A stretch of DNA of 56,822 bases, from positions 1 through 56,822 of the forward strand of contig JAFYJW010000032.1 of the NCBI GenBank assembly GCA_017537925.1, in the 5' to 3' direction. The number at the start of each line of letters is the position of its first letter. Within the stretch, counting starts at the first letter, position 1. A program made the position numbers and the translations under genes. The DNA comes from Synergistes sp. (GTDB lineage: Bacteria; Synergistota; Synergistia; Synergistales; Synergistaceae). Shown here piece after piece: positions 1-56,822 of this stretch. A model generated the notes under the pieces. The model saw nothing but the letters and a program-made list of their open reading frames with translations. It did no database searches and was not told where the DNA came from.

Positions 1-984
1 GCAGGCGCATATGATCACATAGAGCAAAACTGCCGGAGAACCGATATAGGACAGCGGCGTAAATATCTCTTTATAGAGAAGCGGGCGCAGCGCCGGGCAG
101 TCGGCGATCAGATATACGCCGAGCGCAGGAGCAGCCAGCCTTATCAGGATGTTCTTCACAGAACTGTCCTCCCCGCCTATATTCATTCTCATCAGAAAAG
201 CATAAAGGCAGAAGGAGGAGAGGAATGTCAAAATCGAATTATACCCGCATACCGACATGAAATAATCGTTCTTGCCAAAGATAGAATTAAACAATCCGGG
301 AAGAAACGCTCTTGCCGCCACTGTAGCGGCGGCGCAGCATATATAAGCCGCAAAAAGACGGCCCCTGCCTGAGCTGTTTCCGGCGGCATATTTCCTAAAA
401 TAAGCGGCGATCATGTACAGCGCCGCAAACCAGAGCAGAGAACGGCCGCCTGCCGCGGTGTAGGGATCCGCGTACACCAGTACGCCCGGAACGGCGCAGA
501 ACATAAAAAGCATTACAGCTATGCATGCCCTATGCTGCGCCTGAGACATTTTCGATACTGCGAAATTGAGGAAAGGCGAAAAGAGATACATCGCGATATA
601 GATGCTCATAAGCCAGAAGCGCCCGGTGGAAAAGGGCATGAAGGAAAGAAGCGCAAGCATCGGCCCGGAAGAGGATCTCCCCGCGTAAGAAAGACCGAAG
701 TATATCAAAACGGAATATAGGAAGGTCTGAACGATCAGTTCCACAACCTTCCGCAGTGAAAAAGTTTCCTCACAGAGGCAGTGCGCGCTTGCCATTATAA
801 AGCAGTTTACCGACACGATGCACAGGTAGTTAAGCATATATACCGCAAGCCAAGGCAGCGACTTCGGCGCGGCCCCCTGCAGCACGCCGCCGAACGAGAG
901 CATCGATGTTATGATAAACATCACTATCGATATGATCTTTATCAGAGCCGCGTTTGCGTCTCTGTCTGCTGGAACTGAGGCCAT
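1..984 (-). CDS. Acyltransferase-3 family membrane protein (C-terminus beyond window)
   Basis: The reading frame is open from the ATG at 984 to the window edge (328 codons, no stop), so the C-terminal part is missing. A GAAAGGGG ribosome-binding site lies 6 nt before the ATG. The translation is a chain of hydrophobic segments, with the family-typical stretch GRFWLMSIYIAMYLFSPFLN near residues 121-140. This resembles acyltransferase-3 proteins that O-acylate surface sugars. It would act in the inner membrane, moving an acyl group to a glycan. It follows rfbC by about 75 nt in the same direction and is probably the next gene of the glycan operon. A Wzy-type polymerase or flippase is a less likely alternative, because the YLFSPFLN-type motif is characteristic of the acyltransferase family. 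Confidence 0.7.
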   Translation of the reverse strand, partial: MASVPADRDANAALIKIISIVMFIITSMLSFGGVLQGAAPKSLPWLAVYMLNYLCIVSVNCFIMASAHCLCEETFSLRKVVELIVQTFLYSVLIYFGLSYAGRSSSGPMLALLSFMPFSTGRFWLMSIYIAMYLFSPFLNFAVSKMSQAQHRACIAVMLFMFCAVPGVLVYADPYTAAGGRSLLWFAALYMIAAYFRKYAAGNSSGRGRLFAAYICCAAATVAARAFLPGLFNSIFGKNDYFMSVCGYNSILTFLSSFCLYAFLMRMNIGGEDSSVKNILIRLAAPALGVYLIADCPALRPLLYKEIFTPLSYIGSPAVLLYVIICAC

Positions 985-1059
985 AGTGTCCCCTTTCTTC
1001 ACAATGTCCGTGGCATTTGTGGGCAGGGGACGCGGAAAATAGCGCGCCCCCTGTGTTTA

Positions 1060-1623
1060 TCAGCAGTTTTCTGTAGTGAAGTTGACGTCGCTGTCCTTAA
1101 GCAGAGGCGCTTTTCTGTCCTTTTCGGAGAGAGTGGGTTCCAAAACTCCGCGCCAGTCCACGCCTATCTGCGGATCGTTCCACGCTACGGAGCGGTCTTC
1201 CTGCGGGCAGTAGAAGTCGTCGACCTTATACTGCAGCTCGCAGTTTTCAGAAAGAGTCATAAAAGCATGTCCGAAGCCCCTCGGAATCCAAAGCTGCCTG
1301 CGGTTTTCCTCAGAAAGCTCGACCGCGACCCATTTCGTATAGTACTTTGAGCCCTTGCGCAGATCCACCGCTACGTCGAGGATGCGCCCCATCGTGCAGC
1401 GCACTAATTTCGTCTGGGAGTGCGGGAATCGCTGGAAATGTATGCCGCGCAGGACGCCTTTTTCTCTTGAAAGGCTGTGCCCGTCCTGAACGAAATCGGC
1501 CTTCAGGCCGAGCCCGTCGAGAGTGCGCTTTGAATATGACTCGCAGTAGTAGCCGCGGCTGTCTTCAAAATATTTCGGTTCAAGAAGAAAGACTCCCGGG
1601 ACTTCAAGCTCTGTTATCTTCAT
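1060..1623 (-). CDS. rfbC: dTDP-4-dehydrorhamnose 3,5-epimerase
   Basis: A 187-residue cupin protein of the usual RmlC/RfbC length. It isomerises dTDP-4-keto-6-deoxyglucose at C3 and C5 to dTDP-4-keto-L-rhamnose in the cytoplasm. The family signature is complete: His62 in RGIHFQ is the catalytic base and Tyr132 the probable acid. An IPRGFGHAF segment lies at about 113-121. The gene lies 17 nt downstream of rfbA. No rfbD (the reductase finishing dTDP-L-rhamnose) is present in the window; an aminotransferase sits just upstream instead. The epimerised keto sugar may therefore be aminated rather than reduced, though rfbD could lie elsewhere in the genome. Confidence 0.95.
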   Translation of the reverse strand: MKITELEVPGVFLLEPKYFEDSRGYYCESYSKRTLDGLGLKADFVQDGHSLSREKGVLRGIHFQRFPHSQTKLVRCTMGRILDVAVDLRKGSKYYTKWVAVELSEENRRQLWIPRGFGHAFMTLSENCELQYKVDDFYCPQEDRSVAWNDPQIGVDWRGVLEPTLSEKDRKAPLLKDSDVNFTTENC

Positions 1624-1640
1624 TACGGAATATCCCCTTT

Positions 1641-2510
1641 TTACTTTTCGTTCGCGGTCGTGAGAAGATACTCGGCATAGTCCGTTTTGCCGAGCTCTTT
1701 CGCCATGGCCTTAAGCATACCCGCGTCGATGAATTTCATTCTGTAGGCTATCTCTTCAAGGCACGCGACATAATATCCCTGTCTCGACTGTACGGCTTCC
1801 ACAAACTGAGCGGCTTTGAGCATACCTTTCGGAGAGCCGGTATCGAGCCACGCCATTCCACGTCCGAGAAGCTCGACCTTCAGTTCGCCCATATCCTTAT
1901 AAACATTATTGACGGATGTTATTTCTATTTCGCCCCTTGCGGAAGGCTTTACGTTTTTTGCTATCTCTATGACCCTGTTGTCATAGAAATACAGTCCGGG
2001 CACAGCGTAATTGGACTTGGGTTTTGCAGGTTTTTCCTCGATGGAGATGACTCTGTTCTCCGAGTCAAACTCAACCACTCCGAATTCCTTCGGGTTCTTT
2101 ACGGGATATCCGAATATCGTGGCGCCCTTTTCGCGCGCGCACGCGCGCTTCAGAATATCCGAAAGCTTCTGTCCGTAGAAGATATTGTCCCCGAGAATCA
2201 GGCATACGTTGTCGCGCCCTATGAAATCTTCCCCGAGGATAAAGGCGTCCGCAAGCCCGCGCGGCTCTTTCTGCACGGCATAGCTGAATTTCACGCCGAA
2301 ACAGCTTCCGTCGCCGAGCAGCTTTTCATACTGCGGCAGGTCGTCGGGAGTAGATATAAGCAGAATGTCCCTGATGCCGGCGAGCATAAGCACCGAAAGC
2401 GGATAATAGACCATAGGCTTGTCGTATATCGGAAGCAGCTGCTTCGAAACGGATTTTGTTATCGGGTAGAGGCGGGTTCCTTTTCCGCCTGCCAACACTA
2501 TTCCCTTCAT
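1641..2510 (-). CDS. rfbA: Glucose-1-phosphate thymidylyltransferase
   Basis: A 289-residue nucleotidyltransferase that makes dTDP-glucose from dTTP and glucose-1-phosphate, the entry step of the dTDP-sugar pathway. The N-terminal signature [20 protein letters not shown] runs from about residue 8 to 27. It is followed by [11 protein letters not shown] and by the EEKP element (about 157-160) that contacts the sugar phosphate. Length and motifs match RmlA/RfbA throughout. It sits between the DegT aminotransferase and rfbC in the same direction. The matching dehydratase rfbB is the first gene of the same run, 12 kb upstream, so the pathway genes bracket the acyl cassette. Confidence 0.96.
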
Positions 2511-2569
2511 AGCAAAAAACTCCTCCTCACGGTCTGAAAAAGTTGAAAAAACGGCTGTCTGCGTGGGGC

Positions 2570-3700
2570 CTACTTCCCAAGAAATTCCTTTATGCAGTCG
2601 GTTACGGTCTTGACGTCGTCATATGAGAGGCGCATGTGCATCGGCAAAGAGAGCAGATGGTCGCTCGCGTACGCGGCATTCGGGCATGTGCCTGCAGCAT
2701 AGGCGTACATACGGTACTGAGTGTTGTCGACATAATGTACGCCGGGGTATATATCATGCTGGTTGAGATACATCATAAGCCCCTCTCTGTCGTCTATCAT
2801 TATCTGATAGAGGTGGCGAGCCGATTCGCAGCCTTCCGGGACCGTGATGAATTTGATCTTGTCCGCGCACGGAGCCAGCATCTGGTCATACCATGACGCA
2901 AGCTGGCGTCTGTAAGCGTTATCCCTGTCAAGGTGCGGCAGCTGCGCAAGCCCTATCGCCGCCACTACGGAATTTCCGTGGTATTTGTTGCCGACGTATT
3001 CGACGTCGTAGCGCCATTTGTAATTGCCGCCGGTTGAGCGCGAGTAGGTATCTTTGTTTATTCCGAGCCACGCTTTCCTGCGCGCTATCTTGTCAAACTC
3101 GGCGTTTTTGAAGCAGAGCATCCCGCTGTCGGCGGTAGGAAGGTTTTTGACTGCCTGGAAGGAATAGTTTACGGATTCCGCTTCTTTTCCCGGTATCTCG
3201 CCGTGCAGCCGCGTGCCGGCCATGTGCGCCGCGTCAAGTATCAGCTTGAGGTCATGCTCTTTGCAGATCTTTACGACCTCTTCATATCTTCCGGTATTGC
3301 CGCCGAGTCCCACGAAAAGCACCGCGCGCGTCTTATCGGTGATATGTTTGCGGACGGATTCCGGGTCGAGGCAGAGAGTATCGTCTATATCGGCGAAAAC
3401 GGCCTTGAGCCCGGCAAGCACTATCGCGTGGTTTGATGAAATGAAGGTCATCGGCGTTGTGATGACTTCGTCTCCGTCCTGCCAGCCGTACCCTTCTTTC
3501 AGTATGTCGAAAGTAAGGTTGAGCGCCGCGGTAGCGGAACCGAGGTAATAAGCGTTCGGCAGAGAAGTGTACTCTTTCCATTTCTCTTCAAACTCGATCG
3601 TTTTGAAACCCATGCCGGTCCAGCCTTTCTCAAGGCATTCTCTGATTCCGGAAAGGCAGCTTTCGACATCAAACGTAGGTACGAACAGTTGGATAGCCAT
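2570..3700 (-). CDS. DegT/DnrJ/EryC1 family PLP sugar aminotransferase
   Basis: A 376-residue protein of the PLP-dependent sugar aminotransferase family, which converts a nucleotide 4-keto (or 3-keto) sugar to the amino sugar using glutamate. The expected pieces are visible: a TTPMTFISS segment near 81-89, Asp156 in LILDAAH (contacts the PLP pyridine nitrogen), and Lys185 in [12 protein letters not shown] as the Schiff-base lysine. The start has an AAAGGAGAG ribosome-binding site. Its position next to rfbA and rfbC and the absence of rfbD suggest a dTDP-4-keto-6-deoxy sugar as substrate (inference). Sequence alone does not fix regiochemistry, so WecE-, VioA-, DesI- or PseC-like activity all remain possible. 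Confidence 0.88.
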
Positions 3701-3770
3701 AGTATATTGATTCTCTCCTTTTATTTTTATTGAAACATCATGCCCTCAAACAAGGTTTTCAATACTTAGA

Positions 3771-3776
3771 ATTATA
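3771..3776 (-). promoter_or_regulatory. Possible internal promoter -10 (TATAAT) before the aminotransferase gene
   Basis: A perfect TATAAT reads on the minus strand inside the 104-base gap upstream of the DegT aminotransferase, but only a poor -35 is found 17 nt further upstream. It could give the aminotransferase-rfbA-rfbC tail a separate promoter. It is the one gap in the locus long enough to hold one. Confidence 0.3.
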
Positions 3777-3804
3777 CCGCATACGCAGCGATATAGGAAT
3801 AATC

Positions 3805-4895
3805 TTACCCCTGCCGCGATGGATGCAGCCTCTTTTTTGCTCCGGGCACTATAAGTATCGCGGCAAGCGCGGCGCAGAACGAACATAACAGATAAACGGG
3901 CAGCAGGATGTCGTAGCTTACGTTATATCCCACCGCCGGGAATATCACGTGAAGACCCTGTGGTTCAAATAGAGCGCAAGGCTGAACTCGCCGCAGATAA
4001 GGCAAGGCCGTTCATATCTGCTGAAAAAACCCGCAGTCGACGCTTTGCCGCTGAACGATACGGAAACAGCAGCCGCAAGCAGGAGCACAAGAAGGAAATC
4101 GGCATGCGACCTCCCTGTGACAGACGAATGCAGCAGCACGGCGATATAGCAGAAGAGCTCCGCCGCAGAAAGAATATGCGCGCTTAACGCCGCCTCCCTA
4201 ATGCCTGCCGAGACCCTGAAGCAAAACACCCCAAGAGAGATGCCGGCAACAGCCCTGACAAGGCCGCTGTAAAACATTCCCTGCCATCGGTACGGATTCT
4301 CAAGGCTGCCCATCGTGAAAAAGAGCCATCCGTATGACAGCGCTGATAGCAGCATAAATATCAGTGGATACTGTTTGTCTTTCAATATCAAAAGCAGCGG
4401 GAAGAGCAGCAGCATAGAGATCAGCATCGCGGAAATATACCATGTGGGCGTATTCACCCAATAGCCCGGAATGCCGGACATGCGCAGCAGCAGAAGCTCA
4501 GGGACGGATCTCAGAGCATATCCTGCCGCCTGCGCCGCAGAGAAGCGGCCTATTATCATTCTGACCGCGAAGGATATTAAAAATGCAAACAGAAAACATG
4601 GGTATATACGCGCCGTTTTGCGTTTTACAAAAGCATATGTATCGGAAAAGAGCGCTCCGGACGAATACCTGTCTATATTCATCGCCATAAGCAGACCGGA
4701 AACTATGAAGAAAAAATCGACGCCGATATAGCCGCCCTGAAATACGGATGTAAGAGAGCGAGTCGGCGTCAGATAGCAGGAATGATACAGAACTACCGCA
4801 AGGCAGAAAACAAGCCTCCATAATTCTATGGAGACTGTGACGGAAGCATGGACGGCAGAGCCGGCACGGTCGCCGCCGGGCGGCGTAGAGGCCAT
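3805..4895 (-). pseudogene. Acyltransferase-3 family membrane protein, frameshifted near its C-terminus
   Basis: From the ATG at 4895 the frame encodes 316 residues of an acyltransferase-3 protein: an IELWRLVFCLAVVLYHSCY start with the family Arg and His, a GGYIGVDFFFIVSGLL segment, then about nine hydrophobic segments. It stops at a TGA (3945-3947) right after SLALYLNHRVF, the usual penultimate family motif. In the -1 frame, reading continues directly as HVIFPAVGYNVSYDILLPVYLLC and further to 3805, supplying the missing last transmembrane helix and a basic tail (KKRLHPSRQG). A single missing base around 3950-3955 explains this. There is no homopolymer or slippery heptamer, so it is a mutation or a sequencing error rather than programmed slippage. 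The likely role is O-acylation of the surface glycan. Confidence 0.72.
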
Positions 4896-4908
4896 TTGTG
4901 CCGACCCC

Positions 4909-6306
4909 CTAAACGGGCAGCTGGGAGTAGAGAATCTTTCCCGCCCCGCTGCGCGGCAGCCGGTCTATCACGACTACCCTGAAAGACGTGCGGAGTATTC
5001 CCGTGGTGTCCGAGAGCAGAGAGACTATCGCTTCCGACAGATCAGGTCTGGTCACGTAGATCCGCATCTCTCTGTCGTCTCCGGCGCAGGCGCAGTCCGC
5101 CCCAAGCTTGGAATAGATGATCTTTTCGCAGTCGTCAAGCCCGACCCTGACTCCGAAAAGCTTAAGGAAACGGCTTTTGCGGCCGGTAATAAAATAGAAG
5201 CCGTCTTCGTCTCTGCGCGCTATGTCTCCGGTGTGGCGGAAACCGTACCATTCGTCCCCTTTAAGGAGTTCCTTGCGGTTTTCGGCATACCCCATCGTAA
5301 CGTTGGGACCGCAGTAGCACATTTCTCCCTCGCCGGGACCTTCGATAAAGTCTCTTTTATCGTCTATTATAGACAGCTCCCCGCCGGGAATCGCTTTCCC
5401 TATGCTTCCCTGCTTGGAAACGGCATACTCCGGCGGAAGGTATGCCATTCGCGCGCTGCACTCAGTCTGTCCGTAAGTCGCTATGAACTTTTTGCCTGTA
5501 CGCTGTGCATACTCGGCAAACTCCAGATAGATCTTCTCCTTCAGCTTGCCGCCGCCCTGCGTAAGAATTTTCAGATGAGGCCATTCTTTGGCCGTGAAAC
5601 GCAGGCGCCTTAATATCTCATAGCTGTACGGCACGCCGGTAAATACCGTGATATCCTGTGAATCGTAAAAATCCCAGAATTCCGGGGACATAAGGCTCTT
5701 TGACGAGGCCACGACGGTGGCGCCCCTGTAAAGATAGCTGTTTATGACGGAAAGACCCATAGTATAGTACATAGGAAGATCCGCCATCGGACGGTCATCT
5801 TCGCAGGCGCCGAAAAATTCCGATACATATCTGGCGCTTGTTTCAAGGTTCGTCAGTTTATGCCTGACGAGTTTGGGACTGCCGGTCGATCCCGACGTAC
5901 ATAGAAGCATCGCAAGATCTTTGTTGACAGGGTAGAAGCGATGTCCCGTCTCCGCAAGCACGTAGCCGTAACGCCTGAAAACGGCGCGGCATTCCGGAAA
6001 CTCGCCAAGGCAGCGCTCCGGAAGCCACATATAGGGCGGTGTGTAAGTCTGCTTTAAAACGGCAAGCTGTGTCCTGTCGATCGCTGCACTCAGCAAAAGA
6101 GGCACAGTGCCGTTGTCCATGAACGAAAGATAACCGGCTATCGCGCCGGCGCTGTTTTCGCAAAGGCAGAAGACAACAGCTCCGCTGCGCGCGAAGTTCT
6201 TCATCTCCGACATGAAGGAGCAGAGCTCTCCAAAGGATATGCTCAGCCCCTGGTCGTCTATGACAGCAGCCCTGTCACGGGGCCTGGCTTCCAGCCCTAA
6301 GTACAA
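4909..6306 (-). CDS. AMP-dependent acyl ligase (acyl-ACP/acyl-CoA synthetase-like)
   Basis: A 465-residue ANL-superfamily adenylating enzyme. The ATP-binding A3 core is MLLCTSGSTGSPKLVRHK (about 152-169), A5 is YGQTECSARM (about 287-296), and the A7/A8 hinge is HTGDIARRDEDG followed by GRKSRFLKLFGVRV. A C-terminal lysine lies in SGAGKILYSQ, the A10 position. It should activate a carboxylic acid as the acyl-AMP and pass it to a thiol, here most plausibly the phosphopantetheine of the ACP encoded directly downstream of the next gene boundary at 6347-6568. It starts at TTG, with AGAGGTG about 9 nt before it. At 465 residues it is shorter than most fatty acyl-CoA synthetases, closer to carrier-loading ligases. 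The substrate is not predictable. Confidence 0.82.
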   Translation of the reverse strand: MYLGLEARPRDRAAVIDDQGLSISFGELCSFMSEMKNFARSGAVVFCLCENSAGAIAGYLSFMDNGTVPLLLSAAIDRTQLAVLKQTYTPPYMWLPERCLGEFPECRAVFRRYGYVLAETGHRFYPVNKDLAMLLCTSGSTGSPKLVRHKLTNLETSARYVSEFFGACEDDRPMADLPMYYTMGLSVINSYLYRGATVVASSKSLMSPEFWDFYDSQDITVFTGVPYSYEILRRLRFTAKEWPHLKILTQGGGKLKEKIYLEFAEYAQRTGKKFIATYGQTECSARMAYLPPEYAVSKQGSIGKAIPGGELSIIDDKRDFIEGPGEGEMCYCGPNVTMGYAENRKELLKGDEWYGFRHTGDIARRDEDGFYFITGRKSRFLKLFGVRVGLDDCEKIIYSKLGADCACAGDDREMRIYVTRPDLSEAIVSLLSDTTGILRTSFRVVVIDRLPRSGAGKILYSQLPV

Positions 6307-6346
6307 ACCTTACACCTCTCGTACGAACAGACTATGCCGGTTTGAT

Positions 6347-6568
6347 CTAACCCATAAAGTTCAGTATATCCTGAACCGTAACGAATGTTCTGAGATCGTC
6401 TCTTGTGAGTTTCTTCGAGAATTTGTCTTCCATGAGCACTATAAGGCTGAGCGCTGCCATCGAATCCCATGTGTCGATATCTTCAAGCGCGGTCTCCGGC
6501 TTCAGTTCGCCTTCAGCCATATCAAGAACTTCTTCCTCAAGAAGCGCAAGTTTTTCTTTGATCTCCAT
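6347..6568 (-). CDS. Acyl carrier protein (first of two)
   Basis: A 73-residue acidic helical protein with the phosphopantetheine attachment site in DTWDSMAAL (Ser at about residue 36). The DSM serine would carry the 4'-phosphopantetheine arm that holds an acyl chain as a thioester. GGAGG lies 7 nt before the ATG. It is flanked by an SDR reductase and the AMP ligase, in a locus far from any general fatty-acid genes, so it is a specialised carrier rather than the housekeeping AcpP (which typically has a GADSLDTVEL motif). The recognition helix after the serine lacks the AcpP consensus. Confidence 0.85.
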   Translation of the reverse strand: MEIKEKLALLEEEVLDMAEGELKPETALEDIDTWDSMAALSLIVLMEDKFSKKLTRDDLRTFVTVQDILNFMG

Positions 6569-6643
6569 TGTATTTCCTCCTCTTTTGGACAGCCCCGTTT
6601 GCCGGGCTGCTATTGCTGTTGTTAATTATATTCCCGTTCCGCG

Positions 6644-7384
6644 TTAAAGGACCATGCAGCCGTCCGCGCCGATTATCTGCCCGGACACATATGACGCGGA
6701 ATCTGAAGCAAGAAATAGATAAACGTTCGCTATATCTTCCGGCAGGGCCATCCGGCCGAGCCCTATATTGCCTGTCTTCTCCTCAAAACGGCCGGACATT
6801 TCAGCCACGAGTCTTTTTGTGGCGACCATCCCCGGAGCTACCGCGTTGACCCTTATATTCTGCGGGGCAAGCTCTTTAGCCGCGGATTTTGTCAAAGCGA
6901 CGACCGCGCCCTTGGCGGCGGAGTACGCCAACTGTCCTGCCGCTCCGTTGGTGCCTACGATGCTCGCCATGTTTATTATGCTGCCGCCGCCGCTCTTTGC
7001 CATAAGACGCGAGGCGTACTGCATCATCTCGATCATCGCGAAGACGTCCACCTCAAACATCTTCCTCAGCTTATCCTTGGAGATCATGCCGAGCATCTCG
7101 TATGAGATGATAGCGGCGTTGTTCGCAAGCACGTCGAGCTTTCCGCATTCTTTTTTCACACGCATGAAAGTCGCTCTTACGCTGTCGGAAGCCGTTATAT
7201 CGGCCCTGACATGTATTATCTCGCCGCCGGAAGCAAGCCTGCCTTCCTGCGTTTCAAATTCGGCCGAAGGCAGATCAAGCGAGTAAACGCGCGCACCCGC
7301 CTGCGCAAAGGTCTCGGCTATAGCTTTGCCGATTCCTCTTGCCGCCCCGGTCACGACGCAGATCTTATTTTCAAGCCGAAGCAT
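6644..7384 (-). CDS. SDR-family 3-oxoacyl-ACP reductase-like protein
   Basis: A 246-residue classical short-chain dehydrogenase. The nucleotide-binding TGAARGIG lies at 12-19, NNAA near 88-91, and the catalytic Ser141, Tyr154 and Lys158 (YSAAK) are all present. The C-terminal GQIIGADGCMVL ending resembles FabG. With neighbouring KASIII enzymes and ACPs, the likely reaction is reduction of a beta-ketoacyl-ACP to the 3-hydroxyacyl-ACP. Asp37 after the second strand (YSLDLPS) would favour NADH over NADPH by the usual SDR rule (inference). A sugar ketoreductase role cannot be excluded. Confidence 0.8.
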   Translation of the reverse strand: MLRLENKICVVTGAARGIGKAIAETFAQAGARVYSLDLPSAEFETQEGRLASGGEIIHVRADITASDSVRATFMRVKKECGKLDVLANNAAIISYEMLGMISKDKLRKMFEVDVFAMIEMMQYASRLMAKSGGGSIINMASIVGTNGAAGQLAYSAAKGAVVALTKSAAKELAPQNIRVNAVAPGMVATKRLVAEMSGRFEEKTGNIGLGRMALPEDIANVYLFLASDSASYVSGQIIGADGCMVL

Positions 7385-7398
7385 CCTGTCCCCGCCCT

Positions 7399-7647
7399 TT
7401 ATGCTTTCATATCTACGCCGTAGCGCTCAAGGATCTTTATCCCGTTCAGGTATGACCCGTAATGCAGAACGTCTTCCGTCTCGAACATGACGTCGAAAAT
7501 ATCTTCAAGACGCGAGATCAGCGCCATATGCGCAAGGGAATCCCATTTATGGACGCTCTCGAACGTAAAGGATTCGTTCAGTTCGCTTTCGGCAGCTCCG
7601 AAAATATTCATAAAGACTTCATTGTATTTGCGCAGGTTCTCGCCCAT
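7399..7647 (-). CDS. Acyl carrier protein (second of two)
   Basis: An 82-residue carrier protein with the attachment serine in HKWDSLAHMAL. An upstream in-frame ATG exists at 7653, but AGGAGG abuts it too closely. The ATG at 7647 is 7 nt from that ribosome-binding site and is chosen. It diverges from the other ACP of the locus and has a longer C-terminal helix (GIKILERYGVDMKA). It lies between the SDR reductase and the first KASIII gene. Two carriers with two condensing enzymes and two reductases suggests either two successive extension steps or separate loading and tailoring carriers. Confidence 0.83.
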   Translation of the reverse strand: MGENLRKYNEVFMNIFGAAESELNESFTFESVHKWDSLAHMALISRLEDIFDVMFETEDVLHYGSYLNGIKILERYGVDMKA

Positions 7648-7677
7648 TTCCATTCCTCCTGTCGGTACGCCTCATAC

Positions 7678-8772
7678 CTATATATCAGTATAATCTATAA
7701 TCCCGTCTTTGTAATACGCGTCTGTTTCAAGAACCGGCAGCACCGCGTCCGGGGATATGAACGCGTCAACTATGCCCCACGAAAGACCTATGCCGAAGCC
7801 CATCATGAAGACATGCATCAGTGAAGAGTCCTGCACGCCGCCCAGGGCGTCGCAGAGCGTCAGAGGTATGGACATGCCTCCGGTATTGCCGTATCTGTCA
7901 AGCGAGCGGTGAACTTTTTCCTTGGCCAGCTTCAGCTTGTTAATAAGCTGTTTTACTATATACCAGTTGGCCTGATGTATCGCAAACAAGTCATAATCGG
8001 ACGCCGCAGCGCCGGTCTTATCAAAGAAAGCTTTGGCTGCCTTCGGAACGTCTGAGATGGAAAACTGGAAAACGTCGGCCCCGTTCATTATCTGGTAGTA
8101 AGGCATATGCTCGCACTCGTCGCGGCCGACAAAAGGTTCATGCGGCGCGGAATTATCCCTCGCTCCTCCTGCCGGTATGATTATAGCCCTGTATCTGTCG
8201 CCGTCGCTCCAGATGCCGCCTTTGATCTGAGGAGCGTTTTCAGACCTTTCTATCAGCACGGCCGCCCCGCAGTCGCCGAAGAGCATCGCGGACGACTTGT
8301 CGTTGGGCCACATGGCTTTGCTTGACGTCTCGGCGACTATCACCAGCGCCATCTTCATATCGGACGAAGACATCATCGAGCAGGCCGTCTGAAACGCGCA
8401 GACAAAGCCGGAGCAGCCGAGGTTGACGTCGAATACGGCGCAGTCCTGCGAGAGGCCGAGCCTGTGCTGGAGCACAAAAGAGGTGGCGGGACGCTTGTAA
8501 TCCGGCGACTGGGTAACAAAGATCAGAGCCCCGACAGAAGCCCTGTCTATATTCTTTTCCCGCAGCAGCCTGTCGGCGGCTTCGAAGCCGAGATCCGACG
8601 CGGTCTGTTCTTCGCGGGTCACATGCGTTTTTTCTATGCCGGTGAACGCCATGAATTTATAGACGTTCTCCTCGCCGAATTTCGGGATATAGCTTTTTAT
8701 ATCAACGACCTGTTTCGGCACTGCCACGGAGATTCCCCTGATCGCTATATCGCTGAAGTTAAAGTAAGGCAT
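7678..8772 (-). CDS. 3-oxoacyl-ACP synthase III (KASIII/FabH-like), copy 1
   Basis: A 364-residue thiolase-fold condensing enzyme. The catalytic triad is intact: Cys120 in FDVNLGCSGFV, His266 in IHQANW, and Asn296 in RYGNTGG. These enzymes condense an acyl-CoA starter with malonyl-ACP, or transfer acyl groups in the decarboxylation-independent branch. The protein is about 40 residues longer than housekeeping FabH. It belongs with the KASIII subgroup found in glycan-modification islands. It is nearly contiguous with its paralogue, whose stop codon lies 2 nt upstream of this ATG; the two were probably produced by tandem duplication and may be translationally coupled. Confidence 0.88.
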   Translation of the reverse strand: MPYFNFSDIAIRGISVAVPKQVVDIKSYIPKFGEENVYKFMAFTGIEKTHVTREEQTASDLGFEAADRLLREKNIDRASVGALIFVTQSPDYKRPATSFVLQHRLGLSQDCAVFDVNLGCSGFVCAFQTACSMMSSSDMKMALVIVAETSSKAMWPNDKSSAMLFGDCGAAVLIERSENAPQIKGGIWSDGDRYRAIIIPAGGARDNSAPHEPFVGRDECEHMPYYQIMNGADVFQFSISDVPKAAKAFFDKTGAAASDYDLFAIHQANWYIVKQLINKLKLAKEKVHRSLDRYGNTGGMSIPLTLCDALGGVQDSSLMHVFMMGFGIGLSWGIVDAFISPDAVLPVLETDAYYKDGIIDYTDI

Positions 8773-8774
8773 CT

Positions 8775-9851
8775 CTATTCCTCCTGTTCCGAAGGCGAAA
8801 CGAGGCCGTCGTCAAAGCTTTCGTCCGTTTTGAGCAGCGGCAGGATATCGCAGGCTTTGATCTTCGCATCCACTATGCCCCATGAAAGGCCGACTCCGAA
8901 GCCGCACATCAGGGGACGTATTATCCTGTCGCCGTTCTCATTGCCGTAGTATTTGGTAAGAGCAGTTGGGATCGACGCAGAACTCGTGTTTGCGAATTCG
9001 TCTATTGAGACCAGCATCTTCTCGAGAGGGAAGCCGGTGCGTTTTGCGACCTGCTTCATAACGTACAGGTTGGCCTGATGAAGCACGAGACAGTCGTAGT
9101 CGTCGGGAGTTGTCCCGGCGTCCCGCATGAATTCGTTTATCATTGCCGGGACGTCGGTGATGGTGAAGTTGAAAACGCCGACGCCGTCCATCAGCGAGCC
9201 GTATTCTTTCCACTTCAGGTGTCTGTGGTGGGAGTTGACGTGAATGATGGACTTATAGCGGCTGCCGTCCGTTCTGAAAGCGCAGGCGATCGGTTCGGCG
9301 CTTTCGTCGCGCTCAAGAAGCACGGCCGCAGCGGCGTCGCCGAAGAGCATCTTCCCCGAGTCGTCTTTAGGGTACAGCGTATTAAGTATCTGATCCCTGT
9401 ATGCGGTGTCACCCAAAAGCAGCAGCGCATATTTCAGCTTCGAGCTCTGCATCAGGCTGGCCGCAATGTTTATCCCGTTCACAAAACCGGAGCAGCCAAG
9501 GTTCACGTCAAAAGCGATGCAGTCCATCGGCAGACCGAGCCTGTACTGAAGCACGCACGCGGTGGCGGGTTTTGCGTAATCAGGCGTCTGCGTAACGAAA
9601 ACAAGCGCGCCTATCTCATCGACACAGATATTTCTGCCCTCAAGAATCTCTTTTGCGGCGGCGCACGCCAGATCCGCTGTGGTCTGCTTTTCCGGCGATA
9701 CGTACTGCCCCATGACCCCGGTGGATTTCTTAAACTTCTGCACCGTCGCCTCTCCCATCAGCGGCTTAAACCTGTCAACATCCAGCCATGACGTGGAAAC
9801 AGACGTCAGAAGCGCAGAGATCCTTATATTGTCAAATACAGATGTTATCAT
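8775..9851 (-). CDS. 3-oxoacyl-ACP synthase III (KASIII/FabH-like), copy 2
   Basis: A 358-residue paralogue of the next gene. The same triad is preserved at nearly the same positions: Cys120 in FDVNLGCSGFV, His258 in LHQANLY and Asn288 in EFANTSS. Shared blocks such as ALVFVTQTPDYAKPATA versus ALIFVTQSPDYKRPATS confirm common ancestry. The active-site asparagine loop differs (NTSSAS versus NTGGMS), so starter preference may differ. Both copies look catalytically competent, which argues against one being a chain-length-factor-like partner. Known analogues lie in flagellin glycosylation islands, where a KASIII, an ACP and a ketoreductase build the hydroxyacyl group put on a 4-amino sugar. Confidence 0.88.
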   Translation of the reverse strand: MITSVFDNIRISALLTSVSTSWLDVDRFKPLMGEATVQKFKKSTGVMGQYVSPEKQTTADLACAAAKEILEGRNICVDEIGALVFVTQTPDYAKPATACVLQYRLGLPMDCIAFDVNLGCSGFVNGINIAASLMQSSKLKYALLLLGDTAYRDQILNTLYPKDDSGKMLFGDAAAAVLLERDESAEPIACAFRTDGSRYKSIIHVNSHHRHLKWKEYGSLMDGVGVFNFTITDVPAMINEFMRDAGTTPDDYDCLVLHQANLYVMKQVAKRTGFPLEKMLVSIDEFANTSSASIPTALTKYYGNENGDRIIRPLMCGFGVGLSWGIVDAKIKACDILPLLKTDESFDDGLVSPSEQEE

Positions 9852-9884
9852 CTAAACCTCCGGTAAGCTCTCAGTGTCGTGTCT

Positions 9885-10643
9885 TTATGCAAGACGTCCG
9901 CTGTCAATGGAGACAGAAGTACCCGTTATCGTTTTCGCGCTGTCGCTGAGCAGAAACGCGCACGTCGCCGCGACTTCGTCCGGCTGCACGATGCCGGCGT
10001 AATGCTGCGCAAGATGAGAAGCTGCGGCGGAGGATTCCTTCCACTCCTTGAAAAAGACGTCCATCATACCTGTGTTTACCCAGGTCGGACGGACAGTGTT
10101 GACTCTTATTCCGCGGCCCCCCAGTTCCTTTGCCATGCATCTTGCTGCGGCTTCAATTGCCGCCTTGGAGGTGCAGTAGGAAAGCTTGGCTTTATCGCCG
10201 AGCAGGCTTGCGACGGAAGAGACCGCGACGATGCTGGCCGGCGTTGATACGTTTTTCTTTTTCGTGATGCATTTAGCGAATTCCACAAAAGCATAAAGGT
10301 TTACCGTCATTACGGCGTTGATATCGGAAGTCCTGAGCATCGCAAGAGGCCGCATCTGTGAAAGCCCCGCGCTGTAGACAAGTCCCGAGAACGGTCCCAT
10401 ATCGCTTACCGCGGCGTCGACTACCGGCGCTATCGTATCGGTATTGCTGAAATCGCAGACGTAATAATGATGACCTTCGCCTTCCATGGCTGAAAGCGTT
10501 TCCTTAAGCTTATCCTCTCTGCGAGCCGCTATCGCCACCCTGGCGCCGAGTTTGCTCAGATATACGGCGACCGCGCTGCCGATCCCGGAAGAAGCTCCGG
10601 CCACAAATATATTTTTACCCGTAAGATCAAGCGGATTCAACAT
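9885..10643 (-). CDS. SDR-family oxidoreductase (second reductase of the acyl cassette)
   Basis: A 252-residue classical SDR. The glycine motif GASSGIG is at 16-22, an SAG element stands in place of NNAG near 91-93, and Ser142/143, Tyr156 and Lys160 complete the active site. Arg41-Arg42 after the second strand (AARREDK) suggest NADPH preference. It is more divergent from FabG than the other SDR of the locus. Its likely role is reduction of a ketoacyl-ACP or keto sugar in the same pathway. It lies between the KASIII pair and the GNAT gene in one direction with short gaps. Confidence 0.78.
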   Translation of the reverse strand: MLNPLDLTGKNIFVAGASSGIGSAVAVYLSKLGARVAIAARREDKLKETLSAMEGEGHHYYVCDFSNTDTIAPVVDAAVSDMGPFSGLVYSAGLSQMRPLAMLRTSDINAVMTVNLYAFVEFAKCITKKKNVSTPASIVAVSSVASLLGDKAKLSYCTSKAAIEAAARCMAKELGGRGIRVNTVRPTWVNTGMMDVFFKEWKESSAAASHLAQHYAGIVQPDEVAATCAFLLSDSAKTITGTSVSIDSGRLA

Positions 10644-10673
10644 TTTATGTTCCCTCCCCGCCGGTGCAGGCAG

Positions 10674-11222
10674 TTATTCTATCGAACAGTACTCGTAATG
10701 CTCTTTTTTCTTGAGTTCGTCCCACGTCGCTCTTGTCATCGCCGTTATGGCGACATCGTGGAATTTCCCGTATTTCAGTATGTGCTGCTTCAAAACGCCC
10801 TCTACGTCGCAGCCGGTAAGCCTGGCAAGCTTGACGAGCTGCCGGTTGTCCGTCATTACGTACGAATAGAATTTATTAAGGCCGAGCTTATAGAATATAT
10901 AATCGCGCATATTGCAGCGGATGTCCATTATGAGGTTCAGAGAGCGGTATTTTTTCTCGGCTATAAACATAAGCCCCGCCTCGCACCTTTTGTTTACATA
11001 GTCGATATCAGTTATGCAGTTCAGCCCGACAGGCACTCCGTCGCACCAGATTATCCAGCGCATCTGAGTCTTGTCCTGCTGAAGCCTTTTGAACCATTCC
11101 CTCTGTTTTTCCATATCGACCTTGACGTCATTAAAGAGGTATTCTGTGATATCGGGGCGCGCCCTCCACTCCATCAGGCGTTCGAGGTCATCTTCAGTTA
11201 CTCTTTTCAGTTCAACTTTCAT
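10674..11222 (-). CDS. GNAT-family N-acyltransferase (PseH/RimJ-like), probable amino-sugar acylase
   Basis: A 182-residue GNAT protein. The N-terminus (LMEWRARPDITEYLF, about 16-30) resembles PseH and RimJ-type enzymes. PseH acetylates the 4-amino group of a nucleotide-linked 4-amino-4,6-dideoxy sugar. The LMFIAEKKYRSLNLIMD region around 88-104 occupies the acyl-donor site. Encoded beside KASIII, ACP and SDR genes, it may use an acyl-ACP or acyl-CoA made by them rather than acetyl-CoA (inference). An AGTAGGGAG ribosome-binding site precedes the ATG. The amino-sugar substrate would come from the DegT aminotransferase of the same locus. Confidence 0.75.
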   Translation of the reverse strand: MKVELKRVTEDDLERLMEWRARPDITEYLFNDVKVDMEKQREWFKRLQQDKTQMRWIIWCDGVPVGLNCITDIDYVNKRCEAGLMFIAEKKYRSLNLIMDIRCNMRDYIFYKLGLNKFYSYVMTDNRQLVKLARLTGCDVEGVLKQHILKYGKFHDVAITAMTRATWDELKKKEHYEYCSIE

Positions 11223-11234
11223 AATAAAAACTCC

Positions 11235-14200
11235 CTACTTCTTCAGATGTCTTTCATCAAGCTCTTTGAAGAACTGGTCCCACTGTGAACGTATCAGCGT
11301 CTGGTTGTACTGGTCAAGTACCCACGAACGGTTCTGATTCTCAACCGGACGGATAAAATCTTCATATGTCATTTCAGATATCGCGTTCGTGTCAAAGACC
11401 TTAATGCCCTTGTTGATGAAGAATCTATAATACTCACTGTCCCCTGGCAGATAAACTTTCTTTCCCATATAGATGAGCATATAGATGTTCGTAGCGCCGC
11501 AGATCCTCTCCGAGCCGAATATCGCTATATCAACATGCCACAGCTTTGCCGTATATTCATCAAGCGGTATAACATGCGTGAGCAGATCGAGCTTTTCGCC
11601 GAATATTTGCGCTGCTTTTCTCTTTACCGCATTGACGTACTCCCATCCTCCGTACTGGCCGTTCAGTCCGCTGTCGCCGTATGCCATCGGGATAAATATC
11701 TCCAGATCTTCGTCGGCAAACTTTTTCAGGCTGTCCAGTATCTTCAGGTGATTATTGAACTGGAACATATTATGAGCTATCTGGATGCGAACCGGGGAAT
11801 CCGCAGGTTTATCAGGCGGGCGAACTGCGTCGATGGCGTCGTTGGAGTTCCCGTTCCTTCTTGTCGGAAGCGCGATATATATGCACTTGGCGTCTGTTTT
11901 GAATTCGCTTTTGAACCGCTCTTCATCGGTAGGCGCCGTCATTACGATATACGGGATGACTTCCCTGATGCGGCGGTTCAGCTTGTTGATTATCCTGTCC
12001 TTGAAAGAATGTTCTTCTCTTTTCCAGAGCCAGATATCCCCGCTCCATTCGATCCATGCGAGTTTTTTATGGAACTTCCTGCACAGAGCAAGTATTGCGA
12101 CCGGCAGTGTGCCTATAAACATCCCGTGAATGATTATATTGTCGGCGTTGGAGAAGAGGCGGTAAAGGTAACGTGCTTTTTTAAGTCTTCCGCCTTCGCA
12201 GAGATAAAGTATGTCGTCTCTTTCGGCAAGCTCCGGCACATATTTGAGAATGGATTTTTCCCTCATGATAAGGTATTTGTGGTCGGCCGCATCTTCTCTT
12301 GCGTCGACCATTTTCCAGTAGCCGCCGAGCGTATGAGGTGTCCCGAAGAAGAGATACAGATATTTTATGCGCTGCTTTTTCAGCGGCTCGAATGCATGCC
12401 CCGATTCCATACAATCATAAAATTCCTGCCATTTTTCCACAACGGCGTTATAATCCAGCATCGCTTTCGCCCAGTCGAAATCCTTATCTCTGTCCGGCAG
12501 AGGAGCGATAAAATCGTCAAAGCTCATATTGGATATGTCATCAAGCGCTGTAACAGGGTATCCGTTGTCGGAAAGGAACTTATACAGGAAGGTCCCTTTC
12601 GGCAGGAAGATCTTTTTCCTCATACGGGCCAGATAAAGCAGAAGATTGGGATTCAGCGGCCGGTGACCTCCGAATACCGCGATATCAATTTTGTCAAGGA
12701 AGCGGAAATAAGTATCTTCATCAACGTTTCCGTTGTTGAGAAGTTTGGGGCGGAACCCGAGTACCTTAGCGCCGTAGTCGGAAATTGACTTTCGGTAGGC
12801 ATCCGAAGAGGGCGTTCCGTATTCGTTGGCCATAGTGTAGTGCATTGGGATGTATACTTCCTCGATCTCGCTGCGGTGCCCTTTCAGCAGCGAGAGGCTG
12901 TTTATCAGATTTTTATGTCCGTTGTAGGTCAGCCCGTCGTAGCCCACAAGTATCACCGGTTTGTGCGGAGGAAGCTTTGTAGCTGCGCTTACTTGTTCAA
13001 CAAGGTCTTCGTAGGAAGCATACTGTTCGACCCTTCGTTCCTCGGCTTTTTCTTTGGCCAGCATCTCCGCTTCAGCTTCCGCTTCAGCTTCGGCTTCAGC
13101 CTGTTTTACCGCGTCTTCCACCCGTTTGTTTGCTTTTGCTTTTTTCGCCTGTTTTACTATTTTTTCAAACCACGGCAGGTCTTCGCAGGATGAGGCCGCT
13201 TCTTTTTCCTCTCTTTTTTCGGCGGCACCCATATCCGTACTGAAAGCAGGCTGTTCATCGCAGAGCGGAACTTTTTCCGCCAGCGGAAGTTCAATATATA
13301 TCAGTCCGCTCTTGTCACGCGCTATGGCTGTGCCGTCTTCTCTTTCATTCCTGTATTCGCTGAAGGAGGCTTCCTCAGCCGCCTGTGTCTCTATATCCTT
13401 TTCGCAAGCCGCCGTTTCGCGGTCATCCCTGACCTCATCGGCGGTACAGACCGGGCCTTCTTCTTTTGCGGAAAAGATATCGACTCCGGGGAACTCAAGG
13501 TATATCTCACCGCTTTTGTCGCGTTTTACGGCACGGCTCCCCGCGGAGCGCTTTATGCTCATGCGCCTGCTTTTCTTTAACTCTTCCTCGCGGAAGCGCT
13601 CTTCCTCCTCCGCTATAGCGCGGATACGCTCAAGCTCTTCCTTTACGGCCTCTTCGATAAGGACCCCGCGTTTTTCCTCCTCCTGCGCACGTCTTTCTTC
13701 GATAACATTCGTTAAGGCCTGCACATGTGATTCGGAAGGAGGCGTCGGCAGATCGAAATATTTGTAATAACCGCTGAAGGAACTGCCGTGCAGCGGCTTG
13801 TCTGAAGGCAGCGTAAGCCCCACGCAGAGAATATTGTCTCTTACATATTTTTGCAGACGGTTCTTTAATTTTTCTTTAAAGTTTTTGGCAGAATCGTTCC
13901 TCCAGTAAAGGAGATCGGTTGAATGCTCGATCCATACCGATTTTTTCAGGTTTTTCTTTTTTGCGCATATCAAAAGAAGAGGAAAGCCGAAAGCGCCCCT
14001 CAAAGACGAAAGCGAATGCCATACAACGACGTCGGCTTTTTTCATTTGTTTTTCAACGGCGCGGACGACGGCAAGCCTTTTTCTGAACGTGCGCTTTGCA
14101 GGCTTGTCAAGGAATATGAGCCCCGGGAAATCCAGCAGAACCGGGTAATTTTTTGTTACGTACTCCCTGTCGGCCATTATCAGGAACTTATGATCTTTCA

Positions 14201-14279
14201 GATCGAAGCGTTCCTGCATCATCTCTATTACGCGATATGTCCGTATCGTGTCCGACGGCAAAATATGCAAATAATTCAA
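11235..14279 (-). CDS. Giant tandem WecF-like (GT56) glycosyltransferase with a coiled-coil insertion
   Basis: A 1014-residue protein built from two copies of a WecF/TDP-Fuc4NAc-transferase-like unit. Unit A covers residues 1-180 plus 440-630, unit B 637-1014. Matching blocks include DHKFLIM (30-36) with DHKYLIM (666-672), VWIEHSTDLLYW (115-126) with AWIEWSGDIWLW (741-752), and NMSFDDFIAP (584-593) with EMTYEDFIRP (969-978). Unit A is split by a charged helical insertion (about 185-435). The insertion holds two copies of a short DKSGxIYxExP element (254-264, 322-332) and an (AE)6 run near 394-405. It starts at TTG. WecF transfers a dTDP-4-amino-6-deoxy sugar to a lipid-linked glycan, which suits the aminosugar genes here. 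One unit may be catalytic and the other a second transferase or scaffold. Confidence 0.72.
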   Translation of the reverse strand: MNYLHILPSDTIRTYRVIEMMQERFDLKDHKFLIMADREYVTKNYPVLLDFPGLIFLDKPAKRTFRKRLAVVRAVEKQMKKADVVVWHSLSSLRGAFGFPLLLICAKKKNLKKSVWIEHSTDLLYWRNDSAKNFKEKLKNRLQKYVRDNILCVGLTLPSDKPLHGSSFSGYYKYFDLPTPPSESHVQALTNVIEERRAQEEEKRGVLIEEAVKEELERIRAIAEEEERFREEELKKSRRMSIKRSAGSRAVKRDKSGEIYLEFPGVDIFSAKEEGPVCTADEVRDDRETAACEKDIETQAAEEASFSEYRNEREDGTAIARDKSGLIYIELPLAEKVPLCDEQPAFSTDMGAAEKREEKEAASSCEDLPWFEKIVKQAKKAKANKRVEDAVKQAEAEAEAEAEAEMLAKEKAEERRVEQYASYEDLVEQVSAATKLPPHKPVILVGYDGLTYNGHKNLINSLSLLKGHRSEIEEVYIPMHYTMANEYGTPSSDAYRKSISDYGAKVLGFRPKLLNNGNVDEDTYFRFLDKIDIAVFGGHRPLNPNLLLYLARMRKKIFLPKGTFLYKFLSDNGYPVTALDDISNMSFDDFIAPLPDRDKDFDWAKAMLDYNAVVEKWQEFYDCMESGHAFEPLKKQRIKYLYLFFGTPHTLGGYWKMVDAREDAADHKYLIMREKSILKYVPELAERDDILYLCEGGRLKKARYLYRLFSNADNIIIHGMFIGTLPVAILALCRKFHKKLAWIEWSGDIWLWKREEHSFKDRIINKLNRRIREVIPYIVMTAPTDEERFKSEFKTDAKCIYIALPTRRNGNSNDAIDAVRPPDKPADSPVRIQIAHNMFQFNNHLKILDSLKKFADEDLEIFIPMAYGDSGLNGQYGGWEYVNAVKRKAAQIFGEKLDLLTHVIPLDEYTAKLWHVDIAIFGSERICGATNIYMLIYMGKKVYLPGDSEYYRFFINKGIKVFDTNAISEMTYEDFIRPVENQNRSWVLDQYNQTLIRSQWDQFFKELDERHLKK

Positions 14280-14347
14280 AGTAATGTCCCTTTCCCTTTA
14301 TATCGGCAAAACCTTAAGAAAAACAGCGGTTCTTTGCAAAAATGTTT

Positions 14348-15403
14348 TCAGGCGTTCGTGCCCAGCCTCTGGCACTGATATTTGCCGCTTATGATATCAT
14401 CCACCCATTTTTTGTTTTCAAGATACCAGTTCACGGTCTTTCTTATACCGCTGTCAAATGATTCCGACGGCTGCCAGCCGAGTTCGCGCTTTATCTTCGA
14501 CGCGTCTATCGCGTAGCGCCTGTCGTGTCCCGGGCGGTCCTTTACGAAAACAATCTGATCTTCATAGCGGCCGTTCTTTTTGGGAGCGATCTCGTCGAGT
14601 ATCGAGCATATCGTTTTTACTATCTCAATATTCTGCTTTTCACAGTTTCCGCCGATATTGTACGTTTCGCCCGGTTTGCCCTTCGTCATTACCGTATAAA
14701 GGGCGGAGCAGTGGTCGTCCACAAAGAGCCAGTCTCTGATATTTTTCCCGTCTCCGTATACCGGCAGCTCTTCTTCGTTAAGAGCTCTGTGTATTATCAG
14801 CGGTATAAGTTTTTCAGGGAACTGGCGGGGACCGTAGTTGTTGGAGCAGTTTGTGGTAAGGACGGGGAGTCCGAACGTATGATACCATGCGCGCACAAGG
14901 TGATCCGACGAAGCCTTTGACGCTGAATAGGGTGAATTCGGAGCATAGGGAGTGTCTTCGGTAAAATAGCCCGCGGCGCCGAGACTGCCGAATACTTCGT
15001 CAGTGGAGATATGCAGGAAGCGGAAAGCGTCTTTCGCTTCTCCGGCAAGAGATTCGTAATATCTGCGCGCGGCTGTAAGCATCGAAAAAGTGCCTTTTAT
15101 GTTTGTTTCAATAAAATCGCCGGGAGCGTCTATGGAACGATCCACATGGCTCTCAGCAGCAAGATGAAAAACGGCGGATACTCCGTATTTTTTTAAAGTG
15201 TCGAAAACGGAGGGGGTATTGCATATGTCTTCTTTTACAAAAACAAAATTCTCTTCGGGCAGATCCTCAAGCGATGAATAATTGCCCGCATAGGTAAGCT
15301 TGTCGAAAGCGACGACCCTGTTTCCCTTTGCGATAAGATAACGCGTAAGATTGCTTCCGATAAAGCCGGCCGCACCGGTGATAAGATAGGTTCGTTTTTC
15401 CAA
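14348..15403 (-). CDS. rfbB: dTDP-glucose 4,6-dehydratase
   Basis: A 351-residue extended SDR converting dTDP-glucose to dTDP-4-keto-6-deoxyglucose. Tyr159 and Lys163 (YSASK) and the catalytic Thr134-Asp135-Glu136 (HISTDEVFG) are in place, and the Rossmann motif TGAAGFIG starts at residue 9. It starts at TTG, with GGAGG 10 nt upstream, and is the first gene after the best promoter of the locus. The product is shared by the epimerase RfbC and the aminotransferase further downstream. The length and all motifs match RmlB/RfbB/RffG. Confidence 0.96.
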
Positions 15404-15429
15404 GAGACATACCTCCGCTTCTGCATATT

Positions 15430-15458
15430 TGTATAAAGCCGAACTGTTTAAAGGTCAA
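15430..15458 (-). promoter_or_regulatory. Promoter of the glycan operon
   Basis: On the minus strand TTGACC (15453-15458) and TATACA (15430-15435) are separated by 17 nt, 27 nt upstream of the rfbB start codon. With short gaps along the next 15 kb, it probably drives the whole locus. Confidence 0.7.
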
Positions 15459-15507
15459 TTTATAACAGAATCAAAACGCTGCCCCAGAAAAAATACAGGA
15501 GCAGGAC

Positions 15508-15542
15508 AAAACAGGGCTTCTGTACAGAAGCCCTGTTTTTAT
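15508..15542. terminator. Bidirectional rho-independent terminator
   Basis: A perfect inverted repeat ACAGGGCTTC-TGTA-GAAGCCCTGT-type stem has T5 on the plus side and T4 on the minus side. On the minus strand it terminates the Sel1-repeat gene just before the glycan operon promoter. Confidence 0.85.
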
Positions 15543-15557
15543 TATATTCAGGAAGCT

Positions 15558-16166
15558 CTACTGCGCACTGCGAATCTTGTTGGCACGAGCCGCAGCCTTA
15601 TCTCTTACAGTCTTTACCCCGGACTTCTTCGCAGCTTTCTCCAGCCACTCAATGGCCTTATCCTTGTCTTTCTTTACGCCTCTGCCTATATCATAGTAAA
15701 TGCCAAGGACATACATGGCCGTTCCGTGTCCCTTTTCGGCCGCCATCTTTATATATTTAATACCTTCCTTATAATCTTTCTTTACGCCCTTGAGCGGATC
15801 CATATAGGCTTTGCCAAGTACGTAAGCGGCATCCGAACGTCCGGCATCTGCAGCTTTTTTCAGATATGCCATGCCTTTTGTGATATCTTTTTCGACGCCT
15901 TTGCGCCCCTGTGTGAGATACCAGCCTGCAGTGTAAGCTGCCTGCATATTCTCCTTCTCGGCCGCTTTCACATACTGCTCGAGGGCTTCCTTGAACTTAT
16001 GCTCCTTCGCAAGCTCAACTCCGCGCTTGAATTCCGCAGAACCGTCCGAACTGACGGCATTGGAACCGCCGTTTGAATTGCCGACCAGATAGATAGCCGC
16101 GATCACAACAAGGACCGCGATTATCCCAATTATTATCTTTTTCTGCTTCGCATCGTTTTCTGCCAT
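15558..16166 (-). CDS. Membrane-anchored Sel1-like repeat protein
   Basis: A 202-residue protein. It has one N-terminal transmembrane anchor (about 10-28, IIIGIIAVLVVIAAIYLVG), a short Gly/Ser linker, and then three to four Sel1/TPR-like repeats, each with the AAYxxGxxY...GVxKDxxKxxxxxxKAAxxG pattern. The ATG at 16166 is chosen over an upstream TTG because AAGGAGAG lies 9-10 nt before it. Such proteins act as periplasmic or membrane-bound scaffolds for protein-protein contacts. No enzymatic motif is present. The flanking genes do not reveal a partner. Confidence 0.85.
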   Translation of the reverse strand: MAENDAKQKKIIIGIIAVLVVIAAIYLVGNSNGGSNAVSSDGSAEFKRGVELAKEHKFKEALEQYVKAAEKENMQAAYTAGWYLTQGRKGVEKDITKGMAYLKKAADAGRSDAAYVLGKAYMDPLKGVKKDYKEGIKYIKMAAEKGHGTAMYVLGIYYDIGRGVKKDKDKAIEWLEKAAKKSGVKTVRDKAAARANKIRSAQ

Positions 16167-16285
16167 TTTGATATACTCTCCTTTATACAAAGTTATATTA
16201 ATTTATATCTGCAAAAGCCGGTTTTTATTTTTAGCCTGCCGTATCCATCTCCTCCGGGCACAAAGTGCAGTATTTTTTACACCTT

Positions 16286-16302
16286 ATTATACCATTTGTC
16301 AA
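16286..16302 (-). promoter_or_regulatory. Probable promoter elements for the Sel1-repeat gene
   Basis: Minus-strand TTGACA (16297-16302) and a TATAAT (16286-16291) occur close together. They are too near to pair with each other. TTGACA pairs at 17 nt with TAAAAA, while the TATAAT would need a weaker upstream -35. One of the two very likely starts the Sel1 transcript. Confidence 0.45.
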
Positions 16303-16350
16303 TATAAGATTTAAGCTGTCAGCGCCGCAGGCGGCGCAAAAAGCTCGTTT

Positions 16351-17196
16351 TTATTCGTTGATTTTCCTTTTAGTATCCTCTATGAGCTGCTTCCTGAACA
16401 CTATAAAGTAGAGGATCGCGACAAAAACTGCCGCGCCTATGATATTTCCCGCCGTGACCGGGATAAGGTTTCCGATATATCCTGAGATCGTGAGCTTTTC
16501 TATTGCTTCCAGCGGGATGCTGCAGTGCGAAAGCACTGAGCTGTCACCCTTGAGAAAGAGACCTAAAGCTATAAAATACATATTTGCTACGCTGTGCTCG
16601 AAGCCCATAGCGACAAACGCGGATACGGGGAGAGAACATACTATAAACTTTCCTGTCATATCAAGCGCCCCGAACGCCATCCATACCGCAAGGGCGACGA
16701 ACCAGTTGCAGAGGATGCCTCTGACGATCATTTCAGGCAACGGTATGCTCACCTTGGCAGCGGCTATCGAAAGGGCGTTCTGCGCGGCGGCCGGAGAAAG
16801 GACTCCGCTCATATAAATAAGCAGCGCGAAGAAAACGCCGCCCGCAAGATTTGAGAAATAGACGACGACAAGATTGCGCAGAGCGGCTCCCGCAGTGACG
16901 CGGCCCGAAAGAACGGCTATCGGCATTATACAGTTGCCCGTAAAGAGTTCTCCGCCTGCTGCGACCACCAGCATCAGACCGAGAGAGAAGACCAGTCCGC
17001 CGATCAGCTTTGCAATGCCGGCTCCTGCGACTGCGGCTGCATCCTGGGTGACCACCGTCATGAAGCAGCCACCCATAGCGATATAGGCTCCCGCAAGAAA
17101 GCCCATCACTATCATCTGGGGTACGGAAAGCCGCGTCTTGGCCGCCGCCGCGTTTACCGCGGCAGACGCTATCTCCGCCGGCGTTTTGTAATTCAT
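16351..17196 (-). CDS. Formate/nitrite channel of the FocA/NirC family
   Basis: A 281-residue six-helix channel protein that moves small monovalent anions (formate, nitrite or hydrosulfide) across the inner membrane. The family signature GGELFTGNCIM lies near residues 80-90, with a second broken-helix segment (VRGILCNWFVALAVWM) later. The ATG at 17196 (MNYKTPAEIA) has GGAGG 6 nt upstream and is preferred over a longer open frame reaching 17289. Formate is the likely substrate in a fermenter that also encodes formate-THF ligase. The substrate cannot be assigned from sequence alone. Confidence 0.88.
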   Translation of the reverse strand: MNYKTPAEIASAAVNAAAAKTRLSVPQMIVMGFLAGAYIAMGGCFMTVVTQDAAAVAGAGIAKLIGGLVFSLGLMLVVAAGGELFTGNCIMPIAVLSGRVTAGAALRNLVVVYFSNLAGGVFFALLIYMSGVLSPAAAQNALSIAAAKVSIPLPEMIVRGILCNWFVALAVWMAFGALDMTGKFIVCSLPVSAFVAMGFEHSVANMYFIALGLFLKGDSSVLSHCSIPLEAIEKLTISGYIGNLIPVTAGNIIGAAVFVAILYFIVFRKQLIEDTKRKINE

Positions 17197-17438
17197 CGTG
17201 TTTCCTCCGCTCTGCCGCGCCGAAGCGGCTGTAATGCATCCATATAAATTGCATAAATTACGCGCCGCGCATCGGGACTTGGCAGGCAAAAAACATAAAA
17301 CTCAGGCGTTCTTTGCGCCTTTATTACACGGCATGATAACAAACAGCTGCCCTAAGAATTATTTTCACTGTTTCCTGATGTTTATTTTAAAACACAGAGG
17401 CAATCTTCATGCACGAAAAGCAGGGTCTTTAACATAGA

Positions 17439-17514
17439 TGGAGCCGACTTCCGGACTCGGACCGGAGACCCCATCCTTACCATGGATGTGCTCTACCTGC
17501 TGAGCTAAGTCGGC
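17439..17514 (-). tRNA. tRNA-Thr (GGT)
   Basis: A 76-nt cloverleaf on the minus strand. The 7-bp acceptor stem is GCCGACT/AGTCGGC, with D-arm GCTC..GAGC, anticodon loop ATGGTAA (anticodon GGT), and T-loop TTCGAGT on a CCGG/CCGG stem. CCA is encoded (17439-17441). Confidence 0.96.
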
Positions 17515-17539
17515 ATCTGTTCTTTCATATTAAAAAAAA

Positions 17540-17625
17540 TGGTGGTAGGAGTTGGATTTGAACCAACGTAGGCTCTCGCCGACAGATTTACAGTCTGTTG
17601 CCTTTGACCACTCGGCCATCCTACC
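17540..17625 (-). tRNA. tRNA-Tyr (GTA)
   Basis: An 86-nt class II tRNA on the minus strand. The acceptor stem is GGTAGGA/TCCTACC, the anticodon loop CTGTAAA gives anticodon GTA, and a long variable arm (TCGGCGAGAGCCTACG region) and T-loop TTCAAAT follow. CCA is encoded. It lies 25 nt upstream of tRNA-Thr in one transcript. Confidence 0.96.
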
Positions 17626-17659
17626 GCCAGAACTGCGCCGCAAACGGCGTACGGGAAAG

Positions 17660-17687
17660 ATTTTACCGTATATTGCGCTTTTGTCAA
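17660..17687 (-). promoter_or_regulatory. Promoter of the tRNA-Tyr/tRNA-Thr pair
   Basis: Minus-strand TTGACA (17682-17687) and TAAAAT (17660-17665) lie 16 nt apart, about 35 nt before the mature tRNA-Tyr end. The remainder of the 17626-17854 gap shows no gene. Confidence 0.75.
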
Positions 17688-17854
17688 GACGGGAAAAAGC
17701 GTGCTGCGGCAAAAATTTTCCAATTACCATCCGTCAGATGCTGGAGCACATGACCGCCGGGCTTTACGTAAAAACGGGCTTCCGACACTTTCTGACATTC
17801 CTGTTTCGTAAAGCTCAGAAGCGAAAAACGGCAAATATTAAAAAGCATGCGGTG

Positions 17855-17863
17855 TGCTATAAT
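17855..17863 (+). promoter_or_regulatory. Extended -10 promoter for the small exported protein and ilvA
   Basis: TGC directly precedes a perfect TATAAT (17858-17863), an extended -10 form. The -35 region is weak. The next start codon is about 130 nt downstream. Confidence 0.5.
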
Positions 17864-17991
17864 TGGCAGCAGAAAGTGCGGCGGGCACAGGCTTTCGCGC
17901 AAAATGTGCCTGTTATGCGCGCTTTACAGTAAAAAAACAGCAAAAAGATTCAGAACTTAAACTCCAGAGAAAAGGGGTGTGCCGGAACGCA

Positions 17992-18441
17992 ATGAAAAAA
18001 TATCACGGCGGCATGAAGTGGGCGGCGCTGATATGCGCTGCCGCAATACTCTCGGCTTCGGCTGCGGGAGCCTCAAGCCTCGGCAGCATCCTTAAAAAGG
18101 GCGCGCTCGGCGCGGCGGGCGCATGGCTCGTTACCGCGATATCCCCCCAGATGAATGATTTTATCAACAAGCTGACTTTCAACAGAGGGGTAGGATACGA
18201 AGGCTATACAAAGGTCGTGCCGATAGTATCTATAGGAGACGGCACGAGGATAGGAGCGGCCCAGGTGGGAGCGGCTACGCAGAGCGCGATCGACAGCACT
18301 AAAGCCGTAGCTCAGCTCGAAGGAGAGTTCAGCAGTCTCCGCGCCACAGCGCTCATCCCGATCGATTCGACAAATCCGCTTCAGCGCTTCCGCCGCGTCA
18401 AGGGCGTAGGCGTAACGGCGATAATAAACGTAAAACTGTAG
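17992..18441 (+). CDS. Small exported protein of unknown function
   Basis: A 149-residue protein I do not recognise. The N-terminus is a signal peptide: basic residues, an AALICAAAILSASAAG core, and a likely cleavage after AGA near residue 29. The mature part is rich in Gly, Ala and Val and contains a KVVPIVSIGDGTRIGAAQVG stretch, which suggests beta-structure. The ending VGVTAIINVKL is also strand-like. The ATG at 17992 (MKK) gives a normal signal peptide; an in-frame ATG 7 codons later is also possible, since neither has a strong ribosome-binding site. The gene ends 13 nt before ilvA and may be co-transcribed with it, with no functional link evident. Confidence 0.65.
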   Translation: MKKYHGGMKWAALICAAAILSASAAGASSLGSILKKGALGAAGAWLVTAISPQMNDFINKLTFNRGVGYEGYTKVVPIVSIGDGTRIGAAQVGAATQSAIDSTKAVAQLEGEFSSLRATALIPIDSTNPLQRFRRVKGVGVTAIINVKL

Positions 18442-18454
18442 GTGATAATTTAAT

Positions 18455-19708
18455 ATGTCCGACTACCGTCCGCAACTTTCAGATATACAAAAGGCGAAGC
18501 AGCGCATAAGCAGCGTTGTGACAAACACGCCCCTTATGCTGAACATCCAGCTCTCCGAACGCTACGGAGCCAACGTCTGGCTCAAACGGGAAGATCTGCA
18601 GATAGTCCGCTCCTACAAGATTCGCGGCGCGTACAATAAGATTTCGAGCCTGGCACCGGAAGAGCTGGCGAAGGGAGTCGTCTGCGCCTCAGCCGGGAAT
18701 CACGCACAGGGCGTCGCCCTTACCTGCAACAAAATGGGAATCAAGGGCACAATATTCATGCCCAAGCCGACGCCGAAGCAAAAAATCAACCAGGTGAAGA
18801 TGTTCGGCAAAGACAACATCGAGATAGCGCTGTACGGCGACACCTACGACGACTGCTGCGCCGAGGCGCTTTCCTACTGCAAGAAGAGCGGAGGCGTCTT
18901 CATACATCCCTTCAACGACCCGCAGATAATCGAAGGGCAGGCGACGCTGGGACTCGACATATTGAACGAAGCTTTCGGGGACTTCCACTACATACTGCTG
19001 CCGATCGGCGGCGGCGGGCTAATGTCCGGCGTGGGGAGCGTATTTAAAAGCCTGAGCCCGGACACCTGCGTAGTGGGCGTCGAATCTTCGGGTGCTGCGT
19101 CGATGAAGGCGGCTTTCGACGCAGGGCATCCCGTCGATCTGGCTGAGATCGACACCTTTGCCGACGGCATCGCGGTGCGCCGCGCAGGCGACCTGACGTT
19201 CGACATCTGCCGCAATGTGGTGGACCGTCTCGTACAGGTTCCCGAGGGACAGATTTGCACCACGATACTAAGGCTCTACAACGAAAGCGCGATAGTCGTG
19301 GAGCCGGCAGGAGCCGTGTCGGTGGCGGCACTCGAACAGCTTAAGGACGATATACGCGGCAAAAACGTCGTCTGTGTGATAAGCGGAAGCAATAACGACA
19401 TCACGCGTATGGAGGAGATAAAAGAACGATCCCTGCTGCACGAGGGGCTGAAGCATTATTTCATACTGCGCTTCCCGCAGCGGGCCGGCGCGCTGCGCGA
19501 GTTCCTCGAAAAGGTGCTCGGCCCGAACGACGATATAACGCACTTCCAGTATTCGAAGAAAAATTCCCGCGAGCGCGGACCGGCGGTCGTCGGCATAGAA
19601 CTTCAACGCTCCGAGGATTTCGCGCCGCTCATCGAAAGGATGAAGGAACAGAATATAGTCTACGAATACCTGAACGACAAGCCGGATCTCTTCCAGTTTT
19701 TGATTTAG
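18455..19708 (+). CDS. ilvA: Threonine ammonia-lyase (threonine deaminase)
   Basis: A 417-residue fold-type II PLP enzyme deaminating threonine to 2-oxobutanoate, the entry to isoleucine synthesis or to propionate-yielding threonine catabolism. Lys55 in SYKIRGAYNK binds PLP. SAGNHAQGVA follows the family pattern, and GGGGLMSG is the phosphate-binding glycine loop (about 186-193). The C-terminal 80 residues (HYFILRFPQRAGALREFL onward) form one ACT-like regulatory domain, the short IlvA form, so feedback control may be weaker than in two-ACT enzymes. The operon of the other ilv genes lies 5.8 kb downstream under separate control. Confidence 0.94.
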   Translation: MSDYRPQLSDIQKAKQRISSVVTNTPLMLNIQLSERYGANVWLKREDLQIVRSYKIRGAYNKISSLAPEELAKGVVCASAGNHAQGVALTCNKMGIKGTIFMPKPTPKQKINQVKMFGKDNIEIALYGDTYDDCCAEALSYCKKSGGVFIHPFNDPQIIEGQATLGLDILNEAFGDFHYILLPIGGGGLMSGVGSVFKSLSPDTCVVGVESSGAASMKAAFDAGHPVDLAEIDTFADGIAVRRAGDLTFDICRNVVDRLVQVPEGQICTTILRLYNESAIVVEPAGAVSVAALEQLKDDIRGKNVVCVISGSNNDITRMEEIKERSLLHEGLKHYFILRFPQRAGALREFLEKVLGPNDDITHFQYSKKNSRERGPAVVGIELQRSEDFAPLIERMKEQNIVYEYLNDKPDLFQFLI

Positions 19709-19777
19709 TCCGGGAGATCCGATAGAACGCTCCAGCGCGCCGCACAGCGCGGCGGCAGCAGCCCGATACTGACAAAG

Positions 19778-19829
19778 ACAGCAAAAAACGGCGGTCATGT
19801 TTTTTCAAACAGCCGCCGTTTTTTGCTGT
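19778..19829 (+). terminator. Rho-independent terminator after ilvA
   Basis: A long inverted repeat (ACAGCAAAAAACGGCGG with CCGCCGTTTTTTGCTGT) has a T6 run inside its 3' arm. It is AT-symmetric and may work in both directions. Confidence 0.85.
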
Positions 19830-19868
19830 TATTCAGGCTTTTTGCTTTAAAATCAATTAAATATTATA

Positions 19869-19897
19869 TTTACAAAAAAATAACTCTGACATATAAT
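19869..19897 (+). promoter_or_regulatory. Promoter of the YedE-like gene
   Basis: TTTACA (19869-19874) and a perfect TATAAT (19892-19897) lie 17 nt apart. Transcription from about 19904 gives an unusually long leader of about 230 nt before the start codon at 20138. Confidence 0.72.
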
Positions 19898-19927
19898 GTA
19901 TGCCATCTTTTCAAATATTTCCTCAAC

Positions 19928-20049
19928 GGAGGGATGACGGCAGCCATGACGTGACGCATTGTTGTGACTCGTGTACCGAGTCCGTCGGTTTCTGTGATCC
20001 CTCCGCACACCCTCTCCTGACAGAGAATCAAGCTGTTCTGCGTTTTTTT
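19928..20049 (+). ncRNA. Structured leader RNA, possible riboswitch-like element before the selenium transporter gene
   Basis: An 8-bp perfect outer helix (GGAGGGAT 19928-19935 with ATCCCTCC 19997-20004) encloses GACG/CGTC (19936-19939, 19983-19986). It also encloses a 6-bp hairpin GACTCG-TGTAC-CGAGTC (19966-19982). About 20 nt later a weaker hairpin (20021-20040) is followed by T7 (20043-20049), the layout of an expression platform with terminator. The outer end resembles the acceptor end of tRNA-Sec, but no cloverleaf can be drawn. I cannot match it to a known class by eye. Confidence 0.45.
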
Positions 20050-20137
20050 GGGCGTGCCTGTGGGAACGCTGCACAGCAGCCGCATGCCTGCCGGGCGCAT
20101 TTTGGCTTTTCGCCTGAAAAAACAAGGAGGTAAGAAA

Positions 20138-21217
20138 ATGGATAAGATGTTTATGTCAAAGAACGGCCCAGCCATAGCCGGAGCCATCATCGGCGTCATC
20201 GGGGCGCTTCTGGTGAAATTCGGCAACCCCGGAAACATGGGCTTCTGCGTCGCGTGTTTTACGCGCGACATAGCCGGCGCTTTTGGGCTGCACAGGGCTG
20301 CCGTCGTTCAGTATCTGCGCCCTGAGATAGCGGGATTTATCATCGGAGCTTTCATCTCGGCGCTCGCTTTCTCGGAATTCCGTCCGCGCGGCGGATCCTC
20401 TCCGATGGTACGCTTCGCGCTCGGCTTTTTCGCAATGATAGGCGCGCTGGTTTTCCTCGGCTGCCCGTGGCGCGCATACCTGCGTCTCGCAGGCGGGGAC
20501 TTCAACGCCGTTGCCGGCATAGCCGGACTTGTCTGCGGCATCGGTGGGGTATGGTTCCTCTGCGGCGGCTTCAGCCTCGGAGCGGCCCGCCCGACGCCGA
20601 AAGCGGCCGGGTTCGTGATGCCGCTCTTTGCCGCGGCGATACTTGTTTTCCTTTTTGTCAAACCTCTTTTCGGCCCTGAGGGGACCGGTCCGATATTCTT
20701 CTCTGAAAAGGGTCCTGGCGCGGCGCACGCCCCGATACTCATCTCGCTTGCGGCAGGGCTTGCCGTCGGCTGGCTTGCGCAGCGCACCCGCTTCTGCACG
20801 ATCGGCGCCGTACGCGATCTTATGATCGTAAAGGACGCGCATCTCTTCAAAGGCATCCTTTCCTTTATAATAGCCGCACTTATCGTTAACGTGGCGCTCG
20901 GCCAGTTCAAGCCCGGCTTTGAGGGACAGCCCGTAGCCCACACGATGCATCTCTGGAACTTCCTCGGCATGCTTCTTTCGGGGCTTGCCTTTACGCTCGC
21001 CGGCGGCTGCCCCGGAAGGATGCTTATCATGTCCGGCGAAGGCGATTCCGACGCAGGAGTTTTTGTGCTCGGCATGCTGATTGGCGCGGCCTTCGCGCAC
21101 AACTTCACGGCCGCAAGTTCTGCGGCAGGCATCGGCCCGCACGGAGCTGCCGCGACGATTATCGGCCTCGTCTTCTGTCTGGCCGTCGGTTTTGCTTTTA
21201 AAAATAAAATGGCATAG
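20138..21217 (+). CDS. YeeE/YedE-family membrane transporter (YedE-like, selenium-associated)
   Basis: A 359-residue polytopic protein. It contains YeeE/YedE repeats of hydrophobic helices with the conserved Cys-bearing motifs MGFCVACFTRDIAGAFGLHR (about 31-50), LGCPWRAYLR, RTRFCTIGAVRDL (about 219-231) and GGCPGRM. AAGGAGG at 20124-20130 fixes the ATG. Family members carry sulfur- or selenium-containing anions through cysteine-lined pores. The YedE type paired with a TusA-like YedF protein is tied to selenium metabolism, and a TusA-like gene follows at once. Nearby XdhC-like and molybdopterin-binding genes support a link to selenium-dependent molybdenum hydroxylases. The exact substrate is inferred. 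Confidence 0.82.
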   Translation: MDKMFMSKNGPAIAGAIIGVIGALLVKFGNPGNMGFCVACFTRDIAGAFGLHRAAVVQYLRPEIAGFIIGAFISALAFSEFRPRGGSSPMVRFALGFFAMIGALVFLGCPWRAYLRLAGGDFNAVAGIAGLVCGIGGVWFLCGGFSLGAARPTPKAAGFVMPLFAAAILVFLFVKPLFGPEGTGPIFFSEKGPGAAHAPILISLAAGLAVGWLAQRTRFCTIGAVRDLMIVKDAHLFKGILSFIIAALIVNVALGQFKPGFEGQPVAHTMHLWNFLGMLLSGLAFTLAGGCPGRMLIMSGEGDSDAGVFVLGMLIGAAFAHNFTAASSAAGIGPHGAAATIIGLVFCLAVGFAFKNKMA

Positions 21218-21229
21218 GAGACTCAGACA

Positions 21230-21445
21230 ATGGAGAAGAATACTATAGACGCAAGAGGGCTCTCATGCCCGCAGCCGGTGATAGTAACTAAAGCGGCGCT
21301 CGAAAAAATGAAGTCCGGGACAGCGGAGATTCTGGTAGACACAGTCACGTCGCGCGAAAACGTTATACGCTTCACGACCCGTGCCGGCTGGAAGACATCC
21401 TGGAAAGAAACAGAAACAGGTTTTGCCGTAACAGCCGAGAAATAA
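21230..21445 (+). CDS. TusA/SirA/YedF-like sulfur or selenium carrier protein
   Basis: A 71-residue TusA-fold protein with the hallmark DARGLSCPQPV (residues 6-16), whose Cys12 carries a persulfide or perselenide. It starts 12 nt after the YedE-like gene, so the two form an operon. It is short: it contains only the TusA domain, without the extra DsrE-like C-terminal domain of full-length YedF. It would accept sulfur or selenium delivered by the membrane partner and hand it to downstream enzymes in the cytoplasm. Confidence 0.85.
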   Translation: MEKNTIDARGLSCPQPVIVTKAALEKMKSGTAEILVDTVTSRENVIRFTTRAGWKTSWKETETGFAVTAEK

Positions 21446-21472
21446 ATAAGCCTTTCATTCATCCCTCGTATA

Positions 21473-21510
21473 AGAAGCGCCCCGCAATGCAGCAAAGGGG
21501 CGCTTCTTTT
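21473..21510 (+). terminator. Rho-independent terminator after the YedE/TusA pair
   Basis: An 11-bp stem AGAAGCGCCCC/GGGGCGCTTCT with a 13-nt loop, then TTTT. Confidence 0.88.
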
Positions 21511-21534
21511 ATGCCTGTAAAACGGGGGAAATTA

Positions 21535-22338
21535 TTATCTTGCCGCCGTTTCCCCGCGCAGCCTTTCCACATCGGCGCCGTATTTGACCGCGAGTATCTC
21601 TGAAATTATCGATACCGCGATCTCATTGGGAGTCTCCGCCTTCAGCGGCAGGCCTATAGGCTTGAATATCCTGTCGATATGCGCTGCGCTCACACCTTGT
21701 TCGATCAGCATCTTGCGCACGGTGGCGATCTTCGAGCGTGAGCCTATCATGCCGTAGTAGGCCCCTGGCTGTCCGTCTGTTACCGTGACGGCTTCCGCGT
21801 CGACAAGATGCCCGCGGGTCGCGATCACGATATAGCTGCGATCGTGTAAAGAGATGCCGTTTTCGTATATCTTTTCTATCGGGCAGGCAACACAGCGCGC
21901 CCACGGTATATTTTCTTCATTCGCGAACTCTTCGCGCTCATCCCACACCGTGACCTTAAAGCCGACGAAAGCTCCAAGCTGCGCCACAGCTTTTCCGACA
22001 TGCCCGGCGCCGAATATCACAAGCTCGTCGCAGCGGCCGACAGTCTCCATATATATATCCGACGCGCCGCCGCAGGCCATGCCGTCTTTTTCGCCGAGCT
22101 CCTTATGCCATACGCATGAACGGCCGCCGCATCTCATCATGCGAAGAGCTTCCTGTATAGCCCCGTATTCTATCAGGCCGCCGCCGACGGTACCCGCTAT
22201 GCTGCCGTCGGGACGCACCCACATAGAGGAACCGAGCGCACCCGGCGTCGACCCGCTTTCGTTTATCACTGTGCAGAGGACGCCGTAGCCCCCGTCCTGC
22301 ACTTCGTCGTTTACAAGGCTCAAAAGTTTACTGTCCAT
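21535..22338 (-). CDS. XdhC/CoxI-family molybdenum hydroxylase maturation protein
   Basis: A 267-residue two-domain protein. The N-terminal XdhC/CoxI domain has the GSTPGALGSSMWV...GTVGGGLIE block (about 29-60). The C-terminal Rossmann domain starts with VIFGAGHVGKAVAQ (about 112-125) and contains IATRGH and GMIGSRSK. XdhC binds molybdenum cofactor and protects or sulfurates it before insertion into xanthine dehydrogenase-type enzymes. No hydroxylase gene is in this window. Its position between selenium-transport genes and a molybdopterin-binding gene suggests service to a selenium-dependent hydroxylase. Confidence 0.88.
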   Translation of the reverse strand: MDSKLLSLVNDEVQDGGYGVLCTVINESGSTPGALGSSMWVRPDGSIAGTVGGGLIEYGAIQEALRMMRCGGRSCVWHKELGEKDGMACGGASDIYMETVGRCDELVIFGAGHVGKAVAQLGAFVGFKVTVWDEREEFANEENIPWARCVACPIEKIYENGISLHDRSYIVIATRGHLVDAEAVTVTDGQPGAYYGMIGSRSKIATVRKMLIEQGVSAAHIDRIFKPIGLPLKAETPNEIAVSIISEILAVKYGADVERLRGETAAR

Positions 22339-22414
22339 TTAAAATTACCTTTCATATAATTATTTAAAACGAATCGCCCGTTATCCTGTACAGCCTTACA
22401 CGCATCCCGGCGTA

Positions 22415-23461
22415 TTATGAGCCGGCCGCGAACGCGCACGCCGGGTAATGGCAGACGCTGCAGTGCTCGCAGAGGCCTCCTGTGCCCCAGCGGCGCACAA
22501 GATCGCCCGGTTCTATGCCGGCGAAGACAAAGGGCAGAAGCTTATCGAGCGCGGTCCTGTCGTCAAACGCGACGCAGGCGGGAGCTCCGATAACGGCTAC
22601 ATCGCGTCCGTCCTGCGGCGAGCTTGCCCAGCCCAGCATCAGCATAGCGCCCGGAAGAGCCGGAGTGCCCTGGAATGATATCCTGCGGCAGCGGCTGCGT
22701 ATCGCCCCGGGCGTCTTATCGTCAGCATCGACGCTCATGCCGCCTGTGCAAATAACGGCATCCGCTCCTTCTTCAAGAAATTTTCCTATGGCTTCGCTTA
22801 TATCTTTCAGAGAATCCGTGCAGAATCTCTGTCCCAGCAGAGAACCGCCGAGACGGTCAAGCTTTTCGAGCAGCTTCGGCCGGAATGCGTCTTCGACCTT
22901 GTTGTCAACTATCTCTTTGCCGGTAGTGACAAGCGCGACCTTGAGAGGCCTGAAAGGCAGTATCGTGAAAGGCTTGCTGCCGCGAACCGCGGCTACGGCG
23001 CGCTCGACACGGTAGTCCTCCATAACGAGCGGACGTATCCTGAAGCCCGCAACGACCTGCCCCGCAAGAACGGGCCTGTGCGGCGCAAGCGCCGCAAGCA
23101 CCCAGTCTGGATCCTGATTCACACGGTTGACCGTTTCGGCCAGATACCACAGCATGCCGCTTTTTTCAGCCACCAGATTGCAGCGTCCCTCTGAAGGCTC
23201 CGTCATCCGGAGGTTCTCTCCGCATAAAACCTCGCCTAAAGCGCGGGCGGCGTCATCTTCGTGGACGTCCCCCGGAGACATCTCCATGATTGAGAGATTC
23301 TCACGTCCCATGCTGCGCAGAGTATCAAGATCCGCCTCTGTTATTATCTGTCCTTTTTTAAAGCGGGCGGATTTTTTGTGATTTTTCGCGTCTATCTGCG
23401 TCAGGTCATGCGCAAGGGGCAGGCCTACCGCTTCTTCAAGCGGAATCGTCGTTATCTTCAA
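22415..23461 (-). CDS. Molybdopterin-binding (MoCF-domain) protein with a Cys-rich tail
   Basis: A 348-residue protein resembling the MoeA-like molybdopterin-binding proteins of anaerobes. An N-terminal 160-residue segment (EEAVGLPLAHDLTQID...) precedes a MoCF_biosynth domain with LVTTGKEIVDNKVED (about 177-191), AVICTGGMSVDADDKTPGAIR (about 236-256) and a GAPACVAF segment. The C-terminus ends in a cysteine cluster, GLCEHCSVCHYPACAF, that could bind a metal or Fe-S cluster. The start overlaps the stop of the Fur-family gene by 4 nt (ATGA), indicating coupled translation. The role is probably in molybdenum cofactor modification or delivery, with the substrate enzyme unknown. Confidence 0.82.
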   Translation of the reverse strand: MKITTIPLEEAVGLPLAHDLTQIDAKNHKKSARFKKGQIITEADLDTLRSMGRENLSIMEMSPGDVHEDDAARALGEVLCGENLRMTEPSEGRCNLVAEKSGMLWYLAETVNRVNQDPDWVLAALAPHRPVLAGQVVAGFRIRPLVMEDYRVERAVAAVRGSKPFTILPFRPLKVALVTTGKEIVDNKVEDAFRPKLLEKLDRLGGSLLGQRFCTDSLKDISEAIGKFLEEGADAVICTGGMSVDADDKTPGAIRSRCRRISFQGTPALPGAMLMLGWASSPQDGRDVAVIGAPACVAFDDRTALDKLLPFVFAGIEPGDLVRRWGTGGLCEHCSVCHYPACAFAAGS

Positions 23462-23910
23462 TTGGCTTCCTCACTTTCATCCTTCGAATCGCCGCTGTTC
23501 TTCGCGGCGCATTCCGGACACGCTCCGTAAACTACGAACTGTTTGCCCTCGATCTTCATATTCTCGGGGACTTCCACGCGCTGCATCTTCTGCCCAAGCA
23601 GACAGTACATACGGCCGCAGTACAGGCACAAAAAGTGCGGGTGGTCGCCCGGGCAGCCTTCCGTATCCTGTTCATGGGCGCAGAAACGCCAGACGCCGTC
23701 AACTCCCTGGACCTGGTGGACTATATCACGCTTCTTCAATGTTTCAAGGGTACGGTACAGCGTCACACGGTCAAGATGATCCTCTATCATCGAAAGAATA
23801 TCGGCATGCGAGAGCGGCACTCCCTTTCTGAAGAGCAGTTCGAGTATCAGTTTTCTCTGACGGGTAGTGCGCAGCCCGGCATCGTTCAAGACCTTCTCAA
23901 CGTTATACAA
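23458..23910 (-). CDS. Fur-family metal-dependent regulator
   Basis: A Fur/Zur/PerR-type repressor of about 150 residues. A winged-helix DNA-binding half (TTRQRKLILELLF, with recognition helix DRVTLYRTLETLKKRDIV) is followed by a dimerisation half with HPHFLCLYC and a terminal CPEC, the two CxxC pairs of a structural zinc site. The start is taken at TTG (23910), 5 nt after GGGGGGAG. An in-frame ATG six codons upstream would place that ribosome-binding site inside the gene. The ligand metal is not evident. Coupling to a molybdopterin gene makes molybdenum/selenium enzyme supply a possible regulon. Confidence 0.85.
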   Translation of the reverse strand: MYNVEKVLNDAGLRTTRQRKLILELLFRKGVPLSHADILSMIEDHLDRVTLYRTLETLKKRDIVHQVQGVDGVWRFCAHEQDTEGCPGDHPHFLCLYCGRMYCLLGQKMQRVEVPENMKIEGKQFVVYGACPECAAKNSGDSKDESEEAN

Positions 23911-23928
23911 TACTCTCCCCCCAATCAT

Positions 23929-24230
23929 ACCTGTAATTATATTTTCTTACCGGCAATAGCGCAATTGTATTGCAAAGAGTATTTTGTTAAAGTACTCCGC
24001 GCTCATTTACGATTCATTTGCCCGAAATCATTATTTGAGGCCGCAGACCGTGCATTTTCATTATTTTTATAACAACCTGCGGCGTAAAAAAAGCAAAGTA
24101 ATAAAAATGTCTATCATGAAAAAGGCACTTTGCCGTTTTTCAGTTTACTGAGATCAAAAAAGCCGTCCGCCAAATCATATCTGCCCGGAAAGAAAAAACA
24201 ACACAGCAGCCGATCTTCAGGAAAAAACAG
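23929..24230. other. Gene-free, AT-rich divergent intergenic region with a candidate operator
   Basis: No coding frame is convincing here. A 5-3-5 inverted repeat GCAAT-TGT-ATTGC (23961-23973) lies about 50 nt before the Fur-family start and could be its own operator. A short hairpin with A/T flanks (AAAAAGGCACTTTGCCGTTTTT, around 24119-24140) could be a weak terminator. Confidence 0.4.
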
Positions 24231-24259
24231 TTGACATATTAAAAAGCAGACTTTATTAT
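24231..24259 (+). promoter_or_regulatory. Promoter of the ilv operon
   Basis: A perfect TTGACA (24231-24236) and TATTAT (24254-24259) lie 17 nt apart. The transcript should begin near 24266, 60 nt before the leader peptide. Confidence 0.85.
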
Positions 24260-24325
24260 TCTTCAATAGTATGCGAAGAAAGGAATCGTTATCCTTTCAG
24301 TCCGGCATCGGAGGGAAGTGCTGTA

Positions 24326-24418
24326 ATGCGAAGAAACGGTTACATATCGGATATCAGCGGAATAGTAGTCGTAGTACGCATTATTAGCAGCGGGCTCTCC
24401 GAGGTAGCCGGCGCCTGA
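24326..24418 (+). CDS. ilv leader peptide (attenuator peptide)
   Basis: A 30-codon ORF preceded by GGAGGGAAG, reading MRRNGYISDISGIVVVVRII then SSGLSEVAGA and a TGA stop. Eleven of the 30 codons are Ile, Val or Leu, including a Val-Val-Val-Val run and an Ile-Ile pair, the amino acids made by the operon. Ribosome stalling at these codons would occur when charged branched-chain tRNAs are scarce. The codon density, promoter and following terminator together identify it as a leader peptide of the classical attenuation kind. Confidence 0.88.
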   Translation: MRRNGYISDISGIVVVVRIISSGLSEVAGA

Positions 24419-24467
24419 TAGCCGCGTTACTTACGGACCGGAGCCCGAGGGCGTCCGGTCTTTTTTT
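24391..24467 (+). terminator. Attenuator: mutually exclusive antiterminator and terminator of the ilv operon
   Basis: The terminator is GACCGGA (24436-24442) with TCCGGTC (24454-24460), an inner GCC/GGC, and T7 (24461-24467). The competing antiterminator pairs CGGGCTC (24391-24397) plus CCG with CGG plus GAGCCCG (24438-24447), which takes away the terminator 5' arm. CGGGCTC lies in the last codons of the leader peptide, so a ribosome reaching the end masks it and termination follows. A ribosome stalled at the Val/Ile codons leaves it free and transcription continues. Confidence 0.85.
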
Positions 24468-24493
24468 ATGCAGAAGATCTTCGGAAAGGGCGA

Positions 24494-24988
24494 TTGGAAT
24501 TGAAAAGTACATTCAGCATAGTTTCAGAAGACAACCCGGGCGTGCTGATGCGAATAGCAAGCCTCATCTACAGGCGCGGGTACAACATCGAAAGCCTGAG
24601 CGTCGACCGCACCGAGGTGCCCGGTCTGTCACGCTTCACTATAATCATCGAAGGCGAAGAGGGCGTTTACGAACAGATACGCAAGCAGCTCTCAAAGCTG
24701 ATAGAAGTGATCGAGGTGCGCAACCTCACCGCCGAAGGGCCGTTCGTTGAACGCTGGATGTCTCTCGTGAAGGTAATGGCGCCGGTAGAACGCAGGCCTC
24801 ATATCCTGCAGACAGCGGAAATATTCCGCTGCCGCGTCGTCGACCTGGGCTCGGATACCATTACACTCGAAGTCACGGGAGACCGCGGAAAGCTTGAAGC
24901 CTGCATGGCGGCCTTAAAACCTTACGGCATACTTGAGACCGCAGGTTCAGGACAGGTGGCGCTCTCGCGTACCGGCTTCGAGGCCTAA
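24494..24988 (+). CDS. ilvN: Acetolactate synthase small (regulatory) subunit
   Basis: A 164-residue regulatory subunit (IlvN/IlvH type). The N-terminal ACT domain begins [20 protein letters not shown] and continues [20 protein letters not shown]. The C-terminal half ([14 protein letters not shown]...) is the usual dimerisation domain. It binds valine and stimulates the catalytic subunit. It starts at TTG with GGAAAGG 4 nt upstream. It is the first structural gene after the attenuator. The small subunit precedes ilvC and is separated from ilvB, unlike the common ilvBN order. Confidence 0.94.
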
Positions 24989-25068
24989 AAACAGAAACTA
25001 TCAGGCGCCCGTCGCTTGTAGCGAATCATAAAGAATCAATATTTATATCTAAAAGGAGTGTTTTGATT

Positions 25069-26079
25069 ATGGCAAAGGTTTATTACGACCGTGACGCGGA
25101 TCTCGATTTTCTTAAGGGAAAGACAGTCGCAGTTATCGGATACGGCAGCCAGGGACACGCTCACGCGCAGAACCTGCGCGACAGCGGCGTCAAGGCGGTA
25201 GTCGCGCTGCACGAGGGAAGCAAATCGCGCGCAAAAGCGCAGGCGGACGGATTTGAAGTCTACACGGTAGCGGAAGCTGCGAAGTTCGCCGATTTCATCA
25301 TGTTCCTTATGCCCGACCATATGCAGGCCGAGATATACAAAAAAGAAGTGCTGCCGAACATGAAGCCCGACGCGGGACTTCTTTTCGCCCACGGTTTTGC
25401 CGTTCACTTCGGACAGATAGTGCCGCCGGCGTCCCACGACGTTTTAATGATTGCCCCGAAGGGCCCGGGACACATGGTCCGCTCGATGTATAAGGAAGGC
25501 AAAGGCGTTCCGTGCCTGATAGCGATATATCAGGACGCAAGCGGAAAAGCCAAGGATTATGCTCTCGCCTACGCGTCGGCTATCGGCGGAGGCAGAGCCG
25601 GCGTAATAGAGACTACATTCCGCGAAGAGACCGAGACCGATCTCTTCGGCGAGCAGGCAGTTCTCTGCGGCGGCATATGCGAGCTCATGAGCCAGGGCTT
25701 CAAGACGCTTGTGGACGCCGGCTATCAGCCTGAGATGGCGTATTTCGAATGCATCAACGAGATGAAGCTCATCGTCGACATGATCTTCGAAGGCGGCATG
25801 AGCTGGATGCGCTACAGCATCAGCGACACCGCAAAATACGGAGATATGACAGCGGGGCCGCGCGTTATCGGAGAAGAATCGCGCAAGGCGATGAAGCAGC
25901 TGCTTAAAGAGATACAGGACGGCACCTTCGCCCGCGACTGGATACTTGAGAACCAGACAGGACGTCCGCGCATGAAGAAATGGGCAAAGGCCGCGCAGGA
26001 AGCGCCGTACGAGGCAGTCGGCAAAGAGCTGCGCAAGATGATGCCGTGGATGGAGCAGAAGGAAGTCCCGAAGTTCTAA
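25069..26079 (+). CDS. ilvC: Ketol-acid reductoisomerase (NADP+)
   Basis: A 336-residue class I KARI converting acetolactate or acetohydroxybutyrate to the dihydroxy acid with Mg2+ and NAD(P)H. The Rossmann motif [17 protein letters not shown] lies at about 25-41. Catalytic residues reside in KGPGHMVR, in ETDLFGEQ (Mg2+ aspartate and glutamate) and in [12 protein letters not shown]. Its beta2-alphaB loop is EGSKSRAKA, whose serine and arginine residues suggest NADPH use. AGGAG at 25054-25058 serves the ATG at 25069; an upstream TTG at 25063 is too close. Confidence 0.95.
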
Positions 26080-26100
26080 GCTCCGTTAAACAGAATATTC

Positions 26101-26136
26101 CCCCCTCCGCCGAAACCGATGTTCTGCGGAGGGGCC
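26101..26136 (+). other. Intercistronic stem-loop between ilvC and ilvB
   Basis: A perfect 9-bp stem CCCCTCCGC (26102-26110) / GCGGAGGGG (26126-26134) with a 15-nt loop and no T-run, so not a terminator by the usual rule. It may stabilise or demarcate mRNA segments. Confidence 0.55.
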
Positions 26137-26174
26137 GGAAACCATATGTCAAAGACTAAAGAAGGAGTATTTAA

Positions 26175-27857
26175 ATGGCAAAGATGAACGGGGCCCAGAT
26201 GGTCGTAAAAGCTCTGGAAGACGAAGGCGTGGAAACGATCTTCGGTCTGCCGGGCGGAACGGTCATCCATCTGTATGATGCTCTTTACGATTCTAAAATG
26301 AAACATATACTGATGCGCCACGAGCAGGCGGCTGCGCACGCGGCGGACGGTTACGCGCGCGCAAGCGGCAAAGTGGGCGTATGCATAGCAACGTCGGGCC
26401 CCGGCGCCACAAATCTTGTGACCGGAATAGCGACCGCAAACTTAGACTCGTCGCCGATAGTTGCTATCACCGGCCAGGTGGCGACGACGCTCATAGGGAC
26501 AGACGCCTTCCAGGAAGCGGATATCGTAGGCGCGAGCCTTCCGCTCGTAAAGCACAGCTTCCAGGTGCGCACACCCGACCAGATTCAGCAGACTATACAC
26601 AGAGCTTTCTATATAGCCTCCTCCGGACGCCCCGGTCCTGTTTTAGTGGACGTCCCGGCCGATGTACAGAAGGGCATGGGAGATTACGAATTCTCATCAC
26701 GTTTCGACTTCCTGGGCTATCACCCCGAAAACATATACAACATTGCACAGATGGACAAAGCTGTGGAGCTGATAGAGCATGCCGAAAGGCCCGTGATCTT
26801 CGCGGGCGGCGGCGTGATACGCTCAGGAGCAGCAAAAAAGCTCGCCGCATTCGCGCTTAAGTACAATATTCCGGTCACGACCACGCTTCTTGGCAAGGGG
26901 GCCTTCCCGGAATCGCATGAAAGCGGCCTTGCACTCGGCATGGCCGGGATGCACGGTTACCCCGTAGCAAACAGGGCGCTGATGGGAGCCGACCTTATCA
27001 TCGCGATAGGAACGCGCTTCAGCGACCGCACGACAGGCAAGCGCGAAAATTTCGCGAAAAACGCAAAGATAATACATATAGATATGGACGAGGCCGAGAT
27101 AGACAAGGCGATAAAGAGCGACGTCTGGCTCATAGGAGACGCCGGACGCGTTCTTGACGCTCTCTCGTCGTCAATGAAGAAAAAAACGGTCGATCACAGC
27201 GAATGGAACAAACTTCTCTCAGAGATACGCATAAAGGAGCCTATGCCGCACAGCGAATACGGGAATGAGATAGCCCCGTGGCAGGTATTTGAGGCGCTCC
27301 GCGATATCACGGGCGGAAACGCCGTCGTGACCACAGAAGTAGGGCAGAACCAGATGTGGGCGGCGCAGCACCTGCGCATCGAAGCTCCGCGCCGCTTTAT
27401 AACATCAGGAGGGCTGGGCACTATGGGCTTCGGCTTCCCGGCGGCTATAGGAGCCGCGTTCGTATGCCGGAAACAGCCGGTATGCTGCATCGCCGGAGAC
27501 GGCAGCCTTATGATGAATATACAGGAGCTGGACACCTGCGCCCGCTACGATATCCCGGTGAAGGTGATCCTGCTGAACAACGTATGCCTGGGCAACGTGC
27601 GCCAGTGGCAGCAGTTCTTCTACAATCACAGGTATTCGCATACGATATACAGCCGCTCGCCCGATTTCGTGAAGCTGGCGGAGGCCATGGGAGTTGCGGG
27701 ATTCTCTGCGTCGACAACTGACGATCTGCGTCCTGCGCTTGAAAAGGCCATTGCGGAGCCCGGGCCCGCGCTCGTTGACATAAGGATCCCTCAGGGCGCT
27801 CTCATAATGCCCATGGTATATCCGGGCAACTCACTGGACGAGATGGTAACGGCATAA
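26175..27857 (+). CDS. ilvB: Acetolactate synthase large (catalytic) subunit
   Basis: A 560-residue ThDP enzyme condensing two pyruvates, or pyruvate with 2-oxobutanoate. Glu50 in [18 protein letters not shown] activates ThDP. The central FAD-binding domain contains [12 protein letters not shown]. The C-terminal ThDP/Mg2+ motif begins [12 protein letters not shown] (about residue 441) and ends in [12 protein letters not shown] and [13 protein letters not shown] match biosynthetic AHAS. It is preceded by GAAGGAGT and followed 17 nt later by ilvD. It pairs with IlvN encoded two genes upstream. Confidence 0.95.
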
Positions 27858-27874
27858 GGAGTGAATATGAAAGC

Positions 27875-29539
27875 ATGAACAGCGACAAAGCAAAAAAGGG
27901 TTATCTGCGCAGCCCGCACCGTTCTCTTTTGAAAGCCGCGGGATACACGGACTGGGAGATAGACCGCCCATGGATAGGCGTCGCAAACGCGTATAACGCT
28001 ATAATACCGGGACACGTACACCTGCGCACGATAACGGAAGCGGTAAAGGCGGGCATCTACGCGGCAGGCGGCCTTCCGATAGAATTCCCGGTGATCGGGG
28101 TATGCGACGGCATAGCTATGAACCACGAAGGGATGAAATTCTCGCTCCCGAGCCGTGAAGTGATAATGGATTCCGTAGAGATAATGTCGCGCGCACACGC
28201 ATTCGACGGACTCGTGCTGATACCGAACTGCGACAAGATAGTGCCCGGCATGGCAATGGCAGCCGCTGAACTTAACCTGCCCTCGGTAGTAGTTTCCGGA
28301 GGGCCGATGCTCGCCGGACAGCACAGGGGACGTACTCTTGACTTAAACAGCGTCTTCGAAGGAGTCGGGATGCGCAGCGCCGGAAAGATCGACGACAAAG
28401 GCCTTGCCGATATAGAAGACAACGCCTGCCCCGGATGCGGCTCCTGCTCGGGAATGTTCACCGCCAACACTATGAACTGCATGATGGAGGCTCTTGGGCT
28501 TGCTCTTCCCGGGAACGGCACGATACCTGCCGTACACGCCGGCAGAGTGCGCCTTGCGAAGGACGCGGGACGCGCCGTGATGAATCTCGTAGAGAAAAAT
28601 ATACGCCCGCGCGACATACTCACCGCGGACGCGTTCAGGAACGCCGTCGCGGTCGACCTTGCGCTCGGCGGCTCGACAAACACCTCGCTGCACCTTCCGG
28701 CCATTGCATGGGCGGCGGGGCTTGAGCTGAAGCTTGATATCTTCAACGAGCTTGGCGCTGTCGTCCCGCATCTCTGCTCTATGAGCCCCGGAGGCGCGCA
28801 CCATATTGAGGATCTGTGGCGCGCAGGAGGAGTACCTGCGCTGATGGCGCAGCTCCTGAAGGCCGGCATGATAAAGGGCGAAACGATCACCGTGACCGGC
28901 AGGACAACCGCGGAAAATGTCGCGGGTGCTGCAGTCGCAGACGCCGAAGTAATACGTCCGATGGACAGGCCGCACCACAAAGAAGGAGGGCTTGCGTTCA
29001 TAAAGGGAACGCTCGCTCCTCTCGGCGGCATAGTCAAGCAGTCCGCGGTAGCGCCTGAGATGCTCGTCCACAAGGGACCTGCCCGCGTATTTGACTCCGA
29101 AGAGGCGGCAAGCGCCGCGATAATGGCAAATCAGATAAACGACGGCGACGTCGTCGTCATCCGTTACGAAGGGCCGAAAGGCGGCCCCGGCATGCGCGAG
29201 ATGCTCACTCCTACTTCTGCGATAATGGGACAGGGAAAGGGAGAGACCGTCGCTCTGATAACTGACGGCAGATTCTCCGGAGCAACTCGCGGCGCGGCTA
29301 TCGGACACGTTTCGCCGGAAGCGGCAGTAGGCGGACCTATAGGCCTCGTCGAAGAGGGGGATATCATTTCGATAAACATACCGGAAAAGCGCCTCGATCT
29401 GCTCGTGCCCGAAGAAGAGCTGGAAGAGCGCCGCAAAAAGTTCCGCCCAGCGGAACAGCCTGTAGACAGCCCCTTCCTCAGCCGCTACCGCGCGTTCGCC
29501 ACATCAGGCGTCGAGGGCGGCGTGCTGAAGAGAGATTGA
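27875..29539 (+). CDS. ilvD: Dihydroxy-acid dehydratase
   Basis: A 554-residue Fe-S dehydratase making 2-oxoisovalerate and 3-methyl-2-oxovalerate. Cluster cysteines appear in [12 protein letters not shown] (about 113-124) and [21 protein letters not shown] (split over 187-207). [12 protein letters not shown] and the C-terminal [21 protein letters not shown] are family signatures. The ATG at 27875 overlaps the stop of a tiny ATG-AAA-GCA-TGA frame (27867-27878) that sits right after AAGGAG, so ribosomes may re-initiate here. It is the last gene of the operon. Confidence 0.95.
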
Positions 29540-29566
29540 TCTTAAAAAATCTTAATACGCAGTATA

Positions 29567-29609
29567 AAGCGGGACGCGCAATATCGGCGCGTCCCGCTTT
29601 TTTTTTTTG
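29567..29609 (+). terminator. Terminator of the ilv operon
   Basis: An 11-bp GC-rich stem (GCGGGACGCGC / GCGCGTCCCGC) followed by more than ten T residues. Confidence 0.95.
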
Positions 29610-29628
29610 TAAAAAACCGCTTTATATA

Positions 29629-31302
29629 TCAGAAGAGCCCTGAAACTCTGCCGTTTTCGTCAACGTCGATATTGCATGCAGCCGGACGCTTCGGAAGACC
29701 GGGCATCGTCATTATCGAGCCGGTTATCGGGATTATAAAGCCTGCGCCGGCAGAAAGGCGCACTTCCCTCACCGTCAGCTTATAGTTTGTCGGGCGGCCC
29801 TTTTTATTGGGATCGTCGGATATGGAGGCCTGGGTCTTCGCCATGCAGACAAGAAGTCCGTCCTTGCCCAGATCGTGAATCTCTTTCAGATCCTTTTCCG
29901 CTTTGTCCGTATAGACGACTCCGTCTGCCCCGTAGATATCCTTCGCTATTTTTTCGATCTTTTCCTTCGGAGAAAGCTCTGTCTCGTAGAGGAAATGGAA
30001 GCTGTTCGGCTTTTCGCAGGCCTCTATGACTTTTTCGGCAAGCGCCGTGCCGCCGGCTCCGCCCTTTGCCCATATGTCGGATTCTACGACGGGCACGCCG
30101 AGCCCGGCGCATTTTTCCTGTATGAAGCGCAGCTCTTCTTCCGTATCTGTCGGGAACGCGTTGATGGCCACTACGACCGGGAGTCCGAAGGAGAGTATAT
30201 TCTCCACATGCTTTTCGAGGTTCGGGATGCCTGCCTCCAGCGCTTTAAGGTCTTTCTTTGCAAGGTCTTCCTTCTTTACGCCGCCGTGCATCTTAAGGGC
30301 CCTTATCGTGGCCACTATCACTACCGCAGACGGCTTTAAGCCCGCCACGCGGCATTTGATGTCGAGGAACTTTTCCGCGCCGAGGTCCGCAGCGAAGCCA
30401 GCTTCCGTTATGAAGTAGTCGGCAAGCTTCAGCCCGTATCTGGTCGCCGTTATGCTGTTGCAGCCGTGCGCGATGTTTGCGAACGGACCGCCGTGGATGA
30501 AGGCGGGAACGTGTTCGAGCGTCTGCACCAAGTTCGGCTTGATCGCGTCCTTCAGCAGCATCGCCATGGCGCCCTGCGCTTCAAGCTCCTTTGCCGTTAC
30601 CGCGCGCCCGTCGAAGGTGTATGCGACTATGATGCGCCCGAGGCGCTCCTTAAGATCCTCTATGCCGCTGGAGAGACAGAGGATAGCCATGACTTCCGAC
30701 GCGACGGTAATGTCGAAGCCCGATTCGCGCGGCACTCCGTTTGCTTTGCCGCCGAGCCCTATGACGATGTTTCTGAGGGCCCTGTCGTTCATGTCGAGCA
30801 CGCGCCTGAAGACTATCCTGCGCGGATCTATGCCGAGCGGATTGCCCTGCTGAATGGAGTTGTCAAGCATCGCGGCAAGAAGGTTGTGCGCGGACGTTAT
30901 CGCATGGAAGTCTCCTGTGAAATGCACGTTTATGTCTTCCATCGGCACTACCTGGCTGTAGCCGCCTCCGGCAGCGCCGCCCTTTATGCCGAACACCGGG
31001 CCGAGCGACGGCTCGCGGAGAGCGAGCGTCACTTTTTTGCCCAGCTTCGCAAAGGCCTGTGCAAGGCCGACCGACGTCGTCGTTTTGCCCTCTCCGGCAG
31101 GGGTCGGGGTGATAGCCGTGACAAGTATCAGCTTGCCGTCTTTATTGTTTTTTATTTTCTCCCAGAGGCCGAAGCTGACTTTTGCCTTATATTTGCCGTA
31201 CAGTTCCAGATCGTCCTCTTCTATGCCGAGTTTTGCCGCAACCTTCGTTATCGGCTCCATCTCTGTCTGCTGCGCAATTTCGATATCGCTAAGATATGAC
31301 AC
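29629..31302 (-). CDS. fhs: Formate-tetrahydrofolate ligase
   Basis: A 557-residue ATP-dependent enzyme making 10-formyl-THF from formate. The P-loop [16 protein letters not shown] lies at 65-80. [28 protein letters not shown] (two shorter conserved blocks) and [14 protein letters not shown] are family signatures, and the C-terminal PGLPKRPAA is also typical. Length equals the usual ~555. It starts at GTG with AGGAGG about 10 nt before. It links formate, which a FocA-type channel may move, to one-carbon metabolism. It is transcribed toward the ilv operon; the two converge at a shared terminator region. Confidence 0.96.
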
Positions 31303-31616
31303 TTTGCCACACTCCTCCTGAATTCCGCGTTATAGTCAAACATATCAGGCAGAAAGCCGCCTTAGAATTAAATTATTTTACTATTTTACCATATATACTG
31401 TAAATATCAGCGTAATTTCTAACAATTATAATTATTTAAATATAAATCTCCGTATTTAATACTTATAATTTATAAAATAGGTGAAACGATAATCAAAACA
31501 TAATAATTTAAACCTCCCTTCGGACGGGCGTGCTCGCCGCATAGCTGCTTATAATGCTAAAATTGTGGGCAAAAGCGCGGTATGCGCGTTATCAAAAAAA
31601 TACGACCGGAGCCGAT
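31303..31616. other. AT-rich divergent gap between fhs and the glycosidase-family gene
   Basis: About 310 bases with no convincing gene. The middle is a long A/T tract (31370-31510). A plus-strand TATAAT at 31550-31555 lies about 60 nt before the next gene but lacks a clear -35. Confidence 0.4.
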
Positions 31617-32840
31617 ATGAAAAAAACTTTCTCATACACAGCAATAAATATGTTATTGACCGCCGCGCTTCTTTCCGCGGGAATTTCTGCCTTTTGTCCG
31701 GCACGCGCAGCCGCCGTGACCGCGGAAGAGCTCAAACCCGCGGTATTTGAAGCCCTCGGGCACAGCGTGCCGCAGAAATACTTTTCCGACTTCAAAGGCA
31801 GGCTGACGCGAAAAGACGCGATGCGGCTCTGTCTGGAAGCAATGGGCTGGGACTTCGTCATAAGGGCGGTGGATCAGGTGGGGATCCTGCCCGAATGGCC
31901 GGAGATCGAAGGGGTATCGTATATTGCCCGGACGATATCCCCGGCGCCGCCGGAAGCACTCATTTCGTCCCCCGACGAGCCTCTTGATGAAAACGCTGTC
32001 TCGGCTTTGTCGGAGTGGCTTGCGAAATGCCGTGAAAATGTCCGCTGGAAAGCCTCCTTCGCGTATAACGATACCGAACTCATAATGATAAAACGCGGCA
32101 TAGGAGATCCCGGGGGCCCCGCAAACGGAGACATTGAAAACGGCAGAAACGAACCTCTTTTCGCTGCGCTGCTTGCCGTGGATATGAAAAACATTCCCTG
32201 CCAGATCGCGACCGCCGTCATGGTCGGAGCCAATAAGGCGCCTCTTGCCACGATAGCGGCGGAAAATTTCGGCGTCATCGGCGGGATAAACGGCGGATAT
32301 TTCGCGGGCGCGAAGCCGATAGGAGTCCTGAGACGCCAGGGATACACGGACAGCGCGAAATTCTGGCCCAACAGGTCGGCTTTCGGATGGAATGAGAACG
32401 GAGAGTACATTTTTATAGACGGCAAGTACACCGCAAGCATCTCGGGCGATCACCGTTTCGACAAGTTCACTGAGGTGCTTCAGGCAGGCCCTCTGCTGAT
32501 AAAGGACGGAGCCCCGTCGCAGAATACTGAAAAGATACACCCGACCGTTCTTAACTTCCGCCACCCGCGCACTTTCGTGGCATCAAGCGGGAAACGTGTT
32601 TTCTGGGGGGTCGTGGACGGGAGAGACAACATGCACAGCGTCGGCATGACGATAGAGGAGCTGCGCTCTTTCTGCTCGCAGCTTTCATTTATCTCGGCGC
32701 TGAACCTTGACGGAGGCGGCTCGAGCTCTCTCTGGTGGAGGGGGATGACCTTCTCGCTGCCAAGCAACGCAAGCGACAGGGAGCGTCCCATCCCTTACGC
32801 GATACTTATGTTCGAGCCGGGAGCCGGAGTAAGACAGTAG
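31617..32840 (+). CDS. Exported phosphodiester glycosidase (NAGPA-domain) family protein
   Basis: A 407-residue protein. A signal peptide (MKKTFSYTAINMLLTAALLSAGISAFCPARA) ends near residue 31. A segment at about 35-85 (YFSDFKGRLTRKDAMRLCLEAMGW) resembles one S-layer-homology motif. The NAGPA domain has GGINGGYF (about 222-229) and LNLDGGGSSSLWW (about 361-373). This family removes terminal sugars linked through phosphodiesters and in bacteria is common on exported, cell-envelope proteins. The ATG at 31617 has CGGAG 6 nt upstream. The neighbours are unrelated; the phosphoglycerol-transferase genes 8 kb away are a possible functional link but only an inference. Confidence 0.82.
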   Translation: MKKTFSYTAINMLLTAALLSAGISAFCPARAAAVTAEELKPAVFEALGHSVPQKYFSDFKGRLTRKDAMRLCLEAMGWDFVIRAVDQVGILPEWPEIEGVSYIARTISPAPPEALISSPDEPLDENAVSALSEWLAKCRENVRWKASFAYNDTELIMIKRGIGDPGGPANGDIENGRNEPLFAALLAVDMKNIPCQIATAVMVGANKAPLATIAAENFGVIGGINGGYFAGAKPIGVLRRQGYTDSAKFWPNRSAFGWNENGEYIFIDGKYTASISGDHRFDKFTEVLQAGPLLIKDGAPSQNTEKIHPTVLNFRHPRTFVASSGKRVFWGVVDGRDNMHSVGMTIEELRSFCSQLSFISALNLDGGGSSSLWWRGMTFSLPSNASDRERPIPYAILMFEPGAGVRQ

Positions 32841-32875
32841 CGCAGGCGGAAGAGCAGTCATATTACGATGTATGA

Positions 32876-32914
32876 AAAGAGCCGGCCGCCCGATTTTTCG
32901 TGCGTCGGCTCTTC
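32876..32914. terminator. Terminator between convergent genes
   Basis: AAGAGCCG (32877-32884) pairs with CGGCTCTT (32906-32913). On the minus strand the 3' arm runs into CTTTTC, so it best serves the efflux operon. T-runs are short. Confidence 0.55.
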
Positions 32915-32943
32915 GTTTCAGAATCCTTCGGTCATGCGCGGTG

Positions 32944-34110
32944 TCAGTTCCGCACAGATACCTCTTCGCCGCCGGTCAGGTTGTTGCCGCCGAAGACGAT
33001 CACCTCTTCGCCCGGAGCGAGCCCTTCCGTTATCTGCACGCGGGCACCGTCTTTAACGCCTGTTTTGACCGCGCGCATCCCGGCTTTGCCATCCTTAACT
33101 ATAAATATGTAAAAACCGTTGTCGCCGCTGTGAAGAGCGCCCTCCGGAACGGTCACCGCGTTCGTGTATTCTCTTTCGATTATGGCCGCTTCTCCGAACA
33201 TGCCGGGACGGAGGCGCCCGCCCGCATGCCTTTCGTTATCGAGGAATATCTCGACGCTGCTGGTGCGTGTCGCTGGGTCGACATACTGGTCGATTCTTGA
33301 CACGCTGCCCTCAAACGTTTCGCCGGGGAGCGCGTCGAAGCGCAGGCGCACCGGCATGCCGGTCTTCACAGCGAATATTTTTGATTCGGGGATCCTCATA
33401 GTCGCCTTGAGCCGGCTGGGATCCGCAATGTCAAGAACGGGGGATGAAGGCGATATCATAGCGCCTGCGGTCAGGCTGTAGTCGTCTAATACAACGCCGT
33501 CCATCGGAGCCCTTATTATATAGTCGTCCTTTGCTGACGCCACCCGCGCGGATTCCGCGGCGTACTGCCGCTCTTTCGCGCGCGCCGCGCTGTAGGCGGC
33601 GGACATGCTGACATATTCGGTCTCCATCGCGTCAAGCTGCTGCTTCGTGCTGAAGCCCTCTTTTTCAAGCCTGCGGTAGCGTTCGACGTTCGTTTTCGCA
33701 TTTTCCATCTGGGCTTTTGCTTTCTCGCTGTCCGCGCGCGCCGACGCAGCCTGTGCCGAGGCGGAAAGTATCAGCGCATCCTGCTGCTCATGTTCAAGCA
33801 CGCCCACCTGCTGCCCGCGGCGGACTCTGTCGCCGGTCTTCACGGAGAGGGAGAGCAGCCTGCCCGTGACGCGCGGCAGAACTTTGACCCTCTTTTCTGC
33901 TTCTATCGACATGCTCTGGACGATCTTCTCAGATACCGTTTTGTCTGCCGCGGCCTTTTCTGTTTTTACTATCGCGGCGGCGGCAGTCTGCGTCTTCTGT
34001 TCTTTGCTCTTTGCCGCAAAGAGGCTCCCGCGCCCGCTGTAGTAACGCGCCGCCGCGGCTGCCGCAGCCAATACGGCAATTGTTAATATGACTTTTCCAG
34101 TGGTTTTCAT
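32944..34110 (-). CDS. RND efflux periplasmic adaptor (membrane fusion protein)
   Basis: A 388-residue HlyD/AcrA-type adaptor. The N-terminal hydrophobic anchor (about 7-24) lacks a lipobox cysteine, so the protein is probably membrane-anchored rather than a lipoprotein. A lipoyl-type half (LSVKTGDRVRRGQQVGVLE), an alpha-helical hairpin (about 110-175), the second lipoyl half (YIIRAPMDGVVLDDYSLTAGAMIS) and a beta-barrel follow. It bridges the inner-membrane pump and the outer-membrane channel. It lies 9 nt downstream of the TolC-like gene as the last gene of the operon, an order (pump-channel-adaptor) that is the reverse of the common one. Confidence 0.92.
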   Translation of the reverse strand: MKTTGKVILTIAVLAAAAAAARYYSGRGSLFAAKSKEQKTQTAAAAIVKTEKAAADKTVSEKIVQSMSIEAEKRVKVLPRVTGRLLSLSVKTGDRVRRGQQVGVLEHEQQDALILSASAQAASARADSEKAKAQMENAKTNVERYRRLEKEGFSTKQQLDAMETEYVSMSAAYSAARAKERQYAAESARVASAKDDYIIRAPMDGVVLDDYSLTAGAMISPSSPVLDIADPSRLKATMRIPESKIFAVKTGMPVRLRFDALPGETFEGSVSRIDQYVDPATRTSSVEIFLDNERHAGGRLRPGMFGEAAIIEREYTNAVTVPEGALHSGDNGFYIFIVKDGKAGMRAVKTGVKDGARVQITEGLAPGEEVIVFGGNNLTGGEEVSVRN

Positions 34111-34119
34111 GCCGGCTCT

Positions 34120-35418
34120 TTAATGCTCCTCTCCATTCCATGAGACGATCGTGCCTTCCGTCACCTTAAGGGCGACCGAAGCTATCAGACAGTTGTAAAG
34201 CGCGCGGTTATACTCGAGCTGTGCACGGGTAAGATCCGACTGCGCGTCAAGAAGATCGAGCTGGGGAGTAACGCCCTCACGGTAGCCTATCTCTGCGAGA
34301 CGCAGCGTTTCCTTTGCAAGCTCAAGGGCTTTTTCCTGCGCCCTCATGCTCTTGCGGCTCGTGATTATATCTGTCCAGGCCGTTTCCACCTCTGATCTTA
34401 TATCGATATCTTTCTGCTCAAGAGCGATCCTGTTCTGCTCCTGCACGGCCTTTGCCGCGATAACAGCGCTGCGGGAGACGTTTCTGTCAAAAACCGGAAT
34501 AGCAAGTGATATCTGTGCACGCCATGTGTCTCCGCTTTCATCCCTCTGACGGTACGGGTTTGACCAGCCGCTCGACAGTCCCGCGGTAAGCTTCGGCAGC
34601 ATCGCGCTTCTTTCGATCTTTATCTGGTTTTCCTGGTAGCGGATCTGCTCTTCCAGACGCTTTCTGTCGGCGCGGAAGCGCAGCGCCTCTTCGAGTGACG
34701 CGGCCCTGTCTTCCGGCTCTGCCGGCTCGTAGAGGTCGCCCGAAACAGCGCGGCTGTTCTGCGGCTCTATACCCATATAGTTCATCAGGGATATCAGCGC
34801 GCTTTCATACAGCCCGTGCGCTGTGGCGAGGCTGGCTGCGTTTTCCGCCAGCTGCTGCCCGGCGCGTATCTCTTCCAGCCTGTTTGCAAGGCCGAGCTCA
34901 GCCATTTTCCGCACCTGCTTCAGGTGCATCTCAGACGTCGCGACGGCCGCTTCTTCGGCTTCTATCTGCTTTTTCTTCAAAGACACGTTGTAAAAGCGCG
35001 CGTACAGTTCGCCCGCCGCGCTGTTTTCAGCATCGGCTATCGCCATGTCGGCTATAGTTTTCACCTGCGGCGCCTGTGCGCGGATGGCGCTGTTTCTGCC
35101 GCCTGTGTACAGCTCCTGTTCGAGAGCCGCGGCTATTCCCCTGCTGCCGCTTCTGTCCGAGCCGTCGTTCGTCTGAGGCTCGCGCTGCACGTCGGCCGCA
35201 GCGGCCACCGATATCGCGGGAAGTCTGGTGCCGTCCGCCCTTATCCTGAAAGCGTCGGCTTTTACCAGATCCTGCCTCAGGCTCTTAAGTTCTGCGTTGT
35301 TCTCTAAAGTGAGCCTGAGCGCTTCTTTGATGTCAAGCGGCGCACTCTCTGCATATACCGCCGTGCAGAGCGCGGCAAAAAACGAAAATGCAAGAAAAAG
35401 GCTCCTTTTTATCTTCAT
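34120..35418 (-). CDS. TolC-family outer-membrane channel protein
   Basis: A 432-residue TolC/OMF protein with a signal peptide (cleavage after TAVYA, about residue 23). Two similar helical halves follow, each with long coiled-coil helices. Examples are PLDIKEALRLTLENNAELKSL at the start of the first half and SLEEALRFRADRKRLEEQI at the second. Its ATG overlaps the stop of the pump gene by 4 nt (ATGA). It would form the trimeric exit duct through the outer membrane, which shows that the host is a diderm. No lipobox is present. Confidence 0.93.
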   Translation of the reverse strand: MKIKRSLFLAFSFFAALCTAVYAESAPLDIKEALRLTLENNAELKSLRQDLVKADAFRIRADGTRLPAISVAAAADVQREPQTNDGSDRSGSRGIAAALEQELYTGGRNSAIRAQAPQVKTIADMAIADAENSAAGELYARFYNVSLKKKQIEAEEAAVATSEMHLKQVRKMAELGLANRLEEIRAGQQLAENAASLATAHGLYESALISLMNYMGIEPQNSRAVSGDLYEPAEPEDRAASLEEALRFRADRKRLEEQIRYQENQIKIERSAMLPKLTAGLSSGWSNPYRQRDESGDTWRAQISLAIPVFDRNVSRSAVIAAKAVQEQNRIALEQKDIDIRSEVETAWTDIITSRKSMRAQEKALELAKETLRLAEIGYREGVTPQLDLLDAQSDLTRAQLEYNRALYNCLIASVALKVTEGTIVSWNGEEH

Positions 35419-38400
35419 CTGCCGCTTCCTCCCTGACGTCTGAGTCTCATATAAGCGTTGTAGCGGCGCAGCCTGCCGCGAACTTTATCCATTATATCGT
35501 CAAGCATAAGGTAGACGACCGGTATGACCAGCAGAGTAAGCATCGTGGAAGTGAAGAGCCCGCCTATTACCGCCACGGACATCGGCTGCCTGATCTCGCC
35601 GCCCGCGGAAAGCGCAAGCGCCACAGGCAGTGAGCCGATCATCGTGGAAAATGTCGTCATAAGTATCGCGCGAAGCCTCAGCGGCCCGGCCTTCAAAACG
35701 GCCGTCACCTTATCGTCGCCCGCGGCGCGCAGCTGATTTATGAAATCGACCAGCAGTATCGCGTTGTTGACGACGACACCGACAAGAAGGATTATCCCCA
35801 TGAAGCTCATCACGGAAAGGCGCAGCCCCATAAGGGCCAGCAGGCCGAAGGAGCCGGCCGTCATCAGCGGCAGCGAGAACATTACCGTGAAGGGGTGCAC
35901 AAACGATTCAAACTGTATCGCCATCACGATGTAAACGAGGATGATAGCGAATATGAGAGCTGTCGTCATATATCCGAAGCTTTCCTTCATATACTCCGAA
36001 TCCCCGGCCGGCACCATGCTGTATGTGCCGTCGTGCGGCGCGTATTTCCGGAAGACTTCCTCCATTATCTTTATGCCCTCTCCGGGAGATATCCCTTCGA
36101 CGTTCGCGCCTATCTGAAGCGAACGCTGGCGGTTGTATCTTTTTATCACGTTGGGGGCCTTGCCGACGGAGCTTCTTACGATGCCCTCAGCAGGTATGGT
36201 CTTGCCGTTCTTCGTAGTGATAAGCGTTTTTAAGACCTTTTCCGGGTCGTCTCTGCCCTCTCTTTCGGAGCGCAGCACTATATCGTAGCGGTAGCCGCCG
36301 TCATTGAAGGAGCCGCTCTTGTCGCCGGCGAACCAGGTGAGCATCTCGTCTGAGAGATCCCTTATGCTTACGTTCATGTCGTCCGCAAGGGCCCGGTTGA
36401 GCGCAAGGTTGATGCGGGGCTTGTTCATCTGCAGGTCTGTCGTTATGTCGACGAGGCCGCGCGAATTTTCAGCCAGATCTTTCTTTATAAGATCTCCCAG
36501 TTCGGCAAGCGCTTCGCTCGTAGGCCCCTGTATCACGAGCGTGATGTCCGAACCGCCCCAGGTACCCATTTTTATGTCCGCGTCGCGGAAGCACATCAGC
36601 TTTTCGCGCAGTCGCTTCATTATTACGGGCGCGCGCGGGCGCAGCTTTCTGTCTATCAGCTCTATGTTCAGATTGGATTTGTAGACCTCCTGTCCTGCGC
36701 CGCTGCCTACTACGCCGTAAGTGTAGGCCACGGCTTCGTCCTGCTGGATCATATCTACCATATCCCTGGTGACCTGATCGGTGACCTCAAGCGCGGTGTC
36801 GGCCGGCAGCTCGACTTCCACGCGCAGACGCCCCTGGTCCTCGCTCGGGAAGAATTCGGTGCCGAGCGAAGCCGCTATGCCAACGCCGAGCGCAAACAGG
36901 GCAGCCGCGGCAAGCAGGACCGTTTTTCTGTGACTCACGGCAAATCCGAGCACGGTGCGGTAACGTCCCTCCAGCCACTTGAACGGAGCCTCCATCGCAA
37001 GCTGCAGCGACGAAGGCGCCCTGCTGCGCCCGAGCAGGCGCGAGCATAAGAACGGGGTCAGCGTGAGCGATATTATCAGAGAGATCGATATCGTGGTAGC
37101 GACGGTTACTCCGAAAGAGTTGAAGAAGCGCCCCATCATGCCGCCCATAAACGCTACCGGCACAAAGACCGCGAGCGTGGTGGCGGCGCCCGCAAGCACC
37201 GCGAACGCCACTTCGGCGGCGCCGTCTTCCGCCGCGCGGAACGCGCTTTTTCCGCTTTCTTTATGGCGCGAGATGTTTTCCATTACGACCGTCGTGGCGT
37301 CGACGACCATGCCGACCGCAAGAGACAGCCCCATCATCGACATATTGTTTATCGTTATCCCCATCCAATAGAGTACCGACATGCTGCCTAAAAGACAGAC
37401 CGGTATCGTGATGACGGCTATAAAGGTGGCCCGGATGGTCCTCAGGAAGAGGAACATGATAACGGAAGTGAGGCAGACCGACAGCACTATATCCCAGAAG
37501 ACGCCGTTCATCGAGTTAAGTATGAATTTCGCATTGTCGGAAGCCACGACAAGCATCGTGCCCGGAGGGGCTATGCTGTTCAGTTCCTTTATCCTCTCGC
37601 GCACCAGACGGGAAAGCAGGACTTCATTGGCTCCCTTCTGCTTGCGCACCATCACCATGATAGTCGGCCTGCCCTCGTAGAGCGATCCGCTGCGCCTGTC
37701 CTCAAAGCCGTCCTCGATGCGCGCTACGTCGCGCAGGCGTATCACGACTCCGTTTCTGACCGCGACTGGCAGATATTCCATCTCGGCGGCGGAGGAGTAT
37801 TCCCCTTCTATCCTTATCCCGTATTCGCGCGTGCCTGTCTCGACGCGTCCGGCAGGCAGCTCGACGTGCTTGTTGTATATCGCGTTTTTGATATCCTTTG
37901 TCGTAAGACCGTAGTTTTCGAGATCCCTCGGGCGCAGCCAGACGCGCATCTCACGATCCCTGAAGCCGGCGAGCTGCACGCCGCCGACTCCCTTTACCGT
38001 CTGGAGGCGCTCGGTAACGATCTTGTCAACAAAGCGGGAGAGCGTCTTCATATCGGTGCGGCCGTCGTTTTTGACGGCTATGTTCATGATCGGGCGGTCC
38101 GACGGGTCAAATTTATCGACCTGGGGATCGTCGCAGTCGTCGGGAAGGCGGTTGGTCGCCATGCTGACCTTGCCGCGCACGTCTGCCGCGGCAAAATCTA
38201 TATTTCTGTCGAGTTCGAATTCGATGACGATCACGGAACGCCCTTCGTAGCTGCTCGAGCTCATGTTTTTTATTCCTTCTATCGTATTTATGCGCGCTTC
38301 CAGTACGTCGGTCACATCGTTGTCTATAATGGCGGGGCTTGCGCCGTCCATGCTGGTGCGCACGACGACTATGGGGAATTCCACGTTGGGCATCCTCTCA

Positions 38401-38501
38401 ACGCCTAAGTTTTTGTATGAATATATGCCGAACACGACTGTCGCGATCGTAAGTATAAGGACCGTAACGGGACGCCGCAGTGAAATATCTGTAATCTTCA
38501 T
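35415..38501 (-). CDS. RND-family efflux pump, inner-membrane subunit (HAE1/AcrB-like)
   Basis: A 1028-residue pump with the RND plan: one N-terminal helix (RRPVTVLILTIATVVFG), a large periplasmic loop, TM2-6, a second periplasmic loop and TM8-12. In TM4 the proton-relay pair reads VGMVVDATTVV, so the first Asp is kept and the second is Ala. The start is taken at the ATG at 38501 (MKITDISLRRPV); an upstream in-frame GGGAG region serves as the ribosome-binding site. It exports drugs, bile salts or similar compounds by proton antiport with the coupled adaptor and channel. The substrate is not predictable. Confidence 0.93.
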   Translation of the reverse strand: MKITDISLRRPVTVLILTIATVVFGIYSYKNLGVERMPNVEFPIVVVRTSMDGASPAIIDNDVTDVLEARINTIEGIKNMSSSSYEGRSVIVIEFELDRNIDFAAADVRGKVSMATNRLPDDCDDPQVDKFDPSDRPIMNIAVKNDGRTDMKTLSRFVDKIVTERLQTVKGVGGVQLAGFRDREMRVWLRPRDLENYGLTTKDIKNAIYNKHVELPAGRVETGTREYGIRIEGEYSSAAEMEYLPVAVRNGVVIRLRDVARIEDGFEDRRSGSLYEGRPTIMVMVRKQKGANEVLLSRLVRERIKELNSIAPPGTMLVVASDNAKFILNSMNGVFWDIVLSVCLTSVIMFLFLRTIRATFIAVITIPVCLLGSMSVLYWMGITINNMSMMGLSLAVGMVVDATTVVMENISRHKESGKSAFRAAEDGAAEVAFAVLAGAATTLAVFVPVAFMGGMMGRFFNSFGVTVATTISISLIISLTLTPFLCSRLLGRSRAPSSLQLAMEAPFKWLEGRYRTVLGFAVSHRKTVLLAAAALFALGVGIAASLGTEFFPSEDQGRLRVEVELPADTALEVTDQVTRDMVDMIQQDEAVAYTYGVVGSGAGQEVYKSNLNIELIDRKLRPRAPVIMKRLREKLMCFRDADIKMGTWGGSDITLVIQGPTSEALAELGDLIKKDLAENSRGLVDITTDLQMNKPRINLALNRALADDMNVSIRDLSDEMLTWFAGDKSGSFNDGGYRYDIVLRSEREGRDDPEKVLKTLITTKNGKTIPAEGIVRSSVGKAPNVIKRYNRQRSLQIGANVEGISPGEGIKIMEEVFRKYAPHDGTYSMVPAGDSEYMKESFGYMTTALIFAIILVYIVMAIQFESFVHPFTVMFSLPLMTAGSFGLLALMGLRLSVMSFMGIILLVGVVVNNAILLVDFINQLRAAGDDKVTAVLKAGPLRLRAILMTTFSTMIGSLPVALALSAGGEIRQPMSVAVIGGLFTSTMLTLLVIPVVYLMLDDIMDKVRGRLRRYNAYMRLRRQGGSGR

Positions 38502-38527
38502 ATCTATGAACCACTCCCGCGAAAACG

Positions 38528-38556
38528 GCGGCAATTTGCCGCGTTACGTTATTATA
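38528..38556 (-). promoter_or_regulatory. Promoter -10 and perfect 15-bp inverted repeat (operator candidate) before the efflux operon
   Basis: A minus-strand TATAAT lies at 38551-38556, with a perfect 7-1-7 palindrome GCGGCAA-T-TTGCCGC at 38528-38542 between it and the pump start. The palindrome would overlap the transcription start and initial transcript, a usual position for TetR- or MarR-type repression. No regulator gene is adjacent. Confidence 0.55.
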
Positions 38557-38653
38557 CAGCCGTTATGTGTAAATTTTATGACACTTATTTAAATGTGATT
38601 CATAATACATCGGACGGCATGCCCGGCTTAATGTCCGCGGCGGCGTTTGCGTG

Positions 38654-38659
38654 TATAAT
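38654..38659 (+). promoter_or_regulatory. Possible -10 (TATAAT) for malQ
   Basis: A perfect TATAAT 36 nt before the malQ TTG. The -35 region is GC-rich and does not match the consensus well. Confidence 0.4.
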
Positions 38660-38694
38660 ACTATGGTTACGCGGCTTATCCGGGAGGTTTTTTT

Positions 38695-40218
38695 TTGGCG
38701 GGGAAACGAAGAAGCGGAGTCATCATGCATATATCGTCGCTGCCGGGATCGTTCGGCTCGGGCGACTTCGGAAGCGGCGCGCGATGCTTTGCAGGCATGC
38801 TGGCGGGCGCCGGTTTCTCGATATGGCAGGTGCTGCCGCTGACCCCGGTCGATCCCGCGCTCGGGAACTCTCCCTACAGCTCGGCTTCCGCATTTGCCGG
38901 GAACAGTATGTTCATAAGCCCAGAACTGCTCTGCGAAGAGGGGCTCGTACACCCAGAAGAGGCCGAGAGATTCAAAACCGCTTCCGGAAGACATTCGGAC
39001 TTTAAACACGCTTCGCTCTGCCGGAATGAACTGCTGCGCACAGCGTTTGAAAACTTTACCGGCAAAAGCGGGAACTTTGAACAGATGCGCTCCGACTTCG
39101 CCCTATTCTGCTCGGAAGAGACGCATTGGCTTGACGACTACGCGCTTTTCCGCGTCATAAAAGATAATAACGGCGGGCGCTGCTGGGCGGAATGGCCGCA
39201 TGAACTTGCCTTCAGGGGCAAAGCAGCCCTTTCCGCATTCGCACTCGCACATACGCGGGAGATACTATTCGTCAAATTCGAGCAGTTTATCTTCTTCAGG
39301 CAGCTCAAGTCGCTCTCAGCCCTCTGCGCGGAGCTCGGAGTGACGCTTTTCGGGGACATCCCGATATATACCGCGTGGGACAGCGCGGACGTCTGGTCGA
39401 ACAAAGAGATTTTCTGCCTTGAAGCGGACGGTTCGCAGCGCGGACAGGCAGGCGTCCCCCCGGACTATTTCAGCAAGACAGGACAGCTGTGGGGAAACCC
39501 GCTCTATGACTGGAAAGCAATGGAGCGAGGCGGATTTGCGTGGTGGCGCAGGCGTATCTCCCACACGCTGAAGTACTGCGGCATGGTCCGTATAGACCAC
39601 TTCAGGGGCCTTTGCGCATACTGGGATATACCGGCAGGCGAAAAAACAGCCGAGAAAGGCCGCTGGAGGCAGGCCTCCGGCAGGGAGATGCTCTCCGCTT
39701 TCAGCCGCGATATGTACGGAGCGCCTCTGCCGCTCGTCGCGGAAGACTTGGGAGTGATCACCGACGACGTAAGGCAGCTCATGCAGGAATTCGCGCTGCC
39801 CGGCATGAGCGTGCTGCTCTTTGCGTTCGGCAGCGGCGCGGATAATCCATACCTGCCGCATAATGTCGCGCGCTGCTCTGTGATATATACAGGCACGCAT
39901 GACAACGACACCGTGCGCGGCTGGTGGGATACAGACGCGTCGGATGCCGAAAAAAAGAGCTTTGCCGACTACGCCGGAACTGAAATAACTTCCGAAAACG
40001 CGGCACGGGTCATGACGCGGATGGCGCTCTCATCAACCGCCGACACAGCCGTCGTGCCGATGCAGGATATACTGGGGCTCGGCTCCGAATGCCGCATGAA
40101 TACGCCATCCCTCCCGCTCGGAAACTGGACATGGAGGATGCTGCCCAGTGAATCCGAAAGATTTTCCGCGGACCTCGGCGCTTTTTATAAAAAGATGAAC
40201 GCCGTTTACGGACGTTAA
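38695..40218 (+). CDS. malQ: 4-alpha-glucanotransferase (amylomaltase)
   Basis: A 507-residue GH77 enzyme that shuffles alpha-1,4-glucan segments between maltodextrins. It starts at TTG with GGGAGG 7 nt upstream and continues SGVIMHISSLPGSFGSGDFG. The catalytic nucleophile Asp is in MVRIDHFRGL (about residue 299), the acid/base Glu in VAEDLG (about 346) and the third Asp in TGTHDNDT (about 400). Length equals that of typical bacterial MalQ. It is followed 10 nt later by a phosphoglycerol-transferase-like gene, suggesting that the glucan it handles may feed envelope glycan synthesis or that it is simply the operon leader. Confidence 0.94.
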   Translation: MAGKRRSGVIMHISSLPGSFGSGDFGSGARCFAGMLAGAGFSIWQVLPLTPVDPALGNSPYSSASAFAGNSMFISPELLCEEGLVHPEEAERFKTASGRHSDFKHASLCRNELLRTAFENFTGKSGNFEQMRSDFALFCSEETHWLDDYALFRVIKDNNGGRCWAEWPHELAFRGKAALSAFALAHTREILFVKFEQFIFFRQLKSLSALCAELGVTLFGDIPIYTAWDSADVWSNKEIFCLEADGSQRGQAGVPPDYFSKTGQLWGNPLYDWKAMERGGFAWWRRRISHTLKYCGMVRIDHFRGLCAYWDIPAGEKTAEKGRWRQASGREMLSAFSRDMYGAPLPLVAEDLGVITDDVRQLMQEFALPGMSVLLFAFGSGADNPYLPHNVARCSVIYTGTHDNDTVRGWWDTDASDAEKKSFADYAGTEITSENAARVMTRMALSSTADTAVVPMQDILGLGSECRMNTPSLPLGNWTWRMLPSESERFSADLGAFYKKMNAVYGR

Positions 40219-40228
40219 GGGAGCGGCG

Positions 40229-42148
40229 ATGAATTACATAACCCCGCCAAGATATCTTTACCGGCGTGCCGGACGGGATTACCGCGAGCTGATCTTCTTC
40301 GCCTTTATGGCGGCGGCTCTTTTCCTCAAGTTCTTCTTTCTTGAAGGCGTGGTGTCGGGGCGCGTCGACCGGCACGCCCTTTCAGCAGCTGCGTCCGCGG
40401 CATTCTGCGTTATCACGGTGTCGCTGCTTTCGCTCTGCTGGAGGCGCATCCGCCTGCCGCTCTCTCTTGCCGCCGACCTTCTGCTTACGCTGCTGGTACT
40501 TACGGACGTCCTTCATATGCGCTTCTACTCCGATCTCTTTTCTCTGCACAACATAGGGCTCTCTTCCCAGGTGGCAGATGTTTCAGAGTCGGTGACAGCG
40601 CTCATATCGATAAAAGACATACTCTATTTCGCGGATATTCCTATCATGTACCTTTATTACCGTGTTTTCAGGCGCATATCGGTGCATCCCTTCTTCCGCG
40701 CCGTAACGGCAAAGCGTCTTGTCTGCATGCTCCTTCTGCTTGCCGCGTCGGTCGGCGTGATAGCATGGCGCGTCCAAAGCTATGACAGGAAAATACGCGG
40801 TGTCCTCCGTTCGATGTGGGACCGTCCGGCTGTATGCAACAATGTCGGAGCGGTAACATACCGTCTTGCGGACACATGGAACGCGATACGGGACCTTGCC
40901 GGAAAGCGGCGGCTCAGCCAAAGCGATATCGACAGGACAAGAGCCCTGTATGAAGCGCAGACATCCTCGTTCCGCATCCCTGCGGGCGTCTTCGGCGCGG
41001 CCAAGGGCAAAAACCTTATAATCATACAGATAGAATCCCTTCAGCAGTTCGCGATCGGCCTGAGATTCAACGGGCGTGAAGTCACGCCTAACCTGAACGG
41101 CTTCGTGCGCGGGGCCTCCTTTGCCGGCTCCGCATACAATCAGACCAGCTCCGGGAACAGTTCCGACGCAGAATTTCTCGTAAACGCAGGACTCTATCCT
41201 GCGGCCGCCGGGGTCGCCTACACGCGCTTTGCCGGCAACAGCTACGAAGGGCTGCCGAAATATCTGCGCGAAAAGGGCTACAGGACGATCGCTATGCACG
41301 GCGACAAAGCAGGCTTCTGGAACAGGGGGCATATGTACCCGGCGCTCGGCTTTGAACGCTTCGTGAGCAAAAAGGATTATGAGACAGACGAGCTCATAGG
41401 CATGGGGCTGAGCGACGGCAGTTTCTTAAGGCAGTCGCTGGCAATGCTTAAGAATGAAAAACAGCCCTTTTACGCATTTCTGATAACTCTGTCGAGCCAC
41501 TATCCCTTCAACTGGGAAGCGCTCGCAAAGCGCGCTGATTTCAGCATCGAAGGCTACAGAGGCACCGTGGTCGGAAACTATATGAGCGCGATACACTATC
41601 TTGACCGCGAATTCGGTTCCTTTATCGCGGGGCTTAAGGAAGCAGGGCTCTACGACAGAAGCGTTATTGCGGTATACGGAGACCATACGGCGATACCGCG
41701 CTGGGACGCCGCCGCCCTTTCCAGACTGCTCGGGACAGACCTGTCAAAGGATCACGTCTGGAGGGATATGCAGCGAGTGCCTCTCGTGATAAACGTTCCG
41801 GGACAGAAAACCCTGCCTGTAAGCAAAAAGAATTCTTTCGGGCTGATAAACCTGCCGAGGACGCTTGCGCTGCTCTTAGGGTTTGACCTCCGCAGCGGAT
41901 TTGGAGCCGACATCTTTGACGACAGCCTGCGTCCCGTTATTTTCCGCAGCGGCTCATATATAATAGGTAATGTTTTCGTCACGCCGCAGAACAAAAGCGC
42001 GGTCAACGTAAAAACAGGAGAAGAAGCCGGCTTTGACGGATACGGGGATACAACTTCTCTTGCCGCCGAAACGCTTGCGGCAAGCGATATGATATTAGAG
42101 CATGACCTGATGCCGCGCATGCACGAAAAGAAGGAGGCCGCCAAATGA
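40229..42148 (+). CDS. LtaS/OpgB-like phosphoglycerol transferase (alkaline-phosphatase fold), copy 1
   Basis: A 639-residue protein. Five N-terminal transmembrane helices (about 25-190) precede an extracytoplasmic sulfatase-type domain from about 245. Metal and catalytic motifs are present: IIIQIESLQQF (Glu), SGNSSDAEF (nucleophile position, Ser where LtaS has Thr), LSSHYPFN and VYGDHTAIP. Such enzymes move phosphoglycerol (or another phospho-alcohol) from phosphatidylglycerol onto a glycan or lipid outside the inner membrane. In a diderm this fits osmoregulated glucans or an envelope polymer better than lipoteichoic acid. The stop overlaps the next start by 4 nt (ATGA). Confidence 0.82.
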   Translation: MNYITPPRYLYRRAGRDYRELIFFAFMAAALFLKFFFLEGVVSGRVDRHALSAAASAAFCVITVSLLSLCWRRIRLPLSLAADLLLTLLVLTDVLHMRFYSDLFSLHNIGLSSQVADVSESVTALISIKDILYFADIPIMYLYYRVFRRISVHPFFRAVTAKRLVCMLLLLAASVGVIAWRVQSYDRKIRGVLRSMWDRPAVCNNVGAVTYRLADTWNAIRDLAGKRRLSQSDIDRTRALYEAQTSSFRIPAGVFGAAKGKNLIIIQIESLQQFAIGLRFNGREVTPNLNGFVRGASFAGSAYNQTSSGNSSDAEFLVNAGLYPAAAGVAYTRFAGNSYEGLPKYLREKGYRTIAMHGDKAGFWNRGHMYPALGFERFVSKKDYETDELIGMGLSDGSFLRQSLAMLKNEKQPFYAFLITLSSHYPFNWEALAKRADFSIEGYRGTVVGNYMSAIHYLDREFGSFIAGLKEAGLYDRSVIAVYGDHTAIPRWDAAALSRLLGTDLSKDHVWRDMQRVPLVINVPGQKTLPVSKKNSFGLINLPRTLALLLGFDLRSGFGADIFDDSLRPVIFRSGSYIIGNVFVTPQNKSAVNVKTGEEAGFDGYGDTTSLAAETLAASDMILEHDLMPRMHEKKEAAK

Positions 42149-44055
42149 GATTTCCGTCGAAAGACGATCCGCTGAAGCTGAGCGGCCTGCAGTTTGCCGC
42201 GCTGGTATTCGCCGCGCTTTGGCTGAAGTTCTTCAGCGTAGATTACGCGGTCGCCGACGTTTTGAACTGGCCTTCCTTCGGCACATTATCCCTCCATGTG
42301 TTCCGCCATTCGCTGCGCGCGCTTGCGGTATGCCTGCCCTCGCTGGGCGCCATCATATGCTTTTCGCTCCCGCTTGCATTCGTGCCGAAAAAGTATCGCA
42401 CCGCGGCCTTTCTTATCCTCGATCTGCTCGTTTCCGTACTTATATTCACAGACAGACTTTTTGTGCGCTATTACGGAGACATCTTCATATTCCACGATCT
42501 GATGCTCGTGCCCCAGACCGGGCTGATAACAAAATCGATATGGGCGCTCACGACTCCGGTCGACATACTGATGTTCGCAGACGTACTGCTGCTTGTGTGG
42601 CTCATAAAAAGCGGCAGGCTGCAGGTCTCTTTCAGCGAAGACAGGAAAACTGCGGTAACCGTGTCAGCCGCTCTGCTTCTTTTCGCAGCCGCGGTACAGT
42701 GCGGCGCGATATGGCACCTTAAAGAATTCCGCCCGAATATAATAAACGCGATGTACGACCGCCTTTCCGTATGCGCATGGATAAGCTCCGCGACATTCCA
42801 CTGGTGGGATGCGGTAACCACGACGAACAAAGCGCTGACCCCGAGGAACGTACCGTATGACGCCGTAAGCGAGATCTCGTCATGGTTTGCGTCGCGGCGC
42901 CGCGCCCCCCGCCAGGGAACTGCCGCGAAAAACCTTATACTGGTGCAGTGCGAAGCGCTGCAGTATTTCGCGATAGATCTTGAGATTGGCGGCGTCCCGG
43001 TAACGCCCAACCTCAACCGCTTCAAAAACGAATGCTATTATTTCCCCAATACATGGAGCCAGACCGCCGGAGGCAACAGCGCCGACGCAGAATTCATAGC
43101 CAATACGGGCTTTTTCCCGGCGGCTTCCGGGGCCGCGTACACGCTCTATGCGGACAACAGCTACAATTCGCTCGCGCTCGCGATGCGGCGCAGCGGCGCA
43201 AGAGCTGTCGTGATTCAGGGAACGAAAAGCGCTTTCTGGAACTGTCACAGGATGCACCCTAAGCTGCGCTTCAACAAACAGTACAGTCAGAACACATATC
43301 CGTATGACGAAGTCATAGGGCTCGGGCTCAGCGACAGAGTGATATTCGGACACGCCCTGGGGATACTGGACGAAATGAAAACGCCGTTTTATATGTTCAT
43401 CGTAACGCTCTCGAGCCATCATCCCTTCGACTTTGAAGGCATTCCGAAGGATTCCCTGCCGCTGCCGGAAGAGCTGAAAGACACGCTTACCGGCAATTAC
43501 CTGCTTTCCCTCAACTACTTCGACAAACAGTTCGGAATGTTCGTCGAGGGGCTGCGAAAGCGCGGACTGCTCGAAAAATGCGTGATAGCAGTCTACGGAG
43601 ACCACCCTGCGATACCGGCCGCCCATAAGGAGGAGCTCGGAAAGCTGCTTGACATGAAAATACAAAGCGCCGCCGACTGGAAGTACACCCGCCGCGTCGC
43701 CTTTATGCTGCATACGCCGGAAAGCATGAAGAAGCCGCGCGTATATCCGCGCAACGCGGGGCAGATAGACATTCTGCCTACGATCTCGGCTCTGCTCGGG
43801 CTGGATATCACGACGACCTTCGGCAGCGACCTGCTGAATAACGATTCGGAGGAATTCGTGGTATTCCGCAACGGGAGCTATATAACCGGGAATTTCTATG
43901 TAGAACCGGCGGCAGGCAGCGCGACGAATATTTATACCGGAGTATCCGGCAGCGCCGATGATTATTCCGAGGAAACGGAAGACGCGGCGCGGCGCCTCCG
44001 CTACAGCGATCTGATACTGGAAAACAACCTGATAAAAGCGATAACAGAAAAGTGA
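42145..44055 (+). CDS. LtaS/OpgB-like phosphoglycerol transferase, copy 2
   Basis: A 636-residue paralogue of the preceding gene with the same plan: five N-terminal helices, then the catalytic domain. The motifs are LILVQCEALQYF, GGNSADAEF, LSSHHPFD and VYGDHPAIP, so metal ligands are retained. The residue after the nucleophile serine differs (GNSAD versus GNSSD). Tandem copies with ATGA coupling suggest a primase/synthase or initiation/elongation division of labour, as known for some LtaS-LtaP pairs (inference). Both C-termini end in similar YIxGNxxVxP blocks followed by a charged helix. Confidence 0.82.
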   Translation: MRFPSKDDPLKLSGLQFAALVFAALWLKFFSVDYAVADVLNWPSFGTLSLHVFRHSLRALAVCLPSLGAIICFSLPLAFVPKKYRTAAFLILDLLVSVLIFTDRLFVRYYGDIFIFHDLMLVPQTGLITKSIWALTTPVDILMFADVLLLVWLIKSGRLQVSFSEDRKTAVTVSAALLLFAAAVQCGAIWHLKEFRPNIINAMYDRLSVCAWISSATFHWWDAVTTTNKALTPRNVPYDAVSEISSWFASRRRAPRQGTAAKNLILVQCEALQYFAIDLEIGGVPVTPNLNRFKNECYYFPNTWSQTAGGNSADAEFIANTGFFPAASGAAYTLYADNSYNSLALAMRRSGARAVVIQGTKSAFWNCHRMHPKLRFNKQYSQNTYPYDEVIGLGLSDRVIFGHALGILDEMKTPFYMFIVTLSSHHPFDFEGIPKDSLPLPEELKDTLTGNYLLSLNYFDKQFGMFVEGLRKRGLLEKCVIAVYGDHPAIPAAHKEELGKLLDMKIQSAADWKYTRRVAFMLHTPESMKKPRVYPRNAGQIDILPTISALLGLDITTTFGSDLLNNDSEEFVVFRNGSYITGNFYVEPAAGSATNIYTGVSGSADDYSEETEDAARRLRYSDLILENNLIKAITEK

Positions 44056-44122
44056 CATTGTAATTAAGGCGCGGGGCGGGTATGATAGTTATGTATGCAA
44101 TGATACAGAGGTGGCTTTGTTC

Positions 44123-45433
44123 ATGAACCGTACAGAATTGTTCTACTGGCTTATATGGTGGGGCTGGTGGATCATACAGTTCGTTCTTTACACCTTCCTC
44201 ACCGCGCTGATCTGCGACGGCGTCTATCAGCTGGTCGTAAGCATCCGCGGTTTCTGGAACCAGAAAAGCATGCCTCAGGCGAAGCGCTACCGCAGATTCG
44301 CCGTGCTCGTGCCTGCCCACAACGAAGCCGCGGTCATAACGCCGCTGCTTGAGAGCCTTGCCGGACAGAATTATCCGAAAAACTGCTATAAAGTCTATGC
44401 GTCGTGCGACAACTGCACTGACAACACCGCGGAGCTTGCCCGCGCTCACGGAGCCGTAGCGCTCGAACGCTTCGACAAAGAACATAACGGCAAGACATGG
44501 AACGTCCGCTGGGCGCTTACAAAGATCCCGCTGAATGAGACGGACGCGCTCGCTATGTTCGACGCCGACAACCTTGCTGACAGGAATTTCCTTATGGAAA
44601 TGAACAACTACATGGAGCTCCACCCGGAAGCCGAAGCGATACAGGGAGTGCTCGACGTCAAGAATCCCGACGACAACTGGCTGACGCGCTCCTACGCGCT
44701 GGCCTACTGGTTCACGAACCGCTTCTGGCAGCTTGCGCGCGGACTGTGGGGACTTTCCTGCACGCTCGGCGGCACAGGGCTCGTGATAAGGACGGCAACG
44801 CTCGAGAGGGTGGGCTGGGACCTGAAAAGCCTGACAGAAGACCTTGAGATGTCGACAAGGCTGATACTCTCCGGCAGCAGGGTGCACTGGAACGACGCCG
44901 CCGTGATATACGACGAAAAGCCTCAGGATATGGCGGTGTCGAGGCGCCAGCGCACGCGCTGGATGCAGGGGCATTACTGGGTATTCTGGAATTACGGCTG
45001 GGATGTGCTGAAGGCTTTCTTCGTCACGCGGCACATACAGTATCTTGACCTCTTTCTCTATCTTCTTGCGCCGCTGAAATCATGTCTCGGAATAATAATC
45101 ATGATAGGCGGCATGGCTTTCACACTTGTAAACAACATGCTGCTCTACCCGTCGTCCGACATTCCGCAGTCGGCGTTTGAGTGGGCGCTCTTTTTCGGTC
45201 TGCCGATTTTCTCGATAATCTTCTTCTGTCTGCTCTGCGCAGTGGCGGGGCCTTCCTTTCATGAAAAAAGATTTACGCTGCGCTATGTAAAAGACACTTT
45301 CGCGTACTTCTGGTTCGGTCTTACATGGATACCGATACTCTTTAAAGCCCCGTTCCTCGCAAAAGACCAGGGCAACTGGGTAAAGACAGAGCACACCCGC
45401 GGCATTTCCATAGGCGACGTGGGCAGACAGTAA
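44123..45433 (+). CDS. Membrane GT2 glycosyltransferase, BcsA/hyaluronan-synthase-like
   Basis: A 436-residue processive-type GT2. N-terminal hydrophobic segments (WLIWWGWWIIQFVLYTFL) precede the catalytic domain with LVPAHNEA, FDADN (D,DxD), TEDLEMS (base Asp) and the processive QxxRW motif in RQRTRWMQGHYW. About four C-terminal transmembrane helices follow. The ATG at 44123 is chosen, with GAGGTGG 8-9 nt before it. It would polymerise or add sugars at the inner membrane, probably for the same envelope glycan that the phosphoglycerol transferases modify. The 4-residue longer GTG start at 44111 overlaps the ribosome-binding site. Confidence 0.85.
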   Translation: MNRTELFYWLIWWGWWIIQFVLYTFLTALICDGVYQLVVSIRGFWNQKSMPQAKRYRRFAVLVPAHNEAAVITPLLESLAGQNYPKNCYKVYASCDNCTDNTAELARAHGAVALERFDKEHNGKTWNVRWALTKIPLNETDALAMFDADNLADRNFLMEMNNYMELHPEAEAIQGVLDVKNPDDNWLTRSYALAYWFTNRFWQLARGLWGLSCTLGGTGLVIRTATLERVGWDLKSLTEDLEMSTRLILSGSRVHWNDAAVIYDEKPQDMAVSRRQRTRWMQGHYWVFWNYGWDVLKAFFVTRHIQYLDLFLYLLAPLKSCLGIIIMIGGMAFTLVNNMLLYPSSDIPQSAFEWALFFGLPIFSIIFFCLLCAVAGPSFHEKRFTLRYVKDTFAYFWFGLTWIPILFKAPFLAKDQGNWVKTEHTRGISIGDVGRQ

Positions 45434-45444
45434 GGGACGGGAGA

Positions 45445-46725
45445 ATGAAGCAGCTGTCGCTGTTAAAAACGCGGCGTTTCCTGCCGCTTTTCATAACGCA
45501 GTTTGCCAGCGCTTTCAACGACAATCTTTTCAAAAACGCGATAGTAACGCTCATCACGTTCCGCCTTGCGGAAGAACACGGCTTTGATTCCGGCGTGGTA
45601 ATAACGCTCGTCTTCGGAGTATACATATTTCCTTACATACCCTTTTCGTCGCTTGCCGGGCAGCTGGCCGACAAATATGAAAAATCCGCTCTTATATGCA
45701 GAATCAGGATAGCGGAGCTGCTGATATCGTGCGGCGCCGCGGCCGCCCTTATCTTTGAGGATCTCTGGTGGCTCGTGATACTTCTTTTTCTGCTCAGTAC
45801 GAAATCGGCCTTCTTCGGACCTCTTAAATTCAGCATACTTCCGCAGCACCTGAAGGAAGAGGAGCTCGTCGCGGGCAACGGTCTGGTAAGCGCCGGGACA
45901 AACATCGCGATAATTACAGGCACTCTCTTCGGCGGCCTCTTCATAATGTCCCCATACGGAAGCCTTAAGGTATCGGCGGGCATAATAGGCGTAGCGGCTG
46001 CCGGATATATTTCTGCGCGTTTCATACCGCGGGCGGATTCCGCCGCGCCCGGTCTTGCCGTCGACAAAAACATTTTCCGCTCCACGGCAGCCATGCTCTC
46101 TTACCCGCTCTCCGACAGAAAAATATTCCTTTCTATGCTCGGCATATGCTGGTTTTATTTCCTCGGGTCCGTTTTTCTTGCGCAGCTTCCTTCCTTTACA
46201 AAGTTCTCGATGGGGGGGAACGAGCAGGTATCCACATTCTTTCTCGTGGTCTTCTCGCTCGGAGTGGGCGCCGGTTCGGTGCTGTGCAACAAGCTGCTGC
46301 ACGGGCGCGTGAGCGGCAGGTATCTTTCGCTGAGCCTTGCCGGGGTCAGCGTATTCACGTTCCTGCTTTACATCATCAGTATGAAGACGCCGCACGGCGG
46401 CAGCCTTGCGCCTTTTTCCGGCTTCATCTCGCGTCCGCAGGCTCTCGGCGTGACTTTTTCGATGTTTATGGTGGCGGCGGGCGGAGGACTGTACAGCGTC
46501 CCTGTCTATGCGATACTGCAGAAAGTGACGCCGTCCGCCTATATGTCGCGCGTGATAGCGTCGCTCAATGTGATGACGTCCTTTGCCATGGTTGCAGCGG
46601 CCGGGATGTCGGCCGCTATGCTTGCGCTCGGGACCGGCGTGAACGCGGTATTCCTCGCACTCGCGGCGCTCAACGTATTTGCGATACCGCTTGCGGAAAG
46701 GATAAGAAAAGAAAATGATGAATGA
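45445..46725 (+). CDS. MFS transporter of the lysophospholipid transporter (LplT) type
   Basis: A 426-residue, 12-helix MFS protein. Its N-terminus (RFLPLFITQFASAFNDNLFK) and the GPLKFSILPQHLKEEELVAGN block near 134-154 match LplT and the transporter half of Aas-like fusions. LplT flips lysophospholipids inward, where they are re-acylated. Phosphoglycerol transferases consume phosphatidylglycerol, so a lipid-recycling transporter next to them is plausible (inference). No acyltransferase domain is fused. The gene lies 11 nt after the GT2 gene and overlaps the next gene. Confidence 0.85.
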   Translation: MKQLSLLKTRRFLPLFITQFASAFNDNLFKNAIVTLITFRLAEEHGFDSGVVITLVFGVYIFPYIPFSSLAGQLADKYEKSALICRIRIAELLISCGAAAALIFEDLWWLVILLFLLSTKSAFFGPLKFSILPQHLKEEELVAGNGLVSAGTNIAIITGTLFGGLFIMSPYGSLKVSAGIIGVAAAGYISARFIPRADSAAPGLAVDKNIFRSTAAMLSYPLSDRKIFLSMLGICWFYFLGSVFLAQLPSFTKFSMGGNEQVSTFFLVVFSLGVGAGSVLCNKLLHGRVSGRYLSLSLAGVSVFTFLLYIISMKTPHGGSLAPFSGFISRPQALGVTFSMFMVAAGGGLYSVPVYAILQKVTPSAYMSRVIASLNVMTSFAMVAAAGMSAAMLALGTGVNAVFLALAALNVFAIPLAERIRKENDE

Positions 46726-47359
46726 GAGCGAACTGAGAAAAGAGATCATAAGGACCGCGCTTGACATGCACACGGGCGGTCTCGTACAGGGCACGGGAGG
46801 AAACTTCAGCGTGCGCTGCGCCGAAGGCTTCATCATCACTCCGTCTGGCATGGACTACGCGCTGCTTGAGCCGGAGGATCTGCCAAAGCTTTCCCTTGAC
46901 TGCACCGTCATCGAAGGCAGAAGAACGCCTTCGGTAGAAAGCGCGCTTCACGCCGCCGTATACCGCAGGCGTCCGGACGTAAACGCGGTCGCGCACACGC
47001 ATTCGCTCTATGCGACCGCGGCGTCGGCCCTGAGAGCCCCCCTTCCATGTCTGACGGACAATCAGGCGGTAATGTTCGGAGGAGACGTTTCCGCGGCGCC
47101 TCACGCGCCGATAGGGACGCCCGAGCTTGCGGAAAACGTTTCCCGCGCGCTCGCGGGGGGCGCAGCAGTGCTTATGGCAAACCACGGCGCTCTGTGCGTC
47201 GGGAGGGATTTGCGGCAGGCGGCGGAGCGGTGCCGCATGCTTGAGATATTCGCGAAGATATTTTTCACTGCCTCATCGGCGGGAGGATGGACCGCGCTGA
47301 GCGGTGAAGAGGCGGCGAAAGAAGCCGCCGATATCGCCGCGCGTTACGGACAGAAATGA
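46715..47359 (+). CDS. Class II aldolase/adducin-family protein
   Basis: A 214-residue zinc-dependent class II aldolase domain, like L-fuculose-1-phosphate or L-ribulose-5-phosphate enzymes. Glu72 (TPSVESALHA), the HTH pair in AVAHTHSLYA (about 92-94) and the later His in MANHGAL (about 155) would bind zinc and catalyse. It overlaps the MFS gene by 11 nt; either of two adjacent ATGs (46715, 46718) may be used. The substrate is not clear: fuculose-, rhamnulose- or ribulose-phosphate type, or methylthioribulose-phosphate dehydratase. It is the last gene of the plus-strand run. Confidence 0.82.
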   Translation: MMNESELRKEIIRTALDMHTGGLVQGTGGNFSVRCAEGFIITPSGMDYALLEPEDLPKLSLDCTVIEGRRTPSVESALHAAVYRRRPDVNAVAHTHSLYATAASALRAPLPCLTDNQAVMFGGDVSAAPHAPIGTPELAENVSRALAGGAAVLMANHGALCVGRDLRQAAERCRMLEIFAKIFFTASSAGGWTALSGEEAAKEAADIAARYGQK

Positions 47360-47384
47360 CTCTTGCCGCGGGTGCCGGGAGAAT

Positions 47385-47422
47385 AAAAAAACAGGCCGGC
47401 TTCATCAGCGGTCTGTTTTTTA
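47385..47422. terminator. Bidirectional rho-independent terminator
   Basis: AAAAAACAGGCCG pairs with CGGTCTGTTTTTT (one G-U), loop about 10 nt. It serves the aldolase gene on the plus strand and the ferredoxin gene on the minus strand. Confidence 0.88.
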
Positions 47423-47443
47423 TATTCCGTTTGAAGTACGAGC

Positions 47444-47617
47444 TTACAGCGAAATAGCGCTCACCGGGCAGGTGGCCGCGCAGGCGCCGCACTCTACGCA
47501 GGTATCGGCGTCGACCGAAGCCTTGCCGTCGTTTACGGAAATAGCGGAAACGGGGCATACGCCGACGCAGGCTTCGCAGCCCACGCATACTGACTGATCA
47601 ACTGTTGCCTTTGCCAT
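47444..47617 (-). CDS. 2x[4Fe-4S] ferredoxin
   Basis: A 57-residue bacterial-type ferredoxin. Two motifs CxxCxxCxxxCP (CVGCEACVGVCPVSAI at about 11-26 and CVECGACAATCPVSAI at about 41-56) each bind one cubane cluster with ligands swapped between halves. It is a cytoplasmic low-potential electron carrier. AAGGAGG lies 9 nt before the ATG. The gene is monocistronic, between a good promoter and a bidirectional terminator. Its near-perfect internal duplication is typical of clostridial-type ferredoxins. It likely serves oxidoreductases of amino-acid fermentation encoded elsewhere. Confidence 0.95.
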   Translation of the reverse strand: MAKATVDQSVCVGCEACVGVCPVSAISVNDGKASVDADTCVECGACAATCPVSAISL

Positions 47618-47680
47618 GGTAAGATGTCCTCCTTAATATTTTCTGTATATTGCACCGGGATATATCCCTCTCAACGGAGT

Positions 47681-47709
47681 ATTGTATCGTGAAAACTTAC
47701 GGCTTTCAA
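47681..47709 (-). promoter_or_regulatory. Promoter of the ferredoxin gene
   Basis: Minus-strand TTGAAA (47704-47709) and TACAAT (47681-47686) are 17 nt apart, about 65 nt before the start codon. Confidence 0.75.
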
Positions 47710-47839
47710 CTGTTATTTTCTGAATAAAAGTAAACATAATAATGCGTGCGGCGGAAGAGCTCTTCAAATATTTTTTATATTATGCACATTCAAGGCCGTA
47801 TATTTAATGTAATTCGCACAACAATATATATATTTATAC

Positions 47840-47868
47840 TGGACAAAACAATATTGATGCAATAGAAT
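47840..47868 (+). promoter_or_regulatory. Promoter of the NhaC gene
   Basis: TGGACA (47840-47845) and TAGAAT (47863-47868) are 17 nt apart. The resulting leader is about 155 nt. It holds a weak GCAG/CTGC hairpin followed by T7 near 47887-47909, and a possible GGTG...CACC pairing near 47950-47994, so leader control is possible but unproven. Confidence 0.65.
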
Positions 47869-48031
47869 AAAACTTGGTGAAAAAGCAGCTAAGCCTGCGT
47901 TTTTTTGCTGTTTTTATCATTTTTTCATTATTATATGCCGCCGGGAGGTGTTGCGCAAAATAAAGTCAGGCGTCTGTCGTCATTTTTGTCACCGGTAATT
48001 TTTATATATCCTAAAAGGAGAGTGGAAATTT

Positions 48032-49585
48032 ATGAGTAATGAAACAGCTCGGGAGCCGAAGAAACCCTCATTGCTGCTTTCGATCGCCGTCTTTCTCGTA
48101 GTTGCCGTGCTTATCGGCATGGCGGTGCTCAAGTGGGAAACAGATATCCATATCGTCCTCATATTCGGCGCGCTTCTTGCCGGCAGCATCGGTGTTTTCT
48201 ATCTGGGGAACCCATATTCAAAAGTTGAAAAAGGCGTTATAGACGGTATCATGGTCGGCATGCAGGCATGCCTCATCCTTTACACGGTCGGACCGCTGAT
48301 CGGTACCTGGATCTGCAGCGGAGTCGTGCCGAGCATGATCTGCTACGGACTTTCCATACTTTCCCCGTCAATATTCCTGTTCGCGACACTTCTTATTTGC
48401 TCCATAGTATCGCTCTCGACAGGTACTTCATGGGGAACGGCCGGAACGATAGGCATCGCGATCCTCGGCATAGCCAAGGGGCTGGGGATACCGGCTCCTC
48501 TCACCGCCGGTATCATCATCTGCGGCGGCTATTTCGGCGACAAGATGTCTCCTCTTTCCGACACGACGAACCTGGCCCCGGCAGTTGCGGGTACAGACCT
48601 TTTCCAGCATATACGCGCCATGTGCTGGACGTCGGGACCGACATACTGCATAGTTGTCGTTATCACTCTTGTGCTCGGCTTCCGCTATGCCGGCGGACAG
48701 CTTGACTACAGCAAAATAGAAGCTATACAGACGCTGCTCAGGGCTGAATTCTGGATCAACCCGATCACTCTCATCGCTCCTATAGCGGTCATAGCCCTCT
48801 CCGCGATGCGCAAGCCGGCTATACCCGCCCTGTGGGTCGGCGTAGTGATCGCCGTTATTTTCGCGCTCGTACAGGGCAACAGCTTCGGAGATCTGCTCGG
48901 CATCATGCAGGACGGCTACTCGCCGGCACTCTCCGCCGAGATCGCTGAAGCAGCGGAAGACGCAGAAGCACTGGCCAAGATACTCGGCGACAACAACATA
49001 GCGCTTGAAGCCGGCGTCGTGGCGGAAGCGGCAAAAGACATCGTCTCGCTTATGGAACGCGGCGGTCTGCAGTCGATGAACTGGACGATCTCCCTTATCC
49101 TCTGCGCTTTCTCCTTCGGCTGCACGATGGAAGCCTGCGGCTTCCTGAAAGTCATGCTCGACGCGATAATGAAGCCCGTCAAGTCCGTAGCCGGCCTTGT
49201 CGTCGCCGTTATAGCGTCCTGCCTTATCTGCGATATCTTCCTCGGCGACCAGTACCTCTCCATAGCGATGCCCGGTACGATGTTCAAGAGCGAGTTCGAC
49301 AGAGTCGGACTGCACCCGAGAATGCTCTCCCGCTCGCTGGAAGACTGCGGTACGCTCGTCTCGGTCCTTATCCCGTGGAACACCTGCGGCGCCTACCACA
49401 CCAGCGTCCTCGGAGTACCGACAGCCCAGTATCTGCCGTATGCGTTCTTTAACTATCTGAACCCGATCATAGCCATCCTGATGACTTCCCTCGGATTCGG
49501 CATATTCTGGCGCGGCAAGGACGGCGAACCGGTCCGCGGCGGCAAGAGACGCCCTGCGGAACTCGGCGAGGAGATTCCGTTTTAA
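48032..49585 (+). CDS. NhaC-family Na+/H+ antiporter
   Basis: A 517-residue antiporter with about twelve transmembrane helices. Family motifs include STGTSWGTAGTIG (about 130-142), GGYFGDKMSPLSDTTNLAP (about 166-184) and, near the end, LGDQYLSIAMPG and IPWNTCGAYH. Between two helices (about 292-340) it carries an acidic, alanine-rich helical loop (EIAEAAEDAEALAKIL...) that looks like an insertion. It exchanges Na+ for protons at the inner membrane. The methylmalonyl-CoA decarboxylase genes nearby probably export Na+, so the antiporter may couple sodium and proton gradients (inference). Confidence 0.88.
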   Translation: MSNETAREPKKPSLLLSIAVFLVVAVLIGMAVLKWETDIHIVLIFGALLAGSIGVFYLGNPYSKVEKGVIDGIMVGMQACLILYTVGPLIGTWICSGVVPSMICYGLSILSPSIFLFATLLICSIVSLSTGTSWGTAGTIGIAILGIAKGLGIPAPLTAGIIICGGYFGDKMSPLSDTTNLAPAVAGTDLFQHIRAMCWTSGPTYCIVVVITLVLGFRYAGGQLDYSKIEAIQTLLRAEFWINPITLIAPIAVIALSAMRKPAIPALWVGVVIAVIFALVQGNSFGDLLGIMQDGYSPALSAEIAEAAEDAEALAKILGDNNIALEAGVVAEAAKDIVSLMERGGLQSMNWTISLILCAFSFGCTMEACGFLKVMLDAIMKPVKSVAGLVVAVIASCLICDIFLGDQYLSIAMPGTMFKSEFDRVGLHPRMLSRSLEDCGTLVSVLIPWNTCGAYHTSVLGVPTAQYLPYAFFNYLNPIIAILMTSLGFGIFWRGKDGEPVRGGKRRPAELGEEIPF

Positions 49586-49612
49586 CGCGATCGGCTGAGG
49601 AAAGCGTAAATA

Positions 49613-50077
49613 TTGAAAGAGCAGCTTGAACCTTTAGAGAGCCTGATCTCTTCCTCATCGGCAAGAGAAGCCGGGAAATGGAAATCCGCCGCATTCGCCG
49701 CGATAGCGGCCTATCTGCTGCTTACCGGCGCATGGCAGCTCACAAAGGGCAATTACGGTCAGAAGGCATGGCTGAATCTCTTCTTGGGATTCTGCAGCAT
49801 AATGGTGATAAGGTACGAAAAACGTATCTATATCTCCGAACTTGGCCTGGTCAAGGAGACGCATACATGGTTTTCGCACCACCGCGAGATACTTCTGTGG
49901 AAAGATATACGCTCCATCACGCTGCAGACCAAAGGAGACCGTCTGATGCTCTTCGCTGAAAGAGACGTGACCGGCTGGAAGCTGCTGTTCGGCAAAAGCG
50001 ATCTGCCCAGGCTGAAAGAAATAATCAGGCAGTACGCTCCGAAGCTCAAAGTCACTGAAATTAACCCCCGCTTCTGA
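49613..50077 (+). CDS. Small membrane protein with a PH-like (YcxB-type) C-terminal domain
   Basis: A 154-residue protein I cannot assign. Two hydrophobic segments (about 22-40 and 52-67) are followed by a soluble half whose strand-rich pattern (KRIYISELGLVKETHTW...LLWKDIRSITLQTKGDRLMLF) looks like bacterial PH-like domains. It starts at TTG with GAGGAAAG 8 nt upstream, only 27 nt after the antiporter stop, so it is co-transcribed with it. A regulatory or accessory role to the antiporter is possible but not shown. Confidence 0.68.
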   Translation: MKEQLEPLESLISSSSAREAGKWKSAAFAAIAAYLLLTGAWQLTKGNYGQKAWLNLFLGFCSIMVIRYEKRIYISELGLVKETHTWFSHHREILLWKDIRSITLQTKGDRLMLFAERDVTGWKLLFGKSDLPRLKEIIRQYAPKLKVTEINPRF

Positions 50078-50092
50078 GGCCGGGGTAAGACG

Positions 50093-50141
50093 AAAAAAAA
50101 CGCCCCCGTTATGGCTCATGCCAAACGGCGGGCGTTTTTTT
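50093..50141. terminator. Bidirectional rho-independent terminator
   Basis: AAAAAAACGCCC plus CGTT pairs with AACGG plus GGGCGTTTTTTT. It ends the antiporter operon on the plus strand and the flavodiiron operon on the minus strand. Confidence 0.9.
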
Positions 50142-50162
50142 ATGCATCCCGCAGCGGTGATC

Positions 50163-50891
50163 TCAGCGAAGCTGCTGCTTTGAAAGGGAGCGATTCCCTG
50201 CGTCGTACGGTATCTCGAACTCGGGACTGCCGAAGGCACCCGGCGCCACTTCGTACTTATCGAAGCAGATCACTATATTGCCGCTGCCGTTTATATAAAA
50301 ATTATGATCCGGTCTGATGGCGTCAAAGCCGCCGGGTTCCGGGGCTATCTGATAATGCGCGTCTTCGCTCTTATTGGCCGCGCGCATCTGTTTTTTTACG
50401 CTGCCGCTTATTTCGCCGACATAATCGTAACCGGGGGAAAAGAGGTCCTTAAGCTCGATAAGAGATCCGCTCTTCTTGTCAAAGCAGTAGAACCTGTGAT
50501 TTTCGGAAGACGATCCGGCCGCTTCCGTCCGGAATATGTCAAACGCGAAAAATTTATCGTTGTCTGTTTTTACGGCGGAACCGAGCGTTACGGCCAGATG
50601 CCCGTGGGGACGCGAGCTGTCTTTAAAAGCGGAAGATACTTCCTGTTCGTATTCTTTCACGGCTCTGCGCGCAAGCGCGGCAAGCTCCGCGTTGAGAGCG
50701 CCGATCACACGGCCGGAGGCTGGTCCGCTTATGTAAAACGTCGCGATCTCCGCGGAAAAGTCATGGAGGTCCGACCTGTATACCCCGAGCGTATGCAGAC
50801 TGAAAGCGGCCTCTTCCGCCGCCGCCGCGCCCGCAAAACAGATCAGCGCCGCGGCGGAAAGAGCCGCGGCTTTTTTAGCGGCGTGAATCAT
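50163..50891 (-). CDS. Exported DUF3298/RsiV-like protein
   Basis: A 242-residue protein. The signal peptide (KKAAALSAAALICFAGAAAA) has cleavage near residue 25. The remainder looks like the extracytoplasmic DUF4163-DUF3298 arrangement known from RsiV: LKDLFSPGYDYVGEISGSV and, later, NFYINGSGNIVICFDKYEVAPGAFGSPEF. In RsiV this domain binds lysozyme, but here no anti-sigma segment or transmembrane anchor is seen, so it is a free exported form. Its ATG overlaps the stop of the flavodiiron gene by 4 nt, an unexpected pairing of a cytoplasmic oxygen-detoxifying enzyme with an exported protein. Confidence 0.75.
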   Translation of the reverse strand: MIHAAKKAAALSAAALICFAGAAAAEEAAFSLHTLGVYRSDLHDFSAEIATFYISGPASGRVIGALNAELAALARRAVKEYEQEVSSAFKDSSRPHGHLAVTLGSAVKTDNDKFFAFDIFRTEAAGSSSENHRFYCFDKKSGSLIELKDLFSPGYDYVGEISGSVKKQMRAANKSEDAHYQIAPEPGGFDAIRPDHNFYINGSGNIVICFDKYEVAPGAFGSPEFEIPYDAGNRSLSKQQLR

Positions 50892-52096
50892 TTTCCGCTT
50901 TCACGGATAGCTTTTGCCATATTGGCGCCAAGCTCGCGGCAGAGCGCAAGATCTTCTTCCGTCGGGGAGGACTTGACTTCCACTGTCGGTGTGACAAGCT
51001 GCCAGTCGCCGCCCTGCTCCGCAAAGAGCTGAAGTTCTGCAAGAGCTCCCTTGCTCCAGCTGTATGAGCCGCAGATGCCGAGCACGCGGTTCTTCATCAT
51101 CTTGTTTTTCAAAGCGCGGCAGAGCGCGGCCACCGGCGGGTAGAGCTCCGTGTTGTAGGTGCAGCTCCCGAGCACGAGGCCGCGGTACTTCCATATGTCG
51201 CGCACGATGCAGGAAAGATTCGAACGGGATGCGTCATGGACGATAACATCCTTAATGCCGGCTTCTGCAGCCGCCCTCGCTATCGTGTCGGTCATGAACT
51301 TGGTGTTGCCGTACATGGAACCGTAGACGACGACTATTCCTTCCTCCGTCCTGTGGCTGCTCCATTTGTCGTAGAGGTCGACGATGTGCCACGGGTCGGT
51401 GCGGAGGATCGGCCCGTGCGAGGGGCAGATGATCTTGAGGTCGAGAGTGCGGACCTTGGCGATCGCCTTCTGCGTCGGCGCCGAGTAGCGCCCTACGATG
51501 TTCGCAAAATAGCGCAACGTCTCATCTTCATAAAGGGACATATCGAGCTCGTCGTCGAATATCCCTCCTTCAAGCGCGCAGAAGCCGCCGAAAGCGTCTG
51601 TTGAGAAGAGTACCTTTTCTGTCGTATCGTATGTGACCATGCTCTCCGGCCAGTGGACCATCGGAATCGCAGCAAAGGTCAGCTTATGCCGTCCTAAATC
51701 AAGCACGTCGCCCTCTTTGACCTCGACCATACCGTCAGTGACGCCGTAGAAGGCCTTTATCATTTCTATCGTCTTTTTGTTTCCGACTATCTTCATCCCG
51801 GGAAAGAATTTGCGCAGAATGCTTATCGAACCGGAATGATCAGGCTCCATGTGGTTTACGATCAGATAGTCCACTCCGCGCCCTTCGGGCATTATCGACA
51901 TGAGCCTCTCCACATAGGCCGAGAGCTTGTCTGACTTTATCGTATCTATCAGCGCGCACTTTTCATCATTGATAAAATACGCGTTGTAGGCCACTCCTCT
52001 GGGAAGGCTCCACAGCCCTTCGAAGAGATCCGTTTCCCTGTCGTTGCCTCCGATCCAATATATCGTATCGGTAACTTTGACCGCCTGCTGCATCAT
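50888..52096 (-). CDS. Flavodiiron protein (A-type flavoprotein, FprA-like)
   Basis: A 402-residue cytoplasmic enzyme reducing O2 to water and/or NO to N2O. The metallo-beta-lactamase-like half holds the complete diiron ligand set: His82, Glu84, Asp86, His87 (NHMEPDH), His148, Asp167 and His227. The flavodoxin half begins IVVVYGSMYGNT at about 257 and binds FMN. No rubredoxin domain is fused, so electrons come from a separate rubredoxin or similar donor. AAGGAGG precedes the tandem ATGs. It protects an anaerobe against oxygen or nitrosative stress. Confidence 0.95.
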   Translation of the reverse strand: MMQQAVKVTDTIYWIGGNDRETDLFEGLWSLPRGVAYNAYFINDEKCALIDTIKSDKLSAYVERLMSIMPEGRGVDYLIVNHMEPDHSGSISILRKFFPGMKIVGNKKTIEMIKAFYGVTDGMVEVKEGDVLDLGRHKLTFAAIPMVHWPESMVTYDTTEKVLFSTDAFGGFCALEGGIFDDELDMSLYEDETLRYFANIVGRYSAPTQKAIAKVRTLDLKIICPSHGPILRTDPWHIVDLYDKWSSHRTEEGIVVVYGSMYGNTKFMTDTIARAAAEAGIKDVIVHDASRSNLSCIVRDIWKYRGLVLGSCTYNTELYPPVAALCRALKNKMMKNRVLGICGSYSWSKGALAELQLFAEQGGDWQLVTPTVEVKSSPTEEDLALCRELGANMAKAIRESGK

Positions 52097-52139
52097 TGTA
52101 ACGTACCTCCTTAATTATTCTGCTCAAAGCCGATAAATT

Positions 52140-52159
52140 ATTATATATCAACAGATATA
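52140..52159 (-). promoter_or_regulatory. Candidate promoter/operator of the flavodiiron gene
   Basis: A minus-strand TATAAT (52140-52145) is overlapped by a 6-4-6 inverted repeat TATATC-AACA-GATATA (52144-52159). The -35 is weak, as expected for a regulated promoter. The assignment is tentative. Confidence 0.4.
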
Positions 52160-52282
52160 CCTCTGTCCGAAAAATCATTGTCGGTAATGAATTTAGAATA
52201 GAAACTTGTCAGAAATCAGTGCTCAAATGTTGCAATTTGACAGCAATTAAGCAATAATAAGACCGTGTGGTTTTTTGCGATA

Positions 52283-52319
52283 TTGACCCGTGTGCAGGTG
52301 ACTGTTGTCACCCGGTCAA
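52283..52319 (+). promoter_or_regulatory. Stem-loop in the leader of the methylmalonyl-CoA mutase gene
   Basis: TTGACC (52283-52288) pairs with GGTCAA (52314-52319), and inside it GGTGAC-TGTT-GTCACC (52297-52312) is perfect. It ends 18 nt before the ribosome-binding site. A likely promoter lies upstream (TTGCAA-17-AATAAT, ending near 52258). It could be an RNA switch or an operator. Confidence 0.45.
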
Positions 52320-52350
52320 ATTTGTATGTTTCGCGAGGAGGCGGAGTAAT

Positions 52351-54030
52351 TTGTTCGAACAAACACAGCTCCAGGAAGTAGCTGAAGGTAAAAAGGCCTA
52401 TGAGGCGGCAGTAGCCAAAGCGCTTGTAAAAGGGCCCGAGAGGAAGGAAAACTTCACGACAGGCGGCGGTATCCCTCTTAAGAGGACATATACCCCCGAA
52501 GATGTCAACGACGTCGACTACAGCAAGGATCTGGGATTCCCCGGCGCATATCCCTACACCAGAGGCGTCCAGCCGACGATGTACAGGGGCCGTTTCTGGA
52601 CGATGCGTCAGTATGCCGGCTTTGCGACGGCTGAAGACTCAAACAGACGTTACCGTTATCTGCTGAGCCAGGGAACGACCGGTCTTTCGGTAGCATTCGA
52701 CCTTCCTACGCAGATAGGCTATGACTCGGACGACCCGATGGCGGTCGGCGAGTGCGGCAAAGTCGGCGTAGCCGTCGACAGCCTTGCGGACGCTGAGATT
52801 CTTTTCGGCGGCATTCCTCTCGACAAGGTCTCCACATCGATGACGATAAACGCTCCCGCGTCAGTACTTCTTTCGATGTACATCGCGGTCGCGGAGAAAC
52901 AGGGAGTCCCGATGAATGCGCTTTCGGGAACCATTCAGAATGATATCCTGAAGGAATATATCGCTCGCGGAACATACATCTTCCCGCCAAAACCGTCGAT
53001 GCGTCTTATCACGGACATATTCAAGTTCTGCAGCGAAAATATCCCGAAATGGAACACGATATCCATATCCGGATATCATATCCGTGAAGCAGGCTCTACC
53101 GCCATCCAGGAAGTTGCCTTCACACTCGCGGACGGCATCGCCTACGTAGAAGCGGCCATGAAATCAGGGCAGGATCCGAACGTCTTCGGAAAACGCCTTT
53201 CATTCTTCTTCAACGCGCACAACGACTTCATCGAAGAAGTCGCGAAGTTCAGGGCCGCGCGCAAAGTATGGGCACGCATCATGAAAGATCGTTTCGGAGT
53301 CACCGAAAAGGGAGCCCAGACGCTCCGCTTCCACACCCAGACCGCAGGATGCACGCTCACCGCTCAGCAGGCGGAGAACAACATCGTGCGCGTCGCCATC
53401 CAGACGATGGCGGCGGTTTGCGGAGGCACTCAGTCGCTGCATACGAACAGCCTTGACGAAGCGCTGGCGCTGCCGACTGACAAGAGCGTCCGCATCGCTC
53501 TGCGCACACAGCAGATAGTTGCTTATGAATCCGGCGTGACAAACATCGTCGACCCGCTTGCCGGTTCCTATGCGGTGGAAGCTCTCACAAAGCAGATCGA
53601 AGAGGGCGCATGGGAATACATAAAGAAGATCGACGAACTCGGCGGAATGATGACGGCTATCGAAAAGGGCTATCCGCAGAAAAATATCCAGGACGCGGCC
53701 TATGACTATCAGAGATCTATAGAATCCGGAGACCGCATTATAGTTGGCGTCAACAAGTTCCAGATCGAAGAAGACATGTCCGAACGCAAACTCCTTAAGG
53801 TAGACGCCAGCGTCGGCGTAAACCAGATAAAGAAGCTGCGCGAGATGAAAGAAAAACGTGACGGCGTACGCGTCAAAACAACGCTCGACGCGGTACGCGA
53901 AGGCGCTAAGGGAGACGCGAACCTCATGCCGCTTATACTCGACGCGGTCCGCGCATACGCGACGGAAGGCGAGATCTGCGGCGTGCTTCGCGAAGTCTTC
54001 GGCGAATACAAAGAGAACGTGGTTCTTTAG
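52351..54030 (+). CDS. Methylmalonyl-CoA mutase, catalytic (large) subunit
   Basis: A 559-residue catalytic TIM-barrel part of the B12-dependent mutase interconverting succinyl-CoA and (R)-methylmalonyl-CoA. [22 protein letters not shown] (shorter blocks around 67-88), the Tyr and His of the active site ([10 protein letters not shown] and GYHIREAG), and [14 protein letters not shown] are conserved. The cobalamin-binding domain is absent and is encoded by the next gene, giving a split archaeal/anaerobe-type mutase. It starts at TTG with GGAGG 9 nt upstream. It is the first gene of the propionate-forming operon. Confidence 0.93.
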
Positions 54031-54061
54031 AATCGCGGCTGCTTTCAAGGAGGAATAGACA

Positions 54062-54478
54062 ATGGATCGCAAAATTCGCGTAGTTGTTGCGAAACCGGGA
54101 CTTGACGGCCACGACCGTGGCGCTAAGGTCATTGCAAGAGCATTCAGAGACGCAGGGATGGAGGTCATCTACACCGGCCTTCGTCAGACGCCGGAACAGA
54201 TCGTTGCCACAGCGATACAGGAAGACGCGGACGCGATCGGAATAAGCATCCTTTCCGGCGCTCACGAATACTGCTTTAAAACAATAATCGACCTTCTCAA
54301 AGAGAAGAAGGCAGATGATATTATCGTCTTCGGCGGCGGAGTTATCCCCGAGACAGACTATCCGACACTGCTGGGCTTCGGCGCGGGCGCGATATTCGGC
54401 CCCGGCACGCCTACGACGGTAACGATAGAATGGCTCGAGAAAGCCGTAGCCGAAAAGAGAGCGAAAGAGGCCAAATAA
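54062..54478 (+). CDS. Methylmalonyl-CoA mutase, cobalamin-binding (small) subunit
   Basis: A 138-residue B12-binding flavodoxin-like domain. DGHDRG (residues 15-20) is the DxHxxG motif in which His17 replaces dimethylbenzimidazole as the lower cobalt ligand. The later SILSGAH and [11 protein letters not shown] loops cradle the nucleotide tail. It lies 31 nt after the catalytic subunit gene, with AAGGAGG upstream, and forms the active holoenzyme with it. The charged C-terminal helix is slightly extended. Confidence 0.94.
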
Positions 54479-54480
54479 AA

Positions 54481-54885
54481 ATGAAGATCAAATGTGTAGA
54501 CCATATCGGTGTTGCTGTAAAGAGTATCGATGAAGCGCTGAAGTTCTGGGAGGCAACTCTCGGAGTGAAGTGCCACGGAATCGAAGAAGTCAAGGAGCAG
54601 AAGGTAAAGACCGCGTTCCTGCCGATCGACGATACCGAATTCGAACTTCTTGAGGGAACCGCGGAAGACAGCCCCGTCACAAAGTACATAGAAAAGAACG
54701 GACAGGGCATCCAGCATGTCGCGGTGAGAGTCGAAGATCTGGAAGCAGCGCTTGCGGAGCTCAAGGAAAAGGGCGTACGCCTGATAGACGAGAAACCGCG
54801 CATCGGCGCCGGCGGCGCCAAAATAGCTTTCGTGCATCCGAAGGCAAGCGGCGGAGTGCTTCTCGAGCTCTGCCAGCGCGACTAA
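54481..54885 (+). CDS. mce: Methylmalonyl-CoA epimerase
   Basis: A 134-residue VOC-fold enzyme converting (R)- and (S)-methylmalonyl-CoA, the link between mutase and decarboxylase. Metal ligands are His8 (VDHIGVAV), His80 region (GIQHVAVRV), and the C-terminal Glu in LLELCQ, with a Glu in TEFELLEG. It begins 2 nt after the preceding stop codon with only a weak ribosome-binding site, so its translation is probably coupled to that of the cobalamin subunit. Length matches the family. Confidence 0.93.
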
Positions 54886-54895
54886 TTCTGTAAAG

Positions 54896-54967
54896 ATACG
54901 GACGTGCGGCTCAGCCGCCCCGTATAGGCAATGCGGGCGTGAGCACTATGCATATAGTGTTCACGCC
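54896..54967 (+). other. Two consecutive hairpins between the epimerase and decarboxylase genes
   Basis: Hairpin 1 pairs ATACGG with CCGTAT around GCGG-CTCA-GCCGC (54896-54926). Hairpin 2 is GGCGTGA-G-CACTAT-GCAT-ATAGTG-T-TCACGCC (54936-54967). No T-run follows, so they are not obvious terminators; mRNA processing or partial attenuation is possible. Confidence 0.6.
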
Positions 54968-54995
54968 ATAGAAATTATGAGGAGGTAAAGATTTT

Positions 54996-56555
54996 ATGGC
55001 GGACAAAACGATCGACGAACTGTGTGCTGCTCTCCTTGCCAGACGCGAAAAAGCTTCTCTCGGCGGCGGCGAAAAAGCCATCGCCAAGCAGCATGACAAA
55101 GGCAAGATGACGGCACGCGAGCGCATCGACGCAGTTCTTGACCCCGGCAGTTTCGTGGAGATCGATGAATTTGTCGAACACCGCTGCACCAATTTCGGTC
55201 TTGACAAAACAACGTTCCTCGGCGACGGCGTAGTCACAGGCTACGGCACGATAGACGGACGCATCGTCTACGTATTCAGCCAGGACTTCACGGTAATGGG
55301 CGGATCACTCGGCGAGATGCACGCTCAGAAGATATGCAAGGTACTCGACCTTGCCCTCACCAACGGAGCCCCCTGCATCGGCATCAACGACTCCGGCGGC
55401 GCCCGCATCCAGGAAGCGGTAGACGCTCTTTCCGGCTACGGCAAGATATTCTTCCGCAACGTTAAGGCAAGCGGCGTTATCCCGCAGTTTTCGATAATCG
55501 CCGGTCCCTGCGCCGGCGGCGCAGTTTACAGCCCGGCACTTACCGACTTCATCTTCATGGTCGACAAGATCGGCATCATGCACATCACAGGCCCGCAGGT
55601 CATCAAATCCGTGACCGGCGAAGACGTGACCTCCGAGCAGATCGGCGGCGCCCGCGCCCACAACTCGACTTCCGGATGCGCCCACTTCTTCGCGGCGACC
55701 GAAGCGGAATGCTACGCGCAGGTACGCAGAGTGATGAGCTTCCTTCCCAGCAACAACATGGAAGAGCCTCCCTTCAAAGAGACCGGCGACGATCCCGCAC
55801 GCATGGATCCGGAGCTCCGCAACATAGTCCCGACGAACCCGAACCGCGGCTACGACGTCCGCGACGTTATCAAAAAGGTCGTTGACAACGGCGACTTCTG
55901 CGAAGTGCAGGAACTCTACGCGCTGAATATAGTGACCGGCTTTGCCAGAGTCGGAGGACGCGTTATCGGAATCATCGCAAACCAGGCCAAATTCATGGCC
56001 GGCTGCCTCGACATAGACGCTTCCGATAAAGCAAGCCGCCATATCCGCATCTGCGACGCCTTCAACATCCCCATCGTCACGTTCGAAGACGTTCCCGGAT
56101 ATCTCCCCGGACTCAAACAGGAGATGGGCGGCATAATCCGCCACGGCGCGAAGCTGCTTTACGCCTACAGCGAAGCGACTGCGCCGAAGATCACGATCGT
56201 AATGCGCAAGGCATACGGCGGCTCATACCTCGGTATGTGCAGCAAAGACCTCGGAGCAGACGTAGTGCTTGCGTGGCCGCAGGCTCAGATAGCGGTCATG
56301 GGAGCCGAAGGCGCCGCGAACATCATCTTCCGCAAAGAGATCGAAGCGGCGGAGGACAAGGTCGCAAAGAGAGCGGAAAAGATCGAAGAATACAAAGAAT
56401 CCTTCGCTAATCCGTACCGTGCGGCACAGCGCGGATTTGTTGACCGCGTCATCCTTCCCGAAGAAACGCGTCCTGCTCTCTATCAGGCGCTTCTGATGAC
56501 AGAAAGCAAGAGCGAGCTGCGCCCGAAGCGCAAGCACGGCATACTGCCCAACTAA
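54996..56555 (+). CDS. mmdA: Methylmalonyl-CoA decarboxylase alpha / propionyl-CoA carboxylase beta-type carboxyltransferase
   Basis: A 519-residue biotin-dependent carboxyltransferase of the MmdA/PccB family. Two crotonase-like halves carry the two oxyanion-hole glycine stretches: GSLGEMHAQKICKV...NDSGGARIQE...GPCAGGAVYSPAL in the N half and FEDVPGYLPG...RKAYGGSYLGM in the C half. It transfers the carboxyl group from (S)-methylmalonyl-CoA to carrier biotin, releasing propionyl-CoA. The following OadG-like gene indicates the Na+-pumping decarboxylase complex rather than an ATP-dependent carboxylase. AGGAGGT lies 8 nt before the ATG. Confidence 0.92.
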   Translation: MADKTIDELCAALLARREKASLGGGEKAIAKQHDKGKMTARERIDAVLDPGSFVEIDEFVEHRCTNFGLDKTTFLGDGVVTGYGTIDGRIVYVFSQDFTVMGGSLGEMHAQKICKVLDLALTNGAPCIGINDSGGARIQEAVDALSGYGKIFFRNVKASGVIPQFSIIAGPCAGGAVYSPALTDFIFMVDKIGIMHITGPQVIKSVTGEDVTSEQIGGARAHNSTSGCAHFFAATEAECYAQVRRVMSFLPSNNMEEPPFKETGDDPARMDPELRNIVPTNPNRGYDVRDVIKKVVDNGDFCEVQELYALNIVTGFARVGGRVIGIIANQAKFMAGCLDIDASDKASRHIRICDAFNIPIVTFEDVPGYLPGLKQEMGGIIRHGAKLLYAYSEATAPKITIVMRKAYGGSYLGMCSKDLGADVVLAWPQAQIAVMGAEGAANIIFRKEIEAAEDKVAKRAEKIEEYKESFANPYRAAQRGFVDRVILPEETRPALYQALLMTESKSELRPKRKHGILPN

Positions 56556-56573
56556 AGCAGGGAGCCACTGACA

Positions 56574-56822
56574 ATGCAGAGTTCGATAAGCTCATTCTTT
56601 GTCGGGGTCCCGGGCGGGCTGATAATGTCATGCATCGCTTTCAGCATCGTCTTCATCGTCATCATGGGGCTGATGTTCGTCATGATGGGAATGAAGCACG
56701 TCTGCAGCGCGATAGACAATGTCGGCAAAGCTAAAGCCGCGGCGCCCGCCAAGAGCGCGGCGCCCGCACCGGCGGCTCCTGCCCCGGCGGCGGCACCTGC
56801 CGCTCCCGCGGGAGACGACGGC
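56574..56822 (+). CDS. OadG/MmdD-like small membrane subunit of the sodium-pump decarboxylase (3' end beyond window)
   Basis: 83 codons up to the window edge. One N-terminal transmembrane helix (about 13-40, LIMSCIAFSIVFIVIMGLMFVMMG) is followed by a short linker and a run of Ala and Pro (AAPAPAAPAPAAAP). This is the typical architecture of OadG and MmdD, where the Pro/Ala linker leads to a C-terminal domain or merges with the biotin carrier. GGGAG lies 9 nt before the ATG. It would anchor the carboxyltransferase to the Na+-translocating beta subunit, probably encoded just beyond the window. Confidence 0.82.
   Translation, partial: MQSSISSFFVGVPGGLIMSCIAFSIVFIVIMGLMFVMMGMKHVCSAIDNVGKAKAAAPAKSAAPAPAAPAPAAAPAAPAGDDG

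Follow-up and report, generated by a model that had tools for sequence, protein, structure and literature searches.

A sugar-dedicated, putatively acyl-building cassette composed of two old modules within a dTDP-sugar operon of Synergistes sp.

The window analysed here, a stretch of 56,822 nucleotides from a Synergistes sp. genome (contig JAFYJW010000032.1), includes a dTDP-sugar operon with the order rfbB, glycosyltransferase, acyl cassette, membrane acyltransferase, DegT, rfbA, rfbC. The cassette consists of eight open, co-directed genes on the minus strand (positions 4909-11222) with a spacing of 2-75 bases. The features of the operon are as follows:

1060..1623, minus strand: rfbC/rmlC, dTDP-4-keto-6-deoxyglucose 3,5-epimerase (TIGR01221 equivalog, 226.4 bits against a cut-off of 155.75)
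1641..2510, minus strand: rfbA, glucose-1-phosphate thymidylyltransferase (TIGR01207, 476 bits, above cut-off)
2570..3700, minus strand: DegT-type sugar aminotransferase (PF01041, 248 bits; PDB ranking)
3945..4895, minus strand: membrane acyltransferase, Acyl_transf_3 (PF01757, 77.4 bits)
4909..6306, minus strand: AMP-forming acyl ligase, AMPlig (PF00501, 127.8 bits; A3/A10 motifs; ANL fold)
6347..6568, minus strand: ACP_b, carrier of the condensing module (PF00550, 27.3 bits; invariant serine of the DS motif)
6644..7384, minus strand: SDR_b, reductase of the ligase module (PF13561, 199 bits; linkage to AMPlig; NAD-type Asp)
7399..7653, minus strand: ACP_a, carrier of the ligase module (DSL motif; co-occurrence with AMPlig)
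7678..8772, minus strand: KAS_b, KASIII-type condensing enzyme without the CoA clamp (PF08541/PF08545; tree; residues)
8775..9851, minus strand: KAS_a, second KASIII, of a separate old lineage (PF08541/PF08545; tree)
9885..10643, minus strand: SDR_a, NADPH-type 3-ketoacyl reductase (PF13561, 162.6 bits; Arg ending beta2)
10674..11222, minus strand: GNAT of the PseH/SpeG fold, proposed N-acyltransferase (TIGR03585; CoA P-loop glycines lost)
11235..14279, minus strand: tandem GT56 (WecF-like) glycosyltransferase (PF07429 and NF002756, both on the C-terminal copy)
14348..15403, minus strand: rfbB, dTDP-glucose 4,6-dehydratase (TIGR01181, 468.5 bits, above cut-off)

Open reading frames and family scans bear out the original prediction of an eight-gene cassette inside a dTDP-sugar locus. 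The cassette does lie between rfbB and the aminotransferase gene, but this interval also holds the genes for the 1014-aa glycosyltransferase and the membrane acyltransferase; similarly, KASIII, ACP and SDR are doubled and the GNAT is single, as had been stated, but the AMP ligase is single as well. A genome of the same genus carries the complete 14-gene block in identical order, so the array is not a chance assembly. Relative to this copy, the genes evolve under strong purifying selection, with dN/dS of 0.02-0.07 at dS values near or past saturation (the ratio was not computable for the GNAT and the glycosyltransferase).

Because its gene content resembles that of type II fatty acid synthesis (FAS), the cassette could be taken for the housekeeping set of the organism. 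We reject this identity, to which we assign next to no probability: a separate housekeeping fabH/fabG/acpP region is located on another contig, the housekeeping FabH is far removed from the cassette KASIII in the tree, and the latter have lost the FabH CoA clamp (see below). The cassette ACP and reductase form a dedicated set distinct from housekeeping FAS and, with fabH and acpP present elsewhere in the genome, the predicted dedication of the cassette to sugar stands. Among the 80 best related loci, which are the best matches from a scan of named genomes rather than a census, 63 encode a sugar aminotransferase or a sugar-type acyltransferase nearby; the remaining 17 show no sugar marker within the fetched stretch, as would be expected if the product were a free lipid or a small secondary metabolite and the position in a sugar operon accidental. 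This possibility appears very unlikely given the 63 loci with a sugar marker, the fact that a second species keeps the same gene order within its sugar operon, and the occurrence of a similar combination with rfbA, rfbB, DegT, GT56 and Wzx in Clostridium symbiosum. Overall, the evidence supports a self-contained, portable cassette dedicated to sugar.

The cassette is built of two old modules, one comprising AMPlig, ACP_a and SDR_b, and the other KAS_a, KAS_b, ACP_b and SDR_a. The doubling is therefore neither a simple duplication, as the original prediction implied, nor redundancy, given that the two modules, ligase and condensing, are functionally distinct. Across the best 80 loci, ACP_a is present in all 13 loci that contain AMPlig versus 1 of the 67 without it (Fisher 4e-14), SDR_b is found in 10/13 and 1/67, respectively, and ACP_b does not track AMPlig; SDR_b is linked to AMPlig in other genomes. 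The A3/A10 motifs of AMPlig are intact and invariant in 15 homologues, its predicted structure has the ANL fold (pLDDT 90), and it belongs to a clade of KAS-linked ligases (support 100/99) from which LuxE and LuxC are missing. The model matches oxalyl-CoA synthetase, MenE, MatB, CahJ and NRPS A-domains equally well, so structure does not single out a substrate; we propose that AMPlig loads a free carboxylic acid onto ACP_a. The latter is too divergent for Pfam and matches only an NCBIfam ACP model (20.2 bits), with the DSL serine motif present; the two ACPs fall in different subclasses, and both have the catalytic serine. The YxxxK motif is intact in both reductases, and beta2 ends with an NADPH-type Arg in SDR_a and an NAD-type Asp in SDR_b. 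As a general rule, this division was rejected: it is true in the window and mostly for SDR_a, but fails among the SDR_b homologues, which vary in cofactor type.

In the condensing module, ACP_b resembles KAS-linked ACPs. The KASIII C-terminal domain scores 72 and 83 bits in the two condensing enzymes, both of which retain the Cys-His-Asn triad and stand beside a sugar aminotransferase. KAS_a and KAS_b represent two separate lineages in the tree, with KAS_a in an 8-row clade (SH-aLRT 99), and among the matches listed, KAS_b is present in all 6 non-Synergistota loci that contain KAS_a. A recent tandem duplication is ruled out because KAS_a and KAS_b each have separate relatives in other phyla. 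Positions in these enzymes were read against the E. coli FabH sequence, on which the catalytic numbering (C112, H244, N274, W32, R36 and R249) checked out. KAS_a and KAS_b both lack the FabH CoA clamp (Trp32, Arg249); among 150 relatives of the cassette KAS, none has Trp32 or Arg249 and a single one has Arg36, versus 6/6 for the housekeeping enzymes. In FabH, Trp32 and Arg151 stack the CoA adenine, and Arg36 binds pantetheine (PMC4606726). Loss of the clamp is common to simple one-KAS sets, some of which have no ligase, so by itself it does not point to ligase-made starters.

Judging by gene content and structural ranking, the sugar is probably an L-configured dTDP-4-amino-4,6-dideoxyhexose. 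The L-configuration is probable because RmlC is encoded in the operon and RmlD reductase is absent from the genome (best score 48.5 bits against a cut-off of 224); the original prediction did not raise the configuration of the sugar. The DegT protein is nearest to the TlmJ and ArnB structures in the PDB ranking, and an orthologous DegT (623 bits) occurs together with rfbA, rfbB and rfbC in a locus from the same order (L203) that contains a GNAT with an intact P-loop and no acyl cassette. The GNAT of the window matches the SpeG and PseH folds and scores slightly below the cut-off of the PseH model TIGR03585 (89.9 versus 93.1 bits); its CoA pyrophosphate loop reads YRSLNLIM in place of an RGxGxG-like motif, the glycines being gone. 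The same loss is seen in a 42-44% identical GNAT from a pseudaminic-acid locus that lacks KASIII; hence, the loss is no proof of an ACP donor, and its use as a GNAT marker specific to KASIII cassettes was rejected. The glycosyltransferase is a tandem GT56 enzyme (PF07429, 49.5 bits against a cut-off of 25) whose halves match each other (E 4e-38), with a low-complexity insert within the first copy; it scores 254.8 bits against the WecF equivalog, below the cut-off of 457. No flagellin (PF00669) was detected in the genome, which is rated 100% complete, so flagellin was rejected as the target in this organism, contrary to the suggested parallel with flagellin glycosylation.

The kit joins, in a combination that is new, two gene sets previously seen apart in other bacteria, and relatives of it are found in many gut bacteria. 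The parallel drawn with the viosamine island of Pseudomonas syringae (vioA-vioM-vioT-vioS-vioB-vioR-acp) proved real: it likewise brings together a dTDP-4-amino sugar, KASIII, reductase, ACP and acyltransferase, and mutants in vioR, vioA, vioB and vioT lose the modified sugar; in contrast to the window, it targets flagellin, has one KASIII, one ACP and no ligase, and its seven listed genes include no 3,5-epimerase (PMC3927599). Comparable in the condensing part are the O-antigen R-group genes wfpC-wfpG of Flavobacterium psychrophilum, located next to the genes of a 4-amino-sugar pathway and encoding two 3-ketoacyl-ACP synthases, a dedicated ACP, a ketoacyl reductase and an N4-acyltransferase; the 3,5-dihydroxyhexanoyl group on Qui2NAc4N was established by NMR and the gene assignment, likewise, by prediction (PMC6519341). 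This set differs from the window in having a UDP-sugar, a PglD-type acyltransferase, one ACP, one reductase and no AMP ligase (PMC6519341); the window acyltransferase is a GNAT, not the left-handed helix type (PglD/NeuD/VioB) of the vio and wfp cassettes. The ligase module corresponds, by annotation, to the ACP, 3-oxoacyl-ACP reductase and AMP-dependent synthetase trio of the flagellin islands of Aeromonas group II and Enterobacteriaceae; those islands also encode LuxE and LuxC and have no listed KASIII (PMC7874193, PMC4875605), whereas ORFs and family scans found neither LuxE nor LuxC in the window operon, and the window ligase belongs to a separate clade. The GNAT resembles PseH, the N-acetyltransferase of UDP-4-amino-4,6-dideoxy-L-AltNAc that acts on N4 of an L-configured sugar nucleotide (PMC4363471), in fold and closest NCBIfam model but not in its sub-cut-off score and missing P-loop glycines.

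Among the matches listed, near-complete cassettes occur in C. symbiosum, other Lachnospiraceae and Bacteroidota. The polysaccharide cluster of C. symbiosum ATCC 14940 (L084) has the order rfbA-rfbB-DegT-KAS_b-SDR_a-ACP_b-ACP_a-SDR_b-AMPlig together with a GT56 gene and Wzx and Wzy-like genes; here, a NeuD/PglD-type acyltransferase replaces the GNAT, and KAS_a and rfbC are missing, the latter being absent from C. symbiosum-type loci generally. With the set so widespread, the locus, for which a new glycan decoration had been suggested as a possibility, is less singular than first supposed.

We consider it somewhat better than an even chance that the operon encodes a sugar-dedicated, carrier-protein-based mini polyketide route that places a ligase-primed hydroxyacyl chain on N4 of a 4-amino sugar. 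RfbA, RfbB and RfbC would produce dTDP-4-keto-L-rhamnose, and amination by DegT would yield dTDP-4-amino-4,6-dideoxy-L-hexose. AMPlig would adenylate a small free acid and load it onto ACP_a, with SDR_b, as its linkage suggests, adjusting the oxidation state; KAS_b would extend the ACP-bound acyl unit with malonyl-ACP_b, and KAS_a might catalyse a second extension or use another starter. SDR_a with NADPH would reduce each 3-keto group to give a 3-hydroxy- or 3,5-dihydroxyacyl chain, the hydroxyls being retained because both a dehydratase and an enoyl reductase are missing from the operon; by analogy with F. psychrophilum, the finished chain is probably dihydroxyacyl. The PseH-like GNAT would take the acyl chain off its ACP and place it on N4, and the tandem GT56 enzyme would add the sugar so modified to a lipid-linked glycan of the surface rather than to flagellin.

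The original prediction of a longer or branched acyl group, or of two groups, is plausible as far as the longer group is concerned, given that a two-KASIII set is tied to 3,5-dihydroxyhexanoyl in F. psychrophilum (PMC6519341). Two different groups would arise if a 3-hydroxyacyl came from the condensing module and another, made independently, from the ligase module; the GNAT would attach one of them to nitrogen, and the membrane acyltransferase would attach its counterpart to a hydroxyl or to the second of two sugars added by the tandem GT56. The two dedicated ACPs with separate partners, the many Synergistota loci with a ligase module and no KASIII, and the two transferases in the operon all fit this scheme; nevertheless, we regard it as rather unlikely because KAS_b adjoins ACP_a-SDR_b-(AMPlig) in the window and in L094, L116, L120, L126 and L129, which suggests a single line. 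Furthermore, Acyl_transf_3 enzymes usually take small acyl donors, and the C-terminus of the membrane acyltransferase is out of frame compared to the same-genus copy (tblastn with the G001 protein). Still less probable is a plain 3-hydroxybutyryl-type group, in which case the second KASIII, ACP and SDR would be spares or would vary the chain length, and the ligase would only salvage 3-hydroxy acids: the minimal vio set of one KASIII, ACP and reductase does suffice for N-3-hydroxybutyryl in P. syringae (PMC3927599), but the two KASIII belong to distinct old lineages that have stayed together across phyla, the ACPs come from different subclasses, and the copies are under purifying selection.

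A stricter version of the favoured ligase-primed route, which we put forward tentatively as clearly the weaker proposition, is a fully CoA-independent line in which the ligase primes one ACP, two KASIII that no longer bind CoA lengthen the chain by passing it between ACPs, and a GNAT without the CoA loop places the resulting poly-hydroxyacyl on an L-configured 4-amino sugar; if true, the product would be a surface sugar so far undescribed. The locus is a clear-cut example of KASIII enzymes apparently giving up CoA, and it suggests a role, the priming of ACP with small acids, for the functionally unassigned trio of ACP, reductase and AMP ligase in flagellin islands. Together with its relatives in C. 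symbiosum and other gut bacteria, it provides a compact set of genes from which new acylated sugars can be predicted. In surface glycans, unusual acyl substituents of amino sugars act as antigenic determinants; in F. psychrophilum, the R-group genes alter LPS antigenicity (PMC6519341).

The eight genes of the acyl cassette lie exactly at the positions originally predicted, all on the reverse strand with gaps of 2 to 75 bases. Their assignments are backed by Pfam and NCBIfam; ACP_a, too divergent for a Pfam match, was recognized from alignment, the DSL motif and a weak match to an NCBIfam ACP model (_a and _b denote the two copies each of KAS, ACP and SDR).

Genes of the cassette, in order of transcription
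10674-11222, reverse strand: GNAT (NCBIfam)
9885-10643, reverse strand: SDR_a (Pfam/NCBIfam), YxxxK intact
8775-9851, reverse strand: KAS_a (Pfam/NCBIfam), Cys-His-Asn intact
7678-8772, reverse strand: KAS_b (Pfam/NCBIfam), Cys-His-Asn intact
7399-7653, reverse strand: ACP_a, ACP serine intact
6644-7384, reverse strand: SDR_b (Pfam/NCBIfam), YxxxK intact
6347-6568, reverse strand: ACP_b (Pfam/NCBIfam), ACP serine intact
4909-6306, reverse strand: AMP ligase (Pfam/NCBIfam), ligase motifs intact

Transcriptionally upstream of the cassette are rfbB and the gene for a 1014-aa glycosyltransferase; downstream are genes for a membrane acyltransferase and a DegT aminotransferase, rfbA and rfbC. All 14 genes are present in identical order in a genome of the same genus, G001 (identity of 87% for KAS_a, 91% for KAS_b, 96-97% for ACP_b and 86% for the AMP ligase), with dN/dS ratios of 0.02 to 0.07 in 10 of 12 genes, values that, given high or saturated dS, are readable only as strong constraint. 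The membrane acyltransferase gene (3945-4895) stops at 316 aa with a frame break near 3948, and the final ~40 residues of its 361-aa G001 counterpart are encoded in another frame; this is either a sequencing slip or a true truncation. A membrane protein gene is cut by the contig start (1-1002, reverse strand); at the equivalent place after rfbC, G001 has a gene resembling an acyltransferase, which scores 88 bits against the acyltransferase of the window, so the operon may include a second acyltransferase.

The genome, rated 100% complete, encodes one further KASIII, on another contig (C48), and the region around it contains a separate ACP and SDR. A tree of 155 KASIII proteins (quick search; SH-aLRT support, no bootstrap) places this FabH with other Synergistota FabH (SH-aLRT 100, stem 1.76), distant from KAS_a and KAS_b. 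The alternative raised with the original prediction, namely, that the cassette is the housekeeping fatty acid synthesis of a genome with no other fabH or acpP, therefore fails; the core idea of a self-contained sugar acylation kit is supported, and dedication of the cassette to sugar is very likely.

Linkage was analyzed at the loci of the best 80 KASIII matches in named genomes, which is a sample and not a census. ACP_a (threshold, 40 bits) occurs at all 13 loci that have the ligase vs 1 of 67 without (Fisher test, 4e-14, a P value that overstates the strength because related genomes contribute non-independent loci), and SDR_b at 10 of 13 vs 1 of 67; ACP_b shows no association with the ligase. 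Thus, ligase, ACP_a and SDR_b form one unit, and KAS, ACP_b and SDR_a the other; the pattern spans Bacillota, Bacteroidota and Synergistota, and we are confident that the cassette consists of two modules. The KAS_a clade (8 rows, SH-aLRT 99) includes members from Ruminococcus, Lachnospiraceae and Bacteroidales, at whose loci KAS_b is present as well (6/6), and both lineages are old. The components originally described as doubled are parts of these two modules and not duplicates.

Homologs of the AMP ligase were detected in 21 of 188 Synergistota genomes, mostly beside an ACP_a-type ACP and an SDR_b-type SDR without KASIII, at loci that contain LuxE and LuxC and, in many cases, a split transketolase. 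In the ligase tree, KAS-linked and LuxE/LuxC-linked ligases are cleanly separated (100/99), and the window groups with the KAS-linked Clostridia; this suggests inheritance of the cassette with the Clostridia type rather than its assembly from the LuxE type of Synergistota. The LuxE/LuxC arrangement is a recurring module (L062-L080), in which a LuxC-derived aldehyde and the transketolase hint at a chain-extended or branched sugar. A same-family locus, L037, has a gene set more elaborate than that of the window, with multiple genes for KASIII and ACP as well as AMP ligase, LuxE, LuxC and a TPP enzyme resembling acetolactate synthase.

In FabH, the CoA adenine is stacked between Trp32 and Arg151, and pantetheine is bound by Arg36 (PMC4606726). 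Trp32, Arg36 and Arg249 are kept in all 6 sampled housekeeping FabHs; among 150 cassette-type KASIII, Trp32 and Arg249 are found in none and Arg36 in one, a change common also to simple one-KAS sets. The GNAT (model pLDDT 89, fold like SpeG and PseH) has YRSLNLIM at the place of the glycine loop (e.g. RGRGLG) of CoA-using relatives. Both changes are compatible with ACP-borne donors, and the balance tips slightly towards ACP starters for the KAS enzymes. The GNATs closest to that of the window (L204, 9754-10299; L205, 4853-5410; 42-44% identical) have also lost the P-loop; they belong to a pseudaminic acid locus without KASIII and adjoin a ~534-aa protein.

As for the sugar, RmlC is an equivalog match above cut-off, and no RmlD was found at cut-off genome-wide (best, 48.5 of 224 bits), which implies an epimerized 4-keto sugar without a rhamnose outlet. 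The nearest matches of the DegT protein are TlmJ and ArnB, with WecE and QdtB ranking far lower. The substrate of ArnB is an L-configured 4-ketosugar; TlmJ is an enzyme of tallysomycin, the amino sugar of which is 4-amino-4,6-dideoxy-L-talose. PseH likewise works on an L-sugar (PMC4363471). Locus L203, from the same order, encodes an orthologous DegT (623 bits), a GNAT whose P-loop is intact, and rfbA, rfbB and rfbC, and lacks the acyl cassette; this natural control ties the sugar to RmlC and shows the acyl kit to be an add-on. Overall, an L-configured sugar is modestly favored. The 1014-aa glycosyltransferase (11235-14279) consists of two copies of GT56 (WecF-like) that match one another with E 4e-38, the first interrupted by a long, low-complexity charged insert at about residues 190-430. 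The flagellin glycosylation islands invoked as parallels do not extend to the target: the genome has no flagellin gene, and a target other than flagellin is highly probable. Other contigs encode one flippase-type and two Wzy/ligase-type proteins.

Under the proposed scheme, the AMP ligase would load an acid on ACP_a, a step we consider probable; KAS_b and KAS_a would extend the chain with malonyl-ACP_b and SDR_a would reduce it. The operon encodes no dehydratase or enoyl reductase, so hydroxyls would be kept, and a dihydroxyacyl product is a tentative suggestion. The GNAT would then acylate N4 and the GT56 enzyme transfer the sugar. The wfpC-G genes of Flavobacterium psychrophilum, with two KASIII as in the window, are a precedent with NMR-proved 3,5-dihydroxyhexanoyl (PMC6519341), and vioS/vioR/acp/vioB of Pseudomonas syringae are a one-KASIII precedent (PMC3927599). 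Aeromonas group II islands resemble the ligase module in their ACP, 3-oxoacyl-ACP reductase and AMP-dependent synthetase, accompanied by luxE and luxC (PMC7874193). The combination of parts, with ligase priming plus two KASIII, a GNAT transferase and a probably L-configured dTDP-4-amino sugar, is new, but this kind of kit is already known and widespread.

Of the best 80 loci, 9 have a near-complete set, comprising KAS_b, SDR_a, ACP_b, ACP_a, SDR_b and AMP ligase: those of Clostridium symbiosum ATCC 14940, C. transplantifaecale, another four Clostridia/Lachnospiraceae, one Butyrivibrio and two Bacteroidota. The full seven parts, with KAS_a, occur in Lachnospiraceae bacterium 526-35. At 63 of these 80 loci, a sugar aminotransferase or a sugar-type acyltransferase is encoded close by, and 44 contain at least two KASIII. 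The C. symbiosum cluster, with rfbA, rfbB, DegT, a GT56 gene, a priming sugar transferase, Wzx and a Wzy-like protein, is laid out like a cluster for a capsule or a similar polysaccharide. It also contains a carboxyltransferase of the acyl-CoA carboxylase beta type (L084, 16011-17483; 522 bits), and L097 has a gene of similar size (15902-17416); these may provide the clusters with extender units of their own. At three Bacteroidota loci (L116, L120, L129), KAS_b adjoins a KASIII-like protein that evolves rapidly and no longer has the active-site Cys; two of the three have also lost more of the triad. This suggests an inactive partner subunit. Other Bacteroidota loci (L092, L098, L099, L102, L103, L110 and similar ones) encode, directly after KAS_b, a ~510-aa protein that scores only 31-49 bits against the AMP ligase and is probably another type of adenylating enzyme with an equivalent role.
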